Assembly (NCBI GenBank): GCA_019358945.1
Contig: JAHHIE010000002.1
Coordinates: forward strand, 1 to 64,000
Source: Stenomitos rutilans HA7619-LM2
GTDB taxonomy: Bacteria; Cyanobacteriota; Cyanobacteriia; Leptolyngbyales; Leptolyngbyaceae
DNA length: 64,000 nucleotides
Direction: 5' to 3'
Position 1 is the stretch's first letter. Every line of letters begins with the position of its first letter. A model generated the notes under the pieces. The model searched no databases, was not told where the DNA came from, and worked only from the letters and a program-made list of their open reading frames with translations. The position numbers and the translations under genes are program-made. Positions 1 through 64,000 of this stretch are shown here, one piece after another.

Positions 1-507
<507 letters not shown>

Positions 508-570
508 TCAAGCAGCGATTGAGACGCGATTACACGCTCCAGCCATCACCGTAAGCTTCAATCTTTGGTC

Positions 571-600
571 TGACAAGAAAAACTTGTCATCTGACAAGTT
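571..600. promoter_or_regulatory. TGACAAG repeats at the 3' side of the CAST regulator gene
   Basis: TGACAAG occurs at 571-577 and 592-598, with the inverse CTTGTCA between them at 583-589. The same motif recurs in the divergent promoter of cas12k (942-958) and just before the tracrRNA (3051-3057). Shared sites around the regulator, effector and guide RNA suggest an operator; that function is inferred. Confidence 0.35.
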
Positions 601-608
601 CTGCTGAG

Positions 609-932
609 TTAGCGCCTGCGTGGCTTCTTGTGATACATCTCCCGCAATACCTGCAAATACTCTGGCTCTGTCTCGATCGTCGTCCAAATATGGTGAGCCA
701 GAGCCAGCTTCTGCTGATGCTTCTCACTAGGAAAGCGACGGTGCTCTCCCTGCGAAAACCAGTGATTAACCGTTGTCACCGAACAGTCACAGATGAACGC
801 TAGTTCTTCCCGCGACACATCCCAAAGCCGCAGAAACGCCTCAATTTCCATTAATTCATTGTGCGCCAATTGTAGATAAAGCTGTAACGCACACCAGTGT
901 GTCTGAGATGGGGTTCGAGGAGCAAGAGCCAT
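609..932 (-). CDS. Helix-turn-helix regulator divergent from cas12k
   Basis: A 107-residue protein, taking ATG at 932 (MALAPRT...) as start. A longer frame to 1055 would overlap the cas12k promoter and begins with unlikely sequence. The middle reads as a helix-turn-helix (REELAFICDCSVTTVNHW), followed by a basic stretch and a helical tail. Its place, upstream of and divergent from cas12k, is where V-K CASTs carry a regulator; the characterised one, CvkR, is MerR-type, and I do not see a MerR signature here. Probable role: repression of cas12k and itself through the CTTGTC-N5-GACAAG site in the shared intergenic region. Confidence 0.6.
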   Translation of the reverse strand: MALAPRTPSQTHWCALQLYLQLAHNELMEIEAFLRLWDVSREELAFICDCSVTTVNHWFSQGEHRRFPSEKHQQKLALAHHIWTTIETEPEYLQVLREMYHKKPRRR

Positions 933-941
933 GCCAGTGAG

Positions 942-958
942 CTTGTCGTAGTGACAAG
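942..958. promoter_or_regulatory. Inverted repeat operator candidate between regulator and cas12k
   Basis: Perfect 6-bp arms CTTGTC (942-947) and GACAAG (953-958) with a 5-bp spacer lie 10 bp upstream of the regulator start and about 100 bp upstream of cas12k. The arms equal the TGACAAG motif found at 571-598 and 3051-3057. Placement suggests autoregulation. Confidence 0.4.
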
Positions 959-1057
959 ACTTGGAGTATGATGCCTCATAGAATAGCAGTACGCTTGAAC
1001 TGTTGTTGGATCGCTTAAAACTTCTCAGTAGCTTGATCCACTGGATCGTTGTCAACC

Positions 1058-3024
1058 ATGAGCATTATTACGATTCACTGTCGCCTTGTCGCCTCTGAGC
1101 CTATCCGCCGCAATCTCTGGCATCTCATGACTGAGCGCAATACACCCCTGGTCAACGAACTGCTGAAGCGAGTCAGTCAGCATCCCAAGTTTGAAATCTG
1201 GCAACGCAAAGGTACCCTTCCAAACAGCGCTGTTAGAGAACTCTGTGACGAACCGCTTAAAAAGGTTTATTTAGGGCAGCCTGGCGCTTCTATGCCTCTG
1301 CCATTCTCATGGTGACGTACACTTACGAGTCTTGGTTAACGCTCCAGCAAAACCGTCGCCGCCGTCTGAATGGTAAACAGCGCTGGCTGGACGTGGTGAA
1401 GAGTGATGCTGAATTAATTAAACTCAGTGGTTCCACGCTTGAAGCCATTCAACACCGAGCGCAGGATGTGCTGAGCCAACTCAATGCAGAACCTGCGATC
1501 CAACTAGAGTCCAACACGGAGGAGCGCTGTACAACAGAAGGGCAGGCTAACGCTTCCAGGTCTGTGAGTCTGATGACTCGTCTGTTTGAAGTCTACGAGA
1601 CTACAGACGACATTCTAAGCCGTTGCGCGATCGCTCACCTGCTCAAGAACGGCTGCGAAATTTCTGAAACTGAAGAAGACTCGGAGAAATTTGCCCACCG
1701 TATTCGTCGTAAACAAAAAGAAATAGAACAGCTTGCAGAGCAGATTAACGCTTGCCTGCTCAAAGGAAGAGATTTGACCGGGGAAGAGCTTCTGGAGACG
1801 CTGGCGATCGCGACGCAGCAGATTTCTGAGAGCGTCGCCCAAACGCGCGATTGGCAAGCCAAACTACTCACCCAACCTGCATCCATACCCTATCCCATTC
1901 TCTACGGCAGTGCCACCGATATACTCTGGGGTCGGACGACAAACGGTAGAATTGTCGTCAGCTTCAATGGCATTAATAAATGCCTTAAAGCGGCTGATCC
2001 TGATATCAAAGATTGGTTCAAGACTAACAAAGAATATCCATTCCGGTTGTACTGCAACCAACGACAACTGCCCTTCTTTCAGCGTTTTCTAAACGATTGG
2101 CAAGCCTATCGAGCTAACGAAGACACCTACCCAGCAGGCTTACTCACCCTCAGTTCAGCCATACTGGCTTGGAGAGAGGGCGAGGGCAACGGTGCACCCT
2201 GGAATGTTAACCATCTCGCTCTTTACTGCACCTTCGATACTCGCTTGATGACCGCAGAAGGAACCTTGCAAGTTCAGCAAGAGAAACTAGCTAAAGCTAC
2301 CAGGAATCAGACTCTTGAAACCCCTGAACACGAGTTGGCAGAAGACCGGAGAAAGTTTCAGCAGCGCAATGCCTCCACTCTCAGTCGCCTGACTAATTTG
2401 CCCTATCGCCGCAGTCAGAAACCTTACCAAGGCAATCCTGAAATTTTGGTTGGACTTAGTATTGGGCTGGCGAATCTGATCAAAGCCGCCGTTGTCAGCG
2501 GCAGAACGGGAGAGGTGCTGACCTACCGCACATCGCCCACCCTGCTAGGCGATCGCCACTACCTGCTCAACCGTCAGCGCCAACAGCAGCAGCAAAATGC
2601 TCTACAACGGCATAAAAATCAGAAGCGAGGTGTGGCGCACCAACCTTCAGAATCAGAATTAGGTCAGTACGTTGACCGCTTGCAAGCAAAGGCGATTATC
2701 CAACTCGTTCAAGCCTATCAAGCAGGCAGCATTGTTGTTCCAAACCTGACGCATCTTCGAGAATTGCTTGACAGTGAGATTATAGCGAGAGCTGAACAGA
2801 AGTGTCCGGGTTCAGTTGCGGCTCAGAAACAATACGTCAAAAAGTACCGTGAAACGATCCATCAACAGTCTTACAACAGACGCATTGAAGCGGTCCGTTG
2901 CAAAGCTCAGCAATTTGGTATCACGGTAGAGACAGGCTTTCAACCGTTCCAAGGCACCCCTCAAGAACAGGCAAAAGAAGTGGCGATCACCGCATACCAT
3001 AAACGGACGATCGCCACAGAATAA
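1058..3024 (+). pseudogene. cas12k: Cas12k CAST effector, split by a -1 frameshift near 1285
   Basis: RNA-guided target-recognition subunit of the V-K CAST, naturally nuclease-dead. The first part starts at ATG 1058 (MSIITIHCRL) and stops at 1315. Homology continues in another frame from about 1285 to 3024. Joining ...GQPG (frame ending 1285) to RFYASAILMV (from 1285) restores alignment to ShCas12k, which as I recall reads GQPSRLYMSAI there, and gives ~655 residues against 639. C-terminal landmarks agree: SELGQYVDRLQAKAI, AEQKCPG, and a RuvC-I segment VGLSIGL lacking the catalytic Asp, as expected. A T_AAA_AAG heptamer at 1258-1264 lies just before the break, so programmed slippage cannot be excluded. 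Decay or a sequencing error is simpler. Confidence 0.9.
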
Positions 3025-3064
3025 TTTCACTCTTTAGTACAGTTGAACCTTGACAAGTTAATAT

Positions 3065-3415
3065 ACATACTAAAGCGCCGCAGTTTAAGCTTCCTAAGCC
3101 GCTGAACTGTGAAAAATGTGGGTCAGTTTGGTCGTCGTGAGACGACTGTGCTTTCCGGCCCTGGTAGCTGTCCGCTTACTGACTGCCATCCTGGTGCAGA
3201 TTTCATTTTGGGCTTTGTGTGGGGATGGAAAGCTGCATTAGTCGGGTCTGTTCTTCAAATGTAGCGCAGGTGCGCGCCCAGCAGAAGTAAGTTAAGCCTT
3301 CACTATGTGAGGGTACAGGAGCATCATCGCTTCAATTTGTTGATGGTGATGATGTGACTGAAGTGGCGGCTACTGAATCGCCTCCGCTCGAGGAGGAGTC
3401 CTCCATATTTTTGGC
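3065..3415 (+). ncRNA. CAST tracrRNA
   Basis: Immediately downstream of cas12k is a non-coding stretch with the conserved blocks of V-K tracrRNAs in order: GCGCCGCAGTT near the 5' end (~3075), GGTCAGTTTG followed by a hairpin with arms GTCGTC/GACGAC, CCCTGGTAGCTG (~3160), GGTGCGCGCCCAGCA (~3269), GGCTACTGAATCGCC (~3368), and a C-rich/G-rich hairpin CCTCCGCTCGAGGAGG. It would pair with the CRISPR repeat to load Cas12k. Compared with ShCAST it appears ~100 nt longer, with extra sequence between the CCCTGGTAGCTG and GGTGCGC blocks and before the final block. Both ends are approximate. Confidence 0.85.
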
Positions 3416-3600
3416 AGACCGAAGCAAGGGCAAAAACCCTGGAAGTTTTGCCAAAACCCTAAAACCTCTTCCTAGCAATAATTTCATTGATTTGAAAATT
3501 GCCAGCATGAGTTCTCAAGAAAGTTGAAAGAGTACTTTTTAGACAGGTTTGCCAAAAGCTAGCCTGGAGAGCTTGCAGGAGAAGGATTTTAGCGCTGGGA

Positions 3601-3744
3601 GTCGCAATCGCCCCCAGCAATGGGTGGGCTGAAAGTAGTCCTGCTGTTTGCCGCGTTGGAGTAGCCATCGCCGGTCGCAATCGCCCTCGCAATGGGCGGG
3701 CTGAAAGAACTAGTCTGTAAGTGAAAGCTTTGGAGGGCTGAAAG
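3601..3744 (+). CRISPR. Minimal CAST CRISPR array: two repeats plus a degenerate terminal repeat
   Basis: Repeat 1 (3601-3635) and repeat 2 (3674-3707) share GTCGCAATCGCCC, CAATGGG and GGGCTGAAAG. They differ in the loop, where CCAGCAATGGGTGG stands against TCGCAATGGGCGG, so the hairpin is kept by paired changes. The 38-nt spacer between them is a normal targeting spacer. A third, shortened repeat keeps only GAGGGCTGAAAG (3733-3744) after a 25-nt gap. That is how V-K CASTs encode the atypical homing guide. The repeat ends in GCTGAAAG, close to the GTTGAAAG end of the ShCAST repeat. Confidence 0.85.
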
Positions 3745-3762
3745 GAGCGCTGCGATCTCACC
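3745..3762 (+). other. Homing spacer matching tRNA-Ala
   Basis: The 18 bases GAGCGCTGCGATCTCACC follow the degenerate repeat and match the tRNA-Ala gene at 3988 down to 3971 with one mismatch (T against G at position 14). On the target strand the match is preceded by GGTA, giving a GTN PAM as used by Cas12k. The element's end at 3923 lies 65 bp downstream of the PAM. This is the delayed-homing guide described for type V-K CASTs, and it explains why the transposon sits here. Confidence 0.9.
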
Positions 3763-3802
3763 ATTAAGCTCAGTTCGCTAAATCTGACGATTTCAGCGAG
3801 AA

Positions 3803-3923
3803 CGACTTTAATTTGCGAAACGTTAGTAAATTCTCATTTAACGACACTAATGTGCGAATGCAGCAAAAACACCCTAAAACGACACTAGTATGCGAAACGC
3901 GACATTTAATGTGCGAACGTACA
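3803..3923. repeat. CAST right end with four TnsB-binding-type repeats
   Basis: Four ~20-bp direct repeats of the form CGACANTAATGTGCGAA(A/C)CG lie at 3803-3822, 3842-3861, 3880-3899 and 3900-3919. The last two abut each other, and the last runs into the terminal GTACA (to 3923). Terminal TGTACG and an array of ~20-bp sites are typical of Tn7-like CAST ends bound by TnsB. Confidence 0.85.
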
Positions 3924-3936
3924 ACAACTTTGAGCA

Positions 3937-4009
3937 TGGAGAGTAGGGGAGTCGAACCCCTTACCTCTGCGGTGCGATCGCAGCGCTCTACCAACTGAGC
4001 TAACTCCCC
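3937..4009 (-). tRNA. tRNA-Ala(CGC), target of the CAST
   Basis: A 73-nt cloverleaf can be folded by eye: acceptor GGGGAGT/ACTCTCC, D-arm GCTC-AGTTGGTA-GAGC, anticodon stem CTGCG/CGCAG with loop ATCGCAC (anticodon CGC), 5-nt variable loop, and T-arm AGGGG-TTCGACT-CCCCT. Base pair 3:70 is G:U, the alanine identity element. CCA is not encoded. The gene is intact because the CAST inserted 13 bp beyond its 3' end. Confidence 0.95.
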
Positions 4010-4052
4010 AAGTACGACTAAATTCGCCACGCTATCTTAGCATTTCCCCATC

Positions 4053-4769
4053 CTACCTTGCTTTTGGGGCGGTCATCTGAGCGTAGACTTGCTGCACGCG
4101 ATCGAGTTCTAAATCAGAAAGATAGTCTACCACCCAGTTTGCACGGCGTTGAAGCATGTGAAACGGATAGGTATTGGCAACGCCAACTACGGGAATTTTG
4201 GCTCGTTTGGCAGCTTCAATGCCGATAAAGGTGTCTTCTATCGCCAGACATTCTAACGGTCTGAGGTGCAGATCGGGATGCAGTTGATTGAGGCGATCGA
4301 TCGCTAGCAGATAACCATTTGGCTCCGGCTTGCTGGGAATGCGCTGATCACCAGCAATAATGACCGGAAAATACTCGCTGAGGTTTACCCGCTTTAGCAC
4401 TGAATCAATTTCGACGTGCAGCGCACCGCTCACGATCGCCAGTTTGAGCTTGGCGGCGCGTAGCTTAAACATTAAGTCCTGCAACCCTGGATAAATTGGC
4501 AGCGTTTCGAGCTGCACAATTTGATCCTGGTAGAACCTTGCTTTACGGCCAATCAGCTTGTTGAGATAGTCCTCCGTCACAATGCGACCGCGATGGGTGA
4601 GTAGATCGGTTAGACAGGCTCGATCGCTTCGTCCCAGACAAAACTGACGAAATTCTCCTGGCTTCGGTCGCAGGTTCTCTTCCAGCAGGAGTTGATTAAT
4701 CAGTTTTTCGTGGAGTGGCTCGTCGTTAATGATGATGCCGTTGAAGTCAAACAGAACCGCTTTGAGCAT
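4053..4769 (-). CDS. HAD-superfamily hydrolase, beta-phosphoglucomutase-like
   Basis: A 238-residue protein from ATG 4769 (MLKAVLFDFNG). An in-frame extension to 4841 lacks family-like sequence. HAD motifs are present in order: DFNG (residues 8-11), IVSGA, the lysine in SKPEPNG, and the acidic pair in AIEDTFIGIEAA. A helical cap follows motif I, as in the beta-PGM/CbbY subfamily. The usual second Asp of DxD is Asn here (D-F-N), which would weaken general acid catalysis unless the family tolerates it. Cyanobacterial relatives with FDFNG exist to my recollection. Substrate unknown. Chromosomal gene just outside the CAST target. Confidence 0.8.
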   Translation of the reverse strand: MLKAVLFDFNGIIINDEPLHEKLINQLLLEENLRPKPGEFRQFCLGRSDRACLTDLLTHRGRIVTEDYLNKLIGRKARFYQDQIVQLETLPIYPGLQDLMFKLRAAKLKLAIVSGALHVEIDSVLKRVNLSEYFPVIIAGDQRIPSKPEPNGYLLAIDRLNQLHPDLHLRPLECLAIEDTFIGIEAAKRAKIPVVGVANTYPFHMLQRRANWVVDYLSDLELDRVQQVYAQMTAPKAR

Positions 4770-4870
4770 TGAATCGCCAGTAAGGAGTAAGGGGTGAGGA
4801 ACCTGAGGTGACATAGTGCTAGAAAACCTATTCTCTAACAACTAGCAACCAAAAACGAACAACTCACGAC

Positions 4871-5743
4871 TTAGCTCATTGCCCATAGTCGATCGCCCAT
4901 TTCAACGTTCGTCGCTCCGGCTGTGAACTCAACTGACTGATACGGTAATGGTTTAATGCCGCGCGTAATCTGGTGCAGCCACCACAGGTCTTGCGTTTGC
5001 ACAGCCTCAAAGCGAGCGGCTCCCATCCACGCATCCACACTGCCACCTGCATAAGCTTGAATGTAAGGCTCTTCAAAAATCTGTGTGAGCCATTCGGTTT
5101 GGCGCAGCATCTTTTGATTGCCGTCCAGAATGGCGATCTCGCCGCCGACAGTCAGTAAGCGGTAGCTTTCCTGCAAAATTGCTTGCGAGGCGGTAGGGGG
5201 CGTTTCGTGGAAGAGGAGCGACGCGGTGATCAGATCGAAAGATGCATCGGGCAAGCCCGTATGTTCGGCATTGCCATGCCGCCATTGAATCTCCAGTTCT
5301 GCCTGGGTTGCTTTATGTTCAGCAACCACAAGCATCTGGGGCGATAGGTCTAACCCAATGACGTCTGCTTGGGGGAAGGCACGTTTGAGCAACAGCGTTG
5401 TGGAGCCTGTACCGCAACCAAGATCTAAAATGCGGCGCGGTTTGACTTGAATGGCATCGACAAAGCTCTGGCGCACCACTGCTTCACCTGGAGGCAGAGC
5501 ATATTGGGTGATGGGGTCATAAGAAACCGCCGCACTGACATTCAAATAGCCACCTTCAATGCCGTGAAAGTTTTGGCTGCTGTAGTAGGTGGGGTAGACC
5601 AGGGTTGGATCGCTGAGCCGGGTGCTGGCGGCCTGCCAATCGATGCTCTCATAAAACCGCCTTAGCGCTTCTTGATCGATGAGAAAGGTCTTGACAACGG
5701 GTGCCAAGAAGCGCTCGAAAATTGTGTCTTTGCGGACTGCCAT
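4871..5743 (-). CDS. Class I SAM-dependent methyltransferase
   Basis: A 290-residue protein with the SAM-binding glycine loop ILDLGCGTGSTT near residue 105, an acidic end of strand 2 (VIGLDLSPQML) and a post-motif FDLITASLLFHE region (Methyltransf_25/UbiE-like fold). The ~100-residue N-terminal helical region is of the kind seen in cyanobacterial small-molecule methyltransferases. Substrate unknown. Same strand as the HAD gene, but 100 bp apart with no obvious coupling. Confidence 0.8.
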   Translation of the reverse strand: MAVRKDTIFERFLAPVVKTFLIDQEALRRFYESIDWQAASTRLSDPTLVYPTYYSSQNFHGIEGGYLNVSAAVSYDPITQYALPPGEAVVRQSFVDAIQVKPRRILDLGCGTGSTTLLLKRAFPQADVIGLDLSPQMLVVAEHKATQAELEIQWRHGNAEHTGLPDASFDLITASLLFHETPPTASQAILQESYRLLTVGGEIAILDGNQKMLRQTEWLTQIFEEPYIQAYAGGSVDAWMGAARFEAVQTQDLWWLHQITRGIKPLPYQSVEFTAGATNVEMGDRLWAMS

Positions 5744-5954
5744 AACGCGGTTTGGGTTTGCTTGTTAAGTTGATCAACAGAGACGAAAGCATTGCTTACC
5801 TAAAGTGTAAGGAGAATTGAGGGTTAATGCCATTTGGAGGATGTTTGGCAAGCTTTTTCTGGGTTAAAAGAACTCAAGCTCAAAACGTGTCTTGTTGATC
5901 TGACGTGTACCAGTCTTCAATCCAATTTAAGGCCCTCTTTTGATTAGGAAAGCC

Positions 5955-7409
5955 ATGATGTTGCGCTTAAAGTGGCGATCGCGCCTTCGGCCACTAGTGC
6001 CAGTGCTGCTGGCGTCGGTGATCAGCGTTGTTGTATTGATGCTGCATCCGGGGATGGCAGCTGAGACGGCCCGCAGTGCCGATCGCTTTGTCGATAGTCT
6101 CTGTGTGGGTACGCACTGGAGCTATGGTGATACGCCTTACGGTCAACGTTATGGAGAAGTCAAACAGAAGCTCATCGCGTCGGGTATTCGGAACGTGCGG
6201 GATGGCTTTTACCAGAACCGTCCGCAAGATTTAGGCAAGAGCGGCATTCGTATGACAGTTGTGGCGGATCTGCCTGACCATTCTAGTAGTGATGAACAAG
6301 CTGTACGGGCGATCGTGAACCAGATCAAAGCGGCTAATGCGGCGGGAGCGAAGATCGATGCGGTTGAAGGCCCCAACGAGCCAGATCTGTTCTGGATACC
6401 GTCTCGGTTTGACAAAAAGTACAAGGGGCAGAGCTTTCCCAATGGCGCGATCGCGTTTCAGAAAGACCTTTACACCACCATTAAGCGCGATCCTGCGACA
6501 GCAAGACTGAAAGTCATCGGTCTATCACTGGGTACGACCTACGATCCTGGTGGCGGCAACCCCAACCCTTTGCCCAAAGGTAGCTTGGCGAACGCTGTCG
6601 ATTGGGGAAACTTTCATCCCTATCCCGGCGGCAATCCGTTTAGCTTCCCGTTTGACTACAACACCACGTCAAAATACTACTGGAATAGCAACTTTCCCTC
6701 AGTCAACATCGACGAATTTCCCTACAACTTTGACACCTACAGTCCGCCGTTTCAGCCCAAGCCGATGGCAAGTACGGAAACAGGCTACTCAACATTCAAT
6801 CAAGGCGTTTCTGAGAAGGTGCACGCGAAGTACATGCCGCGCCTGTTTCTCGAATTCTTTCGCAAGAACGTCCAGCGTACCTGTTCCTATGAATTTGTGG
6901 ATGAGTTTGTTGATCCACAAAAAATAAAGCGTGAGGCAAATTTTGGGCTATTGCGACGTGACCTGACCCCCAAACCTGCCTACACGGCTGTCAAAAATTT
7001 GATAGGTCTACTGCGTGATCCAGGAGCCGATTTTACGCCAGGTGGACTGGCTTACTCGCTGAGCGTCAGTCCAGTGTCAAACTACCGGGAACCGCTTTCT
7101 GGGCGGATGGCAAATTACGATCGCACTCAATATGTCCATCACCTACTCTTGCAAAAGCGCGATCGCACCTTTTATCTGGCACTGTGGCACGAGGTCTCCA
7201 GCTACGATACCAGCGCTCAACCGCCCCGCGAAATCCAGCCGCCTGCCATGCCCGTCACGCTTAAACTGGGTCAGCCCATTCGTACCGTGGCGATCTATGC
7301 GTTTGGAGAAGACGGTCGCCTAACGACGACTCCCGCGCGCCTGACCAACAATCAGCTTTCGCTCAACGTGCCTGATCGTGTGATCATTGTCAAACTTGCG
7401 CCCGCTTAA
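5955..7409 (+). CDS. Secreted glycoside hydrolase-like protein (clan GH-A fold)
   Basis: 484 residues from ATG 5955; a TTG at 5940 is an alternative start. The N-terminus is a Sec signal: basic MMLRLKWRSRLR, then a hydrophobic stretch and an AxA-like site in GMAAETA. The mature part begins FVDSLCVGTHWSYGDTPYG. It contains GPNEPDLF, where NEP is the acid/base motif of clan GH-A (GH5/39-like), and STETGYST, a candidate nucleophile Glu ~135 residues later. The closing ~90 residues look like a beta-sandwich. Likely a periplasmic or extracellular polysaccharide-acting enzyme; substrate not deducible. Confidence 0.65.
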   Translation: MMLRLKWRSRLRPLVPVLLASVISVVVLMLHPGMAAETARSADRFVDSLCVGTHWSYGDTPYGQRYGEVKQKLIASGIRNVRDGFYQNRPQDLGKSGIRMTVVADLPDHSSSDEQAVRAIVNQIKAANAAGAKIDAVEGPNEPDLFWIPSRFDKKYKGQSFPNGAIAFQKDLYTTIKRDPATARLKVIGLSLGTTYDPGGGNPNPLPKGSLANAVDWGNFHPYPGGNPFSFPFDYNTTSKYYWNSNFPSVNIDEFPYNFDTYSPPFQPKPMASTETGYSTFNQGVSEKVHAKYMPRLFLEFFRKNVQRTCSYEFVDEFVDPQKIKREANFGLLRRDLTPKPAYTAVKNLIGLLRDPGADFTPGGLAYSLSVSPVSNYREPLSGRMANYDRTQYVHHLLLQKRDRTFYLALWHEVSSYDTSAQPPREIQPPAMPVTLKLGQPIRTVAIYAFGEDGRLTTTPARLTNNQLSLNVPDRVIIVKLAPA

Positions 7410-7417
7410 TCACTTTT

Positions 7418-8050
7418 ATGCCATCAAGCAACGTCTCCTCTACACACTTTCTAGCGCTACAGCAGCGGGTGATGCTTATCCATCAGCGGTTGTGTGTCAC
7501 GTATGGCTGCCCGATCGCCTACTTCCACAACCTCGATCCGCTCAGCGAACTGGTGTCATCCCTACTGTCTCACCGCACCCGTAATGCCGATTCGGGGCGT
7601 GCGTTTAAGGCACTTCGTCATCGGTATGCTGATTGGGCAGCCATGCGCAATGCGCCTGTGGAGGAGGTCGAGCAGACGATCGCCGCCTGTACCTGGGCAG
7701 AACAAAAAGCGCCCCGCATTCAGCAGGTGTTGAAGCTCATTGGCGAACAACGTGGCAACCTCTCCCTCGATTTTTTGGCAGATGTCCCAGTTCCTGAAGC
7801 GCGAGCCTGGTTAGAATCGCTGCCTGGAGTCGGTCCTAAAACCAGCGCGGCTGTGTTGTCATTCAGCCAACTGCGGCGACGTGCCTTACCTGTAGACAGC
7901 CACCATCACCGCGTTGCAATCCGTTTAGGGTTGCTGCCAACCACAACGGCTGTTGGCCCTGCTCATGCGTTGCTAGAAGCTCAGTTGCCAGCAGAATGGA
8001 ACGCTCAAGACGTATATGATAACCATGAAGTGATAATATTTCGATTATAG
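7418..8050 (+). pseudogene. nth: Endonuclease III family DNA glycosylase, interrupted at its 3' end
   Basis: A helix-hairpin-helix base-excision repair glycosylase/AP lyase. The HhH motif LPGVGPKTSAAVL carries the catalytic lysine, and PVDSHHHRVAIRLGL supplies the catalytic Asp. The protein runs normally to VYDNHEV, then changes to IIFRL and stops at 8050. Family members would continue with ~30 residues that usually hold the 4Fe-4S cysteines or an equivalent. The recombinase gene starts 17 bp on, so the big element integrated into nth and removed its tail. Excision would restore it. The 210-residue product may still fold but lacks the C-terminal part. Confidence 0.8.
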
Positions 8051-8062
8051 ACATATTATTAC
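8030..8062. other. Left attachment junction of the integrated element
   Basis: The nth reading frame breaks near 8030. The junction carries an imperfect inverted repeat, GTGATAATAT (8030-8039) and ATATTATTAC (8053-8062), one mismatch, around 13 AT-rich bases and directly before the recombinase start. Serine integrase sites are short imperfect palindromes of this kind. Exact crossover unknown without the right end. Confidence 0.5.
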
Positions 8063-8066
8063 CAGC

Positions 8067-9395
8067 ATGATATTGGGATACGCTCGCGAATCGACGCTTA
8101 AAGCGGAGCAAGATCAAGCTCTAGCTTGGCAAATACAGCGGCTACAGCGGTATGGCTGCGATCGCATCCTTACCGATCGTATGAGTGGAGCCAGCAAAAA
8201 GCGACCTGGCTACAAAGAACTACTAGCACTAATCGATTCAGACAACGTTACAGAGGTGGTCGTTTGCTCGGTTACCAGGCTAGGGCGATCAACTCGTCAA
8301 ATGGTAGATGCGATCGATCTCTTTGCTGAGAAGAAAGTTAAATTTACTTCACTTGACGGCAAAATTGACATTGACACAGCATCAGGCAGGGCAAACGTAC
8401 AGATGCAAGCTGTTTTTGCACAGCTAGAGCGCGAGTTAATCCAAGAAAGGATCAACGCGGGCTACGACGGCATCCGAGCAAATAGAATGCCGATTCACGC
8501 CCCCTTTGGCTACAGAATCATTGACAAGCGGTTAGAAATCGATGTAGACGTGGAAACCATTGCACGGTGGATACGGCAATCAGTCATTGATGTTGGCCTG
8601 ATCAAAACGACTCAAGCCATAAACCTCAATCACAAAGATTTGACTAAGATCCCACGATCGCCTGGCGGCATCAAGACCTGGCTGCAATGCGAGACTATCT
8701 ACGGCAACCTTTGGTACGACCGTCACAATCGACGGGGCAAAACAAAAATTTACTACAACAACCATCCTGCCCTTTTCACTCAGCAAGAGCGTTTAGAAGT
8801 TGAAGAGTCTTTAAGCTTTCGGCAAAAACATCATGGTTTCAAGTCTGATCCAGTGCGGTTTCCCTTAACTGGCTTAATCTATTGTGCTGAGTGTGGCAGC
8901 AGTATGTCTGTCTCCTATAAGCACGATCGGGTTAACCCCATAGTTTATTACCGTTGCTATAAAGGAGTGCGGCGATCGTGCCCTAACAATAAGTACATGA
9001 ATACTGACAACATTCAAAAAGCAATCATTATCGCTTTAGTAGACAGATCTGAAACCATTGCTGCACGAGCCATTCAAGCAGAACAAAAAGTAGCTGAAAA
9101 CCCTGGGCTTTTGGAGCTTAGAAAACAATTGATTGCTTTAGTAAAGCTGCCTACAAACTTTCATATCGAGGCCGCGATCGCAGGTATTCAATCCGATATA
9201 GCTGAAATCGAAGTTGCTGCGTCTAAACAAGAAATTACGCTACAGCCGGATAGAGAGAAAGCATTAAAAGCATGTTCTAATCCAACTTTCTGGATTGAGC
9301 TAAAACCAGAAGACAAGCATTCAATTTACCGACTACTTGTGAAGCGAGTGGTTTGCCGAAGGAACAGCATCGAAACTGTTGAGCTTTGGGTCTAG
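8067..9395 (+). CDS. Large serine recombinase (XisF/site-specific integrase type)
   Basis: 442 residues. The N-terminal resolvase domain starts MILGYARESTLKAEQDQAL with the catalytic Ser in the YARES position, followed by VCSVTRLGRSTRQM and the QLERELIQERI helix. A recombinase domain follows (GYRIIDKR... GNLWYDRHN), then a zinc-ribbon segment with CAEC (~residue 275) and a C-x8-C pair later, and a coiled-coil tail. The layout is that of fdxN-element XisF and related large serine recombinases, which excise or integrate DNA at genes. It sits at the left junction and reads away from it, as expected for the element's own integrase/excisionase. Confidence 0.85.
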   Translation: MILGYARESTLKAEQDQALAWQIQRLQRYGCDRILTDRMSGASKKRPGYKELLALIDSDNVTEVVVCSVTRLGRSTRQMVDAIDLFAEKKVKFTSLDGKIDIDTASGRANVQMQAVFAQLERELIQERINAGYDGIRANRMPIHAPFGYRIIDKRLEIDVDVETIARWIRQSVIDVGLIKTTQAINLNHKDLTKIPRSPGGIKTWLQCETIYGNLWYDRHNRRGKTKIYYNNHPALFTQQERLEVEESLSFRQKHHGFKSDPVRFPLTGLIYCAECGSSMSVSYKHDRVNPIVYYRCYKGVRRSCPNNKYMNTDNIQKAIIIALVDRSETIAARAIQAEQKVAENPGLLELRKQLIALVKLPTNFHIEAAIAGIQSDIAEIEVAASKQEITLQPDREKALKACSNPTFWIELKPEDKHSIYRLLVKRVVCRRNSIETVELWV

Positions 9396-9396
9396 A

Positions 9397-9555
9397 TTAA
9401 GCGGCTTTTCGCAAGGCTGTTTCCAAATAGGCTTTTAACTGCGGCTCAGCTTTGTGCCAGTCAGGATGACCAGCAACAATCTTAGCTATTTTTTCTAAAG
9501 CTTCTTGACGCTCGGTAAAAGCTTGAATGTTTTCGTTTAACAATTGCCAGGTCAT
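9397..9555 (-). CDS. Small helical protein, unknown
   Basis: 52 residues (MTWQLLNENIQAF...), amphipathic helix-rich, ending one base after the convergent recombinase gene. Its ATG overlaps the stop of the preceding gene as TAATG, so it is probably translated with it. Last gene of a leftward run that begins near 12 kb. Confidence 0.55.
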   Translation of the reverse strand: MTWQLLNENIQAFTERQEALEKIAKIVAGHPDWHKAEPQLKAYLETALRKAA

Positions 9556-9725
9556 TATTTTCCGTCCTTACAATTAATTGGCTTTGCCATCACTTTCAAA
9601 CACCCTTTGCATGTCACTGTTTGCGGATTGCTATTGCTGCTTATAGTGCTGCTGTGCCAGCGTCCACCTGCACGAAGGTCAGCTTTGCAGGGAATCCCGA
9701 TGTAATGGATGCGTTTCTTAGTCAT
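9555..9725 (-). CDS. Small Cys-pair protein, unknown
   Basis: 56 residues from ATG 9725. Contains VTCKGCLKVM, one CxxC pair, plus two more cysteines, so a small zinc knuckle is possible. The start overlaps the end of the 9718 gene. The cluster of short overlapping genes is typical of phage early regions. Function unknown. Confidence 0.5.
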   Translation of the reverse strand: MTKKRIHYIGIPCKADLRAGGRWHSSTISSNSNPQTVTCKGCLKVMAKPINCKDGK

Positions 9726-9990
9726 TGGTGCGATCGTCTTCCTTAAATTCAAAACCTAGCCAATCCAAATCTGTGCGTTCAATTGTCCAAATGAGGCTAC
9801 CTTCTACTGGCTTAAAACCCTTTTCATCAAACTCTTTGTTTAAGAGATCGAGGCTTGTTCTTTGCTGTAGGCCAAGAATAGAGATTGCCATTAACGGTGG
9901 TAGTGCTGGATAGTTGTAATGCTGCCAGTAGCGCACATAATAACTGTTAGCCAAAAGCCGTACAATGGTGGTGAACTCTTTTAATGTCAT
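9718..9990 (-). CDS. Unknown 90-residue protein
   Basis: No recognised family. Helical N-terminal half (FTTIVRLLANSYYVRYWQHY) and a C-terminal WTIERTDLDWLGFEFKEDD. Overlaps its neighbours by 4-8 bases in the leftward operon. Confidence 0.55.
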   Translation of the reverse strand: MTLKEFTTIVRLLANSYYVRYWQHYNYPALPPLMAISILGLQQRTSLDLLNKEFDEKGFKPVEGSLIWTIERTDLDWLGFEFKEDDRTND

Positions 9991-10244
9991 GTGCGATTGG
10001 TTCCATAAATGAACGCTCCAAGCTCATTGGTGTCATTGTCGTCACCGCCTGAGATTATTGGCTCGTCCCAAACAGGATCATCATCAAGGCGGACGCAGGT
10101 GATGACTTCGGCCAAATTCAGCAGGGCTTTAACTAACGACTGACCGTCAGCGCTAATAGAACTACCATTTGGAACATCGTTTTCAACGCGGAGAATGACC
10201 CTGCCATTTGCTTCCCATACTTGGAGCTTGATGTTTTTAATCAT
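9987..10244 (-). CDS. Unknown 85-residue acidic protein
   Basis: Start taken at ATG 10244 (MIKNIKLQVWEANGRV); further upstream would run deep into the previous gene. Beta-rich start followed by an acidic loop (RLDDDPVWDEP). Stop overlaps the next start as ATGA, next to an AATCGCAC sequence seen at several junctions here. Function unknown. Confidence 0.5.
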   Translation of the reverse strand: MIKNIKLQVWEANGRVILRVENDVPNGSSISADGQSLVKALLNLAEVITCVRLDDDPVWDEPIISGGDDNDTNELGAFIYGTNRT

Positions 10245-10575
10245 TGCGATCGCCCTCCATGCCTTCAAGCCGTTCAATCAAAGCAATCAGTCTGTTTTCG
10301 ACAGGGACCATTGTTTCTTTGACAATGGTTTCGATGACGTCAGAATGATCGACCTCAAAAACATCAGAGTCATCATCACAATCAGTGTCTTCTATCTCGC
10401 CGAACACAACTTCCCCAAGATTGTTTGTAGCTCGTTCTAAATCTTGCAGGCACTGGACAAAAGAAGAGATTGTGCTTGCGCTAGCGTTGGCTTCAACAAG
10501 GGGCGCTAGGCGCGATTGGATAAAGCTTTCTACTTCACAAATTAGGCTCAGAATCTTTTCGTTATCTCGGTTCAT
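10237..10575 (-). CDS. Unknown acidic helical protein
   Basis: 112 residues, strongly acidic centre (EDTDCDDDSDVFEVD), helical ends. No family recognised. Start overlaps a 31-codon frame that links it to the upstream gene. Confidence 0.5.
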   Translation of the reverse strand: MNRDNEKILSLICEVESFIQSRLAPLVEANASASTISSFVQCLQDLERATNNLGEVVFGEIEDTDCDDDSDVFEVDHSDVIETIVKETMVPVENRLIALIERLEGMEGDRND

Positions 10576-10657
10576 TCGCTTTCCTCAATTTCATCAATTG
10601 GTAAACCTGATTAAGAGCGGCATCGCTACCTGATGGCGATAAATTACTAACTGTCAT
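10562..10657 (-). CDS. 31-residue small protein, translationally coupled
   Basis: ATG at 10657 overlaps the TGA of the 131-residue gene as ATGA, and its own end overlaps the start of the next gene by 13 bases. Product MTVSNLSPSGSDAALNQVY... is helical at its end. Coupling at both ends is the main support. Confidence 0.45.
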   Translation of the reverse strand: MTVSNLSPSGSDAALNQVYQLMKLRKANEPR

Positions 10658-11049
10658 TGCAGTCGGTTTGCTTTCCAAGTGGCTCTTAACGCATTGGAAA
10701 GCTGCATATACCGTGAACCAACACGTGATGCAAAACTAGGCAAAACGTATAGACAAATCCGTGCAAGTTTGCGCCACGCTTCTTGCTGCGTCTCCGTTAA
10801 CGCCTGCCAATGGTAGAACCCTTCACCTAGTAACGTCTGCGGTTCAAGTTCAAGATAATCCCATTGCTCGGAATCGACTAGCCAAGGTACTGTGCTGATA
10901 CAACCTGAGCCTAGACGACTATTCTCGAATAGAACTCTTGCAAGCCACTCAATATCAGAGGCTTGTTGATTGCCTTTAAGCGACGCACCAAGGTTATGCA
11001 AAGTACAAGCAGCAGCGTCTAGTTCCAATGCTTCTTTAGAAAAATCCAC
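10654..11049 (-). CDS. Unknown 131-residue protein
   Basis: Helix-rich, with repeated WL/WR motifs (IEWLARVLFE, VPWLVDSEQWDYLEL, AWRKLARICLYVLPSF). No family recognised. One-base overlap with the upstream membrane-protein gene and ATGA overlap downstream. Confidence 0.55.
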   Translation of the reverse strand: MDFSKEALELDAAACTLHNLGASLKGNQQASDIEWLARVLFENSRLGSGCISTVPWLVDSEQWDYLELEPQTLLGEGFYHWQALTETQQEAWRKLARICLYVLPSFASRVGSRYMQLSNALRATWKANRLQ

Positions 11050-11261
11050 TAAAGATCGCTCTCCTTAATTTCATCAGGCGGGTGCGGTGGAAAAACATTT
11101 TCCCAGTCTTCTATCACTTTTGCTTCGTCAACGTACTGGCTCTGCTCTAATACTTCCAGCTCGTCAGGCTGGCGCGGAAAGCGTAACTGGCAAGCGGAGA
11201 TCGCTAGCACTGCGAGGGTTGAAAGAACGAAGCAGAGAGCAATGATCAGGCAAGGTGTCAT
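11049..11261 (-). CDS. Small single-pass membrane protein
   Basis: 70 residues. A hydrophobic N-terminal segment (LIIALCFVLSTLAVLAISAC) forms one transmembrane helix or an uncleaved signal; a Cys at its end could be a lipobox-like site, but the match is loose. Acidic C-terminus. Start overlaps the stop of the MazG-like gene as ATGA. Confidence 0.5.
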   Translation of the reverse strand: MTPCLIIALCFVLSTLAVLAISACQLRFPRQPDELEVLEQSQYVDEAKVIEDWENVFPPHPPDEIKESDL

Positions 11262-11599
11262 GTGCGATCGTCCTCTTCTTTCAGCGCTTCAATTGCTCCT
11301 GTAAAGTGGCAGTAAGGTTTCTCAGGCTCAGCGACTGGGCGCTCATGCTGCCACTCATGGTATTGATTCAATTTCCCGTCAACCCGCAGCCATATAGCTT
11401 TTTCGTCAAGGTCGTGCGTCTCAACGACAAAGAGAATGGCAGCCATCACATCAGCTGCTTCATCTTGAAGGCGTTGCAAGAGCGATCCTTTACCATCAGG
11501 ATGTTGATCTGTGTTGTAGTAAGCCGATTTTTTAGCAGCAATTTGAATGAGTTCGCCACACTCTTCCATCATTTTTGTTAAGCCATCTTGATGCATCAT
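11258..11599 (-). CDS. MazG-like nucleotide pyrophosphohydrolase
   Basis: 113 residues from ATG 11599, whose ATGA overlaps the stop of the upstream gene. The MazG signature is clear: MMEECGELIQ (E-x-x-E) followed ~30 residues later by DEAADVMAAI (E-x-x-D), the four Mg-binding acidic residues of the all-alpha NTP-PPase fold. Phage versions are thought to hydrolyse (d)NTPs or (p)ppGpp to favour replication. The C-terminal third has no known motif. Part of the leftward early operon. Confidence 0.7.
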   Translation of the reverse strand: MMHQDGLTKMMEECGELIQIAAKKSAYYNTDQHPDGKGSLLQRLQDEAADVMAAILFVVETHDLDEKAIWLRVDGKLNQYHEWQHERPVAEPEKPYCHFTGAIEALKEEDDRT

Positions 11600-11790
11600 G
11601 TGCGATCGCACTCCTGTTTTCTCATGGCATCAATCACTTCTTGAGCTTTGAAAAGCACTAGAACACCGTCATCACCAATATCAGCAAGGCATTGCCCGAC
11701 TGGAGCGCCTTTGCCGTTCCAAAGTTTTTTCCTGCCGGAATTCGTAAATGAGCCTTTGAGAACAAGGCTGATTTTTTGCATCTGCTCCAC
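11596..11790 (-). CDS. Unknown 64-residue protein, possible 5' frameshift
   Basis: Encodes KISLVLKGSF...GRKKLWNGKGAPVGQ. A better ribosome site (AAGGAG) and ATG lie at 11848 in another frame, whose product reads MTPEQLIQKCEHAINHG...GGADAK and meets this frame exactly at a run of six A (~11782-11787). One extra A would make a single 83-residue protein. As written, the start here is a GTG at 11790 or the nearby ATG at 11781. Confidence 0.45.
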   Translation of the reverse strand: MEQMQKISLVLKGSFTNSGRKKLWNGKGAPVGQCLADIGDDGVLVLFKAQEVIDAMRKQECDRT

Positions 11791-11860
11791 CTAGAATTCC
11801 ATGATTAATAGCGTGTTCGCATTTTTGAATTAATTGCTCTGGTGTCATTTGCCGCACTCC

Positions 11861-12076
11861 TTAAAACAGTAAATCATCATGTTTGTTGTGGCGGTTCTGC
11901 CACCAATGCTGCAAATAAAAACGACGACGCACTAACCATGAATGCAGAGTGTCAGCGTGGGGATGTGGACATCGATCGCAGTGCAGAACTGAGCCTCCAT
12001 AACGCCTTTTGTATGAGCGTAATTTGTGACCGAGAAAGAAGCATTTTAAGTAACCGATCCAGCCGTGAAAAGTCAT
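11861..12076 (-). CDS. DUF1660-like small zinc-binding phage protein
   Basis: 71 residues from ATG 12076 (MTFHGWIGYLKCFFLGHK). CFFLGH then HCDRCPHPH give the Cys/His spacing of DUF1660-type prophage proteins (C-x3-GH ... CxxC). Function unknown in the family. Confidence 0.45.
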   Translation of the reverse strand: MTFHGWIGYLKCFFLGHKLRSYKRRYGGSVLHCDRCPHPHADTLHSWLVRRRFYLQHWWQNRHNKHDDLLF

Positions 12077-12148
12077 AGTGATCTTGCTCCAAAACTGCTT
12101 GAATAATAATCTTTGGTCAGTTTTTCGGTTAGCTTGCACTTCAGATCC

Positions 12149-12925
12149 TCAGAATGGAAAATTATCAAACTGATAGTTTTTGATTAGCTCAAGCATTTGC
12201 TCACCTTCATTGAAATTTGACATTTCAACCGCCACCCGCACGGCATCAACTAACGACACACCCGAATGCACGATCGCTGCTTTCACCAACTCAGCAGGTT
12301 CTAAATGCTTGAGCAAACCTTGCAACTGAATCCGTGCCACCTGATCAACCTCTTCTGGCTCCCAACGGCTGCAAACGGGGCGTTCTTCGACTAAGCCATT
12401 TGCTTGCACGGGTCGGAGAGTTGGGTTTGCCTCGCCACACATTTCCCGCTTGGATTCTTCTGGCGTAATGGAAGGCGCACACACCTCAAGGCCCATTGAT
12501 GCCAACTTCGCTTCAACCTCAAGCGACACGGCGGTAGTGGTTGGGTCGGACATGTAAACCCGATCGCGCGGTACATCCGACGCCCGCTCCTCACCCCAAG
12601 TAATCCGCATCATGCCCTTGCCATTGGCAGCGATCGCCTGTCCTTCCACCACCCCACCGCCTGGATTGAACCAGACAGAAGTCGGATCAATGGGCTGATA
12701 CTCGTAAGGGTTGCTCCCCTGATTTTCGTCCTCTAAGCCCTCTGTTTTGGTGGGGATGATGCTAAGAAGATCGCTCGACTCGCTGAAAGATACAAATGCA
12801 AGCGCGATCGCTAACTGATGCAGCCTTGCTCTGATAACTTCCTCAGATGGCTCCCTAGTGCCCTCAGAAACATCTGAAGAGGTTTTGTGATGACAAGGCT
12901 GTTTATGTGGTTGCAATGTGTTCAT
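12149..12925 (-). CDS. Unknown 258-residue protein
   Basis: Low-complexity N-terminus, then a segment with SVWFNPGGGVVEGQ and RVYMSDPTTTAVSLE, and a helical C-terminal segment (QLQGLLKHLEPAELVKAA...). No family recognised. ATGA overlap with the upstream HNH gene. Confidence 0.5.
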   Translation of the reverse strand: MNTLQPHKQPCHHKTSSDVSEGTREPSEEVIRARLHQLAIALAFVSFSESSDLLSIIPTKTEGLEDENQGSNPYEYQPIDPTSVWFNPGGGVVEGQAIAANGKGMMRITWGEERASDVPRDRVYMSDPTTTAVSLEVEAKLASMGLEVCAPSITPEESKREMCGEANPTLRPVQANGLVEERPVCSRWEPEEVDQVARIQLQGLLKHLEPAELVKAAIVHSGVSLVDAVRVAVEMSNFNEGEQMLELIKNYQFDNFPF

Positions 12926-13413
12926 AGACTTTCCTGCTTAGCTTTTTTGCCGGAAACATATTCAGCCAAAGTCACTCCTTTTCTGTAGGCAATCCAAACA
13001 TCGGCAATGGTCAAATCTTCTAGGCGTGCAACAAACAAGCAATGGCGGATGCGCTCTAAAACAACCTGTTTTTCGGCTTGTTTTGCTTTGATCGCCTGCT
13101 TCAACCTGCCTCTAAGATCCTCGTAGTCTTCTTCAGACCAATGCGGCGAGTTAAGAAGTCGTCTATAGCGGACAGCAAGTCTCGTAGCCAAAAAATCGGC
13201 TCTTTCGGCTATGGAATAAAACGAATAAGAACTTAAGAGGCTGTTACACTCGCTACAGCAAGGGATAACCGTTTTTTCTGATCTCCATGCTTTAGCGTGT
13301 CGTTTTTGACCAGAAGCGTAAGCAAACGGAATGACATGATCAAAACAATTTGCGGTATGTCCGCAGTAAGAACATTCCGATACAAGCGCGCTGACTTCTA
13401 TAAAACCGCTCAT
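12922..13413 (-). CDS. HNH endonuclease
   Basis: 163 residues from ATG 13413. The HNH core is CSYCG near residue 13, then FDHVIPFAY (Asp-His), and IPCCSECNSLLSS with the Asn and second CxxC: a zinc-bound beta-beta-alpha-metal nuclease. Phages use such enzymes for DNA processing or as homing nucleases. The start sits directly against the operator repeats shared with the divergent ribbon-helix-helix gene, so it is probably controlled by it. Confidence 0.7.
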   Translation of the reverse strand: MSGFIEVSALVSECSYCGHTANCFDHVIPFAYASGQKRHAKAWRSEKTVIPCCSECNSLLSSYSFYSIAERADFLATRLAVRYRRLLNSPHWSEEDYEDLRGRLKQAIKAKQAEKQVVLERIRHCLFVARLEDLTIADVWIAYRKGVTLAEYVSGKKAKQESL

Positions 13414-13465
13414 TGTTGCTACGATATTGCTACACATACCTTTATTGTAGCAACGTTGTAGCAAC
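13414..13465. promoter_or_regulatory. Operator array: two inverted pairs of TTGCTAC boxes
   Basis: The 52 bp between two divergent starts hold TTGCTAC twice (13416-13422 and 13426-13432) and its inverse GTAGCAA twice (13447-13453 and 13458-13464), symmetric about ~13440. Spacing of 10-11 bp equals one helical turn, as for cooperative ribbon-helix-helix repressors such as the protein encoded at 13466. Confidence 0.6.
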
Positions 13466-13621
13466 ATGGTCAAAGAATTTATGCTCCGGGTTAGGCTGTC
13501 AGGTAGACAAAAGCGGCGATTGAAGTGGGCTGCAAGAGAACAGGATAAGGACATGTCTGAAGTGGTTAGAGAGCTTGTCAATCGATTGCCTGAACCGCCA
13601 GAAGACTGGCAAGAAGAATAG
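13466..13621 (+). CDS. Small ribbon-helix-helix repressor
   Basis: 51 residues: MVKEFMLRVRLSGRQKRRLK then WAAREQDKDMSEVVRELV. A beta strand with alternating residues (FMLRVRL), then two helices, is the Arc/MetJ/CopG pattern. Its ATG touches the last operator box, leaving no leader, so it is likely autoregulated. The 3' end overlaps the opposite gene at 13578. Confidence 0.65.
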   Translation: MVKEFMLRVRLSGRQKRRLKWAAREQDKDMSEVVRELVNRLPEPPEDWQEE

Positions 13622-14582
13622 CAAGGCGTTGGGCTGTGGTGGGATCATGCTCTACCTGATCAGATGCTTCTGTGGTAACGAACGAATGTTTTACCGCAAA
13701 TCCTTTCCATTCCTCCTGCCATCGCTTCCAGGCTGAGGCGCGATCGCGAAAAGCAAGGGGGAAAGGAGCACCCATATCGTCACGCTCGACGGCACACCCT
13801 TTCTTCCAGCGACGGACGGTACCAATCTGGGAGTAGAGGGTCATGAGTTGTTCTAGCGTGGGAGTCGCGTGATCGCCGATCGCGGCAAATTGAGTCTCGA
13901 TCGCTTCCGGTGAGAGTAGTGATGAGTTTTGAATACTCACTGATGAGTCTTGTACGTTTCGAGACTCATTTGGATGTTCAGCAGGCATAAGCGCCTTCTT
14001 GCTAATCGCTGCCAAAGCCTCAGTCAGCGTCAATTCCGTCATGCTGTCGGCTTGTGCTTCAAGTTGCTGTCGATGATGCCATAACCGGATCGCACGTTGC
14101 GCCTGTCGTTCAGTGATGCCCCGATCGCTCAACCAGGGTAGCCACCGACCGTAGCCACCAATTTCGGGTAAAGCTTTGGCCTCTAGAAGTTTTTCGCCTA
14201 AAGTTAGCGATCGCTGGAGTGCTGCTGTGCCAGCCTGCCGCATGGTGCTTTCGGCTTCTTCTGCCTCGGCCCAAATCGCCTCGATTTCAGTGGCAAGGCG
14301 ATCGACAAGGTTGTCAGACTCTGCGATTGTCAGCGCGTCTTCTACTTGGCTATCGTCGATCGCGGGTGCTTCCGGTGTGTCGATAATGGGTTCTGATTCT
14401 AGCTCTGGGGCGTCTCGTTCGACGGTGGCAGGGTTAAGGGCGATCGTCTTTTCACCCGTGCTGCATTTGATCCAATCATCGGTGGTGAAACCCTCAAAGG
14501 TACCCGTGTAAACATTTCCTTTGGCGGAAGTACCTGTGATGCGATCGCCCTTTTGCAGTAGCTGTTTAGTGGCTGTGGTCAT
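13578..14582 (-). CDS. DUF3102-like protein, putative DNA-binding
   Basis: 334 residues. Residues ~1-60 form a small beta domain (KGDRITGTSAKGNVYTGTF). An acidic linker follows, then ~110-200 reads SLTLGEKLLEAKALPEIGGYGRWLPWL then ITERQAQRAIRLW, close to the DUF3102 pattern of a helical domain with an HTH. The C-terminus has W-rich segments. Such proteins occur on phages and plasmids; role unknown, possibly replication or partition related. Confidence 0.5.
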   Translation of the reverse strand: MTTATKQLLQKGDRITGTSAKGNVYTGTFEGFTTDDWIKCSTGEKTIALNPATVERDAPELESEPIIDTPEAPAIDDSQVEDALTIAESDNLVDRLATEIEAIWAEAEEAESTMRQAGTAALQRSLTLGEKLLEAKALPEIGGYGRWLPWLSDRGITERQAQRAIRLWHHRQQLEAQADSMTELTLTEALAAISKKALMPAEHPNESRNVQDSSVSIQNSSLLSPEAIETQFAAIGDHATPTLEQLMTLYSQIGTVRRWKKGCAVERDDMGAPFPLAFRDRASAWKRWQEEWKGFAVKHSFVTTEASDQVEHDPTTAQRLAILLASLLAVQAID

Positions 14583-14627
14583 GGCTCAATTTCCGGTGTG
14601 AAGGGTAACTGAATGCGGGTCGGGTCT

Positions 14628-15374
14628 TTACCGTGACCCGTTGCTATGGGGGGAGAGTTCAATTGCGGCAGTCGGTTTCACTTGCTGAAAACTGACAACC
14701 CACACGTAAGGATTGCTAGCCCAGGGATATTTATCGGCATTAATGGAATTCCACAAGTCTTCATATGCAAGGCGTGAGCTAAGACACCAGCGCGACCAGT
14801 CCCAGCCGATATTGTCACCCCCTGGTAATCCGTCACGATCAGGGATGCCGTACTTCACGGTTTGCCCACCGTCCTTGGAGAGTGCTGCTAAACCTTCCGC
14901 GATCGCATCCTCTTCGCTGATGTCTTGGAGCCGTTGCACTCGCACGTTTGTAATTTCCAATAAGAGTCGCGAGGCTTTACGAGGCATATGGATCGACGGC
15001 TTCCAGCCCGCTGTGCTGCCATCGGGTTCTGGCATTGGCTTGTTGCAGCGATACTGTCGATCGGCTCGATAAGCAAAGCATTCATGCGTTTCAGACTTGG
15101 CTGGTCGCCAAGTCTCTCTCACCCAAAGGCGATCGCCAACCTTACCGTATGGGCATTGCATCGCACTAAAACAACCTGTGTTAGCCGCGATCGCAATTAA
15201 CTCGCCATCCTCAAGCTCAACATCTTTCCAGTTCTGAATCGCCCAGGATGGTAGCTTGGCTGCCCGTCTAGTCATCGTTTTCCGCCCTTCCAGAATGGCT
15301 TTTACCATTGCCCCAGAAAATAAAATCGGTCGTTCTCTTGCTGAGATCGTTGGTTCTAGCGTTGCGGTGCTCAT
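14628..15374 (-). CDS. ASCH-domain phage protein
   Basis: 248 residues. Pattern: FSGAMVKAILEGRKTMTRR, then PYGKVGDRLWVRETW, then HMPRKASRLLLEITNVRVQRLQ with ISEEDAIAEG, and a closing DLWNSIN...NPYVWVVSF. This is the phage ASCH-like family (PUA-related, proposed RNA or modified-base binding). Widespread in phage early regions; exact role unknown. Confidence 0.7.
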   Translation of the reverse strand: MSTATLEPTISARERPILFSGAMVKAILEGRKTMTRRAAKLPSWAIQNWKDVELEDGELIAIAANTGCFSAMQCPYGKVGDRLWVRETWRPAKSETHECFAYRADRQYRCNKPMPEPDGSTAGWKPSIHMPRKASRLLLEITNVRVQRLQDISEEDAIAEGLAALSKDGGQTVKYGIPDRDGLPGGDNIGWDWSRWCLSSRLAYEDLWNSINADKYPWASNPYVWVVSFQQVKPTAAIELSPHSNGSR

Positions 15375-15379
15375 GGCTT

Positions 15380-15583
15380 TTAACGGTTAAAAATGGGGTG
15401 TTTAATCCAGGCGAGGAAGCGGTGACATTGTTGGCAGCGCCAGTCTTCGATGCCGATCTGGGTGACGGAGGGGTAGCGATCGAGGCTTTTGCAAGCGGGG
15501 CATTGAGCGGGCGGTGGTTTAATGTCGGGAGCGGTTTTCTGGCGACGTGACTTTGGTGGGTCGGGAATAGCAAGCTGGGTCAC
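15380..15583 (-). CDS. Small zinc-ribbon protein
   Basis: 67 residues. CPAC (~28) and CQQC (~50) form a four-Cys zinc ribbon. Basic, proline-rich N-terminus. Overlaps the upstream gene by 4 bases. Function unknown. Confidence 0.55.
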   Translation of the reverse strand: MTQLAIPDPPKSRRQKTAPDIKPPPAQCPACKSLDRYPSVTQIGIEDWRCQQCHRFLAWIKHPIFNR

Positions 15584-15948
15584 AACGACTCCCTCACCCA
15601 GCGACCAGTAGCATCCAGCCAGCGGCGGCAGGTGGTATCGCTACCCACAAACTGCAAGCTGGTGATGCCTGTCGTGAACACAACCTGCCAGCACAACTCC
15701 TCTAGCTCTTGCCAGTAGGCAGGCTGGCAGATAGTAGCGGGACCTGGCTCGTACTGCACAATCAGGAACGGTTGCACGCCAGGGACGTAGGCAAAGCGAA
15801 GGTTAGCACTGCCCAAGGCAATCATGGTGCGGTGGGAAAGTTGGCAAAAGAGGTGCTCCAAGATGCTGCTGCGGAGACTGGGAGAGCTTACCAATTGCTG
15901 AGCGGTATGGCAGCGGAAGGCGCGGGATGAAAGGTCGATCGTGCTCAT
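15580..15948 (-). CDS. Unknown 122-residue protein
   Basis: Mixed alpha/beta composition (FAYVPGVQPFLIVQYEP, WRQ-like C-terminus RRWLDATGRWVRE). No family recognised. Coupled to the zinc-ribbon gene by ATGA overlap. Confidence 0.5.
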   Translation of the reverse strand: MSTIDLSSRAFRCHTAQQLVSSPSLRSSILEHLFCQLSHRTMIALGSANLRFAYVPGVQPFLIVQYEPGPATICQPAYWQELEELCWQVVFTTGITSLQFVGSDTTCRRWLDATGRWVRESL

Positions 15949-16044
15949 AGTTTTTGAATCAGGGGTTGGAAGTAACGGAGGATGACGAGTAGCGCGTCTG
16001 TGCGTTAACGGGGATGGGGTCTGTCGGCTTTGCCTTCGAGGTAG

Positions 16045-16239
16045 TCAACGTCTCGCCCTTGCGGCTCGTTTACTGGTGTTTTGTTTGGCAAACGCTTCCG
16101 CTGTTTCCACAACTTTGGTTAACTCCTGTACCACAATATTTTTGAGATTGTCGCGGTAGATGTTGCTCAATGCTGGACGTAAGCGCTTGAATAGATGCAC
16201 CAACTCGGTATAGCGATCCGGCTCTTGTTTTTGCTGCAT
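16045..16239 (-). CDS. Small basic helical protein
   Basis: 64 residues from ATG 16239, preceded by AGGGGG on its own strand. Helical, basic C-terminus (KRAARARR), suggesting nucleic-acid contact. Follows the polymerase gene by 7 bp. Function unknown. Confidence 0.5.
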   Translation of the reverse strand: MQQKQEPDRYTELVHLFKRLRPALSNIYRDNLKNIVVQELTKVVETAEAFAKQNTSKRAARARR

Positions 16240-16246
16240 ATGCCCC

Positions 16247-18250
16247 CTATTTGTCTGACCATGCTTTACAAACTTGCTTTTCCGGTGTGCTACCAAGGTC
16301 ATCCACTGGAATAGAAGTGATAAAAACTTTCATTGCTGCCTGCATCTCCACCAAGATCAGGCGAGAGACCGCGAGAGCATAAGCTTCGTCACAGACAGCA
16401 TCGAGTTCGTCGTGAGCGCAATTGCACAGGTACGCACCCCACTCTGGATGAGCATCAAACCCGTCAAGAATGCCTTTCATAGCCAGTTTGATCACATCCG
16501 CTTCAGTGCTTGTCCAGACAAAAGAACAGGCATCGGACAATTTGACAGAAGGTGGTGCAGATGGTTGAAAATCAGATTTAAATTTCCGCATGTGAATGCG
16601 TCGCCCTGACCAGCCATAGACAAGACTGTATGTGTCTTTTAATCCTGGCAAAGTGACACATACTTTATTAGCCTGGTCAACAATGTCTAGTTGATAACGG
16701 CGCAGTCCTGCGTAGGCAGTATCCCAAGCTTTCACTGCTAACTTGGCAACATCTTCAGAAAGGTCAATGCCAGCATCTGTCTTAGCTGTACGCTGTAATG
16801 TTGATGGCCCTGCACCATTCAACCGTCCGTAGAACACAGGTTTTGCTACCTGTCTTAACTGGTCTGCCCGTTGGCGATCGGGGGATGTCTTATCCTTACG
16901 AGTCTGCTTGATATACTCTGCTGACCAATCTAGCCCTTGTAGCTTTGCAAGCTTACTAGCTGTGACTGAGTGAAAGTCAGGATCATCACCACTGTTGTAA
17001 ATTTCCACCAATGTCTTATCACCACTTGCCTCCGCAGCAATCCGAGCATGGGCAGCAGACAAGTCAGAAATAATGAGTGCCTTACCTTCAGGCACTTTAA
17101 AGAACGAACGTACCTCAGGTAAGTTAAGTGCCTTGATCTCATCTGGCATGGAGATGGGATTAGGAGGGTTTTGCAAATTGACATTAGGAAATTGATCTTT
17201 AGCTTTGTCACCGCAAGTTGAACGCCCAAAGCCCGTTGGGCCTAACTGCCGAAAACTACCGCGTACAGAGCCATCAGAATAAGCGCGTTGACAACCCTTG
17301 ATGTAATCAATGTAGGTAGTCATCGTGCGCCACAGGCTCAAAGACTTCAGAGCGGGTTTGTCCCAATAGGGAGAAAGACCCCCCTGGTCTGTGCTCTCAA
17401 CTGTGATACCCAACGTCTTTTGAATGGCTTGTTTAACTTGCTTCGGGCTGTCAGGATTAACACCTGGAAATGTTTCATTGAATGGCTGCAGTAAAGCACC
17501 ACAAGCAGCTTCATATTGCTGTAAAACATCTCTGAGAGTTTCGATACAAACGGGAAAACCGTAATATTCCATTTGCACAAAGGCAGGGTTCGCACCACTT
17601 TCTGCTAGAGCAGGGCCACTCAGGTTGACATTGTCTAGCATCTTCCCCAGTTGCCTGAAGACATCGAGAACGACTAGAGAATCTTTTGCTGAATAATTAC
17701 GTTGCGCGTTTGTAAGCGCTCCACCAAAGTCAGATTTTTGCTCAGCCTTGTCCACCTCAATACCCAGCCGTGCACAGATTGCTTTGAGATTGTGACGGTA
17801 GGGTACTCCTGCCCAATACAACTGACTGAACAACATCACATCGCGGACACAACGCGTATCAAAGCCAAACTTAACTTTGACCCACAATTGATCAAACTTT
17901 AAGTTCTGCCCCACCACACGCACATCTGGGTCTCGCAACATCTGACCGAGTAAAGGTAAGAACCCTGTAGCATCCAGACGCTGGCGGCAAAGGTTGCAAT
18001 CATCCATAAACCCTCCCAAGTCCACCAACAGACTTAAGCCGTTGGTCAACCCAATGGAAATGAGTCTGATGTCGCCTCGCCAAGGGTCAAGGGCTGAACC
18101 ATTGCTAGCAAAGGTCTCAATGTCAAACCCAAACATTTTTGACTGTTGCCACTCGGTTAATGCGTCCGCCCAGCGCACATCTGAGGGTGTGACAATACAA
18201 GGATCTAAAGCAATTTCAGGTTCAAGCAAGAGAGCTGTTTGATAACTCAT
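16247..18250 (-). CDS. Phage-type family A DNA polymerase with 3'-5' exonuclease domain
   Basis: 667 residues. N-terminal DEDD exonuclease: FGFDIETFA (ExoI, ~residue 40), VGQNLKFDQLW (ExoII), and a Tyr/Asp region near YSAKDSLVV (ExoIII). Polymerase domain: motif A IISDLSAAHARIAAEASGD (~395) with Ala-His in place of the usual Ile-Glu after DxS, motif B RQVAKPVFYGRLNGAG (~465), motif C CNCAHDELDAVCDE (~610). There is no 5' nuclease domain, so it is a replicative phage/plasmid enzyme rather than chromosomal Pol I. ATGA overlap with the upstream primase/helicase gene indicates a replication operon. Confidence 0.9.
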   Translation of the reverse strand: MSYQTALLLEPEIALDPCIVTPSDVRWADALTEWQQSKMFGFDIETFASNGSALDPWRGDIRLISIGLTNGLSLLVDLGGFMDDCNLCRQRLDATGFLPLLGQMLRDPDVRVVGQNLKFDQLWVKVKFGFDTRCVRDVMLFSQLYWAGVPYRHNLKAICARLGIEVDKAEQKSDFGGALTNAQRNYSAKDSLVVLDVFRQLGKMLDNVNLSGPALAESGANPAFVQMEYYGFPVCIETLRDVLQQYEAACGALLQPFNETFPGVNPDSPKQVKQAIQKTLGITVESTDQGGLSPYWDKPALKSLSLWRTMTTYIDYIKGCQRAYSDGSVRGSFRQLGPTGFGRSTCGDKAKDQFPNVNLQNPPNPISMPDEIKALNLPEVRSFFKVPEGKALIISDLSAAHARIAAEASGDKTLVEIYNSGDDPDFHSVTASKLAKLQGLDWSAEYIKQTRKDKTSPDRQRADQLRQVAKPVFYGRLNGAGPSTLQRTAKTDAGIDLSEDVAKLAVKAWDTAYAGLRRYQLDIVDQANKVCVTLPGLKDTYSLVYGWSGRRIHMRKFKSDFQPSAPPSVKLSDACSFVWTSTEADVIKLAMKGILDGFDAHPEWGAYLCNCAHDELDAVCDEAYALAVSRLILVEMQAAMKVFITSIPVDDLGSTPEKQVCKAWSDK

Positions 18251-21168
18251 GGTGTCTCTCCTTGTTGTTGCAAGTAGTCGGAAAACAACATCAATTCACT
18301 CAATGGCACCCGTCGCGGAAACATATCTAGTTCCGCCTCTCCGTCCATCACACCCTTGATCCGCACCCCCTCGTTATTGACGCGCCTGAAATGCACCGGC
18401 GGGGTTAACCAAGCAACCAAATCACCCTTCTTCAAGGTAGGAACTGGCACAAGGGGGGGTGGCTTTGGTTGTGCTGCGTTTGTCACGTCTGTCACAACAT
18501 TTGTCACACCCTCTAACGCTTGCCCGGTATACTCTTGAGGTAGTTCTGTCACACTTTCAGAGATTTTTTTATTTTCTAAAACCTCTTCCACTTTGTTAAC
18601 TTCTGTAACGGTATCTGGAGGTTTTGAAAAATTTTGATTTTTTGTGACAAACAGGGTTTTTTCGTCTGTATTGCCTTCCCCTGTTGTGTTGTAAGGTGTG
18701 ACAAATTCGTCAAAAACCTGTGACAAATGTGACAAATCTACCTTTTCTGTGACAAACTTCCAGCGCAATGACTTTTTGTCACCGTGTGACAGTTCGCCTA
18801 AGCCAAGTTCAATAAGTTGCCTAATTTTGTCTCTTGCATCCTCAGCCGATTCGGCATAGCGTTTGCGAAGAATCTCCCGATCGCTGACTTCGCCAATGCG
18901 CTGGCTGAGTTCCACAATCTTGAGTAATTCGGGAGGGAGGTCAGTCTGAATTGTCTTGGCGTGTAGTAATTTGACCTGTTGGATGTAGTACTGACAGAGG
19001 TAGAGACTCCGTTGCATGGTTTTAGCGGGCACCCGGTCATCATCTGGGCATTCACCCAGGGCAATATCGAGGCAATGCAGCAGTAGTGCAATGCGGGCGG
19101 AGTAACCAATCATCTTGGCAAGGGCATTCTTAAAAGCGGCGGAACAGTACTCCCGTTGGTCTTCCACCCAGGACTCAAACTTGTAAAAGAGTTTTTGCGC
19201 TTCTGGAGAAAGTCGAAACATGCGGTCTGACGCTAAGTGGTCAAGCTTTGTGTAAACGTCCTCTAGTAGTGCACTGATGTCTGTAGGAGTGCTGCGATGG
19301 TCAGCCCTGATGTAGGGTGGATTGCTCCAAAGGATACGACCCCACATGCCATCACTATCTTCTTTGTTACCCATCTGTTGTTCCAGGACAGAGGTTTGGA
19401 TGGCTCCAGACAAAGAGACTGCCGACTTGGGTACAAAGACACTGGCATTCTCAGTCTTGCGGTCTGTCTTCAGGTCGCCGCCATTCCACAAGCGCAACAA
19501 CTTTTTACGGTCATTGCCTTTGCCACCAGACTTGTACTGGTCTAGTCCATCAAACAATTCTGCTAACTCGTCGTAGAGCAAGCTAAACCCAGTGGCTGAT
19601 TCCTCTTGAGCGTGCAAAGCAATAGCAGCATCAAGAGTAGTGTCTTCCAGGTAGTAGTGCCGCTGATTCGGTTGTTTGGGTACCTCAGAAGCGTCAGCTT
19701 CTGCGCGTTCCTCCCTCTTCTTACCGTCCCACTGCCGTTTGTTGATCTCATACTCTTCTTTACGAGCTTCAAACTCTTCACGGGCTTGCACCTGCAACTT
19801 CACCAAGGGTTTACGAATCACCTTCATGGCAGGCGATTTCTTAAACCCTGGTTCACCCACAAAGCCTGTCCACAAAACGCAAGGTTCTGTCCACCCTTGA
19901 TGCACTCGAATATCAGCACGGGTACCGACAATGCCAGCACACACCGCCATAAACACTTGGTGCAAACATTCGGGGGCAATGGGTAAGGCTAAAGCCTGTT
20001 GTGTGAGAGCATCAGCCAGGTAATTTGGGTAGACCTTGTGAAGATCCAGCCGATCCTTTGAGTAATAAGCCAGTTCCTGTAACAACTCTTTTTGGTTGTT
20101 CAGTGATTCAGCAGCATCGTCATCCGGCAATTCCAGGACAGACCGTTGCTGACTACGAGTGACAGCCTCTTTATAGAGTCGCCAAGCATACCCTTTGATG
20201 CAACCCTCGATCGCGTCGGGAGGGAGAGAGGTGGAGCGACTTTTTTGACTCGCGGAACGCCAGATTGTTTCTCTTTCTGCTGCCTCAATCGTTGGATGAC
20301 AGCAATCGCAGTATGCCTCAAACATTGACCGAGGGTCGTCGTCAAACCGTTGTCCAAGTGCTTGCAGATAATTGGCGGTACCAATGAGGTTTGCTGCTAA
20401 CGCAAACCCTCGGTCATTCCGTACACCCTCACCTACACCCCGCGCAATCAGGCTGCGGTTCTCATGACTAAGGCACAACTCTAACGGTATGCTCTCAGCC
20501 AGCGGTACTGTACAACGTTCTTCAAACGTGTGCCAGCGCATTGAAATTTGCGTATCCGTGCTGTCAAGCTGTATCTGTGGTACAGCTTGCCTGAGCATGT
20601 CATAGCTGTAATCACTGTTGCTCTGACTGACAATCTGCACTTGTCCTGCTTCTGGGTGCCAGCAGCCAGCTAGACGCATCACCCGACTGGGGTTCTTAAG
20701 TTTGCGATCGGCGTTCGCATACTCCAATAGGTCTGTTTGTAAAACCTTCCAGGCCTCTGGGTAACAGGGTTCTTCCAATAGCCAGAAAGAGTAAACTGAC
20801 CGATTGCTAGTATCAACTTGGATGGTTGGCTCAGGTAACTGTAAAGATTGCCACAGTACCTTACTAGCCTCCCGCTCCAGATCATCGTGTTCGTAGAAGA
20901 CAGCACGACCACTCTTAATCTCGTCGTCTTTATGACCGCCGCCATTCACCACAAAATAGATACTCTTACCTTCAGCCTGGTAAGCCTCTAAGGCAGACCA
21001 ATCCAAGTCAGGCATGATTTCACTACGGTTAATCCCTTTCTCCAGTTTGTTCTTAGAAAACAAGCGCAGAAACACAAAATCTCCGTCTTGGTACCCCAGT
21101 GATCTCAGATGGGCGATTGCTTGCCCCTTGTCAATGGGACAGTTTGTTGCGACGCTTTGGTTAGCCAT
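18247..21168 (-). CDS. DUF3987-containing primase/helicase-type replication protein
   Basis: 973 residues. The N-terminal ~220 residues resemble a RepB/archaeo-eukaryotic primase fold (IYFVVNGGGHKDDEI, AVFYEHDD, PSRVMRLAGCWH). A middle PriCT-like segment includes CHPTIEAAERETIWRSASQ. Residues ~390-760 match DUF3987: LEDTTLDAAIALHAQEES, LYDELAELFDGLDQYKSGG, LWNGGDLKTDRKTE and SGAIQTSVLEQQMG. The C-terminus is a long linker plus a small beta domain (KKGDLVAWLTPPVHFRRV). Probably the initiator/primase of the element, working with the adjacent polymerase. Confidence 0.75.
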   Translation of the reverse strand: MANQSVATNCPIDKGQAIAHLRSLGYQDGDFVFLRLFSKNKLEKGINRSEIMPDLDWSALEAYQAEGKSIYFVVNGGGHKDDEIKSGRAVFYEHDDLEREASKVLWQSLQLPEPTIQVDTSNRSVYSFWLLEEPCYPEAWKVLQTDLLEYANADRKLKNPSRVMRLAGCWHPEAGQVQIVSQSNSDYSYDMLRQAVPQIQLDSTDTQISMRWHTFEERCTVPLAESIPLELCLSHENRSLIARGVGEGVRNDRGFALAANLIGTANYLQALGQRFDDDPRSMFEAYCDCCHPTIEAAERETIWRSASQKSRSTSLPPDAIEGCIKGYAWRLYKEAVTRSQQRSVLELPDDDAAESLNNQKELLQELAYYSKDRLDLHKVYPNYLADALTQQALALPIAPECLHQVFMAVCAGIVGTRADIRVHQGWTEPCVLWTGFVGEPGFKKSPAMKVIRKPLVKLQVQAREEFEARKEEYEINKRQWDGKKREERAEADASEVPKQPNQRHYYLEDTTLDAAIALHAQEESATGFSLLYDELAELFDGLDQYKSGGKGNDRKKLLRLWNGGDLKTDRKTENASVFVPKSAVSLSGAIQTSVLEQQMGNKEDSDGMWGRILWSNPPYIRADHRSTPTDISALLEDVYTKLDHLASDRMFRLSPEAQKLFYKFESWVEDQREYCSAAFKNALAKMIGYSARIALLLHCLDIALGECPDDDRVPAKTMQRSLYLCQYYIQQVKLLHAKTIQTDLPPELLKIVELSQRIGEVSDREILRKRYAESAEDARDKIRQLIELGLGELSHGDKKSLRWKFVTEKVDLSHLSQVFDEFVTPYNTTGEGNTDEKTLFVTKNQNFSKPPDTVTEVNKVEEVLENKKISESVTELPQEYTGQALEGVTNVVTDVTNAAQPKPPPLVPVPTLKKGDLVAWLTPPVHFRRVNNEGVRIKGVMDGEAELDMFPRRVPLSELMLFSDYLQQQGETP

Positions 21169-21267
21169 TTTCAGGTATCTATGCGTGGGGAATGGTTAGG
21201 AGCGGATCGAGAGGTGAGACTCTCGACCGCTCCGTTAAATAGAATTAAGAGGGTCTAGGGAAGTGAT

Positions 21268-22002
21268 TCAGAAAGGTATGGCATCTTTTGCTGCTTCTGT
21301 AATCTTTTCTACCTGCTCTTTTGCAGCTTCTACAGAGCCAAAAAGTGTGGCAATCTTCTCCAGACGGCGCGGCTTCAGAATCCACTCTCGTGCCTCATCA
21401 AACTCGTCTACGTGAGCAGCCTTGTTCAACATGGTTTGGAAGGTGTCCCAGTCCGGATGGCCTGGTGCTGACGCAGGTGCAGGGGTACCATCATCAAACG
21501 GGTTGTCGCCAGTCAGTAGAGCCTCAAGGTTGATAGCAGCTTCCTTGTAAGCTGTGATGGTGTCTTTGGCAGCAGGTTTAGCGGGTGATGGCTGTACGGT
21601 GTACTTTGTGTCCATACCATTACCAGAACGGCTAATTGTGATGTCGTAACCGTTGGGATGCCCCCACTCGTCATTGTCGTAAAAAGCTTCTAGCTGATCC
21701 TGGACAGAGACTTGTGTAATCTCCCAGATCGCAAGTTGCTCTTTGGCATAGTCCCAGACGACCATCGCCCAGAAGTATTTGATGCTCTCTGGCTTGCCAG
21801 TCTTGTCGCTCAGGCGAATATCGGTTGGGTTGCCAGGATGCTCCATGGAGCGGACGGGTTTGTTCTGGTTATTCCAGTACACATAGCCAACTGTGGCATC
21901 CGAAAGAATGCGTACTTTGTTCTTGCCGTCCTGAGGACGGAAGTAGTTGCCACCACCAGAGGTGCGGACGGGGCGAGATTCAACAGCGGGTAAAAAGCCC
22001 AT
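21268..22002 (-). CDS. Probable phage single-stranded DNA-binding protein
   Basis: 244 residues. KNKVRILSDATVGYVYWN, then IKYFWAMVVWDYAKEQLAIWEITQ, has the layout of phage ssDNA-binding proteins of the gp32-like type: a short basic start, a beta-rich core and a C-terminal acidic helical part. It precedes the primase and polymerase genes in the same direction. Assignment rests on general pattern and context. Confidence 0.4.
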   Translation of the reverse strand: MGFLPAVESRPVRTSGGGNYFRPQDGKNKVRILSDATVGYVYWNNQNKPVRSMEHPGNPTDIRLSDKTGKPESIKYFWAMVVWDYAKEQLAIWEITQVSVQDQLEAFYDNDEWGHPNGYDITISRSGNGMDTKYTVQPSPAKPAAKDTITAYKEAAINLEALLTGDNPFDDGTPAPASAPGHPDWDTFQTMLNKAAHVDEFDEAREWILKPRRLEKIATLFGSVEAAKEQVEKITEAAKDAIPF

Positions 22003-22165
22003 ATGAGGTTCCTGTTGTGAGTGTTGTGAGTAGAACGTTGCCCGTAGGCGATGTCGTTGTACGGCAGGTTTAAGGTTTCAGCCGCTTCAACCTGGATGAG
22101 AAGAGAAAAGGGCGATGGCTAAGTCGCCCATTCGTCGCAAAACGAACACTGCAAAACTTGATTAA

Positions 22166-22564
22166 CTAAAACGGGGACTCGTCTTCCCCCCAACTTTCCC
22201 GAAAGCACCAGCGCTTGCTCTGGAACTCTGGATGCTGACGTACAGCCTGCATCACTTCCAAAAAACCTGGTGCATTGGTGACGAGATTCACAAGAGCATC
22301 CTCGTCTTCCCATTCGTTTTCCATGAGGATCATTAAGCGCTCGATTTGATCGACAGGTCGATCGAGATGAATCGCTGTGATGTAAAACGTCTGCGGGGTT
22401 GTCTTCTCTGGTACGCGCTGCGTCTCGATCACTTGCTGCGCTGCCACCTGTCGGTAAACTCGTAGCGCCTCGTCCGCACGTTGGGCTACGGCTAAAGATT
22501 GGAGTGCCTCGGTTTGTGGGGATGGCGCGATCGGCTCTTGAGTCGTCGTTGCTGCTGTTATCAT
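22166..22564 (-). CDS. Unknown helical protein, first gene of the leftward early operon
   Basis: 132 residues, mostly helical (LAVAQRADEALRVYRQVAAQQV), acidic C-terminal part. No family recognised. First gene leftward from the regulatory region at 22565-22743. Confidence 0.5.
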   Translation of the reverse strand: MITAATTTQEPIAPSPQTEALQSLAVAQRADEALRVYRQVAAQQVIETQRVPEKTTPQTFYITAIHLDRPVDQIERLMILMENEWEDEDALVNLVTNAPGFLEVMQAVRQHPEFQSKRWCFRESWGEDESPF

Positions 22565-22743
22565 TTGTAATATCCGTAAGTTGCTTGTAACGGCTTGTGG
22601 TAGAAGACCAGCGCTGGAAGCCTCGGAAACTGTCAGCGCTGGCTCTTGTCAATAGGCTTGCTTTCGCTTGCCCTCCTCTATTATTACAAGAAAACTGGGG
22701 AATTACAAGAAAACTGGGAAATCTGTTGTAGAATAGGGATGTA
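22565..22743. promoter_or_regulatory. Divergent control region with TTACAAG boxes
   Basis: Between the leftward early operon and the XRE repressor gene. ATTACAAGAAAACTGGG occurs twice in tandem (from ~22684 and ~22702), and CTTGTAA/CTTGT inverses lie near the left end (~22584-22600). The arrangement resembles a phage repressor operator set. Confidence 0.55.
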
Positions 22744-22977
22744 ATGAAGCTTTCAGGGGGTGAATTTGTGAAGGTGTTTCGGGAAAGAACTGGTAAAAAC
22801 CAGCGCGAATTTGGTGCCGAGATCGGTGTGAGTGACCAGACAGTGAGCAACTGGGAGACAGGGGTTTCTAAACCCAAGTTGAATCCTCCGCAAATGCTTA
22901 AGCTTTGCCAGTTACTTAATTGTTCGTTGGAAGATCTTGCGGAAGCTTTCTCAAGTTCAGATAAATCAGCGGCTTGA
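22744..22977 (+). CDS. XRE-family repressor
   Basis: 77 residues with a Cro/C1-type HTH: FREFGAEIG-like helix 2, recognition helix VSDQTVSNWETGVSKP. It faces the leftward replication operon across an operator region with repeated TTACAAG boxes, so it is likely the element's master repressor of early genes and of itself. Confidence 0.85.
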   Translation: MKLSGGEFVKVFRERTGKNQREFGAEIGVSDQTVSNWETGVSKPKLNPPQMLKLCQLLNCSLEDLAEAFSSSDKSAA

Positions 22978-23070
22978 TTAGGAAGGCGACGCACAGACGT
23001 TTCAGAGAGTGTGCGATCGCCCGTCGTTTCAAGAGTGCGATCGCAATTTGAATAGGGAGAGAATATAAAC

Positions 23071-23265
23071 ATGTTTAGACTCACTGAAGAACAGAAGCAG
23101 GGGATTAAAGCGGATGCATTGCGCGAGTGCGTTTTGTTTGCCTATGCTCACGGACGGATCACTGAGGGATGCGGCATGGACTTGCTGGGCATTGATCGTC
23201 TGGGCTTTCGAGGCTTATGGCTGGCGTTTTTGGCGGTCAATCCTGATGTTGAAACGCTGGACTAG
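23071..23265 (+). CDS. Small HTH-like protein (UPF0175-like pattern)
   Basis: 64 residues, preceded by AGGGAGAG 13 bp upstream. LRECVLFAYAHGRITEGCGMDLLGIDRLGF looks like the helix-turn-helix of UPF0175-type antitoxins, but the rest is too short to assign. No toxin partner is next to it. A strong terminator follows. Confidence 0.5.
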   Translation: MFRLTEEQKQGIKADALRECVLFAYAHGRITEGCGMDLLGIDRLGFRGLWLAFLAVNPDVETLD

Positions 23266-23292
23266 CCTGTTTGTGACCCAGCGATCGCCTAG

Positions 23293-23329
23293 TCCTCCCT
23301 CTGTGTCACCAGATGGGAGGATTCTTTTT
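23293..23329 (+). terminator. Intrinsic terminator after the small HTH gene
   Basis: Arms TCCTCCC (23293-23299) and GGGAGGA (23315-23321) followed by TTCTTTTT. Ends the rightward repressor transcript just before the convergent gene at 23328. Confidence 0.75.
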
Positions 23330-23840
23330 AAGGGCTGGACCTAGAAGCTCGATCGAGATACTCCTGCCACTGCGTCCAAACCCCGTTCTGCACAAAACCC
23401 CAATCACGTCGCCGCTTGCCCGTGAAAAACAGGGTCCAGGTTTCACCACCCGCTCTCTCTGGGTCTAGCTCCAACCGATGCAACGCTTCAGCTGATCGCA
23501 TTCGGAACGAACCAGCACCACGCCAAAATTTACCTTCAGGTGTGTACTCCCAATAGCCACCCGTCAGAAGCAGCGAGGCCCAGTGCCAGGGATGGTCATG
23601 GAGGGCGCGATCGTGGTCTGATCGACAGATGTGATGCAGCAGTAGATTAAAAGGTGGTTCTTGAATGTTGCTGCTGTTTTGCCCATCTTTACGACCCTGA
23701 AACAGCAAGAAGTAGCGTTCCAGGTAGACCGACCCGCTTTGGTCGTCGAGGATGACACGCAGGCGATCGTGCCTTGCCAAGAAGTCAGCTAATCTGTGCA
23801 AGAGCTTGAGCATGGGTTTTGAGTAACGTTTAGGCATCAT
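23328..23840 (-). CDS. Cupin-like phage protein
   Basis: 170 residues. HHICRSDHDRALHDHPWHWASLLLTGGYWEY has the metal-binding histidines of a cupin strand pair; later RLEL and WTLFFTGKRRRDWGF close the barrel. This is a family seen in phages and annotated as cupin-domain; substrate unknown. Coupled to the upstream gene by TGATG. Confidence 0.55.
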   Translation of the reverse strand: MMPKRYSKPMLKLLHRLADFLARHDRLRVILDDQSGSVYLERYFLLFQGRKDGQNSSNIQEPPFNLLLHHICRSDHDRALHDHPWHWASLLLTGGYWEYTPEGKFWRGAGSFRMRSAEALHRLELDPERAGGETWTLFFTGKRRRDWGFVQNGVWTQWQEYLDRASRSSP

Positions 23841-24019
23841 CAGGACTTGCGATAGAGCGTTTCAAGGGTTTCTTTCTGCGTTTCCAGGTCTAGTTCGCGT
23901 TCAAGTTGGCGGCATTTCTTGTAAGTAGTGATCGCGCTTTTGGTAGCAGCAACGAGGTCAAACATTGACTTGACAGTGAAGCTCAGAGAAATTGCTGTTA
24001 ACAGGGCCAAGCTCATCAT
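23840..24019 (-). CDS. Small membrane protein with coiled-coil tail
   Basis: 59 residues: one hydrophobic helix (SLALLTAISLSFTVKSMF) and a charged helix (KKCRQLERELDLETQKETLE). Coupled on both sides by overlapping start/stop codons. Could be a spanin- or holin-like part, but nothing specific supports that. Confidence 0.5.
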   Translation of the reverse strand: MMSLALLTAISLSFTVKSMFDLVAATKSAITTYKKCRQLERELDLETQKETLETLYRKS

Positions 24020-24129
24020 TGCCTCCGCTGAACGGGAGATTGAGCCGCTTGCTCTCTTTGCCAGAGCACTGCCAGTCGCAGCAGCTTGAGATGGAACGGG
24101 GGGTAGGTGGGGTAGTAGGTGAGTTTCAT
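24016..24129 (-). CDS. 37-residue small protein
   Basis: MKLTYYPTYPPFHLKLLRLA...; coupled at both ends by ATGA overlaps with the 24126 and 23840 genes, which is the main evidence for translation. Function unknown. Confidence 0.4.
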   Translation of the reverse strand: MKLTYYPTYPPFHLKLLRLAVLWQREQAAQSPVQRRQ

Positions 24130-24623
24130 GCCTCTACCTCCTGATACTCAACCGCCACCACCACCGCTTTCACGATCGACCCAGGTTCGTTGTCCTGAAA
24201 AACATGCCAGTGTGGCGGGATCATAAAAGCGTGGTTGGCGTGAAAGCGAAACCAGACAGAGCCAGGCTCAACGCCATCACCCAGCTCCAGCAGGTCAGTG
24301 CCGATTTGCAGCACAACACCTGGATTCTGTTGGCAGAAAAGCGGGCACGGCTCCCAGACAGCGCTGACGATGTAGGCTTCTTCCAAGCGATAGGTCAGTA
24401 CACCGCCGTGCTGCAACGTGATTTTGAGCCAACAACCGCGCAGCGCTGTTTGCACGCCCTTTGCTTTGGCAGTGGGCAATGGTAGCGCGATCGGCAGCAC
24501 ATCCTTACCTGAGAAGGCATACCATTCACGTGAAAGGTGATTGAAGAAAGGTTCGCTGTAGTTGTGTTGCTGACAGTAATGCCAGACTAGAGCGGGAACG
24601 GAAGAGAGAGGAGTGTGGGTCAT
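24126..24623 (-). CDS. Unknown 165-residue protein
   Basis: Beta-rich C-terminal half (WFRFHANHAFMIPPHWHVFQ). No family recognised. ATGA overlaps with both neighbours place it in a continuous operon from 27.96 to 23.33 kb. Confidence 0.5.
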   Translation of the reverse strand: MTHTPLSSVPALVWHYCQQHNYSEPFFNHLSREWYAFSGKDVLPIALPLPTAKAKGVQTALRGCWLKITLQHGGVLTYRLEEAYIVSAVWEPCPLFCQQNPGVVLQIGTDLLELGDGVEPGSVWFRFHANHAFMIPPHWHVFQDNEPGSIVKAVVVAVEYQEVEA

Positions 24624-24838
24624 GCCTCCCCTCCCGCCGATCGCTTAAACAACGCATCTAAATACACCCGCGCTGCCGCCCTCGACTCCCCCACATCGCC
24701 AGTGCGGTTCTGCAACAGAAACAATGCCAAGGCAGCGGCAAAGACCCGATCGGTGTCGTAGCCAGGTCGTAACGCCAGAAACGCCCTCAGCGAGTCGTGA
24801 AGATGCTCTGGCACTTCAATCAGTAGGGAGACTGTCAT
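24620..24838 (-). CDS. DUF2811 small protein
   Basis: 72 residues: IEVPEHLHDSLRAFL then DTDRVFAAALALFLLQN and RAAARVYLDALF. This is the cyanobacterial DUF2811 pattern. Family function unknown; chromosomal copies are common in cyanobacteria, so the element probably captured one. Confidence 0.7.
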   Translation of the reverse strand: MTVSLLIEVPEHLHDSLRAFLALRPGYDTDRVFAAALALFLLQNRTGDVGESRAAARVYLDALFKRSAGGEA

Positions 24839-25410
24839 CGCGTTACTCCTGCCGTTAGCTCAAAACGGCTGCTGGGCAAGTAAAAGACCCAACTTGATTC
24901 GCCAAACTCCAGCGTGAAATACTTTCGTGCCCACTCTTCGCGCATGGTGCGGTTAGGTGCAATCTTGAGCAGGTGTTCGCGGTAGTGCGTGCGATCGTTG
25001 CCTCGATCGGCAAACAACACCCCTCGAAACCATTCAGGACGCGGTTCGATCCGTGATCGCCTGAAAGTGTGGATAAACGTGTGCAAATGCAACCCAGGGA
25101 AAGCGTCACTCAAGCAGGTGCGATGGTATGCACCTTGCCACCCTTGTTTAAATTCGCGCTCCCACCTTGGTAGTTTCTGAGCAAGGTAATCACTCCACTT
25201 TTGCCCGTTGTCCGCCTCTACGCTGGCAACGGCTTCTAGCAAGTCGTAAGCGGCATTAAGATCTTGCGCGACCTCGGTTGCTTTTTGTAAGCGTTGAGGG
25301 TTTAAGTCTGGGTGCCACTGCCGGATCATTCGCCTGTAAGCATCCTTAAGCTGAATCAAGGTAAAGGGTGATTCCAGCGCTAAAAGATTGATAGCCTCTT
25401 CAAAAGTCAC
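24835..25410 (-). CDS. J-domain (DnaJ-like) protein
   Basis: 191 residues. Residues ~15-60 carry a J-domain core: LKDAYRRMIRQWHPDLNPQR with the diagnostic HPD, then helix IV AYDLLEAV. The remaining ~130 residues have no zinc-finger or DnaJ C-terminal domain. It may recruit host DnaK, as phages do for replisome remodelling; partner inferred. Confidence 0.65.
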   Translation of the reverse strand: MTFEEAINLLALESPFTLIQLKDAYRRMIRQWHPDLNPQRLQKATEVAQDLNAAYDLLEAVASVEADNGQKWSDYLAQKLPRWEREFKQGWQGAYHRTCLSDAFPGLHLHTFIHTFRRSRIEPRPEWFRGVLFADRGNDRTHYREHLLKIAPNRTMREEWARKYFTLEFGESSWVFYLPSSRFELTAGVTR

Positions 25411-25667
25411 GCTTCTACCTCCTCGCCTACAATCTCCAAGTATTGAAAATGCACCGTCTCCAGTCGTGCGCCAAACTCGATGTCGATGTAGTACTGCGCT
25501 TTGCCGCCTAGCTTGAGGACATCAGCAGGCTTCAGGTAGGGCAGCGACCTGATTACCCCTTCTCGCTGCCTCTGCCTTGGGCTGCAAGCGCGAGGTATGG
25601 TGCGGACTTTAAGACCGATGCAGACGTTGAGCTTGGTCAGTTTGATGAGTGCTTGAGTAGTTGTCAT
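25407..25667 (-). CDS. Unknown 86-residue protein
   Basis: Start at ATG 25667, overlapping the previous stop (ATGA). Contains GLKVRTIPRACSPRQRQREGVI and a beta-strand-rich end. No family recognised. Confidence 0.5.
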   Translation of the reverse strand: MTTTQALIKLTKLNVCIGLKVRTIPRACSPRQRQREGVIRSLPYLKPADVLKLGGKAQYYIDIEFGARLETVHFQYLEIVGEEVEA

Positions 25668-26080
25668 GCTGCTGCCTCCGCCTTTGCTAGAGATCCAACA
25701 ATTGGCTCTAGTCTTTCGATTTGCTGCTCGATCGTGAGGTGTCTTGCATAAAAAGGCCCTGTATCCCCAACTTTCCGAGGGCTGAAACACAGGCGCAGAT
25801 AACGACTACTTGCACCACTGATTTCAAGTCGCACACCATAGCGATGGCAGAGCAGTACAAGCAAAGTGAGACCATCGTCGTCATAGGTGGATAGGGTGCC
25901 ATAGAAGACAATTTCAATCCAGCGATCGCTACTCCAATCAACTTTTTTGTTGGCAACGGCACTTTGCTGATGGTAAAGACCTCGAAACGCCTGCCCTAAA
26001 ATGTCTGCAACGAGCTTGCCAAACTCGCTTAAATCGTCACGGTAATAGGTAAGCCATTCAGCGCCAGAGAACTTAGTCAC
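25664..26080 (-). CDS. Unknown 138-residue protein
   Basis: Alternating strands and helices (WIEIVFYGTLSTYDDDGLT, GVRLEISGASSRYLRLCF). No family recognised. Member of the leftward operon with 4-base overlaps. Confidence 0.5.
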   Translation of the reverse strand: MTKFSGAEWLTYYRDDLSEFGKLVADILGQAFRGLYHQQSAVANKKVDWSSDRWIEIVFYGTLSTYDDDGLTLLVLLCHRYGVRLEISGASSRYLRLCFSPRKVGDTGPFYARHLTIEQQIERLEPIVGSLAKAEAAA

Positions 26081-26271
26081 GCTGCTTCCTCCTCAACCAA
26101 CTTTGCTTCATACGCTTCGGCCCGCTTAAACCAGTACCACAGCTCGTCCTCACTGCGACTACTGGGCACATGGCGACGGCATTCCTTCGCTAGACGCTTC
26201 CATTCCTGCTGTTGTGTGCTGAGTTGCTGTGTCGATCGCGCCGCTGTTCTCCAACCAGTACTTTCATCCAT
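26077..26271 (-). CDS. Unknown 64-residue protein
   Basis: From ATG 26271. Helical and charged (EWKRLAKECRRHVP, WFKRAEAYEAKLVEEE). Overlaps both neighbours. Function unknown. Confidence 0.45.
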   Translation of the reverse strand: MDESTGWRTAARSTQQLSTQQQEWKRLAKECRRHVPSSRSEDELWYWFKRAEAYEAKLVEEEAA

Positions 26272-26725
26272 GCCCCGCTTCTCCAAAACGTTGACGGTTT
26301 ACTTCATCCCAATGAGCGCGTCTACTCACACGTTCGCGACCGTTCGGTAGGCGGTCAGACCGTGGAGCACCCTTAAAACTGGGGTCAACCCACGATCGGT
26401 AAGGCGCATAGACCCGATCGACAGGCCGTGGTTTGGGCTGATAACCAGCCGGAAACACCCGCATCTGTGGGTAAAGCACGCATGGCTCTACCAGGTTGAT
26501 CACACCCTCTACCTTTAACTGCTCAAACGCTTTGAGGGTGTGCACACCCAGGCGACGGCGACCCACGATCGGTAGCCGACAAGCCACAGCCAATCGCATG
26601 ACATCAATACCAGGGCGTTGTGCGACAATAGCGGCGACTTGGGCTTTGATGGCCTCAAACGGACGGTCTAAAACTGGTTCCCGACATTTGCGCCGAGATT
26701 TGCGTGGTACAGTGGTTCTAGTCAT
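26264..26725 (-). CDS. Unknown basic protein with winged-helix-like segment
   Basis: 153 residues from ATG 26725. Basic N-terminus (RKSRRKCRE), then IDVMRLAVACRLPIVGRRRLGV and TLKAFEQLKVEGVINLV, which reads like a small winged helix. Suggests DNA or RNA binding; unassigned. Confidence 0.45.
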   Translation of the reverse strand: MTRTTVPRKSRRKCREPVLDRPFEAIKAQVAAIVAQRPGIDVMRLAVACRLPIVGRRRLGVHTLKAFEQLKVEGVINLVEPCVLYPQMRVFPAGYQPKPRPVDRVYAPYRSWVDPSFKGAPRSDRLPNGRERVSRRAHWDEVNRQRFGEAGHG

Positions 26726-26789
26726 AAGTTCTCTCTGGTAGGGGAACGCTGGAGCGATCGTTTGCGGGGGCAGCGATCGCTTTTTGCTG

Positions 26790-27344
26790 TTAAAGCAGTA
26801 ACGCAGGCGCAAAAATCTTTCCCTGCTGAGCAAAGACTTCGGCAAAGCGTTGATAATTTGAACCTAAATAGAAAATTGTTGATCCTGGAACAGGTGAGTT
26901 GTTCCAAGTCGTGCCTTTAGCTTTAGCCTCACTCTGCTTCTGGGCTAGTAATGCAGCTGATGGTACAAACCGAATGCGTTTGCTACGGCAGTGGTAGGCA
27001 TGATCAAACAGTGCTTCCATTGCTGCACTGTCACCACGCACAAGCGCGATCGCCTGTTCAAAATCGCCTCGTTTCCAATCGGCTAACAATTTGGTGCAGA
27101 ACCGACTACCAATATTGCCATATGGCGGATTGAGCCAGATTGTTTTTGCCGTCCAGGATTGCGCTAAACCGTTTGTCTGTTCAGTGAAATACCGATCGGC
27201 CTGAATCCATTCTTGAGCAACAATGTTAGAGGCCGGGTCTAGCTCGATGCTGCCCATCACAGTACGGGCAAGTGCAATGATTTCAGGTGGTGTATACCAC
27301 TCGTTTGATTTAGACGAGGTTAAAACCTCAAAGGCTGCGTTCAC
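26790..27344 (-). CDS. dam: Phage-type DNA N6-adenine methyltransferase (Dam)
   Basis: 184 residues. SNEWYTPPEIIALAR, IELDPAS and IWLNPPYG (the catalytic DPPY-type motif as NPPY) are the hallmarks of the phage N-6-adenine-methyltransferase family. Such enzymes usually act on GATC-like or short sites and protect phage DNA or time replication. GATC lies inside the HIP1 octamer that is abundant here, so that is a reasonable but untested target. ATGA overlap with the upstream gene. Confidence 0.85.
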   Translation of the reverse strand: MNAAFEVLTSSKSNEWYTPPEIIALARTVMGSIELDPASNIVAQEWIQADRYFTEQTNGLAQSWTAKTIWLNPPYGNIGSRFCTKLLADWKRGDFEQAIALVRGDSAAMEALFDHAYHCRSKRIRFVPSAALLAQKQSEAKAKGTTWNNSPVPGSTIFYLGSNYQRFAEVFAQQGKIFAPALLL

Positions 27345-27784
27345 TGCACACCTCCTGCTACCGTTGTCGTCTCTGTCTCAATGGCAGCTAGGTACGCAGT
27401 GAGGAGTACGATCGCCGCTTCAGTTCGATCCCCATCCCATCCCCGATCAAGGGTGCGAATGTCGTCGGCTGCTAGGAACAAAACAGCCGTATACGACTTA
27501 TCGTCTGGATAGTAGTCGAGTGCCAGCCGCAATCCTTTGACCGCGATCGCACTCATCAATGCTGACAGCAGCATCGCTAACCCACTGCTGGAGATGGCAC
27601 CAAGGGTCGTGGCCCAAATGGTGAACCAGGTATCACCTACCCGCACGTCAATGTCATGCCCACCACTAAAATTGGTGCGCTCGAGGCGGCAAAACTCAGG
27701 GTCGTGCTGGCTCCAGGTGCGGAGTTGTGCGAGGATGCGATCGGCTTCGGTAGTAGGCGCGATCAGGTGTTCTGCGTTTGTCAC
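27341..27784 (-). CDS. Unknown 147-residue protein
   Basis: Alpha/beta composition with a central hydrophobic helical segment (LAMLLSALMSAIAVKGLRLAL). No family recognised. Overlaps both neighbours by 4 bases. Confidence 0.5.
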   Translation of the reverse strand: MTNAEHLIAPTTEADRILAQLRTWSQHDPEFCRLERTNFSGGHDIDVRVGDTWFTIWATTLGAISSSGLAMLLSALMSAIAVKGLRLALDYYPDDKSYTAVLFLAADDIRTLDRGWDGDRTEAAIVLLTAYLAAIETETTTVAGGVQ

Positions 27785-27960
27785 GCGACCACCTCCTTAG
27801 TTTTTGTTTTCGAGGCTTTGACCCAGCGCCAGACAGTTGTGTAGTCAACGACCAGTCGCCCGTATTCGCGCTTCAAAGCGTCTTCCACCTGCCTGTAACT
27901 CAGCCCCTCCCCGTAAAGAGCAAGAGCTTGTTTGCGGTATTTCGTTGTTTCAGCTGCCAT
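27781..27960 (-). CDS. Small HTH protein (transposase-like helix-turn-helix)
   Basis: 59 residues from ATG 27960. YRKQALALYGEGLSYRQVED, then VDYTTVWRWVKASK, is a helix-turn-helix like that of IS630/Hin-type transposases, here standing alone. First gene of the leftward operon, so a regulator of it is plausible. Confidence 0.55.
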   Translation of the reverse strand: MAAETTKYRKQALALYGEGLSYRQVEDALKREYGRLVVDYTTVWRWVKASKTKTKEVVA

Positions 27961-28003
27961 AAATTGTTGTGTCCTCAACACTCAAGAACTTAAAGAACCC
28001 GCT

Positions 28004-28024
28004 CAGATGGCGGGTTGGATTTAT
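28004..28024 (-). terminator. Hairpin in the leader of the leftward operon
   Basis: AACCCGC/GCGGGTT arms with a 7-nt loop, followed on the minus strand by CTTTAAGTTCTT. It lies between the promoter region at 28080-28160 and the first leftward gene, so it could attenuate that operon. The U-tract is weak. Confidence 0.35.
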
Positions 28025-28078
28025 TAAGGAGTAACGCGGTTCAAGCAGGGATTGCTTTGATTAGCCTCAGCATAGTTT

Positions 28079-28160
28079 TAGATCAGTGATCTTGTCAATT
28101 AGATCACTGATCTATTTAAGATTGGCAAACAAATCGACTAAGCTCAGTTCAGTGATCTGA
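28079..28160. promoter_or_regulatory. Operator with three AGATCAGTGATCT-type palindromes
   Basis: AGATCAGTGATCT (~28080-28092), AGATCACTGATCT (28101-28113) and TCAGTGATCTGA (~28149-28160) are near-copies of one palindrome. They sit in the divergent promoter region of the 27960 and 28198 genes. The centre-to-centre distance of the first two is 21 bp, two helical turns. The likely binder is the protein encoded at 28198. Confidence 0.6.
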
Positions 28161-28197
28161 CCTACAATTAGAGTGAAGTTAGTCTTTGAGTCCGAAA

Positions 28198-28899
28198 ATG
28201 TTAGATGATGCTGTTTTTAACGATCGGTTTAGGAAGCTTGTGCTTCGTATCTGGGACGCAAGGAAGAACAGTGAAGACATTGAAGCGTTTGCACGTGAGC
28301 ACTTCAACCTTTCAGAATCTGGTTTTAGGAATTGGTTGCGGGGAACTAATGCCACGAGAGATTTCCTCATGATTGAGGCGCTTGGCCGCCTGGACGGTAT
28401 GACCTTAGAAGAAACAAAAGCTTATTTCTACGGCAAAGAGGTTTCAGACAATTTAGAGGATAGAAGCTTGGGGGAGTCTAAGGCGTTGCTGTGCATCGCA
28501 GCAGCGCCAGTGGAAAGCCTTTCTAAATACCTTCAAGCAATTACTGATCGTTTGGCTCTCATCGCTAGGGATAACTTGCAGCACATTACTCCTATTAACA
28601 AGGTGGCGGCAGAATTTAGTCGTTCGCTCTGCACGGTGCTAGTCGAGCAAAAGATGACCCTTGAAGAGATATCGGTCAAATGCGAGATTGAATTACCTTG
28701 TCTTAGAGCAGTGGCAGCAGGTCAGAAGGTGCCAAGCCACCGAGTAGCGATCGCGCTTCAAGGCTTGCTAAAAGATTTTCAAGGGCGGGTTTACGAAGGA
28801 GAAGATCTGCTCGAAATCTTAGAGCAAGTAGAGCCACAGATTGTTAAAAACGTGAAAACGCCGCCTCAGCAGAAGCGGCGTAAAGCAAGTCAAAGTTAA
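28198..28899 (+). CDS. Probable transcriptional regulator with two HTH-like segments
   Basis: 233 residues from ATG 28198; an upstream TTG at 28186 is possible. HFNLSESGFRNWLRG near residue 45 and LEEISVKCEIELPCLRAVAAG near residue 165 look like helix-turn-helix segments separated by a helical middle. It reads away from a triple palindrome in its own promoter, so autoregulation and control of the leftward operon are likely. Family not recognised with certainty. Confidence 0.5.
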   Translation: MLDDAVFNDRFRKLVLRIWDARKNSEDIEAFAREHFNLSESGFRNWLRGTNATRDFLMIEALGRLDGMTLEETKAYFYGKEVSDNLEDRSLGESKALLCIAAAPVESLSKYLQAITDRLALIARDNLQHITPINKVAAEFSRSLCTVLVEQKMTLEEISVKCEIELPCLRAVAAGQKVPSHRVAIALQGLLKDFQGRVYEGEDLLEILEQVEPQIVKNVKTPPQQKRRKASQS

Positions 28900-28904
28900 T
28901 CAGA

Positions 28905-30032
28905 TTAGACAACTGTCATGTTGGCTTTAGCAATGTCCAGGACTTTGGCAATTCGCATCCATTCACCGTCGCAGAAAATACGCTGGAATGATGTGTACCA
29001 ATTCGTTACTTCATCGTAATCATGTAAGTAAGCTTTGTATTCGTAGTTCTGTAAAAAACCATCTCGCTCAAGATAGGTCTGCATTTTTTCAAGCTCACCT
29101 GGTGCCCAACCTGCCTTATTGATTGAGCCTGCTCCAACCCAGTAACTGATTGTTTTTTCGGTCAACTTGGCATATTGGCGCGAAACAATAATCGGTTTAC
29201 TTTCTGCCTCTGTCACCAATGTCATTACATCCGGCGAGTGTAAGATGCTGTTGTATATTTCGGTGAAAGTTAGATCACCTGGTAATAACAACTCTTTCTT
29301 ATGACCGTTTCCATTTACTTGTTCAATCATGTTCTGCACTTCCCTGCGCTGTAGTCGCCCTGCCAGTAATGCTTCTTTTGCAGAGAACGCTTTGTACAGG
29401 CAAGGGACTTGATCCTTAACCTGATAATAAAACTCAAAGTTAGTCTGTGGATACAGCAAAAAAGCGCATTCTGCTATATCCCAACGACCTTCATGTAGTG
29501 CGATTGCGTCTTCTTTGGACGTACAATAAATCCGAATTTTATCGGACGGCTCCAGGACACTGCGCTCCAGGATTTCCTTATGCGTCAATAGCGGTAAGCG
29601 CTTGAAAGCGTTCTGAGCGGCTAGGCGCAATAATTCAGGGGTCATTAGGTCAGGAACACTTAGATTGATATTGTCATTTTGCCCTAACTTTGAGCAGCTA
29701 TCAGTTCTATTGTCAGCAATCGCCGTGATTGCGGTCACAGGGTCAGCAACTAGCAGCGTTCCGTGCAAACAATCATCTTGAAATTGCCACCGGGCATTGA
29801 TAGTTAACACTTGGTCACGTCCGATCGGCTTAGCCACGTACCGCAGCTTGACGGTGCCCTGCGTTTTGGCAGCAGCGACGATCTTCAACCATTGCTCTAG
29901 TGGTATCCAGTTGGTGATCGGTTTGTGCAGACAGAGTGGTACTGCCTCATCTGGTTCCCATTGTTGGGTGATCGTGCCTGATAATGTTACTGTGCACCGG
30001 GGCATTTGCATGTTCGGTTGTATCTGAGACAT
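28905..30032 (-). CDS. Unknown 375-residue protein
   Basis: Beta-rich N-terminal ~110 residues with paired conserved Trp and Leu positions (TITQQWEPDEAVPLCL, INARWQFQDDCLHGTLLV), a helical middle (MTPELLRLAAQNAFKRLPLL), and a C-terminal region with WVGAGSINKAGWAPGELE. No family recognised. Ends 6 bp from the convergent regulator. The 160 bp upstream hold no gene I can support. Confidence 0.5.
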   Translation of the reverse strand: MSQIQPNMQMPRCTVTLSGTITQQWEPDEAVPLCLHKPITNWIPLEQWLKIVAAAKTQGTVKLRYVAKPIGRDQVLTINARWQFQDDCLHGTLLVADPVTAITAIADNRTDSCSKLGQNDNINLSVPDLMTPELLRLAAQNAFKRLPLLTHKEILERSVLEPSDKIRIYCTSKEDAIALHEGRWDIAECAFLLYPQTNFEFYYQVKDQVPCLYKAFSAKEALLAGRLQRREVQNMIEQVNGNGHKKELLLPGDLTFTEIYNSILHSPDVMTLVTEAESKPIIVSRQYAKLTEKTISYWVGAGSINKAGWAPGELEKMQTYLERDGFLQNYEYKAYLHDYDEVTNWYTSFQRIFCDGEWMRIAKVLDIAKANMTVV

Positions 30033-30193
30033 GTTTATGCTTTGACTAGAAGGGTTTAAGGGCTTGATGCACCGCCATTAACTCTTCACCTGAGTCAAAA
30101 ATTATACATCAACAAAGGTTTTGAGTGGTACATCTGTACGACTATAAAGCCGCTCAAAAATTGGCGATGTCTGTTGCAGCTTCGATTGAACAG

Positions 30194-30670
30194 TCAAAAA
30201 ACTAGCCCAAACGGGTGTTTAACGAGGCTGGGTGGACGGCTTTTGCGTACTTGCACACACACTGGCACTGTCAGAACTTTTTCTTCAGCCCAGCCAGCCT
30301 TCAGGCGTGTTTTAATAACATCTCTAGGAATGCCGCGAAGCTCGACCCATTCAGCAATTGTCTTGCTTTCGCCGCGCAATGTTAAGAGTCTGTTGTTTCG
30401 CCTGTTTCTTGCTTGCTCTGCCCATGTTCCCCAAATAACGTTACCTGGCTCATAGTTGCCATCGTTATTCTTGCGCTCAAGCGTGTGCTGTGGCGATGGC
30501 TTGCCACCCATGTCTTGCAGAAAAACCGCAAAACTTTTGCGCCATTGAGGGCAAACTTTAATGCCCCTGCCGCCGTAGTGCTTGTAGCTTGGGTGAGCAG
30601 GATTAGTGCAGCGCTGAATCATTCCAGACCATGTGTCGTAGAGCGGATGCTTCGATCGCTTCTGTATCAT
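30194..30670 (-). CDS. Phage HNH-like endonuclease with C-terminal HTH
   Basis: 158 residues. The pattern HPLYDTWSGMIQRCTNPAHP, YGGRGIKVCPQWR, FLQDMG, TLERKNNDGNYEPGN and EQARNRRNNR is a widespread phage HNH-superfamily protein with zinc-binding Cys and His. The C-terminal ~50 residues (ESKTIAEWVELRGIPRDVIK) add a small HTH. Usually annotated as HNH or AP2-type endonuclease and can be a mobile homing gene. Confidence 0.7.
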   Translation of the reverse strand: MIQKRSKHPLYDTWSGMIQRCTNPAHPSYKHYGGRGIKVCPQWRKSFAVFLQDMGGKPSPQHTLERKNNDGNYEPGNVIWGTWAEQARNRRNNRLLTLRGESKTIAEWVELRGIPRDVIKTRLKAGWAEEKVLTVPVCVQVRKSRPPSLVKHPFGLVF

Positions 30671-31167
30671 TTTTTCGCCTCGCAGCGGCAGCGGTTCAGC
30701 GAGTCTTCGTAAATGAGCGTGTCGTCCTCGTCCACATAAACTGCCTCTAGCGGTGTTTTGCCGAGCGAATAACTCAAGTCATAACGCCATCCAGGTCGTG
30801 AGTTATGCCGTAACGACTCGTAGGGGTTCTCGTATGCCATACCCACGATCGTGCCCTTATGTTTGCCGTAGTAGACCGACTCAAAGAGCTTGAACTTAGG
30901 GGCTGGTACGGCGGCGGGGATGGCTATAATCAGGCGCTCTATTGCGCCTCTTTCGTCTAGCGGGAAAACCTTGCTTTCGTGCAACACATCGCTAAGCTGG
31001 ACAGGTTGATAGAAATCGATGTGGTAGTTAAAGCCAGGGTCAAAGCGACAACCATCGGCATCAGTCGTGTAAGTAAAAGCCGTGATCACGCCACACTCAC
31101 CCGCTGCTGACTGGACGTGTTGCCCTGTTTCATAATGCGGCTGCGGAAAATGGTAGGTGTTAGCCAT
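30667..31167 (-). CDS. Module copy 1: unknown GKH-motif protein
   Basis: 166 residues. The C-terminal half, FKLFESVYYGKHKGTIVGM then PGWRYDLSY and DDTLIYEDSL, aligns with the 111-residue protein at 58675 (FQLWQKVKHGKHTAMVTGL, IGWYYYVEH, YENNL). Both follow a paralogous small gene (31239 here, 58354 there), so the pair was duplicated together. SH3-like beta fold possible; function unknown. Confidence 0.55.
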   Translation of the reverse strand: MANTYHFPQPHYETGQHVQSAAGECGVITAFTYTTDADGCRFDPGFNYHIDFYQPVQLSDVLHESKVFPLDERGAIERLIIAIPAAVPAPKFKLFESVYYGKHKGTIVGMAYENPYESLRHNSRPGWRYDLSYSLGKTPLEAVYVDEDDTLIYEDSLNRCRCEAKK

Positions 31168-31238
31168 CGTTCTAGTCCTCTAAATGTGCAGTGGGAAAAG
31201 AAGGGGAGAAGGCTCCCCAGTTGCAGCAGGTAGAAGGA

Positions 31239-31511
31239 TTAGAACGGGGTAGTAAGCTGCTCGATTTCAGACTCAGGATCGAGCGTGTAGCCTGTCAGCT
31301 TGTAGAGGTTACGCAGATAAGCGACTTCACGTAGTACGTCGCAAAAGCCCTCTGAGAGCGTCACCACATCTAGCTTCATGGAGCGATCGAGCTTGTGGTT
31401 AATCAACGTCACCCGATGGATGTACTGACGCGGCAGGGTGACATCGAAACGGGTGGCTAACTCGTTGCTGGTGAGGAGGAATGGGTCAGCGTTGAGAACG
31501 GCTTGAGTCAT
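31239..31511 (-). CDS. Module copy 1: conserved 90-residue protein (paralogue of 58354)
   Basis: Starts MTQAVLNADPFLLTSNELAT and shares about three quarters of its residues with the 91-residue product of 58354-58629. Both have RFDVT, RQ(Y/F)IHRVTL(I/V)NHK(L/I)DRSMKLDV and YLR(N/D)LYKL. No known family recognised. In both copies it is divergent from a regulator/GIY-YIG operon. The second copy's strand suits the mirrored layout, so it is part of one module. Confidence 0.65.
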   Translation of the reverse strand: MTQAVLNADPFLLTSNELATRFDVTLPRQYIHRVTLINHKLDRSMKLDVVTLSEGFCDVLREVAYLRNLYKLTGYTLDPESEIEQLTTPF

Positions 31512-31599
31512 AATGAGTGCAGATCCTTTTGTAGAAGGGGATTTAGAGAGCCGCTGTGAACTTCTTGGTCGGAGAGAGCAGCGGTTTCTCTATGTCACT

Positions 31600-31690
31600 A
31601 TCTTAGTAATACTGAGTATGCTTGTCAACATATTGAGTAATACTTGTGCTACGATAGTATTAATCAAGCGATACTGATGTTGTCGCTTGG
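31600..31690. promoter_or_regulatory. Divergent promoter of module copy 1 with AGTAATACT boxes
   Basis: TAGTAATACTGAG (~31603), GAGTATGCTTG (~31614), GAGTAATACTTG (31635) and the inverse TAGTATTAATC (~31656) are variants of one box, spaced by roughly 10-20 bp. They are well placed for binding by the ribbon-helix-helix protein at 31721. Confidence 0.5.
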
Positions 31691-31720
31691 GGTTGTTGTA
31701 TGCCGGAAGGTAAAGAGAAG

Positions 31721-32026
31721 ATGGCTAGAACTTCTATAACAGTTCCAGAAAGTCTGCTAGAGCGATTTAGAAAGTATTGCGATAAACAGCGCCGCTCTGT
31801 TTCATCTCAAATAGCTTTGCTAATGGAGGAGGTGGTTGATGATACAGATGCGCCTGTGCCCGGATCGTTTGCTCAATCCACTCATGTGAAGAGCTTAGAA
31901 GACGCTGACACCGATATCGTGGTTACTGATGTCGGACACGGCAATCCCGGAAATTTTAGTAAGCCGCGTTCCGAGTTTTCGGAACCGAAAATACGAGACG
32001 CGGGTGAGGAGGAGAGTAATGCTTAA
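31721..32026 (+). CDS. Module copy 1: ribbon-helix-helix (CopG/Arc) regulator
   Basis: 101 residues from ATG 31721, which has GGAAGG 10 bp upstream; an ATG at 31700 is possible. MARTSITVPESLLERFRKY then RSVSSQIALLMEEVV is a ribbon-helix-helix domain. The acidic, disordered remainder ends inside the next gene: the stop overlaps the ATG of the GIY-YIG gene by 8 bases, so the two are translated together. Likely represses both divergent arms through the AGTAATACT boxes. Confidence 0.7.
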   Translation: MARTSITVPESLLERFRKYCDKQRRSVSSQIALLMEEVVDDTDAPVPGSFAQSTHVKSLEDADTDIVVTDVGHGNPGNFSKPRSEFSEPKIRDAGEEESNA

Positions 32027-32513
32027 CCCATCCACTCTTGATCCTCTGTCCTTGCCATCTTTACCGCTTGAACAGCGATCGCAACTACCCACATCCCCTT
32101 GCATCTACTTCGCGATCGATAGCCGAGGTGTTGTTCAGTGCATAGGCGGCACTGGTAATCTACAGAAGCGATGGCTACAGCATCATCGGTACAAACAACT
32201 GAAGAACCTCGGTAGCATATCCGTAGCTTACTTGTCCGTTGACAAGCCAGCGCTGTTACGAGAGATTGAAGATGCTCTCATTGCTTGGTTTAATCCACCG
32301 CTGAATGGTTCGGCGGTTGTAGGAGAGATTCGGAGGGTGTCACTCTGCTTGGAGGAGGATCTGAAGGAAAAGCTTGAGCGTTTAGCCAAAGCGCGTAAGC
32401 GTTCGCTAAGCAATCTAATCGAAACTTGCATGGAAGAAATTGCGAAGCAGGCTGAGAAGAGCGGCGAACTTGAGGGCGAAGGCGATCGACCACAGGGCAA
32501 GAAAAAAGACTAA
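32019..32513 (+). CDS. Module copy 1: GIY-YIG protein fused to a ribbon-helix-helix domain
   Basis: 164 residues. N-terminal GIY-YIG fold: PCIYFAID, then CIG where YIG is expected, KRW (catalytic Arg), REIEDALIAWFNPPLN (catalytic Glu and Asn). The Tyr of YIG is Cys, so activity may be reduced. The C-terminal ~45 residues, RRVSLCLEEDLKEKLERLAK then RSLSNLIETCMEEI, are a full ribbon-helix-helix domain of the same fold class as the coupled regulator at 31721. Paralogue at 57332 shares LPSLPLEQRSQLP and ALIAWFNP but carries an XRE domain instead. Confidence 0.75.
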   Translation: MLNPSTLDPLSLPSLPLEQRSQLPTSPCIYFAIDSRGVVQCIGGTGNLQKRWLQHHRYKQLKNLGSISVAYLSVDKPALLREIEDALIAWFNPPLNGSAVVGEIRRVSLCLEEDLKEKLERLAKARKRSLSNLIETCMEEIAKQAEKSGELEGEGDRPQGKKKD

Positions 32514-32600
32514 CCAACGAACGTCTTAAACGCTCGTTGACATATCGCTAGCCGCACGCTTACGGCGCTCAAAGCAGTTTTTGAGAAAGGGTAGACAGAT

Positions 32601-33290
32601 ATGAATGTGCAAGCGCTCCTACTAGCTCTAAGCCTTGGTGAGGAGAAAGACTGGGAGTTTAAGTCTGCTAAAGGAGGTTTGCCAGGAGCTTTGTGGGACA
32701 CTTACAGCGCTATGGCTAACACTGGTGGTGGTGTCATTGTTTTGGGTGTCAAGCAAGAAGGAGAAGAGTTCTCTATTGAGGGCTTGGAGAATCCGTCTAA
32801 AATCAAAAAAGCCTTTTGGGACACTATCAATAACAGAGGGAAAGTCAGTTATAACTTATTGCACGATGAAGACGTAACTTTATTGGGTGCTGAAGAGAGA
32901 AATGTCTTAGTGATTAGAGTTCCTAGAGCTACTCGAAGGCAGCGTCCTATTTATACCGGACAAAACCCACTATTTGGCACGTATCGTCGAAATTATGAAG
33001 GAGATTACCGCTGCTCTCCTGATGAAGTCGGAAGAATGCTGGCTGATCAGGCAGAAGAACCCGCAGACAGTCTTATTATTGAGAATTTCAACTTTGACGA
33101 TTTAGATCCGCTTAGTTTGCAGCAATATCGGCAGCGATTTTCTGCGAGATCTCCGGCACATCCTTGGTTGGCAGAGGACTTGAAAGGGTTGCTTACAAAA
33201 CTTGGAGGATGGCGTAAGGATCGTCAAACTCAAGATGAAGGGCTAACGATTGCGGGTTTATTAATGTTTGGTAAGGACGAAGCCATCAAA
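32601..33290 (+). pseudogene. Schlafen AlbA_2 (ATP/DNA-binding) protein, cut by an IS
   Basis: The first ~230 residues are a normal AlbA_2-domain protein: DWEFKSAKGG, YSAMANTGGGVIVLGV, RPIYTGQNPLFGTYRRNYEGDY and LTIAGLLMFGKDEAI. The frame then runs into IS200/IS605 sequence and stops at 33422. The missing C-terminus (winged helix in the family) is not found on the other side of the IS, so it was deleted, not merely displaced. Stands downstream of the GIY-YIG gene on the same strand. Confidence 0.75.
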
Positions 33291-33344
33291 GCCTCCGAGG
33301 TACTCCCGCCACAGCGAAGCTTGGCGGTGATGGGGGATAGGAGC

Positions 33345-33378
33345 GGCACTTTCGGGGTTCGATACCCCCGAAAGTGCC
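33345..33378. repeat. Perfect 13-bp hairpin in the left end of IS element A
   Basis: GGCACTTTCGGGG (33345-33357) and CCCCGAAAGTGCC (33366-33378), loop of 8. Next to the tnpA stop codon. Subterminal hairpins are what TnpA of IS200/IS605 recognises; it may double as a bidirectional terminator. Confidence 0.7.
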
Positions 33379-33381
33379 AAG

Positions 33382-33789
33382 CTAGTCGGCGGGCGAAAGT
33401 TGATGCTCCACATACGCTTTAAGTTGTTCAAGGGTTACACCTCCGGCTGATGCTACGAAATAAGCTCCAGTCCAGAACACAGGCTTGCGGTAGACCTGAT
33501 CAAGTTCTTCTGCAAACTCTTTACGAATTAAACGACTGGACACAGTTTTTAGGTTGTTGACCAACTTGCTCACTTCAACATCAGGTGGATAATCAATCAA
33601 CAGGTGAACATGGTCAGCTTCACCGTTGAACTCAATTACTTTGCTACGCCACTTTTGACAGGTTGCCTTGAGGATCTCTCCCAGTCGATTTAGGATGGCT
33701 TGACTGATGACCTTTTTTCGGTACTTGGTTACAAGCACTAAATGTATGTTGAGCTTGTAAACACAGCGATAGCCTTTGTTGTACTTCAT
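33382..33789 (-). CDS. tnpA: IS200/IS605 TnpA, Y1 HUH transposase
   Basis: 135 residues. YNKGYRCVYKLNIHLVLVTK start, HUH motif in EADHVHLLIDYPP, and the catalytic Tyr in LEQLKAYVEHQ. Length and order are those of a complete single-domain tyrosine transposase that moves ssDNA. Divergent from tnpB. Confidence 0.9.
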   Translation of the reverse strand: MKYNKGYRCVYKLNIHLVLVTKYRKKVISQAILNRLGEILKATCQKWRSKVIEFNGEADHVHLLIDYPPDVEVSKLVNNLKTVSSRLIRKEFAEELDQVYRKPVFWTGAYFVASAGGVTLEQLKAYVEHQLSPAD

Positions 33790-33812
33790 TGCACTAATGT
33801 TAGACTAGTACA

Positions 33813-35078
33813 ATGCTACTCACATACCAGTACAAACTCAACCCCACTCCGGGACAGGCGGCAATTATGGCGCTCTGGGGCGAGTTACTGCGGCGGCATT
33901 GGAACTATGCGCTCGGTCAAAGGCTTGACTGGCTGCGACGTACCCGTTGCCAGATTGACCGATGCAGTCTTGTCTCTGAGCCGATTGGTGAGGTTTCTGA
34001 AAAGGTTGATTACTATACTCAAGCATCGGATTTACGCACGACTAAAGAACTGTTCCCGGAATACAAAGACATCTATTCCGATTGCCAGCAGCAGAATTTA
34101 ATGAGACTGGACAAAGCCTGGAAGCGCTGGCTGCTTCCCGACAAAAACGGAAAACGTGGCGGCATGCCGCGCTTCAAGAAACGAGGTGATATTTGCTCGT
34201 TTACCTTTCCGCGTGTGAACTGCCCTAAAGCGGGAGCAACACTAACCGGAAATACTTTGAAGCTTTCCAGAATCGGTGAGATGGCAGTGGTTTTGCACCG
34301 CTCAATCCCGAACGGTTTTAACCTCAAGCAAGCTACTATCTTGCATAAAGCGGATGGCTGGTATGTCAGCCTCAGTTTGGAGGACGGGACGGTTCCAGAA
34401 CCGTTACCTGTCGATGCAATCAAATCAGTAGTTGGCATTGATGTTGGGTTAGAAAAGTTTTTGGCAACCTCAGATGGTCAAGCAGTACAGATTCCGCAGT
34501 TTTACCGGAAAGCGCAAAAGCAATTAGCCCGTCAACAGCGCCAACTTTCCCGCAAGCAAAAGGGGTCTAACAACTACCAGAAACAAGCAAATCGAGTGGC
34601 AAAGCTGCATCTGCACATTGCCCGTCAACGCAAAGACTTTCACTACCAGGTTGCACACTGGCTTTGTGATTTGTATGACTTGATAGCGTTTGAGCACTTG
34701 AACATCAAAGGACTTGCCAGAACCCGACTGGCAAAATCGATACTGGATGCCGCCTGGGGCGCATTCCTGAACATCCTGCAAGCAGTAGCGGTCAAACGCG
34801 GCAAGTGGGCAATAGAAGGCGACGCTAGGGGCACCAGTATTGAATGTTCGAGTTGCGGTGAACGGGTTGAAAAAATGCTGAAAGATCGAGTGCATAGCTG
34901 TTGCTGTGGGCTGGTGATTGACCGAGATTGGAATAGCGGCATTAACATCTTGAATCGAGTACAACGGACGCTTGGACTAGCGTTTGCTGGCTGTGGAGGC
35001 TTAGGGGTTGCCCTGCCTGTGAAGCAGCATTTTTCAATTGTGAGATTGGAAGCCCTCGTTACACCGCTCTGCGGTTAG
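33813..35078 (+). CDS. tnpB: TnpB (IS605 OrfB), RNA-guided RuvC nuclease
   Basis: 421 residues. RuvC-I Asp in GIDVGLEK, RuvC-II Glu in AFEHLNIKGL, zinc finger CSSC ... CCC (the second pair in HSCCCG), RuvC-III Asp in DRDWNSGINI. All catalytic residues are kept. The last ~40 residues run into the right-end hairpin, where TnpB guide RNAs (omegaRNA) are made. Same lineage as the gene at 54113: shared HKADGWYVSLSLED and NIKGLARTR. Confidence 0.9.
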   Translation: MLLTYQYKLNPTPGQAAIMALWGELLRRHWNYALGQRLDWLRRTRCQIDRCSLVSEPIGEVSEKVDYYTQASDLRTTKELFPEYKDIYSDCQQQNLMRLDKAWKRWLLPDKNGKRGGMPRFKKRGDICSFTFPRVNCPKAGATLTGNTLKLSRIGEMAVVLHRSIPNGFNLKQATILHKADGWYVSLSLEDGTVPEPLPVDAIKSVVGIDVGLEKFLATSDGQAVQIPQFYRKAQKQLARQQRQLSRKQKGSNNYQKQANRVAKLHLHIARQRKDFHYQVAHWLCDLYDLIAFEHLNIKGLARTRLAKSILDAAWGAFLNILQAVAVKRGKWAIEGDARGTSIECSSCGERVEKMLKDRVHSCCCGLVIDRDWNSGINILNRVQRTLGLAFAGCGGLGVALPVKQHFSIVRLEALVTPLCG

Positions 35079-35092
35079 CGGCGGGAGTTGTC

Positions 35093-35191
35093 ACTGAGCA
35101 GATTACCGATCCTCGCTTCGGTAAGGTCAACATCTACCCGCGATCAATCCTGGAGCAGGTGTTTGCAGGAGCGGTCAGCATTCCGAGCTAA
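35093..35191 (+). pseudogene. C-terminal remnant of an antirepressor-like gene
   Basis: EQITDPRFGKVNIYPRSILE and on to a stop at 35191 matches the C-terminus of the protein at 46258 (EQIYDPRFGKVNIYPQSILE). Only this ~32-residue tail remains, starting exactly where IS element A ends. The rest of the gene has been lost. Confidence 0.7.
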
Positions 35192-35251
35192 GGAAGTCAC
35201 ACCAACAGAGCGGTGCTGACAATATGTCATCGTGACTTAATCATGCAGCGA

Positions 35252-35650
35252 CTACGCAAAAACAGGCGTTGTATCTGTATAGAAACGCACTGATTTTACT
35301 AAACCAGCTTCATTGAGATCCGTGAAAGCGACTGCCCGGATAGAAACTTTCTTTTCATCTAAACGAGTGTAATGATTGATGGCTTCTAAAACGTAGTTTT
35401 GGTCGGTTCCGTAGATGTTTAGAAGTTCGTGTTCTAACGCCTTGAAGCTTCGCCAATAAGCGCCAAGTCCTTGCGTAATCGCTTCCTTGCCCTTCATCGG
35501 AGGACTATTGTTAGATTGGACTTCACAATCATCTGCTAGAAAGTTAGCGTAAGCTTCTATATCCAAGCTATCGAGTGCCTGTAAATACTGAAGATAACGT
35601 TCGTAAGCTGACTCAGAGATCTGATTGATTCTCAACGAATTGGTTTTCAC
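35252..35650 (-). CDS. SnoaL-like (NTF2 fold) protein
   Basis: 132 residues. YLQYLQALDSLDIEAYANFL, DDCEVQSNN, MKGKEAITQGLGAYW and HYTRLDEKKVSIRAVAF form the cone-shaped NTF2-like fold of SnoaL-type proteins. Small-molecule binding or isomerase role; substrate unknown. Next to the MFS exporter, likely cargo. Confidence 0.65.
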   Translation of the reverse strand: MKTNSLRINQISESAYERYLQYLQALDSLDIEAYANFLADDCEVQSNNSPPMKGKEAITQGLGAYWRSFKALEHELLNIYGTDQNYVLEAINHYTRLDEKKVSIRAVAFTDLNEAGLVKSVRFYTDTTPVFA

Positions 35651-35731
35651 TTCTATCTCCTTCTGTAGCCGTAACTTTACACAGGGTACGGCATAGTTGC
35701 AACATTATCTATTCCCAGTGCCATCTGTAAG

Positions 35732-35752
35732 ACAGCGTTGGGAGTATGTCAA
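35732..35752 (+). repeat. Possible IS605-type right-end scar left of the MFS gene
   Basis: CAGCGTTGGGAGTATGTCAAC resembles the TnpB right-end consensus GCGGCGATGGGAGTACGTCAC at the end of the tnpB at 54113, and ends a short hairpin with TCCCAGTG. Weak match on its own; a similar, stronger scar lies on the other side of the MFS gene. Confidence 0.3.
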
Positions 35753-35753
35753 C

Positions 35754-37331
35754 TCATGAGCTTATTTTCTCACGCTGCTCAATCATCAACGCTGCGGTGA
35801 CTGCACTTGCGATCGCCAAGCCCGCCGACAGCCACATCACCCAACGAAAGCCATCTAAAAACGCTGCGGCGATCGCCGCTTTCAAGGCGGCTGCCACTTC
35901 AGCCCGCAAGCCGGGAGGGATGCTTGCTGCCGCCAAGTTGATACGTTGGGTGTCTAAAAACTGCTGTGCCTCTGAAGGTAGTTGTAGTGGTACAAGACGT
36001 TGGTTCAGGCTGTGGTTGAACCGATTTAGCATCACCAGACCAAAGACAGCGATTGCCATCAGGCTAGCAATCCGAGAAACAGCGTTATTAACCCCTGAGG
36101 CGACTCCCACATAACGCCCATCGACAGCGTTCATCACCGCAGTCGTTAGAGGAGCCACACAGATTGCCATGCCCAAACCCAAAATGACGACGGCGGGAAA
36201 GAAGGTAGTCCAATAGCTACCACCAATACCAGGGCGTGTCATGAAGCCGAGACCAACTGCTGCAATCGCTGTACCAATAATCAACGGTTGTCGGGCACCG
36301 TAGCGATCAACCAGTCCTCCTGACCACCGTGAGAGGAGAAACATAATGATCGGAAAGGGCACGAGAGCGGCTCCAGCACCTGTGGTTGAGTAGCCCTGCA
36401 CTTGAATGAGATTGAAGGGAAGAAAGAACAATGCACCGCCTAAGGCAGAGTACAGCAAAAAGGTGAGCAGATTGGCACCACTAAAGGTACGAGAACGAAA
36501 CAGGGCTAACGGCAGCATGGGCGAAGCGAGGCGAGCTTCTACCCAAAAAAAGAGACCTGAAATTACTACCCCTACCGTGAGCGCGCTTATAACAAAGAGA
36601 TTAAACCCCATACTGGCAGACTCTAGCAAGCCATAAATCATGCCACTCAACCCTATGATCGCTAATAGTGCTCCCAGCCAGTCCAACTGCAAGGCTTCAG
36701 CATCACGGCTTTCGGGAACACGCCAAAGGCTAATTAGAATGACAATGGCTGCTAGCGGCAGATTAATCAGAAAGATCCAACGCCACGATAAAGCTTCAAT
36801 TAACCACCCACCAAGTATGGGGCCAGCGGCTGAAGTCATGGCTGTGAACCCCGACCATAGCCCGATGGCGGCTCCGCGTTGTGCATCGGTAAAGGAAGCA
36901 CCAATAATTGCTAGACTGCCAGGGATCAGCAACGCTCCACCGATGCCCTGAATGCCACGAGCAATGATCAGTTGCTGGATCGTGGGAGCTAAGCCACACC
37001 AAGCAGAGGCGATCGCAAAAAGTGCCACGCCTAAGATAAAAATTCGTCGTCGTCCAAAATGGTCACCCAACGAACCACCGACCAGGATCAGCGCCGCTAC
37101 GAATAGAGCATACGCTTCTACCACCCATTGCACATCTGCAACCGTTGCCTTTAAGCCTGTTTGCAATACGGGTAGAGCCACATTCACCACCGTACTGTCA
37201 ATGAAAGCCATGCTAGAGCCAAGAATTGTAGCCGCCAGCACCCATGCTCTAGCATTTTGCCGACAAGGGGTAGAAGGTTTTTTTGAACGAATAACTCCTT
37301 CATCACACGGCGGTTTGATTGTATGTGTCAC
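35754..37331 (-). CDS. DHA2-family (EmrB/QacA) MFS drug exporter
   Basis: 525 residues, 14 predicted transmembrane segments. LGSSMAFIDSTVVNVALPVL is the DHA2 motif D1 of helix 1, GDHFGRRRIF the loop 2-3 motif A, and ALLIPGSLAIIGASF motif C-like region. Proton-driven export of drugs or metabolites. It stands with the SnoaL-like gene as a cargo block between IS605-type scars. Intact in length. Confidence 0.85.
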   Translation of the reverse strand: MTHTIKPPCDEGVIRSKKPSTPCRQNARAWVLAATILGSSMAFIDSTVVNVALPVLQTGLKATVADVQWVVEAYALFVAALILVGGSLGDHFGRRRIFILGVALFAIASAWCGLAPTIQQLIIARGIQGIGGALLIPGSLAIIGASFTDAQRGAAIGLWSGFTAMTSAAGPILGGWLIEALSWRWIFLINLPLAAIVILISLWRVPESRDAEALQLDWLGALLAIIGLSGMIYGLLESASMGFNLFVISALTVGVVISGLFFWVEARLASPMLPLALFRSRTFSGANLLTFLLYSALGGALFFLPFNLIQVQGYSTTGAGAALVPFPIIMFLLSRWSGGLVDRYGARQPLIIGTAIAAVGLGFMTRPGIGGSYWTTFFPAVVILGLGMAICVAPLTTAVMNAVDGRYVGVASGVNNAVSRIASLMAIAVFGLVMLNRFNHSLNQRLVPLQLPSEAQQFLDTQRINLAAASIPPGLRAEVAAALKAAIAAAFLDGFRWVMWLSAGLAIASAVTAALMIEQREKISS

Positions 37332-37410
37332 GTCCTAGCTTTCCTGACAGTTGCCTTCGCTATCTTAGAATTGCTTTGCTATCGATGGTAGTCTCATTTC
37401 AAAAAACAAA

Positions 37411-37434
37411 GAGCGGCGATGGGAGTATGTTCAC
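37411..37434 (+). repeat. IS605-type right-end scar right of the MFS gene
   Basis: GAGCGGCGATGGGAGTATGT here and the right-end hairpin of the tnpB at 54113 share a 17-base identity, GAGCGGCGATGGGAGTA, followed by a similar TTCAC/CGTCAC. No tnpB is attached, so it is a solo end left by a past excision or deletion. Confidence 0.5.
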
Positions 37435-37439
37435 AACTG

Positions 37440-37472
37440 ACTGCCATCTTATAACGGTTATAAGATGGCAGT
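37440..37472. promoter_or_regulatory. 33-bp perfect palindrome upstream of the toxin-antitoxin pair
   Basis: Arms ACTGCCATCTTATAA (37440-37454) and TTATAAGATGGCAGT (37458-37472) with a CGG loop. It lies 67 bp before the antitoxin start, facing the MFS promoter on the other side. Candidate operator or a strong hairpin; no U-tract for a terminator. Confidence 0.55.
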
Positions 37473-37538
37473 GAGCACTGAATTGTATTTTCATGCAGCC
37501 GCTCGCACGGTTACGACACCCAACCAAGACACCCGACC

Positions 37539-37754
37539 ATGACCACTGTTAAAGAGCAGCTTTTGCAAGCGCTCGATCGAGCGCCGGATTCGGTGCTCGA
37601 AGAGGCGCTACACTATGTGCAGTATTTAACCGATCGACACCTTGACGCGATCGAACTACGCGAAGACTTAGAGGCTATTCGTGCTGCCCGACAAGAAAGG
37701 GAGACTGAAGGCACCGTGTCTTGGGAAGAACTTAAAACGGAGATCGGCTTGTAG
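37539..37754 (+). CDS. Antitoxin of a RelE-type toxin-antitoxin pair
   Basis: 71 residues: LLQALDRAPDSVLEEALHYVQYL, then an acidic helical region ending VSWEELKTEIGL, a common ending of cyanobacterial antitoxins (Phd/RelB-like or DUF2281-like). Its stop TAG overlaps the GTG of the toxin by one base. Confidence 0.75.
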   Translation: MTTVKEQLLQALDRAPDSVLEEALHYVQYLTDRHLDAIELREDLEAIRAARQERETEGTVSWEELKTEIGL

Positions 37755-38017
37755 TGGTTTACCGCATTGAGTTCATCAAAAGGGCAGCAAAAGAGCTTAA
37801 AGCGTTGCCCTTAGACATCCAGTTGCAGCTCAAGCCTAAAATCGACGCACTAGCTGAAAACCCGCGACCTCCTGGGGTGATCAAATTAGAGGGTGAGGAC
37901 AACGCGTATCGTCTGCGTGTGCGAGACTATCGCCTAGTCTATGAAATTTATGATGACAGGCTCGTTATTTCTGTCGTTAGAGTGGGACATCGCCGCGAGG
38001 TTTACCGACGACTATGA
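37754..38017 (+). CDS. RelE/ParE-superfamily toxin
   Basis: 87 residues from GTG 37754. YRIEFIKRAAKELKALP, GVIKLEGEDNAYRLRVRDYRLVYEI and VISVVRVGHRREVYRR are the RelE fold and its basic active-site residues (K, R, R, H/Y at the end). Likely ribosome-dependent mRNA cleavage, blocked by the upstream antitoxin. Serves stability of the element. Confidence 0.85.
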   Translation: MVYRIEFIKRAAKELKALPLDIQLQLKPKIDALAENPRPPGVIKLEGEDNAYRLRVRDYRLVYEIYDDRLVISVVRVGHRREVYRRL

Positions 38018-38103
38018 CCAACCAAACACCCGACGATTTTGAAACGATTCGTCAGCTTTTAGCGTTTGCTAGAGGCAGCAGCAGCTTGATCGGCGTTTGC
38101 TAG
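38014..38103 (+). CDS. 29-residue frame coupled to the toxin gene
   Basis: ATG overlaps the toxin's TGA (ATGA). Product MTNQTPDDFETIRQLLAFAR then stops inside a tandem repeat. The 31-bp tandem duplication changed its 3' end, so it may be the remains of a third gene. Confidence 0.3.
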   Translation: MTNQTPDDFETIRQLLAFARGSSSLIGVC

Positions 38104-38121
38104 AGGCAGCAGCAGCTTGAT
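38062..38121 (+). repeat. 31-bp tandem duplication
   Basis: The 29 bases from GCGTTTGCTAGAGGC to CAGCTTGAT occur at 38062-38090 and again at 38093-38121, a 31-bp period, with no mismatch in the 29 bases. Lies at the end of the toxin-antitoxin unit. Confidence 0.8.
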
Positions 38122-38357
38122 TAGGGTTGCAATGCTTTCTCAGCCTCCTGGATATCGGCTTTAACCTGATCGCAAGCCTTGATCGCGCTGCCACTGCAAG
38201 AAGTGCAGGTTTTGAGTTGAGCTGCAACATTGGTAAGCGTCCCTTTCACTGCTGCGGTAGAGGGGATGGTATCGATCTGTACCTCCATCCAATAGTCGAT
38301 GATTTTGTGATAGTCTCGCATTTGCTCACCACACGCCTGCACCTCGTCTCGATCCAT
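38121..38357 (-). CDS. Unknown 78-residue Cys-containing helical protein
   Basis: Helical with CTSC and two more cysteines. No family recognised. Ends inside the tandem repeat. Start at 38357 precedes the next minus gene's end by 10 bp, consistent with an operon. Confidence 0.45.
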   Translation of the reverse strand: MDRDEVQACGEQMRDYHKIIDYWMEVQIDTIPSTAAVKGTLTNVAAQLKTCTSCSGSAIKACDQVKADIQEAEKALQP

Positions 38358-38367
38358 GCATTGATCC

Positions 38368-38640
38368 TCAAACCTCCTTCGCTGTTGTAGTTAGTTCTTC
38401 TGCCAAAATCAGGCTCTGTGCCAGCAACCGATCGCTCACATCTTGCAACCGTTTCAGGTAAGCCAAACGAGCGGCGATCGCTACTCTGATGCGATCGGGT
38501 ACAGGTTGCCCTTTGCGGGTGTAGTTCTCGGCTGAGTTGAGCAACGCCAGGTAATTGGCATACTGCGATCGGCTGGTGTGGTGAAAGTTGTCCAGTTTTT
38601 GCTCTAACTGGGTCAGAGCGTCCGGTTCTGAATAATTCAT
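38368..38640 (-). CDS. Unknown 90-residue helical protein
   Basis: From ATG 38640 (MNYSEPDALTQLEQKLDNF). Predominantly helical (RIRVAIAARLAYLKRLQDV). Function unknown; operon with 38121. Confidence 0.5.
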   Translation of the reverse strand: MNYSEPDALTQLEQKLDNFHHTSRSQYANYLALLNSAENYTRKGQPVPDRIRVAIAARLAYLKRLQDVSDRLLAQSLILAEELTTTAKEV

Positions 38641-38750
38641 GATCTCTAGGTGACGAAGGAACACAGGAAAACCGACAGCGTGACGGCATTGGTTTGGCAG
38701 CTTCTGCTGCTTCATTGGCCTTAACACGCCCTAGATCGATGCCGTTTCTC

Positions 38751-39158
38751 TTACGGTAGTTTGAGCCAAAAACCATGCTCTACTTTTTGTCGCCGTTCAA
38801 GTTCTCTGATTTCAGCAATTGTTTTGACTTCGTTTTCCTCTCTCCATTGCTTCCATGAGTCGTCAGTGGCGATCCATTTAACCCATTCTTCTGTATCTGG
38901 CTTTGGCTCGAAGGATGGCTTCAGCTCATAAAACTCTTTGTTTTGGTTCTCTTCGCAGCGTTCGCAAAGCCATCCACCACCATGTTTCATGCAGAAATGT
39001 AAACCGCATCCTTTATTGCCGCCGTATGGTTCCCCGCCACAGACGTAACTGATGCCGCGATCGATTTCTTCTTCACATCCCGGATGATCACAAACTGCGG
39101 GCACGGCATAGCCAATGAACCGCGTAAAAGTTGAATCGTAACCGATACTCCAACCCAT
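38751..39158 (-). CDS. Cys-rich zinc-binding protein
   Basis: 135 residues. CDHPGCEEEIDRG, YVCGGEPYGGNKGCGLHFC and HGGGWLCERC give several Cys/His pairs with the spacing of a RING- or FYVE-like double zinc site, followed by a Trp-rich helix (EEWVKWIATDDSWKQW). Seen on cyanobacterial phages and plasmids; function unknown. Confidence 0.6.
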   Translation of the reverse strand: MGWSIGYDSTFTRFIGYAVPAVCDHPGCEEEIDRGISYVCGGEPYGGNKGCGLHFCMKHGGGWLCERCEENQNKEFYELKPSFEPKPDTEEWVKWIATDDSWKQWREENEVKTIAEIRELERRQKVEHGFWLKLP

Positions 39159-39210
39159 AATTTTGCTCCAAGGCTATCGTTCAACAGAAAGAACACACGA
39201 CGAACCGAGT

Positions 39211-39540
39211 TTAAGCGTTGCGCGTACCAGAGCCACTCGATCGACCGGGCCCACCAACGCGACCCGGATCGAAGTCCGCCATCAGCTTGCGGTGTCCTCC
39301 TTTTTCTGGCGGCACATCAACGGCTGCAATTTCTTGCTCAGAAGGATTGTGGCAGGGGATGCAATCCTGGTAATCCCCACTGCTAACAACGCGGCCAATA
39401 CGACCGTTACGGTAGCAGCCACCGCACCCCGCGATCGTGCAGGGTTTGACGTTCAAAACAACAGACAACGAGAGCGTAAACAAAGTTGATACGATCAAAG
39501 CGAGTCTCCTATTAGTAGTGGGTGATTCAGGCGATCGCAA
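39211..39540 (-). CDS. Possible exported small Cys protein
   Basis: 109 residues. N-terminal hydrophobic stretch (LALIVSTLFTLSLSVVLNV), then CTIAGCGGC and a single CIPCH. A CxxCH motif hints at a c-type haem site, but the surroundings do not look like a cytochrome. The C-terminal Gly/Arg-rich tail is of low complexity. Uncertain gene. Confidence 0.35.
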   Translation of the reverse strand: MRSPESPTTNRRLALIVSTLFTLSLSVVLNVKPCTIAGCGGCYRNGRIGRVVSSGDYQDCIPCHNPSEQEIAAVDVPPEKGGHRKLMADFDPGRVGGPGRSSGSGTRNA

Positions 39541-39590
39541 GTCTTGCAGGAGGAGCGATCGCCAAAACCGATTATCAACAGGGAAGGGAG

Positions 39591-39806
39591 CTAGAACCAG
39601 CGACGGCGTGCATGTCCCCGCACATCAACGCCACCGTCCTCGTCTCTTTCTTCTCGTCCGTCCTCACTGTTGAGCGAGACTTCGTACTTTGGCTGCTGAC
39701 CTTGGCTCCCAGCTTCGCCGTTCATCTCGGTAGCAAGACGTGTTGCGCCTTTGAATGACATGCCATCAGTGACGGTTTGACCTTCGTACTTAACTCTGTA
39801 GCCCAT
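39591..39806 (-). CDS. Unknown 71-residue protein
   Basis: From ATG 39806 (MGYRVKYEGQTVTDGMSF), with AAAGGAAG 5 bp upstream. Acidic/basic C-terminal tail. Function unknown. IS element B begins just upstream. Confidence 0.5.
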   Translation of the reverse strand: MGYRVKYEGQTVTDGMSFKGATRLATEMNGEAGSQGQQPKYEVSLNSEDGREERDEDGGVDVRGHARRRWF

Positions 39807-39867
39807 GATTGTTCTTCCTTTTTCTAATTGAGCCACTCCCACTTCTAAAGAGAGTGGGATTCAGGCT

Positions 39868-40992
39868 TCAGACAGCGATAGCAGGCAAAGCCGGTCTGAC
39901 ATCGCCTAAGCCTATGGTTGAACTCCCAACCTTTTTGATATTTACTGAAGCATTTTCGTCCCGGGCATGTCCCGCATGGCACTCAGGACAACGCCACCAA
40001 CGGGTAGAAAGGTCTAGAGACTTCAGCACATGACCGCAATGAGAGCAGGTCTTAGAGGATGGATACCAGCGGTCTACATAGATAACCTGCTTGCCTTTCT
40101 TTTTGGCAACCCACTCTAGAATTTGCAAAAACTCTCCCAGCGCCAAATCACTAATCTTGCGCCCCCACAGACGTTGCATCCCTTTCAGGTTCAACGTTTC
40201 AAAGCACAAGACATCAAACTGGTCTGTCAGTCGATGAGCCAACTTCCAGAACCAATCAGACCGTCTGTTAGCAATGTCCTCATGCTTTCGTGCCAGGTTA
40301 AGCCGTGCTTGTTCGCGGTTGTGCGAACCTTTCACCTTACGGGAAAGCTCACGGTTAGCCTTCTTCACGGCATTCAAAGATTGCTTGAAGAACTCTGGTG
40401 CGTCAAGGCTGAAACCCTCAGAACACGTTAAAAACCGCTTCAACCCAAAATCAAAGCCAGCGACACGACTCGACTCGACCTTAACTTGTGGGACAGGTTC
40501 AGTGTCAACGACCACAGCCATAAACAACTCCCCCAACGGAGTGCGTTTGATGGTGACGGTTTTGACGGTGCCTTCGATGGGTCTGGAGTTCCAGTACTGA
40601 TACACCCGCTTGCCGATCTGGATGCGATTGCCACCCAGAAACTTATAGCCAGCTTGCTTGAGGGTGAACGATTTATACTTTCTGACTTTCTTGAAGTTGG
40701 GCGGTCTGACTCCTTTGGTGTGGTGCTTGAAAAACAGTTGATAGGCTTTCTCGATCCGCTGGCAGATGTCTTGCACCGCTTGGGAACCGACCTGCTGCCA
40801 GAAGGCAATTCGCTTGCGTTTCTTGGCAATATGAGCCTGAAGCCTCGCACAGTTCAAGTGCTTGCCATACATCCGGTAGTACCGCTTATGAATCGCGATG
40901 CAGCGGTTGTAGATGATCCCAGCGACGTTGATGACGCGCTTGAGATACCGATTCCGCTTGTGGTTGTACAGCTTGAACTTCAGAGTCTTCAT
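39868..40992 (-). CDS. tnpB: TnpB, RNA-guided RuvC nuclease
   Basis: 374 residues. RuvC-I Asp in AGFDFGLKRFL, RuvC-II Glu in CFETLNLKGM, zinc finger CSHC ... CPEC, RuvC-III Asp in HARDENASVNI. N-terminal KTLKFKLYNHKRNRYLK and the RIEKAYQLFF helix are typical. All active-site residues kept. A different lineage from the tnpB genes at 33813 and 54113. Confidence 0.92.
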   Translation of the reverse strand: MKTLKFKLYNHKRNRYLKRVINVAGIIYNRCIAIHKRYYRMYGKHLNCARLQAHIAKKRKRIAFWQQVGSQAVQDICQRIEKAYQLFFKHHTKGVRPPNFKKVRKYKSFTLKQAGYKFLGGNRIQIGKRVYQYWNSRPIEGTVKTVTIKRTPLGELFMAVVVDTEPVPQVKVESSRVAGFDFGLKRFLTCSEGFSLDAPEFFKQSLNAVKKANRELSRKVKGSHNREQARLNLARKHEDIANRRSDWFWKLAHRLTDQFDVLCFETLNLKGMQRLWGRKISDLALGEFLQILEWVAKKKGKQVIYVDRWYPSSKTCSHCGHVLKSLDLSTRWWRCPECHAGHARDENASVNIKKVGSSTIGLGDVRPALPAIAV

Positions 40993-41018
40993 GCAAACAA
41001 TTGTACTACAATGTGTCT

Positions 41019-41414
41019 ATGAGTAGCAACTATAGACATAAGATCACATCGGTTTCGCTGGTCAACTATCACTTTGTTTGGATTGTCCGTAGACGCAGAA
41101 GAGTTCTGACGGGCAGTATCAAGCAACGGTTAGAGATATTGATCCATGACGCTTGCAGGGAATTAGACTGCGAGGTTTTGAGCCTTGCGGTGGAACCTGA
41201 ACACGTTCATCTTTTTCTAAATTGCCCGCCAACTTTCGCGCCATCTGATTTGATGCACCGCATTAAAGGACGGACGGCGCGTTATCTTAGGCAAGCGTTC
41301 CCTGAGTTGATGAAATTGCCGAGTATGTGGACGAGAGCTTATTTCGTCTCTACGGCTGGCAACGTCTCTAGCAGTACCATTCAGAAATACATTGAAGCTC
41401 AAGGGAAAGGGTGA
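41019..41414 (+). CDS. tnpA: IS200/IS605 TnpA, Y1 HUH transposase
   Basis: 131 residues from ATG 41019. VNYHFVWIVRRRRRVL start, HUH in EPEHVHLFLNCPP, catalytic Tyr in IQKYIEAQ. Divergent from tnpB; complete. Confidence 0.9.
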   Translation: MSSNYRHKITSVSLVNYHFVWIVRRRRRVLTGSIKQRLEILIHDACRELDCEVLSLAVEPEHVHLFLNCPPTFAPSDLMHRIKGRTARYLRQAFPELMKLPSMWTRAYFVSTAGNVSSSTIQKYIEAQGKG

Positions 41415-41528
41415 CGGCGCTTAAAAGCGCTAACGCTACATCCCACCCATAAATGAGGTGGGCTTTGCTTCAACTACCGCTGTAATTTAAGCGCGATCGC
41501 CTTTGACGAGCATCAACAGGGAAAAGAA

Positions 41529-41798
41529 TTAGAACTTGTCGCGGGTCAGTTGCACTTCTAGCACTTGCCAACCGTCGCCCAACTCTTCGCGGATTACCCG
41601 TTGACGGCAGGTAAGGCTGGTCAAGGAACAGACCATATCCAGCGGATGTCTCACGCCACTGGGCGACATGATGCGGCCTACAAAGCGAAAGCTCGGTGTT
41701 TGAGCAGTAACAGCACGATCGGTCAAATAAACGATGCCAGGTTGAATTGCGGGCGGCTGCCTGTCAAGTTCGAGTGATGTTGGAGCACTCTTTGACAC
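41529..41798 (-). CDS. Unknown 89-residue protein downstream of a solo tnpB
   Basis: Ends ...RVIREELGDGWQVLEVQLTRD with beta-strand character. Starts at the end of the tnpB right-end hairpin, so the N-terminal codons may be the IS end and the original start may have been lost. Function unknown. Confidence 0.4.
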   Translation of the reverse strand: MSKSAPTSLELDRQPPAIQPGIVYLTDRAVTAQTPSFRFVGRIMSPSGVRHPLDMVCSLTSLTCRQRVIREELGDGWQVLEVQLTRDKF

Positions 41799-41799
41799 T

Positions 41800-43087
41800 C
41801 CCCGCGCTTAAGCGACGGGGATTTTTAAGAGTTCCAGAAACGGATTCTTAAAGGCGAAGTCAATGCGCCCCTACTGACTCCACTAAGGTCAAGCCCCAAT
41901 GTTGCCGCTACTTTAGCGATACAATTAGCCGCCCCATTGCAATCAGCGTTGAGATACCAGTTCATTGCGGTTCTGAACAAACCCCGCTTGACTCGTTTCC
42001 CTGACGACTGCCACCCTTCGGGTTTTTCACCGTGAGCAGGTAGGCTATCGCCATCCAGGAAACTAGCGGCTGAGGTGTTGGCTTCCTCATGCTCAATCAA
42101 CTCCATGCCGTACTGTTCGCACAGTTGAGCAACCCGAGTCTTAAGCCGTGCTGTGGGGATTTGGACAAACTTTTGATTTGTCTTGCGTCCCATGTTGGCA
42201 TTCTGCTTTTGTCCCTGGTTCCAACCGAACACAATCCGACCGATACCATGCTTCAGGCAGTGATCAATCACTAGCCTTGCTGCTTTGTTCACAGCATCCC
42301 GCATCTGTCGATTGCGCTTTTCAGTGATGTTCGCAAGCTGCTTAGACCAGAAACCTTGAGGCTGATTCTTTTTGAGCGTGGCAATCCGCTTGTTGTACCA
42401 CTGGTTTAAGGCTTTCAGGTGCTTGCCATCCACAATAAAACTTGTGCCAACATTGCTTACACAAGTCAGCCAGTTGTTAATGCCGTGGTCAATGCCAAGC
42501 ACTTTAGCAGGGTCTAGCTGAGTGACGACTTTCTGCACTGGATAGACAAACTCAGCGTAGAAAGCCCCATTTCTAGGTAGAATGCGAACCTCTTTGATCT
42601 GCTGCCAATCCAGGTTGGACGGCATTGGGAGAAAGATTTCCTCAATACCAAACCACGCCTTAACCTGAGCACCAAGCGGGATTCTAATGCCTTCCTCAAA
42701 CAGTTTGAGCCATCGCTTAGGATAGCTGACCGTGAAGAGTCCAGCCTTGCGATAGTTAGGCAGTGATGGCTTTTCAGCCAGTTCACCCCGTCTCCATAAC
42801 TTCAGCAGTTCACGGAACGACCGGAAAGCTTCAGCCACAGAGTTGCAGGTCTGCTGTGCCGATGAAACGTACATCGCTGTGAAATGGCGGTTCTTAGATC
42901 GTGCCATCTCCTCACAAATTGCCGCTCGCCCCACGTACTTCTTTGTTTTGAAGTAGATCTGACGAGCGTAGTAGAGAGAGCAGTTGTAGACCTTGTTGGA
43001 TTCAGAGCAAAGATACTCAAGAATTGCCTGAGTACCTGCGTCTGGATGCAACAGAACTGGTTGGCATCCAAATTTAGTATTCGACAT
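41800..43087 (-). mobile_element. Solo tnpB element C (IS1341-type)
   Basis: A tnpB without tnpA. The right end at 41800-41820 is the hairpin CCCCGcGCTTAAGCGaCGGGG, a shape typical of cyanobacterial tnpB right ends and omegaRNA scaffolds. The left end is not seen: tnpB starts inside the 3' end of the 43074 gene. Confidence 0.65.
41825..43087 (-). CDS. tnpB: TnpB with relocated RuvC-II glutamate
   Basis: 420 residues from ATG 43087 (MSNTKFGCQPVLLHPDAG). RuvC-I Asp in GIDHGINNWL and RuvC-III Asp in NADCNGAANCI are present. The canonical RuvC-II Glu is absent: the strand reads RIVFGWNQGQKQN. An alternative Glu pair lies ~40 residues on in IEHEEANTSAASFLDGD, as in the TnpB/Fanzor group with a rearranged active site. 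The CxxC zinc finger is missing too. Overlaps the upstream gene's end by 14 bases. Confidence 0.85.
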   Translation of the reverse strand: MSNTKFGCQPVLLHPDAGTQAILEYLCSESNKVYNCSLYYARQIYFKTKKYVGRAAICEEMARSKNRHFTAMYVSSAQQTCNSVAEAFRSFRELLKLWRRGELAEKPSLPNYRKAGLFTVSYPKRWLKLFEEGIRIPLGAQVKAWFGIEEIFLPMPSNLDWQQIKEVRILPRNGAFYAEFVYPVQKVVTQLDPAKVLGIDHGINNWLTCVSNVGTSFIVDGKHLKALNQWYNKRIATLKKNQPQGFWSKQLANITEKRNRQMRDAVNKAARLVIDHCLKHGIGRIVFGWNQGQKQNANMGRKTNQKFVQIPTARLKTRVAQLCEQYGMELIEHEEANTSAASFLDGDSLPAHGEKPEGWQSSGKRVKRGLFRTAMNWYLNADCNGAANCIAKVAATLGLDLSGVSRGALTSPLRIRFWNS

Positions 43088-43454
43088 CAGCCCACCAATC
43101 GCCATCTTGCATATACATTTCAAACCCTGGATTATTGACCTCAATAAAGGCTTCTAGCTCAGATTTCATTACGGAGTTGCCAGTTTCGTAATCAGGGCAC
43201 ACTTGAGCCGTTGCAAAAGCCTGTTTATTTGCCGCAATCGCCTTGTTGGTGACATCAATTAAGCCCTGCCAAAAATCAAGTTCATCTTTTAACTTCTCTG
43301 GCTCGTCACTGTAAACAACCCTTGATGAAGCAATCTCAAATCTATAAGCCTGAGCAATCCGGGTCATCAACTCTTCAAAGCAAGTTGCTTCCCTCGCTTT
43401 AGATTGAGCTTGATTTGCCCTATTTGAAAGGCTCACAACATAATCCGTTGTCAT
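43074..43454 (-). CDS. Unknown 126-residue protein
   Basis: Helical N-terminal two thirds (ANQAQSKAREATCFEELMTRIAQ split by loops), C-terminal MYMQDGDWWADVEY. No family recognised. Its 3' end overlaps the tnpB start, so the last residues may derive from the insertion. Confidence 0.5.
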   Translation of the reverse strand: MTTDYVVSLSNRANQAQSKAREATCFEELMTRIAQAYRFEIASSRVVYSDEPEKLKDELDFWQGLIDVTNKAIAANKQAFATAQVCPDYETGNSVMKSELEAFIEVNNPGFEMYMQDGDWWADVEY

Positions 43455-43568
43455 ACTTTGTTGTCTCCTTTATACTTATCGACGAGGTTGTCTGCCTTCT
43501 GTAATAGTTGGATGGGCTTTGTTGAGAGCGCTTCCGATTGCAGTCGGGGCGCTCTTTTGCTTTGGGCG

Positions 43569-43736
43569 TTAATCTTTAGTCGCTTCTTCTACCTCCTTTT
43601 TCGCTTCCTCATTTCTGGTTTCCACCCACAGGGTTTTATCGTGCTTGGCAATTGTGTAGCGACCCCCTTGAGGGCTTTCGTAGTCTGTGTTCTCGCCTTC
43701 TTCCAACTTTGATGCCGCAATAAAAAGGCCTAACAT
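43569..43736 (-). CDS. Small 55-residue protein
   Basis: From ATG 43736, preceded by a good ribosome site GAGGAG. MLGLFIAASKLEEGENTDYE then a beta-hairpin (RYTIAKHDKTLWVETR) and an acidic/basic helix. Unknown. Confidence 0.55.
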   Translation of the reverse strand: MLGLFIAASKLEEGENTDYESPQGGRYTIAKHDKTLWVETRNEEAKKEVEEATKD

Positions 43737-43817
43737 TGTTTTCTCCTCGTAGTGAATAGTGCTTGAAGCGCGATCGCTCACGCTGTTCGCAGGCAGCAGC
43801 AAAATGACTGAGACGGT

Positions 43818-44117
43818 CTAGCTTTGCGGGTTTTCCCATTCCTGAATGACTGAGATTGCATTGCCCGTCACTTGCCCGACCTTTCGCCACCCGTCAGTAG
43901 TCCTAAGCAAAATTCGCTCTTGATGGCTAGAGTAACCGGGGTCAAAACTACACTTCAGTGTTTGGCAGATAGTTTTTGCCTGCTGTACTTGATCTGGCGC
44001 AGCGTGAACAGCCACACCGCCAGCAGTGATATTTGCTTCAATACCAACTTGGGTAAGAAGCTCGATGAGATCAAGTGCGGTTTGATAGCCGCAGCATTCA
44101 GCCGTAAACAAAGCCAT
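43818..44117 (-). CDS. Unknown 99-residue protein
   Basis: From ATG 44117 (MALFTAECCGYQTALDLIEL). An alpha-beta pattern like a small ferredoxin-fold domain (ANITAGGVAVHAAPDQVQQA), then RTTDGWRKVGQVTG. No family recognised. Confidence 0.5.
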   Translation of the reverse strand: MALFTAECCGYQTALDLIELLTQVGIEANITAGGVAVHAAPDQVQQAKTICQTLKCSFDPGYSSHQERILLRTTDGWRKVGQVTGNAISVIQEWENPQS

Positions 44118-44159
44118 TTTTGAACCTCTTGGGCCGGGTGAATCGGAACGCAACTCTCG

Positions 44160-44621
44160 TTAGTGCACGCTGACGGGCTGAAACCCTTTAGCCTTGCGAT
44201 GGCGACGCTTGACGGGTGCATCGGCGTAGATTGGCTTAGCCATGATGGCATCAGCCTGAGCGAAGAGTTCGACAAGCAGTGCGCATCCCTCTTCAGCGAT
44301 TTCGTTACCAACCAGAAATTCGGAGGGATGCTCTAGATGGGAGGCGATGAAACGATCGCGCCAGTCAATGCACTGATCAAACTGTTCGCGGGTACGGTTG
44401 CCTAACCAGACGGCAGCGAAGGCGCTCATCCAGGCTAGGGCGATGACTGAGAGGATGAGGAATTCGTAGCAGCGTTGGGCCTCTTCGCTGGAAACCAACT
44501 GCCAGAAACGGACGGCGTAGGGCTTGACGCTCGCGTAGACCAATTTGAGGGCGACGTAGCCGGAAGCGAGGGTGACGATGAGCTGATGGCGGACGTTGTA
44601 GTGATTGAGTGTGGCTTGCAT
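44160..44621 (-). CDS. Two-pass membrane protein, unknown
   Basis: 153 residues with hydrophobic segments near residues 14-34 and 52-72 (FLILSVIALAWMSAFAAVWL), then a soluble helical tail ending basic (KRRHRKAKG). Function unknown. Confidence 0.5.
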   Translation of the reverse strand: MQATLNHYNVRHQLIVTLASGYVALKLVYASVKPYAVRFWQLVSSEEAQRCYEFLILSVIALAWMSAFAAVWLGNRTREQFDQCIDWRDRFIASHLEHPSEFLVGNEIAEEGCALLVELFAQADAIMAKPIYADAPVKRRHRKAKGFQPVSVH

Positions 44622-44668
44622 GGCGGGTCTCCGTGCGGTGGATGAATGGTATGCAATAAGTGGTCAAA

Positions 44669-44707
44669 AGGGCGCGCGGGAATCGAACCCGCTGAACCGA
44701 TCGCCCT
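44669..44707 (-). other. tRNA-like minihelix (acceptor plus T-arm relic)
   Basis: On the minus strand: AGGGCG, 9 bases, then GCGGG-TTCGATT-CCCGC (a consensus T-arm), one base, and CGCCCT pairing with AGGGCG, followed by TTTT. No D-arm or anticodon arm is possible in the space. It looks like a tRNA 3' half that kept an acceptor-like stem, either an attachment-site relic or a terminator for the 44713 gene. Confidence 0.5.
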
Positions 44708-44712
44708 AGTTG

Positions 44713-44886
44713 TCAGACAGCGATCGCAAGAAAAGTGCCGTTTTTGTAAAGGGCGGCGATCGCCGCAGCAAAAGCATCAGCCTCTAGCTGAGATTCAAAG
44801 CGCTTGGGGTGGCGATCGTAGCGAGAATCGAAAATCTGTTCGTATTTGCCGTTGTCGTAGATTTCAATGCGGTAATCTTGCGCCAT
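44713..44886 (-). CDS. Small 57-residue protein
   Basis: From ATG 44886 (MAQDYRIEIYDNGKYEQIFD). Compact alpha/beta with a C-terminal helix (AFAAAIAALYKNGTFLA). Unknown. The structured T-arm-like element follows its stop. Confidence 0.5.
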   Translation of the reverse strand: MAQDYRIEIYDNGKYEQIFDSRYDRHPKRFESQLEADAFAAAIAALYKNGTFLAIAV

Positions 44887-45215
44887 TGGTTCCGCGTGTG
44901 GTGTACGCTCCTCCGTCTTTCTCTCCTGCAACTTGGAATGCAGCGTTGGCGCGTTAGCGTAATTTCAGGACTGAGGACGGTTAAGCCGTTTCTGTTATCC
45001 GATTTCCATTCGGCTACCCAGCAACCCTGTGACGAACCCGACGTCGTGGTGCCCCTTTGGTGACGGCGGGCGCTTGGCGTGACCGTGTGATTGAGTTGTC
45101 TTGAGTGTGGGTGAGGTGCCGAGCCGTGAGTGCCTGGTTAGCGAGTGTTCTCAGGCGGCGTGTCGGGGGCGTAGTGTCAGTGAAGTTCTCTGTTCCCCGT
45201 CCCTCACCCATGAAT

Positions 45216-45344
45216 CTAATATAGCGTTCAACGCCACACATGTCACTATCAAAGATATACTTATCGCTTACAGCGCAGGTGGCTAAGAATAAGATGTTCT
45301 GATAGCGTTTAATGCGTTATGTATTGCTTTCAACGCTATATTAG
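45216..45344. promoter_or_regulatory. Control region with a 13-bp inverted repeat 103 bp apart
   Basis: CTAATATAGCGTT (45216-45228) and AACGCTATATTAG (45332-45344) are perfect inverses. TAGCGTT also occurs at 45303-45309 and TGCGTT at 45313-45318. They precede the XRE gene at 45374, its probable binder; distant arms suggest looping. The rest of 44890-45215 shows no gene I can support. Confidence 0.55.
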
Positions 45345-45373
45345 TAGCAACTACCCACTAACAGGAGATACTT

Positions 45374-45646
45374 ATGGATGCAGTGTTAATGCAACCCGAA
45401 GTGAGTAGAGTGTCTTGGTTACTGCGTCAAGTGATGGCGCACCGAAAAATCACTAACAAAGCCTTAGCTGAGCGTCTGGGAAAACATCCCACCACGATCG
45501 CTCGGCTGAAGGCTCAAGATACTCTGCCAGAGATCGGCAACGCTGCGATTGAAGAGATTCGCGTAGCAATTACCGAGCTGAGTAAAGATAGGTTTGGGAT
45601 CTGCCCTCTGTCTGAATTGCTTCAACTTGAAGAGGATCAGCCATGA
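45374..45646 (+). CDS. XRE-type HTH regulator
   Basis: 90 residues, AGGAG 7 bp before the start. HRKITNKALAERLGKHPTTIARLKAQ is a Cro-like HTH. C-terminal ~45 residues without known domain. First gene of a rightward run with two GIY-YIG-type frames and an antirepressor-like gene. Confidence 0.8.
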   Translation: MDAVLMQPEVSRVSWLLRQVMAHRKITNKALAERLGKHPTTIARLKAQDTLPEIGNAAIEEIRVAITELSKDRFGICPLSELLQLEEDQP

Positions 45647-45714
45647 CCTGCGGTATCTACTGCGTCACCAACACGGTGACTGAAGTGGGGCATCGCAAAA
45701 AGATCTACCGTTAG
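45643..45714 (+). pseudogene. Stub of a GIY-YIG endonuclease gene
   Basis: 23 residues, MTCGIYCVTNTVTEVGHRKK then stop. The start is the first strand of a GIY-YIG domain (GIY plus N-x-x-T-G position) and its ATG overlaps the XRE stop. The YIG half is missing. Read as a relic of a coupled nuclease gene. Confidence 0.4.
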
Positions 45715-45747
45715 CCACAAAAATTAAAGCGATTGCGAAGAACAGCT

Positions 45748-46257
45748 ATGAACATTTCAGAAGCTTTAGCGAGATACCCGTACAACTCAACACAATGGAA
45801 AGAGCTAGATTTCGAGTCGGAAATAGATTTAAAGATGGTTCTGTTTTTATCTCCTGCCAGTTATGGAATTGATTGCATGGACGCAATTCTTGTGACAGGG
45901 AAACGAGTGACGCTGTTTAATGAATTTGCTAAAAATTATCTTTTGTTTTGGCACCAAGCATTATCTGAAGTGAGACACAAAGAATCAAAGACTACTCCTG
46001 GGACAGGTGGCGCAAGAGCGGTTTACTTTTTATTTGACGACCTTCGTCAGTCTATAAAAATAGGCACTTCTCTTTGTGTAAAGCAAAGGATTAAAGACCT
46101 GCAAATGGGCACTTCAGCAAACCTTCAATGTTTGAAAACAATAAAAGGAGGTCGAGAAAAAGAGCATCAATTACATAAAAAGTTCGCTCATTTACATATT
46201 AGGGGCGAGTGGTTTAGAGCTACCTCAGAACTGATTAGTTTCATTGAGGGGTGCTAG
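45748..46257 (+). CDS. GIY-YIG (T5orf172-type) protein
   Basis: 169 residues from ATG 45748. The C-terminal ~80 residues carry the T5orf172/Mug113 branch of GIY-YIG: AVYFLFDDLRQSIKIGTS (GIY and YIG strands), KQRIKDLQMG (Arg), REKEHQLHKKF (Glu and His), HIRGEWFRA. The N-terminal half is unassigned. Stop is immediately followed by the next ATG. Confidence 0.65.
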   Translation: MNISEALARYPYNSTQWKELDFESEIDLKMVLFLSPASYGIDCMDAILVTGKRVTLFNEFAKNYLLFWHQALSEVRHKESKTTPGTGGARAVYFLFDDLRQSIKIGTSLCVKQRIKDLQMGTSANLQCLKTIKGGREKEHQLHKKFAHLHIRGEWFRATSELISFIEGC

Positions 46258-46797
46258 ATGCTAATTGAGTCGGCTCCTGGTGGAGGTTCTACGCATTCTG
46301 AGCAGATTTACTTAACCGTTGACTGCTTCAAATCACTGGCAATGATGGCAGGCACAGATCGAGGCAAAGAAGTCCGGCAGTATTTTCTTAATTGCGAACG
46401 TGACTTGAAGAGCAGAACGTTGGCACCAACGCAACCTCTCTCTGAACTGGAAGCGTTGCAAATTGCTGTTGGCAAGCTGGTGGAGCAAGAGCGTCGTGTG
46501 AGGCAATTAGAAGCCGCAAAAGAGCAGGCTGACCAGCGCCTGAGCGCGATCGAAGCTGAGCAGGATCGCTACCAAGCTCCTTGTGGTCACAAGTACACGG
46601 TGCTGGCGTATGCCAGTCTCAACAAGCTGGAACTATCCCGCAATGGGGCAGCAGTACAAGGTAAACGAGCGACTGCTCTGTGTCGCCAGCAACAGCTTGA
46701 GATCGAGCAAATCTATGATCCTCGGTTTGGCAAAGTCAACATCTACCCACAGTCGATTTTGGAGCAGGTGTTTACGGGAGTGTTAAGCCATGATTGA
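46258..46797 (+). CDS. Antirepressor-like protein (AntA/MSV199-type), N-terminally short
   Basis: 179 residues. EQIYLTVDCFKSLAMMAGTD then EVRQYFLNCERDLK is the end of an AntA/MSV199-like phage antirepressor domain; the usual first ~60 residues are missing. A coiled coil (residues ~65-105) and a C-terminal domain (HKYTVLAYASLNKLELSRNG, DPRFGKVNIYPQSILE) follow. A second copy of that C-terminus survives as a fragment at 35093. Antirepressors sequester phage repressors to trigger induction. Confidence 0.6.
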   Translation: MLIESAPGGGSTHSEQIYLTVDCFKSLAMMAGTDRGKEVRQYFLNCERDLKSRTLAPTQPLSELEALQIAVGKLVEQERRVRQLEAAKEQADQRLSAIEAEQDRYQAPCGHKYTVLAYASLNKLELSRNGAAVQGKRATALCRQQQLEIEQIYDPRFGKVNIYPQSILEQVFTGVLSHD

Positions 46798-46933
46798 CTC
46801 AACCAAAGCGACTCGTGCTGATGTGCTGATTGGCTCTTTTATTGCCGGTGGGTTTAAGCTACCTGATCAAACTTATCGAATGTCACTAGCGCCCTTGACA
46901 TTGCCGATCGCCTCTCGCCCGATTGGGGCTTAG
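46790..46933 (+). CDS. 47-residue frame coupled to the antirepressor gene
   Basis: ATG overlaps the end of the antirepressor gene. MIDSTKATRADVLIGSFIAG... has no recognised motif. It ends inside the frame of the membrane segment below; a frameshift joining the two cannot be excluded. Confidence 0.35.
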   Translation: MIDSTKATRADVLIGSFIAGGFKLPDQTYRMSLAPLTLPIASRPIGA

Positions 46934-47004
46934 TCGTCTTTGCCGTGTTTTTTGTAGCAGTATGCGCGTGGCTGGTGTGGAAGTATGGAGATAAGGACGA
47001 ATGA
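46867..47004 (+). CDS. Membrane segment frame without a clear start
   Basis: Open frame ending TGA at 47004, overlapping the ATG of the next gene. It encodes a convincing transmembrane helix (WGLVVFAVFFVAVCAWLVW) with a charged tail KYGDKDE. No ATG lies upstream in frame; a GTG at the helix middle or a shift from the 46790 frame would be needed. Confidence 0.35.
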   Translation, partial: SNLSNVTSALDIADRLSPDWGLVVFAVFFVAVCAWLVWKYGDKDE

Positions 47005-47351
47005 GTATTGAAGATTTAAAGTACAACGATTTTTGGAAGCACAAATGTTTGACTGTTGGATGTTCGTTTGAAACGTTCGATCGTCACCAGTCCATCGCTC
47101 TCAAATTGGCTCAGACACAGCTTGCTTACTCAAATACCCAAGTGGTCAAAGCTGGGGCTGAGACTATCTACCAGTGGTTTGCTAAAGGTAAAACCAAGTT
47201 GCCGCAAACTGAACAGGAAGCATTGGAATGGGCTAAAGATCTTTTGCTCAACTTGAGCGGCGATTTGCTTATTGGTGCTGCCATGATTCAAGCTTCTGCT
47301 CCTGGTTGGTTTGACGAGGCAAAGAAGGTTTGGGTTGGCGATCGCCCATAA
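47001..47351 (+). CDS. Unknown 116-residue protein
   Basis: Helical (FDRHQSIALKLAQTQLAYSN, EWAKDLLLNLSGDLLIGAAM). No family recognised. A GC-rich hairpin (CCCTTCGATC/GATCGAGGGG at 47355-47378) follows and may end the transcript. Confidence 0.5.
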   Translation: MSIEDLKYNDFWKHKCLTVGCSFETFDRHQSIALKLAQTQLAYSNTQVVKAGAETIYQWFAKGKTKLPQTEQEALEWAKDLLLNLSGDLLIGAAMIQASAPGWFDEAKKVWVGDRP

Positions 47352-47442
47352 AAACCCTTCGATCGTGCGATCGAGGGGTGAAGGGAGTTTGGTTTCAGGT
47401 TTATAGGGCATATCCCGCTACAGTTCCTATTAGGTACTTTTT

Positions 47443-47829
47443 ATGAAACACAAGGTTCAATGCTTGCTATATCGCAACGGTAATCGCTGCAAAACCTTAG
47501 TTGTGGTCGAGCCTCCGTTCACCAGTGGCGGCATATCGAAAGCCATTTGGCAAGCAAAACGACTCTTGGAAGAAAAACTTGATCAGGAGGGTTGGGATCT
47601 TGCCATTACAACGGGTGTCTCGGTTGGCAATGAAGTTGCCGAAGAGTTAGAACCTGGGGCAAGTTTGGTTGACGGTGATGTTACAGCAACTGAGTATGTC
47701 ACCGTCAACACTTCTTACGAATGGGTGTTTGAACGCCTTAAAAAACTTCATGAGTCTGTAGGCAGAGGGCAATTGCCTGGTGATGTTGGCTTTTTCCGCA
47801 AGAAACTAACAGAAAGCGATCGCTCATAA
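47443..47829 (+). CDS. Unknown 128-residue protein
   Basis: Beta strands at the N-terminus (KVQCLLYRNG, KTLVVVEPPF) and helices after. No family recognised. Convergent with the small gene at 47824. Confidence 0.5.
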   Translation: MKHKVQCLLYRNGNRCKTLVVVEPPFTSGGISKAIWQAKRLLEEKLDQEGWDLAITTGVSVGNEVAEELEPGASLVDGDVTATEYVTVNTSYEWVFERLKKLHESVGRGQLPGDVGFFRKKLTESDRS

Positions 47830-47952
47830 AATATTCTTGATCGCGAGATCGAGCCCTCGGTTGGCAGACTCAGCGTACCGTGCCGCACTACCAAGCAACT
47901 GCTTGACCGTTTCAAATTCATCTCTGGTCACTAAATCTGCTTGGTTGCTCAT
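47824..47952 (-). CDS. 42-residue helical protein
   Basis: From ATG 47952: MSNQADLVTRDEFETVKQLL then a helix (RYAESANRGLDLAIK). Short but with plausible composition; unknown. Confidence 0.4.
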   Translation of the reverse strand: MSNQADLVTRDEFETVKQLLGSAARYAESANRGLDLAIKNIL

Positions 47953-48077
47953 AGCGTTGAAGCTTGCAGAGGGGTCTACGCAAAAGGGTATCGGTATACC
48001 CAAGGTACTCCACAAACCCGTCACGGTAAAGCCACCTTATGACGGGTTTGCATGGCAGAGCTTCGCAATCTCAAACA

Positions 48078-48329
48078 TTACGCCGATCGCCGTTGCTCCC
48101 ACCGTTGTTCTTCCTCACTCTTTGGCATCACCTCGCCCGATGGCAGGAGTGCAAAGCCTCGCTTAAGTAGGGCCTGCATCGTCGCAAAGCCTTTGGACGC
48201 ACCAGGAATGCGGTAATCGGGTACCTGGTACTGGGGAAACTGCGTGTACGGCTTCCAGCCGTCACCAATGTTGAGGTACAAAAGCTTGGGTTGGTCTGGA
48301 GTTGGCGATCGCCATTGCATTTGTTGCAT
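48078..48329 (-). CDS. Unknown 83-residue protein
   Basis: From ATG 48329 (MQQMQWRSPTPDQPKLLYLN), an ATG at 48320 is an alternative. Contains RIPGASKGFATMQALLKRGF and a charged C-terminus. Unknown. Confidence 0.45.
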   Translation of the reverse strand: MQQMQWRSPTPDQPKLLYLNIGDGWKPYTQFPQYQVPDYRIPGASKGFATMQALLKRGFALLPSGEVMPKSEEEQRWEQRRSA

Positions 48330-48404
48330 CGGGTAGGCCTCAAATTTTTGCCATGTTAGCGCATGAATGATTTTACGGCGATCGCTTTGCCTGTTACCGC
48401 AGAC

Positions 48405-48436
48405 AAAAACTCCTGTCTTCACTGGCAGGGGTTTTA
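48405..48436 (-). terminator. Intrinsic terminator after the 48529 gene
   Basis: On the minus strand AAAACCCCTG pairs with CAGGAGTTTT around a short loop and runs into TTTTTG. It is also symmetric enough to work on the plus strand. About 100 bp downstream of the 48529 stop. Confidence 0.5.
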
Positions 48437-48528
48437 GTTTGACTATCTAGATTCGTCAGGCTCTGCGGTTTGTCGCCTAAGCTTGCGATTCACTAAGACT
48501 TTGTTGCTCTTCTCAGCATGCTTATAAA

Positions 48529-48885
48529 CTAGCTGCTCTTGCGTTTTTCATATGAGTCAAGCCCCCATGCAAGGCAGAACGCCTCGGAAGCATCATCCAG
48601 ATTCAGATACTCGCCGTACTTCTGCTCTTCCAGAAATTGTGTCACCACTTCTTTAGGCGTGATTCCAAGCAGCTTGGCTCTGACCTTGACCGCTGTAGCG
48701 ATCGCCTGAATATTCTCAGGCACCGTTGCCCAATCCATCAAAAATTGCTCCATCGTGCGAGTCTTTGAGGTGTCACGCACGAACACGCCTTGAGCCGCGT
48801 AAAAAATCTCAACCTCGATCGGGAGGCGCATTGGGATCGGGCGATCGCGCGGGTCTATCGACTTTGGACTCACAGACTCAACCAT
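48529..48885 (-). CDS. Unknown protein divergent from the parM operon
   Basis: 118 residues. IEVEIFYAAQGVFVRDTSKT, then helical (VPENIQAIATAVKVRAKLLG, ITPKEVVTQFLEEQKYG). No family recognised. The gap to the partition locus has TTGGTTAC twice with a 12-bp period (48945 and 48957), a possible operator. Confidence 0.45.
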   Translation of the reverse strand: MVESVSPKSIDPRDRPIPMRLPIEVEIFYAAQGVFVRDTSKTRTMEQFLMDWATVPENIQAIATAVKVRAKLLGITPKEVVTQFLEEQKYGEYLNLDDASEAFCLAWGLDSYEKRKSS

Positions 48886-48993
48886 TGGTGACTACCTAGC
48901 AACATCTTAAAGGCTTTCACTCACATCTTAGTTCTGGTTGCTAATTGGTTACCAATTTGGTTACTAAATGGAAACCATGTGCTACAGTTCTAC

Positions 48994-49033
48994 TTGTATC
49001 CACAGGTAGCCACGAGTCACCACCTGACACCAC
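48994..49033. repeat. parC-like iteron array, copy A (upstream of parM)
   Basis: TTGTAT plus CCAC-led units with a 10-bp period: CCACAGGTAG, CCACGAGTCA, CCACCTGACA, CCAC... The same 40 bp occurs at 50305-50344 with one difference. Short direct repeats with helical-turn spacing next to a ParM gene are the centromere of type II partition systems. Confidence 0.7.
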
Positions 49034-49061
49034 GAGCTACAACTACATGTTTTGGAGGGCT

Positions 49062-50045
49062 ATGGGAGCTACTACGGCAAGCAAGCCGAGAACTGAAAAT
49101 TTGACACGAGAAACCGTTGTCTTTGACGGCGGTAATCGCACGATTCAGTGGATTGATGCTCTGGGGATGGTGCATACTATCCCTTCGTTTATCAAGTTCA
49201 TCGACCCAACTTGGCAAGAAATCGAGCCATCGCTGAATAGCGTGGTGATTGAGCACGAAGGGCAAACTTTTGTGCTGGGGCAAGCTGCTAAAGAAGAGAA
49301 CGGTAAGCCCATTTTTGAGGCGGGCAAGATCAGTCTTGCCCCGAAGCTTGTACTGGCAGCCTTAGAGCCAAATCGAGGCGAGACTGCTGTCCGCATCGAG
49401 CGGTTATTGTTGGCGCTGCCCAGTTCTCGTGTCGCTGAAGATTTAGAGATCTTGAAGTCGATCGAAGGGACGCATGAGTTTAGCCGCAACGGACAGTCTA
49501 TTGTCGCGACGGTGGTTCAGGTCGTGCCAGTTGATGAGACAAAAGCTGCTTATGCGGCGGCAGCGAGAGACCGCTTGTTTCGGTCAGAGAGCAAGTTGAA
49601 CGGTGTCTTAGATCTGGGTGGTGGAACCGCGATCGCCCGTCTCTACAAGACCGATGGCTCAATCAAGCGCGATATGGATGTCATCCTGCAAGGCACTGAT
49701 GCCTTGGCTGAGGCGATTTCGGCACGCATCACTCACATGCTGGGGCACACAGTGCCAGCGTGGGCAATCATGGATGGCATTGAGCGCGGCGATTACGCGA
49801 TCGGGGAAGGTGGGCAGAGCTTTAAGCCTGCTTTTGATTTTGCCCACGCAGAATGGTTGACCAACATCCGGCAAAAGATCGGTAGCAAATGGAAAGCGCT
49901 TAATCAGTCTGGTCAGATTGGAGAAGTCATGATCATTGGTGGCTCGGCACCTTTGGCAAAACCGTTGGAAGAGCTTACCAAGGGTCGGTTTTTTGTGTCT
50001 GATATGCCTCAAGTGATTTCTATTCGTTCGATGCCTCTGTTATGA
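49062..50045 (+). CDS. parM: ParM-like actin-family partition ATPase
   Basis: 327 residues from ATG 49062 (GGAGG just upstream); ATG 49047 is possible. Actin-fold signatures: phosphate-1 VVFDGGNRTIQW (~residue 15), phosphate-2 GVLDLGGGTAIARL (~185), adenosine motif MIIGGSAPLAKPL (~300). This is the StbA/ParM/Alp group, which polymerises to push plasmid copies apart. Followed with ATGA overlap by a small ParR-like gene and framed by identical iteron arrays, so the locus looks complete. Confidence 0.8.
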   Translation: MGATTASKPRTENLTRETVVFDGGNRTIQWIDALGMVHTIPSFIKFIDPTWQEIEPSLNSVVIEHEGQTFVLGQAAKEENGKPIFEAGKISLAPKLVLAALEPNRGETAVRIERLLLALPSSRVAEDLEILKSIEGTHEFSRNGQSIVATVVQVVPVDETKAAYAAAARDRLFRSESKLNGVLDLGGGTAIARLYKTDGSIKRDMDVILQGTDALAEAISARITHMLGHTVPAWAIMDGIERGDYAIGEGGQSFKPAFDFAHAEWLTNIRQKIGSKWKALNQSGQIGEVMIIGGSAPLAKPLEELTKGRFFVSDMPQVISIRSMPLL

Positions 50046-50293
50046 CTTTGCCGTTGCGTGTTCAGTTCTCAGGGGATAAAGCTGAGTACGCTCGGCACCT
50101 AGCCAAGGTTGCGGGGTTAGACGATGACGTACACCGCTTGTTTTGCCAAATGATGCATCTCTACGGCGCGGATTGGGAAAGCCGTTGGGCAGCAGACAGC
50201 AATCAGTTTCAACCGCGATCGCCCAAGCTTCTGCCTCCAGAGTTTGAGTCTGTCTCACATGAGTCGTCGATTGATTCTATTCCAGGGTTGTAA
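50042..50293 (+). CDS. Putative ParR centromere-binding adaptor
   Basis: 83 residues, start overlapping the parM stop (ATGA). N-terminal LPLRVQFSGDKAEYARHLAK then DDDVHRLFCQMMHLYGADW reads like a strand-helix-helix (ribbon-helix-helix) dimer; the C-terminal tail is unstructured, as in ParR proteins that grip ParM with their tail. The role is inferred mainly from position between parM and an iteron array. Confidence 0.55.
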   Translation: MTLPLRVQFSGDKAEYARHLAKVAGLDDDVHRLFCQMMHLYGADWESRWAADSNQFQPRSPKLLPPEFESVSHESSIDSIPGL

Positions 50294-50300
50294 CTGATGG

Positions 50301-50585
50301 TTGTTTGTATCCACAGGTAGCCACGAGTCACCACCTGTCACCACTTGTTGTTTTGAAGCTATTCCTCTTATTTTGCTTCCGCTTAGCCTACGCATCTACC
50401 TGCACACCCATGCAGATCAACTAGACGTCTATTACGTTGCCTGGAGTCCAGCGTTAAATCTAAGAGTTTATTTACCCATCTGCAACCCGCTTGGAGACGG
50501 CGATGCAGACGATAGCAAGGTTGAATCTACAAGAATCGACCAGTTGGCCTACCCGTCTGCCTACCCGCCTGCACAGCTTCCCTAG
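50301..50585 (+). CDS. Doubtful 94-residue frame after the partition locus
   Basis: An open frame beginning in the iterons. LILLPLSLRIYLHTHADQLD and VYYVAWSPALNLRVYLP look protein-like, the start does not. No other gene fills 50345-50650, so it may be a real gene with a later start or a remnant. Confidence 0.25.
   Translation: MFVSTGSHESPPVTTCCFEAIPLILLPLSLRIYLHTHADQLDVYYVAWSPALNLRVYLPICNPLGDGDADDSKVESTRIDQLAYPSAYPPAQLP
50305..50344. repeat. parC-like iteron array, copy B (downstream of parR)
   Basis: Same 40 bp as copy A with one mismatch (CTGTCA for CTGACA): four CCAC-led 10-bp units. Centromere repeats on both sides of a parMR pair are unusual; most type II systems have one array upstream. 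Confidence 0.7.
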
Positions 50586-50651
50586 CACCGTCGCCAATGC
50601 TTTTCATTTTTGGTAGACCGACAGAAGTTTCACTCACTCTCTCACTCAGCC

Positions 50652-51179
50652 ATGAAAGATTCACTTCCCGCACTTTTAGTTTTTGGCACGATCGTCGCCC
50701 TAGTCATCGTCACTCAGAAAGACAACTTGACCAAACAAGCCAAAGCCTCCAGTCAACTACGACAGCAGGGTCAGCAAGCAGAAATTGCTGCTGCTGCTGC
50801 TGACCTCCGACGCATGAGCTTGGAGCAGGCGCTGACGGACAAGCAAACGGCTCAGCCGTTGGAGGCAGCAAACGCACAGGAGGGCAACAAGATTGCGACT
50901 GGGCGTTATCTGTCCAACTGCCGATCGCCGCGTGCTGCTGATGGTCAGGGTATTGCGATCGCGCCTGGGATGTCCCTTAACGATCCATTGACCGGGTTCT
51001 TCATCCCAGACAATACGCCCGTTTGCGATTCGTCAGGCAACACGGGCATCATGCTCAACGGTGTGGTGATTCAGTTTGCCCGTTTGACCGATTCACCCAA
51101 GCGCGTCTTGCCCAAGGAAACGTTTGAGACCTATTTCAAAGCTGTCCCGGCTGCCAAAATTTCACGAGGTTCGCTATGA
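50652..51179 (+). CDS. Membrane-anchored protein, unknown
   Basis: 175 residues from ATG 50652 (MKDSLPALLVFGTIVALVIV): one N-terminal transmembrane helix, then a coiled coil rich in Ala and Gln, then a globular part with two cysteines (SNCRSPRAADGQGIAI, DNTPVCDSSGNTGIML). Stop overlaps the next start. First gene of a rightward membrane operon. Confidence 0.55.
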   Translation: MKDSLPALLVFGTIVALVIVTQKDNLTKQAKASSQLRQQGQQAEIAAAAADLRRMSLEQALTDKQTAQPLEAANAQEGNKIATGRYLSNCRSPRAADGQGIAIAPGMSLNDPLTGFFIPDNTPVCDSSGNTGIMLNGVVIQFARLTDSPKRVLPKETFETYFKAVPAAKISRGSL

Positions 51180-51928
51180 GAATACTGGATGGTTGTTTGA
51201 AAGGGTTGCAGTGGGCGATCGTCGCTGCTGCTCTGTTGTTGATCTGGTTTATCGCCTATTTCAATGTGGTGGAGTACCAGCGCGTCTTTCTGGGTCTGGG
51301 CTTAGGCGGGTTTGCGGTATGGGTTGGTATGGCTGTTTTTTGCTTGGTGCAAGCAATGGAGATCCGACCCATCCTGCTGAAGCACAAACACAATCGTTGT
51401 AGTGAGATGATTGCGTTTGCTGAGAAGCAGGGCTGTGATGCCAAGCCGTTAATCGTGCAACTGAAAGAGGAAGCAGCGATACGTACCAAGCGCATTCGGC
51501 GCGCCGTGTGGATGGCCTACTTGTTTACGTTTATTGATCTAGCTTTGTGCGTCTTTCTTCTGTTTACGCCCATCATCAAGCCTGGTGTCAGTCTGATGAC
51601 AGTGCTACTCACAATGAACATGAGCCTCATTGTGTGGCCGAATGTGTTCAAGACCTTGGGTACGGTTTGGCTACTGCCAGCGCTTACCAAGATGTTGATC
51701 AGTGAGTCGAATGAAACGGGGTTGCCTAATCTATCCGGGGCTTTTGCCGCACTCAAAGCCAAGATGAAGCCAGTGCAGGGCGAAAAGAGAGAAGCGCAAT
51801 TGCAAGCGAGAACTGTGCGGCGGCAAGCACCACAGTCTCAACCTGGGTTCGTGGTAGTGCCCTACGCCCAACCACAAGCGCCTAAAGCTGAATCAAATGG
51901 CAAACATCCTGAACCCGTAAACAATTGA
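51176..51928 (+). CDS. Multi-pass membrane protein, unknown
   Basis: 250 residues, about four transmembrane helices (AIVAAALLLIWFIAYFNVV, GLGGFAVWVGMAVFCLV, AYLFTFIDLALCVFLLF and one more) with a basic cytoplasmic loop and a Pro/Gln-rich tail. Lies between the anchored protein and the ATPase, consistent with one membrane complex. Confidence 0.55.
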   Translation: MRILDGCLKGLQWAIVAAALLLIWFIAYFNVVEYQRVFLGLGLGGFAVWVGMAVFCLVQAMEIRPILLKHKHNRCSEMIAFAEKQGCDAKPLIVQLKEEAAIRTKRIRRAVWMAYLFTFIDLALCVFLLFTPIIKPGVSLMTVLLTMNMSLIVWPNVFKTLGTVWLLPALTKMLISESNETGLPNLSGAFAALKAKMKPVQGEKREAQLQARTVRRQAPQSQPGFVVVPYAQPQAPKAESNGKHPEPVNN

Positions 51929-51936
51929 GGTAGATC

Positions 51937-53346
51937 ATGCAGGAACGACAACCAACCGTAGCCGACTTGTGTGAACGTGCCACTCTCAACCAGGTTGCTG
52001 CTGATTGTATTAACCCCTGGAGCTTTTACGGTCTGACCGCTGGCAGTTTTGGTTTAGCGTTTGTTTCTGGGCTGTGGTGGCTGGCTCCATTAGGTATAGC
52101 TGTAGCTGCTTATGATGCCTGGAACCACACCAAAGCATCGGTACGCAAGGAGCGAGACATCAAGGCAAACCCCGGCGCGTGGATGAAGTATGCCGATGTG
52201 CCGTTGGCAGAATTGAAGCGTAAAGAGCGACTATTGGCGACACCGTTACAAGCTTTGGATGTACAGAATCGTGTTAGATCCTCGCAGGCGATTACTGCAT
52301 TGCCTGCCACTACTTCTAAAGATTCTGAAGCAAAACCACTCAGCCAGTATTTTGAATTGTTTCGTTACCGCCCTCTGTTAATTTGGGGGCCACAAGGTAG
52401 TGGTAAATCAACGATCGCTCGTGCCATTGTGCAGATGAAGCGGGAGCATCACCAAGAGACCCCGATTATTAATCCACATGGTTCACCAGTGGAATGGGGT
52501 GATTCTCAAGTGATTGGACAAGGGCGTAACTATGATCGCATTAACGAATTCCTTGCTCAGTATCTTGGTGATCTTGACAATCGCTATAAAGAATTTGCAG
52601 ATTCAGGTTTAACGGAGCAAAAATTTCTAGAGCATCTGGTGGCAACTAGTCGTGTCATGTCTCCCGTCTGCGAAGAGATGTCAGGGTGGGCACACAATCT
52701 TGATAAGGATTTGCTCGGCTCGTTTTCTTTAGCCTGTCTTTCAGAATCTCGCAAAGTGGCAATGTGCCCTGTTTTTATTTCACACGATCGCGCCCTTGAT
52801 TTTCTAGGGTTGAAACGTGGTGCCAACTTACGAGATTCTGGGCTGATTGAATTAGAGCTAATGCCACCCAATCACCATCCTGATACAGGGTTGCTCTGTT
52901 CGTCTGGTTTGGGTGTGCTACGCATTCCGGGCGGTACTTCGTTCAGAGTGCATTTCGACGATTTCCAACAACCAGAACTGAGCTGTGTTGCCTATCCACA
53001 GGGAGAACTGCAAGCGTCGATCGGCTCTAGATTTGTTGCTGCTGCTCAATCGGTGCGAACAAAAATCCAAGATGCGGTCGGTGCGCGTGACGACAATGAA
53101 GTGATGGTGGCTAAATACGCTGAGATTTTGCCTGAATGCGAAACCTATAGCGATGTCCTGGAACGCATCGGCACCCTCTTGCATCGGCGGGGGCTGATTA
53201 ACGAGCGCAAGGTTGGGCACCTGAAAGGCTGGCTGACGCGCAACAACCTGATGCACCCTGGTCAGACGATCGATGTTGAGCCTGAGGCAGAGAACTGCGA
53301 TCCGTTGCCACCACCCAGACCATACAGGAGAAATGGCAATGGCTGA
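51937..53346 (+). CDS. Membrane-linked P-loop ATPase
   Basis: 469 residues. A hydrophobic hairpin near residues 28-58 (FYGLTAGSFGLAFVSGLWWL), then the ATPase: Walker A LLIWGPQGSGKSTIARAI (~residue 148), and a Walker B-like segment VMSPVCEEMSGWA (~245). HerA/FtsK or conjugative coupling-protein ATPases have a similar layout (N-terminal membrane anchor, then motor), but no other conjugation genes are in view. It follows two membrane-protein genes and may power DNA or protein movement. Confidence 0.6.
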   Translation: MQERQPTVADLCERATLNQVAADCINPWSFYGLTAGSFGLAFVSGLWWLAPLGIAVAAYDAWNHTKASVRKERDIKANPGAWMKYADVPLAELKRKERLLATPLQALDVQNRVRSSQAITALPATTSKDSEAKPLSQYFELFRYRPLLIWGPQGSGKSTIARAIVQMKREHHQETPIINPHGSPVEWGDSQVIGQGRNYDRINEFLAQYLGDLDNRYKEFADSGLTEQKFLEHLVATSRVMSPVCEEMSGWAHNLDKDLLGSFSLACLSESRKVAMCPVFISHDRALDFLGLKRGANLRDSGLIELELMPPNHHPDTGLLCSSGLGVLRIPGGTSFRVHFDDFQQPELSCVAYPQGELQASIGSRFVAAAQSVRTKIQDAVGARDDNEVMVAKYAEILPECETYSDVLERIGTLLHRRGLINERKVGHLKGWLTRNNLMHPGQTIDVEPEAENCDPLPPPRPYRRNGNG

Positions 53347-53539
53347 CCCTAGAGACAATGGCAGCATTGTGACAGGTTTTTGGATGGCAATTTTTCTAGT
53401 GATCTGGTCGATCGTTGTCTTTTGGCTAGGCTACAAGGTGAGAGATGACGGTAATATCTGGCGCTTCCCTTTTACACATCAACCTACCCGCCAAGAAATG
53501 CGCGATCAGCTTTACCCTTCACCTGGAATCCAGCCATGA
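53333..53539 (+). CDS. Small single-pass membrane protein
   Basis: 68 residues from ATG 53333, overlapping the ATPase end. One helix (GFWMAIFLVIWSIVVFWLGY) and a basic tail. Stop overlaps the next start. Part of the same operon. Confidence 0.55.
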   Translation: MAMADPRDNGSIVTGFWMAIFLVIWSIVVFWLGYKVRDDGNIWRFPFTHQPTRQEMRDQLYPSPGIQP

Positions 53540-53970
53540 CCGACTACCGCAGTTACATCACCTCTGACGAATGGCGTGAAAGACATCCAGACTGGCTTAA
53601 GGAAGCTGGTTATAGATGTTCGCTTTTCCCTTGGGTTAAAGTAGGGCGCAAGCATCATTACGCCATGCACCATCTCGATTACCGCAACTTGGGACACGAG
53701 ACCTATTGGTGGGATGTTCTGGTTCTATCGCCTGCCGCGCACGACTGGCTGATTCATGGGTTGCTTTCAGGCTGGAAGCGTCCTCACCAGCAGAAGCACT
53801 ATCCCAACCTGCCCCAGCGTCTTGCCCACAATTGGGGGCGTTTGCCCTACTTCCTGAAGATGTTGCTTGTCGCTGCTATCTTTGTGGCGTTGGGCGCAGC
53901 CCTGTCCAGCAACCACATTTTCGGTGGGGGACTTGGTGTCTTGATTTTTATCCTTGTCTTGTGGGTCTAA
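53536..53970 (+). CDS. HNH-like domain fused to membrane helices
   Basis: 144 residues. YITSDEWRERHPDWLKEAGY, CSLF, HHYAMHHLDYRNLG and VLVLSPAAHDWLIHG follow the order of an HNH-type nuclease, with one Cys pair absent. The last ~40 residues are one or two transmembrane helices (FLKMLLVAAIFVALGAAL, LGVLIFILVLWV). A membrane-held nuclease at the end of a membrane-ATPase operon is unusual. Confidence 0.5.
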   Translation: MTDYRSYITSDEWRERHPDWLKEAGYRCSLFPWVKVGRKHHYAMHHLDYRNLGHETYWWDVLVLSPAAHDWLIHGLLSGWKRPHQQKHYPNLPQRLAHNWGRLPYFLKMLLVAAIFVALGAALSSNHIFGGGLGVLIFILVLWV

Positions 53971-54094
53971 AAGAACAGGTTTACACTCTCGGATGCAACG
54001 TCTCCTCGATCGCAGCCCTGATCCTGGTCAGCAGCGCGATCGCTCCTTCCAATTGCCGCTTAGCTTTGCCTGTCTCGCCTTGCAACTCGCGTGA

Positions 54095-55340
54095 CGTACT
54101 CCCATCGCCGCTCTACGAGACGGCGTGGGCTTCTCTGTGACTCCCAGCTATTGCCAGGACATTTCCAGAGCGATTAAGAACGGGATGACCCACCGCCCTT
54201 ATCTTCATATTCCTGGCTGCATTGTGGTCACGGTCATAGACTGCCCCACATGAGCAGCTATGCACCCTATCAGCCAGTGTCTTAGGCACTGCTGCACCGC
54301 AGTCTGAACAGTCAATCGTTGACCTGGCTGGATTCTTTGGTAATGTCCCGCCCCCGGCTCTTTCAGCCTTGTAAGCGGCAATCTTCAAGAATTGACTCCA
54401 GCCAGCATCATTGATCGATTTGGCAAATCTTGTCCTTGCCAGTCCTTTGATATTTAAGTCTTCATGGGCAATGTATTGGTATTGCAAGAGAAGCTTGTTA
54501 ACCGTCTTGTGGTGAAAATCTCTGCGCTGATTAGCCACTTTCAAATGAGCTTTGGCAACTCGTTTTACTGCTTTTCTGCGGCGATTTGAGCCTTTCTTTT
54601 TCCTGGACAGTTGACGCTGTAACCGCTTCAGTCGCTTCTCTGCTTTGCGGTAATGTTGGGGGATGCCTACTGGTTCCCCGTCACTCGTGACCAGAAAAGA
54701 CTTCAACCCCATATCAATCCCAACGGTATTCTCCCAATTGGGCGCATCGGCAGTCAGTTCTGGCACTGATAAATCTTCAAGGCTGAGGCTCACATACCAA
54801 CCATCGGCTTTATGGGTAATCGTAGCAGTCTTAAGCTTGAACCCATCGGGTAGGGGACGATGCAGAATCAGCTTGACCTTACCGATTTTAGGCAGAGTGA
54901 TGAATTTGCCATCAACGCAGTCTTGCTTGATCTGAGGAAAGGTGAAGCTGCGATATCTGCCTTTACCCTTAAAGCGTGGCTTGCCTGAGCGTTTCCCACT
55001 GCTATTGCCCTTCAACCACCGCTCAAAGGTCTTCTTGACCCGCTCGACGCAGTTCTGTAGCACTTGTGAATGGATGTCTGCATAGTCGGGGAACAAAGCT
55101 TTACTGTTCACCAGGTCGCGCTTCTGAGAGTAGAAATCGGGTTGATCTTTGAGTTCTGGCAGATGACAGACTTCAATCGAGCAACGGTCAATGTCACAGC
55201 GGTTTTGCTCCCACCAATTGAAACGCTCTGCCAAGCGATAGTTGTATTGCCGTCGCAGCAGTTCCAGCCAGTTGTCAATCGTGGCTTGCTGTTGAGCGGT
55301 TAGGCGTAAGCGGTATTGGTAAGCGATTCTCATGCGGCTG
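54095..55340 (-). mobile_element. Solo tnpB element D
   Basis: tnpB without tnpA. The right end is the hairpin CCCATCGCCG/CGGCGTGGG (54101-54129) followed on the minus strand by GAGTACGTCAC. The left flank at 55348 is a gene remnant. A solo copy of the same right end lies at 37411. Confidence 0.7.
54113..55333 (-). CDS. tnpB: TnpB, RNA-guided RuvC nuclease
   Basis: 406 residues. RuvC-I Asp in GIDMGLKSFL, RuvC-II Glu in AHEDLNIKGL, zinc finger CSDC ... CSC, RuvC-III Asp in VYDRDHNAARNM. All catalytic residues are kept. Close relative of the tnpB at 33813 (shared LRRQYNYRLAERF-type start and HKADGWYVSLSLED). The stop lies in the right-end hairpin, so the mRNA 3' end would form the guide scaffold. 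Confidence 0.92.
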   Translation of the reverse strand: MRIAYQYRLRLTAQQQATIDNWLELLRRQYNYRLAERFNWWEQNRCDIDRCSIEVCHLPELKDQPDFYSQKRDLVNSKALFPDYADIHSQVLQNCVERVKKTFERWLKGNSSGKRSGKPRFKGKGRYRSFTFPQIKQDCVDGKFITLPKIGKVKLILHRPLPDGFKLKTATITHKADGWYVSLSLEDLSVPELTADAPNWENTVGIDMGLKSFLVTSDGEPVGIPQHYRKAEKRLKRLQRQLSRKKKGSNRRRKAVKRVAKAHLKVANQRRDFHHKTVNKLLLQYQYIAHEDLNIKGLARTRFAKSINDAGWSQFLKIAAYKAERAGGGTLPKNPARSTIDCSDCGAAVPKTLADRVHSCSCGAVYDRDHNAARNMKIRAVGHPVLNRSGNVLAIAGSHREAHAVS

Positions 55341-55347
55341 GTTCAGA

Positions 55348-55449
55348 GGTGTGCTTGAGTTGTTTGCGCGTGATTACGAACCATTGATTGCGGATACGCT
55401 TAGAGGTGCTGTGGGAGGGGAGATTAAAATCCTTTATCGACTTGATTAG
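55348..55449 (+). pseudogene. C-terminal remnant of an unidentified gene
   Basis: An open frame of 33 residues (GVLELFARDYEPLIADTLRG...) ends at 55449 and reads like a genuine protein C-terminus. It begins at the tnpB element's left edge. The main body of the gene is not found on the other side at 53970-54095. Confidence 0.35.
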
Positions 55450-55466
55450 AACACTATTACGCTTCT

Positions 55467-56213
55467 TCAATTTGATGCTGGGATATCACGAAAATGAATC
55501 GTAAAGCTTCCTTGGTCTTGCAAACTAGCCGCGACCTCAACCAAATCAAGATGATTTATTTGAGTTGGCACATCCTCAAAAGTAATGAGTGCAGTTAAGC
55601 CAATACCTCGAGCAAGTTTTTGGCATACATAAGCCTTGTTTTTTTTGTTGCCAAAAGTAACACTTTTGGCAACATACTGCTTTCCTTGGTTAGTTATTGC
55701 ACTGCTATTAGTATATTTACCGTAGATACAGAGATCCCTATTTTGTGTTTGGTCAGTTACCAGGAATTCGCACTTCAAAGCTTCATTGTCACTCCTACAT
55801 TCTTGCAGGTGAAAAAGGACATCCTCATTTGACTGAGTAACTAATGGAGAATTAGTAGGAGGTGGGTTAAGTCTAGGTGATATAGAAGGGGAGATTGTAG
55901 GACTAGAAGAAGGATTTGGTGTTGAAGTAGACGAAGAAGGTGAGACTACTGCATTGGGAGGCAAGGATGAAGACGACTGAGGTAGTTGAGTAACTGGTAT
56001 TCCACTTGGACTTCGAGTAGGAGTAGAATTGAGCACTAAACCAAGAATTAGAAGTATTAGTCCAAGTGGAATAGTTAATCGCTTTTGATTTGGTTGTACT
56101 TCAATCACTCCTCCAAGCTTACTTACAAAGCTTAAAATGAGAAAGAACAAACCTGCTAAAACAAGCAAGGTAGGAATTGGCGTATCTTTAAGTGCATTAA
56201 TGATATCTTTCAT
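55467..56213 (-). CDS. Membrane protein with Ser/Pro linker and exposed domain
   Basis: 248 residues from ATG 56213. Two transmembrane helices (TPIPTLLVLAGLFFLILSFV and LTIPLGLILLILGLVL), a ~55-residue Ser/Pro/Thr linker, then a ~110-residue beta-rich domain with three cysteines. Lower GC content than its neighbours suggests separate acquisition. Function unknown. Confidence 0.55.
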   Translation of the reverse strand: MKDIINALKDTPIPTLLVLAGLFFLILSFVSKLGGVIEVQPNQKRLTIPLGLILLILGLVLNSTPTRSPSGIPVTQLPQSSSSLPPNAVVSPSSSTSTPNPSSSPTISPSISPRLNPPPTNSPLVTQSNEDVLFHLQECRSDNEALKCEFLVTDQTQNRDLCIYGKYTNSSAITNQGKQYVAKSVTFGNKKNKAYVCQKLARGIGLTALITFEDVPTQINHLDLVEVAASLQDQGSFTIHFRDIPASN

Positions 56214-56246
56214 TAGATTCTTTTGTCGCGTCTTGTTTAACACAGC

Positions 56247-56393
56247 TCATCTTACTGACCATCGTCTTGCCGTCGTGACATACTCCCAGCCGCTATCAGT
56301 CAAGTGAAAAAGGGCAACAATAGGAGCCGCAAGCGTCACAGCATACTCAAAATTCAACACGGTCAGTTTTTCGCACTCAAAACTCTGAATCAT
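56247..56393 (-). CDS. 48-residue protein
   Basis: AGGGAAGG lies 7 bp before ATG 56393. MIQSFECEKLTVLNFEYAVT... then VALFHLTDSGWEYVTTAR has coding character. It lies between the antirepressor and the membrane-protein gene on the same strand. Unknown. Confidence 0.5.
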   Translation of the reverse strand: MIQSFECEKLTVLNFEYAVTLAAPIVALFHLTDSGWEYVTTARRWSVR

Positions 56394-56417
56394 GACTACC
56401 TTCCCTAGCAAACACCT

Positions 56418-57335
56418 TCATCCACAATCGGACTCCTCTAACTGACCAGGCGCAGCCCTCCCACTCAGCGCCTTCTGCTGCATCCCCCAGACAAAGAGGT
56501 TTGCTGCTGCGTTGTCCTGCGTCAGGATACGCCGCGCTTCTTCGTATTTGGTTTCTGAGATGACGTAGTGCTGTCGCAAGTAGGCAGCTTCCTCTAAGCC
56601 GTCACCTGTGTCGTAATCAATCCCGATCGCCTTCAACCGCTCTTTAGCCTTGCTCACATCCTTCTTTGAACTGGGGTTTAGTCCGGCATCCTTCAGAAGC
56701 GCTGTCATTGTGCGACCGTTAGCTGACTTACCAACGACTTGATCGGTGCCCTGTTCAATGAAGACAAATTCGGTTTTAGCTGGAGCTAGCTGGATCGGTG
56801 CTTCGCCTCGCGCCTCAGCCATGATGCGCCGACCAGCCTCTTCGCCCATCGTGGCTGTTACGGCAAAGAAGGCGGTTTCACGATCGCGCTTCACCTTTTC
56901 CAGGTCTGCCAGTAACCGCAGGTTCTCGTTTTGCAGCCGTAACCGCTCTAATTCTGCTGCTTGAGCAGGGATGACCACTTCAGCTTCGCGTGTTTTCACT
57001 GCGAAGTAAGACTGTGCAGCAGAGATCTCCGGTTTGCGAGGATCACCATTCATTGCCACCAAGTAGGCACCCAGTCGCGAAATTTTCCAATCTTCCATCG
57101 GTCTACCACCAGAAGGGTTTTTTCCGGTAGCGCGGCTAAAGTGCTCTACGACTAAGTTCCCAGTGTTTTCACAAGCTAGTTTGGCTCGACTGATGACAGG
57201 ACTAAAGTGCTTCCACTCGGAATAGCCAAGCAAAGGCATTAACTCACGCCCTGTCCAGTACTCGTTACCCGCTTCGTCAGTCCGGCAGATTGAGTCAAAG
57301 AGATTAGAAGACGCACGAGAAAGGCTAGTCATCAC
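56418..57335 (-). CDS. DinD/BRO-type antirepressor-like protein
   Basis: 305 residues. EYWTGRELMPLLGYSEWKHF, VISRAKLACENTG, DWKISRLGAYLVAMNGDP and AQSYFAVKTREAE match DinD-like (BRO-N related) proteins induced by DNA damage and phage antirepressors. A coiled coil follows, then an HTH-like C-terminal part (GRTMTALLKDAGLNPSSK). ATGA overlap with the GIY-YIG-XRE gene places it in the repressor operon of module copy 2. Confidence 0.75.
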   Translation of the reverse strand: MMTSLSRASSNLFDSICRTDEAGNEYWTGRELMPLLGYSEWKHFSPVISRAKLACENTGNLVVEHFSRATGKNPSGGRPMEDWKISRLGAYLVAMNGDPRKPEISAAQSYFAVKTREAEVVIPAQAAELERLRLQNENLRLLADLEKVKRDRETAFFAVTATMGEEAGRRIMAEARGEAPIQLAPAKTEFVFIEQGTDQVVGKSANGRTMTALLKDAGLNPSSKKDVSKAKERLKAIGIDYDTGDGLEEAAYLRQHYVISETKYEEARRILTQDNAAANLFVWGMQQKALSGRAAPGQLEESDCG

Positions 57336-57979
57336 GCATCCTCCTCGTCTGCTTGCAGCAGTGACGCTTGAACGCGATCGGTATCACTCCCCTTTGGTCG
57401 ATCGGTGGTAATAGCGCTATTAACAGGATCGGTTAAAAAAATTACTCCTAATGCAGACTCAATTGCGCTGAGTGTCGTCTCAGGGAGGACATCGACTTTC
57501 CCACCTTCAATTCGATACCAGTTAGCGACACTCATTCCAGCCTCAGCCGCAAGCTCGGTTACAGATTTTGGGGAATCTAGACGAGCTTTCTTAATCTGAA
57601 TCTCAAGGTTGGGAATGTCGTAGTCGGTAAAACGCCTAATCTTCACTGCTCCAACTCGCTTAGGACGAGCGCTGGTAACAGTTCTGTTCAGTACAGGGTT
57701 GAACCAAGCAATCAAAGCGCTTTCAATCTCAGACAAGAAAATGGCATCGTCAACAACTAGATGGGCAAGCCTCACTCCGCCCATTGTCAGCAGGTTTTTA
57801 TAGCAATGATGACTAGACCCTATCCACCGCTGCCTAGCATTCTTTGCTTTGCCTATGTACTGAACCACTCCTTGCGCGTCGATCGCAAAGTAAATGCATG
57901 GCGTGGTGGGTAGTTGCGATCGCTGTTCAAGCGGTAAAGATGGCAAAGCAGAGAAGTCGATCGTCTCAAGGTTCAGCAT
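57332..57979 (-). CDS. Module copy 2: GIY-YIG protein fused to an XRE HTH domain
   Basis: 215 residues from ATG 57979. GIY-YIG domain intact: PCIYFAID, VQYIGKA, RQRW (Arg), SEIESALIAWFNPVLN (Glu, Asn). Residues ~125-185 are an XRE HTH (SVTELAAEAGMSVANWYRIE, LSAIESALGV). The paralogue at 32019 has the same first ~100 residues (LPSLPLEQRSQLP) but a ribbon-helix-helix instead. In each copy the fused domain is the same fold class as the coupled small regulator (here XRE at 57966). Confidence 0.8.
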   Translation of the reverse strand: MLNLETIDFSALPSLPLEQRSQLPTTPCIYFAIDAQGVVQYIGKAKNARQRWIGSSHHCYKNLLTMGGVRLAHLVVDDAIFLSEIESALIAWFNPVLNRTVTSARPKRVGAVKIRRFTDYDIPNLEIQIKKARLDSPKSVTELAAEAGMSVANWYRIEGGKVDVLPETTLSAIESALGVIFLTDPVNSAITTDRPKGSDTDRVQASLLQADEEDA

Positions 57980-58196
57980 CTTTCTCAACCTCTATAGATT
58001 CATAAAGGTCTGAAGGTTGGCAGCCGAAAAGCTTACAAAGCCCATCGACTCGAACAAACATTTTTACGCCATCTCGACTTTTCTCCCAATTCCGAACTGT
58101 TGAAACGTCAATCCCCAACGTTTCTGCAATTTGGCGTTGAGTCAAGCCCTTCTCTTCTCTGAGCTTGGCAATTCTGGACACGTGTATTTCTCCCAT
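57966..58196 (-). CDS. Module copy 2: XRE-family repressor
   Basis: 76 residues. LREEKGLTQRQIAETLGIDV then STVRNWEKSRDG is a textbook Cro/C1 HTH. Its 3' end overlaps the GIY-YIG-XRE start by 14 bases. Likely binds the tandem GTGAACNAGTTNAC boxes just upstream and controls both directions. Confidence 0.85.
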   Translation of the reverse strand: MGEIHVSRIAKLREEKGLTQRQIAETLGIDVSTVRNWEKSRDGVKMFVRVDGLCKLFGCQPSDLYESIEVEKDAEP

Positions 58197-58203
58197 GCGT
58201 TAG

Positions 58204-58267
58204 TTCATAGCATTATGTTAGCACGAGTTTCTTCATGTGAACTAGTTGACAGTGTGAACAAGTTAAC
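58204..58267. promoter_or_regulatory. Divergent promoter of module copy 2 with tandem GTGAAC boxes
   Basis: TGTGAACTAGTTGAC (58236-58250) and TGTGAACAAGTTAAC (58253-58267) repeat with a 17-bp period; an inverse-type TTCAT lies at 58204-58208. Position between the XRE gene and the 58354 gene suggests the XRE operator. Confidence 0.55.
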
Positions 58268-58353
58268 GCATCATAGAGATAAGGAAAGGCGCTCTATCCC
58301 GCGAAGAAGAAAGCGCCCCTCCCACAAAGTCCCATCACTGGAACCCCTCAATT

Positions 58354-58629
58354 ATGACTCAAGCCGTTCTCAACGCTGACCCCTTCTTGCTCACCAGCAA
58401 CGAGTTAGCCACCCGTTTTGATGTCACCCCACCGCGTCAATTCATCCACCGCGTGACACTGGTGAACCACAAGATCGATCGCTCCATGAAGCTCGATGTG
58501 ATTACGCTATCCGAGTCATTCACTGACATCTGCCGGGAGATTTCTTACCTCCGCGACCTCTATAAGCTTGGCGGCTACACCCTCTGTTTAGAGGCTGACA
58601 TCGAACTTATCAGCGGCGATCCGTTCTAA
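58354..58629 (+). CDS. Module copy 2: conserved 91-residue protein (paralogue of 31239)
   Basis: MTQAVLNADPFLLTSNELAT start identical to the paralogue, then DVTPPRQFIHRVTLVNHKID. Divergent from the XRE/GIY-YIG operon, as copy 1 is from the ribbon-helix-helix/GIY-YIG operon. No family recognised. The high conservation compared with the swapped regulators suggests a constrained function. Confidence 0.65.
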   Translation: MTQAVLNADPFLLTSNELATRFDVTPPRQFIHRVTLVNHKIDRSMKLDVITLSESFTDICREISYLRDLYKLGGYTLCLEADIELISGDPF

Positions 58630-58674
58630 TCAATCTCTCTGGGCACTCCTCCACTTCAAGGGGTGCCCATTCTC

Positions 58675-59010
58675 ATGCCCTTCATTCTGAGCAACATCAT
58701 GGTTAAGCACGGTACTGACGCAGTTGCGTCCCTCCTTCCCGCTGACATTTATCAACGCTTAAGCACCTTTGAGCTTGAGATTCTCGGTCACATCCTCCAG
58801 CGCCCTGAACCCCAGTTCCAGTTGTGGCAGAAGGTCAAGCACGGCAAACACACCGCGATGGTGACGGGACTGCGCTATCAGTCCCTCAAAGCTCGGTTTA
58901 CGGAAGAGGATGATTTCATCGGCTGGTACTACTATGTCGAGCACGAAGACGGTCAGGTGGATATCTGCTACGAGAACAACCTCACAGCACTGGAGGAGGA
59001 GCAGTCATGA
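58675..59010 (+). CDS. Module copy 2: GKH-motif protein (paralogue of 30667)
   Basis: 111 residues from ATG 58675; ATG 58699 is possible. FQLWQKVKHGKHTAMVTGL, GWYYYVEHEDG and YENNL align with the C-terminal half of the 166-residue protein at 30667. Its stop overlaps the next start (ATGA). Confidence 0.55.
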   Translation: MPFILSNIMVKHGTDAVASLLPADIYQRLSTFELEILGHILQRPEPQFQLWQKVKHGKHTAMVTGLRYQSLKARFTEEDDFIGWYYYVEHEDGQVDICYENNLTALEEEQS

Positions 59011-59477
59011 ACACGACCACACTAAGTCCAGTTACCCAAACCGAGGGCACCTACTACGGCTTACCCTCCTTCAAGCTTGACGGTGAAGAATACATTGTTG
59101 GCACCCTGGCACAAGCCACTACAGCGGCAGCAGCCTGCATCAGGGAGTGCGCCATCTCCTCTGGTCTGATTGACGCAGAAATGCTCTTAGCCTATTCCTG
59201 TCTGCCACCACAAGCGCTGGCACTCATGCGCCATCTGCAAGGGGGTTGCTACACCATCGCTGAAGAACAGGCGTTAATGCAAGTGCTGGATGTCGAGGCA
59301 CTGACAGAGGCAGCATTGTCCCGCTATGGCATCGCCCGGTTTCTCTGTGCGGGGTATGGCGATACTGCTGTGGGTCGCACGCTTAGCAGCTTTCCGGCTC
59401 ATGTGGGAGAGTTCATTCTCCAAGCGTTGGGGCTGACTGCTGAACAGGCGGCAACGGCCAGACTCTATCGGGTTTAG
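59007..59477 (+). CDS. Unknown 156-residue protein
   Basis: Helical, Ala-rich (ATTAAAACIRECAISSGL, LTEAALSRYGIARFL). N-terminus reads TEGTYYGLPSFKLDGEEYIV. No family recognised. Coupled to the GKH-motif gene. 59478-59616 shows no feature I can support. Confidence 0.5.
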   Translation: MNTTTLSPVTQTEGTYYGLPSFKLDGEEYIVGTLAQATTAAAACIRECAISSGLIDAEMLLAYSCLPPQALALMRHLQGGCYTIAEEQALMQVLDVEALTEAALSRYGIARFLCAGYGDTAVGRTLSSFPAHVGEFILQALGLTAEQAATARLYRV

Positions 59478-59616
59478 ACGGCATGAATTGTGCATTGAAT
59501 TGTTGATGTTTTGGGCACTGCCCAACATGGTTAACCTTAATTGCCGTAAGGCTAATCCCTATACCACCATTATCGCTATGTTTTAGGGTTGGCAGGGCAA
59601 AATAGAAGCACCCTGA

Positions 59617-60369
59617 ATGTTTGTCACCGTGTCCCATCCTCTCACCTGGAATGAACGCATTGAGACTGCGATCGCGTCTAGTGCCTTAGTTTTTTACTGC
59701 CAACCGATTTACAAATGCGGTCATACAACCCCATCTCTGTATGAGGTGCTTGTTCGCCTTCGCGGGGCAGACAAAGAGGTTATTCCGGCCTGTCAGTTTA
59801 TTAATGAAGCCTCAGCAGAGCAGTTAAAGGCTATCGATCGCCTTGCGGTCATTGGCACTTTGAAGCACCTACAGCAGACCGATACCCCTCACGCCATTAA
59901 TTTATCAGGGCACACGCTCAACGATTTACAGTTCCCTGTCTTCCTATCAGAGCAATTACAGAAGAGCGGTGTCGATCCACGAAAATTGGATGTCGAGATT
60001 ACTGAGCAAACGGCGTTGCTACCACTTTCTGTACAAGTTATTGCTGCTCTGCGCGAGTTGCGTTTAGCTGTCGGCCTGGACGATATTGGCTCTGGGTATG
60101 CAGCAATTCCGGCTATCTTGGCTGTTGCGCCCGACTTCATTAAAGCCGATGGGTCAATTGTGCGTTTGCTCGCTACCGACCACTGGCGTGAGTGCATTGT
60201 ATACGGCATTATGGCTGGTGCCCATCACCGGGGGCTTAAGCTAATTTTGGAGTGTATAGAGTCAGGACTAATTGAGTCGAGAGCGCTAGAGCTAGCTGAA
60301 GACTTCCCTGGCTTGAAACTTTATTTCCAAGGGTGGCTGTATGGGAGACCAGAACCGTGCCTAAACTAA
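59617..60369 (+). CDS. EAL-domain cyclic di-GMP phosphodiesterase
   Basis: 250 residues, essentially a stand-alone EAL domain. EVLVRL stands for the EAL signature, then INLSG (Asn), DVEITEQ (Glu), LDDIGSGYA (the DDFGTG loop), IKADGS (Lys), LECIES (Glu) and the closing QGWLYGRP. All metal and catalytic residues appear present, so it should hydrolyse c-di-GMP. Its end overlaps the GTG of a GGDEF gene: an opposing enzyme pair in one operon. Confidence 0.85.
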   Translation: MFVTVSHPLTWNERIETAIASSALVFYCQPIYKCGHTTPSLYEVLVRLRGADKEVIPACQFINEASAEQLKAIDRLAVIGTLKHLQQTDTPHAINLSGHTLNDLQFPVFLSEQLQKSGVDPRKLDVEITEQTALLPLSVQVIAALRELRLAVGLDDIGSGYAAIPAILAVAPDFIKADGSIVRLLATDHWRECIVYGIMAGAHHRGLKLILECIESGLIESRALELAEDFPGLKLYFQGWLYGRPEPCLN

Positions 60370-61775
60370 GTCTGATTGCTAGCTTCGGTGCTAACATCCT
60401 TGCTTTCGCACTCTTAGGCACCAGCTTTTATCAGCAGGAACGGGCGCGATCGTCCGTGCAACATTCGATCGCTGTCATAGAAGCTATGCAGCAGCTTCGT
60501 AGCACAGTTGTCAGAGCCAGAAAAGACTACGATGATTATTTACTAAACTCATCTTTGCTGCCTGCTTACCGTCACAGTCTAGAAGCGGTAGGAGCTGAGA
60601 TTAAGGAACTTAAACAGATTACTGCTGATAATGCCACACAGCAAAAACGGTTGAACAGCTTAGCAGAGATGATGAGGTTTGACCCGCGATCGCCCAAGCA
60701 ACTCTTGTTCACAGATTCAGAGCGACGGTCACTGCTAGCAATCTCAGATGAGGAAACTGCCTTGCTAGGGCAACGACAGGAAGCGGCAGAGGTGCAGTCT
60801 CGTTTTCTGTCTGGCATGACATTGCTATGTTCCTTGGGCATTTTTGTTGCCACTGCTCAATCATGGCGCATATCCAGTCTCAAGACGAAAGCCTTGCGAA
60901 CCTTGGCAGACCGCACTACCCAACTAGAAACAGTGCTTAGTCGCATACCTGCTGCTGTGCTGATCCGCAATCGGGCTGGTGTTTGCTTGGAGATCCTGAG
61001 TGAGGGTAACAGTCTGCTGTTTGATCCGCAGCGCATGGTGGGTACAACACCGTTTGATGTGGCACCAATCAAGGTGGCGACACAGTTGATGAATGGGATT
61101 GAGCGAGCGCTAGATACCCAACAGACGGTAGAAGCAGGGTACGAGTTCAGACTGTCGAGCGGACGCTTAGTTTGGTTTGACACATCCATCAATCCACTAC
61201 CGGGCGATCGAGTGTTGATTATGGCTGCCGATGCTACACAAGAACACAGGATGACTCGGCAGTTAATCAGATTGGCAACTCAGGACGGCTTGACCAACCT
61301 CTACAACCACAACACCTTCGTCAAATTGGTGCAGAGTGAAATTGCTTTGCGATCGCGTCCTCGACAATCAACGCAATCGTTTGCGTTGTGTTTGTTTGAC
61401 CTTGATTACTTCAAAGCAATTAATACCACTTATACGCATAGTGGCGGCGATTTGGCTTTGCAGGCAGTAGCACGATCGCTACAAGAAAATGTTCGCGGTG
61501 AGGCTCATGTTGCTCGTCTTGGTGGTGACGAACTGGCTGTCTTGTTAAGAGAGATTGATGCGTCTGCTGCTACTAAAGTGGCAGAACGGTTGAAGGATGC
61601 AATTGCCAAGCTCTGCATCCCTAGCCCAAAAGGTGAGATTCGGGTGACAGTTAGTGTTGGCATTGCCCTCTACTCAAATACTTGCAATACTTTTGAGGCG
61701 TTGCACCAATCCGCATCAGAAGCATTGCTTGAAGGAAAAGCGGCGGGGCGCGATCGGGTATGTGTGGCTGAGTAG
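60357..61775 (+). CDS. Membrane GGDEF diguanylate cyclase with PAS domain
   Basis: 472 residues from GTG 60357. Transmembrane helix 1 (~5-26), a ~110-residue helical periplasmic sensor, helix 2 (SGMTLLCSLGIFVATAQSW), a PAS-like domain (~180-300, LETVLSRIPAAVLIRNRAGV) and GGDEF: TRQLIRLATQDGLTNLYNH, FDLDYFKAIN, LGGDELAVLLRE. GGDEL keeps the catalytic residues (GGD plus E). No RxxD inhibitory site is evident before it. It makes c-di-GMP and opposes the EAL protein. Confidence 0.85.
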   Translation: MPKLSLIASFGANILAFALLGTSFYQQERARSSVQHSIAVIEAMQQLRSTVVRARKDYDDYLLNSSLLPAYRHSLEAVGAEIKELKQITADNATQQKRLNSLAEMMRFDPRSPKQLLFTDSERRSLLAISDEETALLGQRQEAAEVQSRFLSGMTLLCSLGIFVATAQSWRISSLKTKALRTLADRTTQLETVLSRIPAAVLIRNRAGVCLEILSEGNSLLFDPQRMVGTTPFDVAPIKVATQLMNGIERALDTQQTVEAGYEFRLSSGRLVWFDTSINPLPGDRVLIMAADATQEHRMTRQLIRLATQDGLTNLYNHNTFVKLVQSEIALRSRPRQSTQSFALCLFDLDYFKAINTTYTHSGGDLALQAVARSLQENVRGEAHVARLGGDELAVLLREIDASAATKVAERLKDAIAKLCIPSPKGEIRVTVSVGIALYSNTCNTFEALHQSASEALLEGKAAGRDRVCVAE

Positions 61776-61776
61776 C

Positions 61777-62070
61777 TCAACACTTCCCAATCCACAAAGT
61801 AAGCGCCCAATCTTTGCCAGTATGCACCCACTCACCTAATGCTCCCGGCCTGCGATAATCATCTGTCCGCCCGGTTGTGGGATAGCTCACAATTTTCACC
61901 CAGCGTTGGCCGTTATAGCAGGGAATGGGGTCTAAGGCGGAAGCGCGATCGTAGTCAATCTCGCGACCAGGCTCTACAGGAAAACTGATTTCAGGTGCAG
62001 GTTCCACACCCGGCTGTGCATCCGGTGGATACCCATAGTGAGCGGCGTAAGCTTGGAGGTCGATCGCCAC
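61777..62070 (-). CDS. Unknown 97-residue protein
   Basis: Contains IPCYNGQRWVKIVSYPTTGR and WVHTGKDWALTLWIG, beta-rich. No family recognised. Convergent with the GGDEF gene. Confidence 0.5.
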   Translation of the reverse strand: MAIDLQAYAAHYGYPPDAQPGVEPAPEISFPVEPGREIDYDRASALDPIPCYNGQRWVKIVSYPTTGRTDDYRRPGALGEWVHTGKDWALTLWIGKC

Positions 62071-62115
62071 TGCCCGTAGATCGGATTGAATTTGTACGTC
62101 ACGCGCTGTAGAGAC

Positions 62116-62724
62116 TTAGCCATTTTTGCCGCCTCGCAAGCCATACCCGCGCACACTATCAAGCGGCGCACGCTCCTGCACTATGCCAGCCTCAACGTAG
62201 AAACTACGGACGCGGCTGAACGCAAACACTAACCAACTTTCGGCTGTGTAAATCTTGGTGCTGACCAGCAACCCTGGCAGTTTTTGATCAAGCACTACAA
62301 ACGTTAGAAATTCGCCCACCGACCGTGCTACTGAATCTTTATCAAACCCTCTGATATTGAGATTAAGCCACACATGCAAGAGCTCTTTAGCGGGTGCTGT
62401 TGGCGTACTGACAAGTTGATAGGAAAACCTTAAATAGTGAGTGGGATATCCTTGGAGGAGCGATCGCCAAATCACTTTGTCCTCTTCTCTAGTCCCATCT
62501 GTTGACAAAATCTTTTGTGATAGTAGCTTCCCAGGCGATAGCGATCGCGTGTAGCCAGTCGCGCTTGAAAGCCTGCCAATGGTAAGCCGATGCACCAATT
62601 GAGGAGTGAGAGCTTCAATGCTGCCATACGCCTCGTAAACCACTGGTAGTGCAGGATGCGCGATCGCATCAAACTTTGGGATTGAAGGTGGCTTCGGTTG
62701 CTGTTTTTTGAATCTGAACCACAT
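62116..62724 (-). CDS. Unknown 202-residue protein
   Basis: From ATG 62724 (MWFRFKKQQPKPP). IEALTPQLVHRLTIGRLSSA, LRFSYQLVSTPTAPAKELLH and LLVSTKIYTAESWLVFAF alternate helix and strand. No family recognised. Starts 16 bp after the LuxR-type gene. Confidence 0.5.
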   Translation of the reverse strand: MWFRFKKQQPKPPSIPKFDAIAHPALPVVYEAYGSIEALTPQLVHRLTIGRLSSATGYTRSLSPGKLLSQKILSTDGTREEDKVIWRSLLQGYPTHYLRFSYQLVSTPTAPAKELLHVWLNLNIRGFDKDSVARSVGEFLTFVVLDQKLPGLLVSTKIYTAESWLVFAFSRVRSFYVEAGIVQERAPLDSVRGYGLRGGKNG

Positions 62725-62740
62725 CGATCGCCCATCCTTC

Positions 62741-62950
62741 CTACCCCACTGTTTCTTGTGTTCGCACCCAAAGCAAAGCAGCTTCTGTCCTGTTTCGCAC
62801 GTCCAGTTTGTCGTAGATAGTGTGGGCATATGAGTCGATCGTGCGTACTGCCAGTCCAAGCCGGATCGCAATCTCAGGATTACTCAGTCCCAGGCTGAGC
62901 AAAGACCATACCTCATGCTCTCGTGGTGTCAGTGGCTCAAGGTCGATCAT
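62741..62950 (-). CDS. Stand-alone LuxR-type HTH protein
   Basis: 69 residues: LTPREHEVWSLLSLGLSNPE, IAIRLGLAVRTIDSYAHTIY, DKLDVRNRTEAALLW. A complete GerE/LuxR DNA-binding domain without a receiver, PAS or autoinducer domain. Overlaps the upstream gene by 14 bases. Confidence 0.85.
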   Translation of the reverse strand: MIDLEPLTPREHEVWSLLSLGLSNPEIAIRLGLAVRTIDSYAHTIYDKLDVRNRTEAALLWVRTQETVG

Positions 62951-63308
62951 TGGCTACTGTTTTATCTGTTCGACTGGTCTTCTGTACAGTCATTCCTTGC
63001 TGATATTCAGCCATCAGTCTCTTTGTTTCAGCAACCACGTCTGGATGAATAGATGGTAGTTTTAACTTGTGTGTGGCTATTGCAATGGCAATAAACCAGG
63101 CTTCGCTATCGTCCTCTTCAGCGTCTACATTCTCATCTTGGAAAACGAAGGCAATAATTTGATCAAGTGCTTGCCCCAGTCCATCTAAAATTTTCTGAGA
63201 GACACGGTAATGCCACCACTTCCAAAACTTCCATGTTTGACCAATTACAAGTGCTAAAGGGAAAGTGAGCCAAGCTCGGAGGTAAACACCGGGCGATCTT
63301 TTTGTCAT
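62937..63308 (-). CDS. Unknown 123-residue membrane-associated protein
   Basis: From ATG 63308. One hydrophobic segment (AWLTFPLALVIGQTWKFWKW), then amphipathic and acidic helices (DENVDAEEDDSEAWFIAIAI). Function unknown; ATGA overlap with 63305. Confidence 0.5.
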   Translation of the reverse strand: MTKRSPGVYLRAWLTFPLALVIGQTWKFWKWWHYRVSQKILDGLGQALDQIIAFVFQDENVDAEEDDSEAWFIAIAIATHKLKLPSIHPDVVAETKRLMAEYQQGMTVQKTSRTDKTVANDRP

Positions 63309-63709
63309 TTTCGCCTCTTGAATAAATGACACGTTGAAGGTATTGCACCCATTGGGACATATGCTAAACCCCAAACTTGAGCAGTTAAAACCAGCCTTGC
63401 TCCAAATTGATACCTTAACGTCTTGAAAATACTTCTAACGTCTGCTTCAAAACGTCGATAGACATAACTTGGCAAAGGCAAATCTGTGCGACAAACAGTG
63501 ACAGTATTATCAAACCAATCACGGCTAACAACTTCTAAGCGCCAAGGGTTAAGATGCTGAACGCAGTCCCATTCTCTGTGATCAAGCCTTACTACTCCTC
63601 GTGGATCACCATGCCATTCGCATCTTGAAAGATACATACCGTTAGTTAATGGATTGCGATCGTACTTCAGCTCAATCCAAGGCTCTGCTTCAGTCATTAT
63701 TTTTTTCAT
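63305..63709 (-). CDS. Unknown 134-residue protein
   Basis: EPWIELKYDRNPLTNGMYLS, WDCVQHLNPWRLEVVSRDWF and PLPSYVYRRFEADVRSIFKT. Mixed fold, no family recognised. Start 5 bp after the previous gene. Confidence 0.5.
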   Translation of the reverse strand: MKKIMTEAEPWIELKYDRNPLTNGMYLSRCEWHGDPRGVVRLDHREWDCVQHLNPWRLEVVSRDWFDNTVTVCRTDLPLPSYVYRRFEADVRSIFKTLRYQFGARLVLTAQVWGLAYVPMGAIPSTCHLFKRRK

Positions 63710-63713
63710 TTTG

Positions 63714-64000
63714 TTACGGCTTTGCCTTCTTCTGCACCGTTACCGCGATCGCCCCTCCAGTACCCACAGCAGGCACGACGATCGACAGCAATTGCCCGAT
63801 CGTGTCAGGGCTTAACCCGAACTTGAGCGAACTGTTGTCGCTTTTGTATTCCCAAGTGAACCCAGCCAACGCCCCGATCGCCAGTGCTCCACCTAAAGCC
63901 AGCGAAGCGCTTAGCAATTTCAGGCGGATGTCTAGCTGTTGTTCTAGCCCTTGTACTCGGTTCTGCAAGTCGGCGATCGTCTCTTCTTGATTGCTCTGGC
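63714..64000 (-). CDS. Coiled-coil membrane protein, start beyond the window
   Basis: The frame is open to the window edge; the upstream part reads QSNQEETIADLQNRVQGLEQ, a coiled coil continuing from outside. Then two hydrophobic segments (LLSASLALGGALAIGALAGF and IGQLLSIVVPAVGTGGAIAV) and a short basic tail. Unknown; partial. Confidence 0.55.
   Translation of the reverse strand, partial: QSNQEETIADLQNRVQGLEQQLDIRLKLLSASLALGGALAIGALAGFTWEYKSDNSSLKFGLSPDTIGQLLSIVVPAVGTGGAIAVTVQKKAKP

Follow-up and report, generated by a model that had tools for sequence, protein, structure and literature searches.

A probable temperate phage with a large serine integrase in an endonuclease III-like gene of Stenomitos rutilans HA7619-LM2

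An endonuclease III-like gene of Stenomitos rutilans HA7619-LM2 breaks off near its 3′-end, directly upstream of a gene for a serine recombinase. What interrupts this gene, where is its missing end, and does the interruption serve as a switch or merely mark the place where a phage came to rest? To answer these questions, we analysed a window comprising bases 1-64000 of contig C70 (343,696 bp), a 64,000-nucleotide stretch of a genome of 7.28 Mb in 119 contigs, and followed the element beyond the window along the same contig. The features are compiled in Table 1.

Table 1. Features at the interrupted locus; positions are those of contig C70, with which the window numbering coincides.
Feature	Position	Strand	Basis or remark
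nthX 5′-part, DrEndoIII-1-like glycosylase, shared core included	7418..8034	+	ORF, Pfam, relatives' alignment
attL core CATGAAGTGAT, 11 bp	8024..8034	+	repeated at contig 110225 (attP) and 212426 (attR)
Prophage, left part	8024..64000		unit 8024-110224 of contig (102,201 bp), identical second copy to 212425
Imperfect inverted repeat, phage arm between core and integrase	8030..8062		shuffle test; related arrangement in the arm of the Lyngbya prophage (G006)
XisF-like large serine recombinase, presumed integrase, 442 aa	8067..9395	+	Pfam, NCBIfam
Phage family-A DNA polymerase	16247..18250	-	PF00476, PF01612, phrog_17
Phage helicase/primase-like protein (DUF3987)	18247..21168	-	PF13148, phrog_36873, phrog_2373
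Dam-type DNA adenine methylase	26790..27344	-	PF05869, E=7.8e-12
BRO-N (antirepressor-like) protein	56418..57335	-	PF02498, E=1.9e-7

The broken gene and its missing end

The truncated open reading frame (7418-8050, plus strand), termed nthX here, reads VYDNHEVIIFRL at its end. After VYDNHEV it gains five foreign codons, followed by a stop at 8050. In uninterrupted relatives, DNHEV continues into (M/L)MLHGQ(R/K)CC and a four-cysteine motif. A preliminary description of this DNA had proposed that a serine-recombinase element splits an endonuclease III-like gene near its 3′-end, and had suggested a search for the orphan 3′-part past 64 kb. Both the break and the recombinase are present as described, and a genome search with the C-terminal part of a congener protein located the orphan 3′-part at C70:212423-212530, on the same strand and 86% identical to the query. 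Moreover, joining the host flanks at the core in silico yielded an uninterrupted, in-frame protein of 244 residues ending DNHEVMMLHGQRCCYYQNPACDRCSILDLCTFGQARLNHGNAAD, which regains the 4Fe-4S cysteine motif C-x6-C-x2-C-x5-C, in line with the expectation that excision gives the gene its C-terminus back. Both halves of nthX are undamaged.

Which enzyme does nthX encode? On the canonical nth model TIGR01083 (cut-off 211.7 bits) the intact congener reached 68.9 bits and the window ORF 60.3 bits. The best-scoring model for the intact congener was NF053634, specific for the monofunctional glycosylase DR2438, and the closest solved chain was that of Deinococcus EndoIII-1 (PDB 4unf, E=2.1e-41). The likeness to DrEndoIII-1 of Deinococcus radiodurans (DR2438) thus comprises the closest solved structure and a cluster motif in both proteins, whereas the score on the DR2438 model (159.3 bits versus a cut-off of 400) sets them apart, and glycosylase activity of nthX is a prediction. 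By these scores nthX is to be classed as a divergent EndoIII paralogue of the DrEndoIII-1-like kind, with DR2438 as its nearest kin rather than as a fellow member by cut-off.

A canonical nth gene is intact on contig C18 of the same genome and passes TIGR01083 with 257.5 bits; base-excision repair as such is therefore not switched off by the interruption. Hence, the proposal that the element ties DNA repair to its own state holds insofar as an EndoIII-like gene is split, but this gene is a divergent paralogue. The preliminary description had also held that a second intact nth, together with the lack of any 3′-remnant, would speak against an interrupted gene. A second copy is indeed present, but the remnant is present too, and the interpretation is not refuted on this count.

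As stated in the accessible part of PMC9268735, DrEndoIII1 shows lower activity on common substrates and mostly monofunctional glycosylase action. According to the same text, related enzymes became unstable when cluster cysteines were replaced, and MutY devoid of the cluster was inactive, although one cysteine mutant of DrEndoIII2 retained comparable activity (PMC9268735). Given these mixed results with related enzymes, we infer, rather than observe, that the break abolishes nthX function. In the integrated state nthX would give a protein of 210 residues that lacks the last 39 native residues, and with them all four cysteines of the 4Fe-4S loop; this truncated protein would probably be inactive.

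The element between the two halves

Within the 224 kb examined, the 11-bp core occurs at 8024, 110225 and 212426 only, and thereby delimits two tandem intervals of 102,201 bp each, which are identical at every position. The outer junctions of the element (8024 and 212426) read as attL and attR, respectively. At the middle junction (110225) the phage end is joined to the phage start, and this junction consequently reads as attP. The integrase gene begins 32 bp past the core, so that a short identical core lies at both borders with attP beside int.

The exact tandem could be a true double lysogen, an integrated form and a circular form that the assembler wrote out in series, or an artefact. Since the double lysogen and the coexistence of integrated and circular forms alike require it, attP existed in the culture under either reading. 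The tandem suggests that reads supported the junction between phage end and phage start; such reads would stem from a genuine double lysogen or from phage DNA that was circular or replicating in the culture.

The preliminary description had located the break at an imperfect palindrome. The palindrome is real but moderate, with 16-nt arms (8030-8045 and 8047-8062) that are 81% complementary, and it is not the breakpoint: it belongs to the phage-side arm, and the sequence shared by the borders is the core at 8024-8034. Arms of this length were matched by 1 of 300 dinucleotide shuffles of positions 8020-8070 and by 4 of 300 shuffles of a 70-bp attP stretch. The 10-nt arms originally quoted were reached in 17/300 shuffles (38/300 for the longer stretch), and since so many shuffles do as well, this shorter palindrome alone is weak. 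The inverted repeat is probably an integrase-binding or regulatory site. The attP words of the two phages treated below had no match in viral_contigs.

The recombinase shows the domain order of large serine recombinases, a Resolvase domain (PF00239, E=6.9e-33) followed by Zn_ribbon_recom (PF13408, E=5.2e-12). It had been called XisF-type; XisF-like is the appropriate term, as it attains 315.1 bits on the XisF equivalog model NF041201 and thus stays under the cut-off of 375. In a set of 50,697 phage records, the serine recombinase of Nodularia phage vB_NpeS-2AV2 comes closest to it (26.8%). At E<=1e-60, the integrase was found among 388 class genomes only in the source genome and in G006, the Lyngbya described below. 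At E<=1e-20 it was detected in 7 of 58 relatives, the next by E-value after G006 being 30% identical. In addition, a 138-residue piece elsewhere in the source genome is 39% identical to the integrase.

The element contains virion and packaging genes: beyond the window it encodes a terminase large subunit, a portal protein with further head domains, a major head protein and a head protease. Within the window, the DNA polymerase, helicase, methylase and BRO-N genes listed in Table 1 are accompanied by a DnaJ-domain protein and an AlbA_2 protein. Among the ORFs scanned, which were part of the total, no tail or lysis family was detected, and this was counted against a proven completeness of the phage; among the other late proteins, the largest three yielded matches to families of unknown function in two cases and no family match in the third. 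All ORF counts given here refer to mechanical ORFs of at least 50 aa, not to curated genes, and part of them were taken to family searches. The GC content of the element (0.495, about 0.506 in the flanks) resembles that of the host and hence gives no sign of a recent arrival. On the strength of its gene content, we take the 102,201-bp element to be a prophage; as head and packaging genes were found in this element and in that of the Lyngbya, a satellite or plasmid reading was dropped.

The region 33813-61775 also holds cargo-like genes, encoding an MFS transporter (35754-37331), an IS605-type transposase (41825-43144) and an EAL-domain protein (59617-60369). Two viral_contigs carry a terminase 61% identical to that of the prophage, one of them being IMGVR_UViG_3300037420_002493 (L236; 74,054 bp).

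Taken together, the three junctions, the head and packaging genes and the in-frame gene obtained on joining the flanks, all read from the sequence, make it very probable that the feature is the attL end of a temperate phage of the ordinary kind, whose serine integrase used an attB site in nthX. The large serine integrase would have recombined attP, just upstream of int, with attB in the conserved YDNHEVMMLHG codons. Excision would restore nthX exactly and would probably be ordinary prophage induction that needs a directionality factor.

A second carrier and nthX among relatives

In Lyngbya sp. HA4199-MV5 (G006), nthX is split at the same codon, with its halves 72.6 kb apart on one strand, and they also join in frame in silico. 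The interrupting element is a 72.6-kb prophage with its own terminase, portal and head protein and an integrase 84-85% identical to that of S. rutilans. Only 24 of its 106 mechanical ORFs match the S. rutilans prophage; the terminases of the two do not match, and the similarity between their portal and head proteins does not exceed 31%. The border word common to the Lyngbya junctions is shorter (GAAAT). The integrase ORFs are full length in both carriers.

Next to the Lyngbya attL (contig C89, ~134,000-135,000; L068), about 1 kb is inserted between attL and the full integrase. The insert holds a 279-aa ORF, 35% identical to an ORF at contig 92845-93699 of the S. rutilans prophage; ahead of this 279-aa ORF lies a second, truncated integrase start. 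A terminase search (1/42 genomes at E<=1e-40) had led to the view that the Lyngbya element lacks a terminase, which was wrong, as a different terminase is present. Likewise, IMGVR_UViG_3300034630_000009 was rejected as an independent phage because 12,440 bp of it match the Lyngbya element with 100% identity; the accessible part of PMC8354539 gives 3300034630 as the IMG number of the same Lyngbya culture and reports that the sister genome was assembled with metaSPAdes from 2x150-bp reads.

Among the 42 genomes of the family, nthX is whole in 18, interrupted in 2 and reduced to remnants in 3, and the remaining 19 hold only paralogues or nothing (absent at E<=1e-10). With 22 of the 42 genomes lacking nthX or retaining it only in decayed form, its loss is evidently tolerated. 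Across 386 genomes spread over the phylum, a close copy (E<1e-100) was present in 3 besides the source genome. The best 80 loci of 364 relatives comprise 78 intact copies, one broken copy (that of the Lyngbya) and one cut by a contig end, and the YDNHEVMMLHG peptide or a close form of it was recovered in 78 of these 80 orthologous loci. The use of conserved codons as attB would fit a phage in need of a dependable target.

Relatives of nthX with 62-84% identity (loci L082-L161) occur in Microvirga, Skermanella, Methylobacterium, Roseomonas, Noviherbaspirillum, Archangium, Armatimonadota and Gemmatimonadota as well as in cyanobacteria; this scatter over phyla suggests horizontal transfer.

The orphan C-terminal fragment in G019 (L202, C1 ~703,500) was rejected as a third relic at the same core, as it results from an insertion sequence: a transposase-sized ORF adjoins the fragment, the ends are matching and inverted, and gene-like sequence continues beyond the segment. 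This insertion sequence inserted near the phage core position and is followed by the nthX 3′-part. The remnant in G001 has decayed through an internal deletion and two TGA codons. Its deletion ends near the core, but a single substitution within the host codons explains this equally well, and it was not counted as a phage case. In G021 the 5′-part is lost and one TGA codon is present; this remnant (L071, C138, ~7,000-7,180) has the sequence NHEVIMMLHG, in which a single additional codon falls precisely where the phage core would lie.

Alternative readings and comparison with known systems

Does the phage still leave the gene? In a plain, one-way insertional loss, the phage would no longer excise and nthX would be dead and heading for decay, as the remnants and absences in the family would permit. 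The truncated second integrase start and the ~1 kb between attL and integrase in the Lyngbya likewise agree with such a fate. Yet the integrase ORFs of both carriers are full length, neither half of the gene shows damage, and the tandem suggests that an attP was formed, for which reasons we regard one-way loss as unlikely.

The opposite case is a regulated switch, or active lysogeny, in which non-lytic excision under DNA damage, desiccation or a change in growth phase would turn nthX on and integration would turn it off. The precise in-frame rebuilding of the host gene in silico in both carriers and the circular form possibly implied by the tandem speak for it, as do two precedents, one involving a large serine recombinase (PMC4191935) and the other a DNA-repair gene (PMC3430984), as far as the accessible parts of these papers describe them. 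In-frame restoration is, however, expected of any precise integrase, the canonical nth is intact, and the loss of nthX is tolerated. This reading therefore appears quite improbable to us, although the element has the potential for a switch like that of SPbeta in spsM or SpyCI at mutL.

Is the insertion as old as the two carriers' common ancestor? The source genome and the Lyngbya pair in the nthX tree (0.986) and in the canonical nth tree (0.980), and also in unrooted trees of the rpoC1 locus (seven genomes of the genus; 1.000) and of a concatenation of six (1.000). A third small gene tree, with weak support, does not pair them. Between the carriers, the integrase (dN 0.096, dS 1.02) has diverged like nthX (dN 0.100, dS 0.93) and within the range of 19 host pairs (median dS 0.79, quartiles 0.64-1.08). 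Host pairs with fewer than 100 aligned codons were left out, and the median takes in all 19 kept, among them one false pairing (29% identity, saturated dS) and two unusually low dS values (0.16 and 0.19). The dN/dS of nthX is near 0.1, its short 3′-part being slightly less constrained (0.158/0.70). For other genes common to both prophages, dS runs from 0.13 to saturation.

As integrase and host diverged in step, these data leave room for a single old insertion, in which virion genes were exchanged later; the intact frames and the dN/dS near 0.1 would then imply recurrent excision that kept nthX alive. The pairing of the carriers, the agreement of the integrase values with those of nthX, the restriction of the integrase to 2 of 388 class genomes and the intact nthX frames fit this history. 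The small overlap in gene content, the unmatched terminases, the dissimilar portal and head proteins, the uneven dS of the other common genes and the one discordant tree argue against it. Moreover, long-lived prophages are unusual. We consider a single old insertion improbable, and the same holds for its fuller form, in which the integrase end has resided in nthX since before the split of the sister species, virion genes were swapped, and nthX was held under purifying selection by recurrent, regulated and reversible excision. If this were true, cyanobacteria would possess, beyond the heterocyst systems already known, a DNA-glycosylase switch under the control of lysogeny. It is simpler to assume that related phages arrived separately and that the gene is intact because the insertion is recent.

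Finally, that nthX is an anti-phage glycosylase disarmed by a phage that chose it as attB is hardly credible: Brig1, as reported in the accessible part of PMC11078745, is a DNA glycosylase with a role in anti-phage defence, and nthX relatives are spread over several phyla, but nthX is of the EndoIII/HhH-GPD kind and Brig1 of another superfamily, no base-modification gene apart from the Dam-type methylase occurs among the part of the ORFs scanned, and a role in host defence was rejected because the sole PADLOC match is a weak one to a nicking-endonuclease model (E=3.7e-8).

On the reading as an ordinary temperate phage, a gene break seen from one side becomes a completely delimited and testable integration system, in which attL, attR, attP and the predicted empty site are all defined. 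Should the phage excise, the state of a DNA-glycosylase gene would depend on lysogeny, which raises the question whether mutation, UV survival or desiccation survival is altered in carriers. Sister species in which the same codon is occupied by two largely different phages, their integrases being related, provide a natural test of whether insertions persist or recur. In addition, an integrase with defined sites may, in our judgement, serve as a genetic tool for a group of organisms in which, to our knowledge, few such tools exist.

How does the element compare with known systems? By its head genes, integrase and att sites, it would belong with the temperate phages carrying large serine integrases. 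The nearest terminases among the 50,697 phage records, ~30% identical, are those of Cylindrospermopsis phages (Cr-LKS4, RM-2018a) and Nodularia phages (including vB_NpeS-2AV2), whose genomes of 101-147 kb are of similar size. vB_NpeS-2AV2 also has a serine recombinase. The low identities (27% for the recombinase) separate the element from these phages.

In open-access literature, the matches listed included no endonuclease III gene that carries a prophage or an interruption element, most subscription papers lying outside this scope; on the basis of this search, the kind of element is well known, and this site and phage pair appear undescribed.

The original suggestion of heterocyst-type programmed excision was not borne out, as the element encodes phage head and packaging functions, which mark it as a prophage, and the analysis revealed no sign of programming. 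Elements of the fdxN/XisF type, reported also from three non-heterocystous strains, one of them in recQ (PMC4874684, accessible part), likewise lie within genes and have direct repeats at their borders and a serine recombinase near one border; they differ in that the prophage has a head and packaging gene set and a recombinase under the XisF cut-off. The gene table of this source does not contain nth, and its main text uses neither 'endonuclease' nor 'glycosylase'. Since its recombinase scores below the XisF cut-off and the element would be a regulated switch only on an improbable reading, we did not file the element under the programmed cyanobacterial excision elements.

Closer parallels come from two other bacteria. 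SPbeta resides in spsM of Bacillus subtilis and, as the accessible part of PMC4191935 describes, shares with the present element a prophage position in a host gene, a large serine recombinase and a precise excision that rebuilds the gene in frame; there, excision is developmental and the accessory protein SprB is known, and host, gene and phage are unrelated to ours as far as tested. SpyCI of Streptococcus pyogenes is a phage-like element whose integration likewise disables a DNA-repair gene, but it affects transcription from a position at the 5′-end of mutL (PMC3430984, accessible part), whereas here the 3′-end of a paralogue is cut. Excision and the mutator phenotype have been measured for SpyCI, and the developmental excision of SPbeta is established, whereas excision in S. 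rutilans is a prediction.
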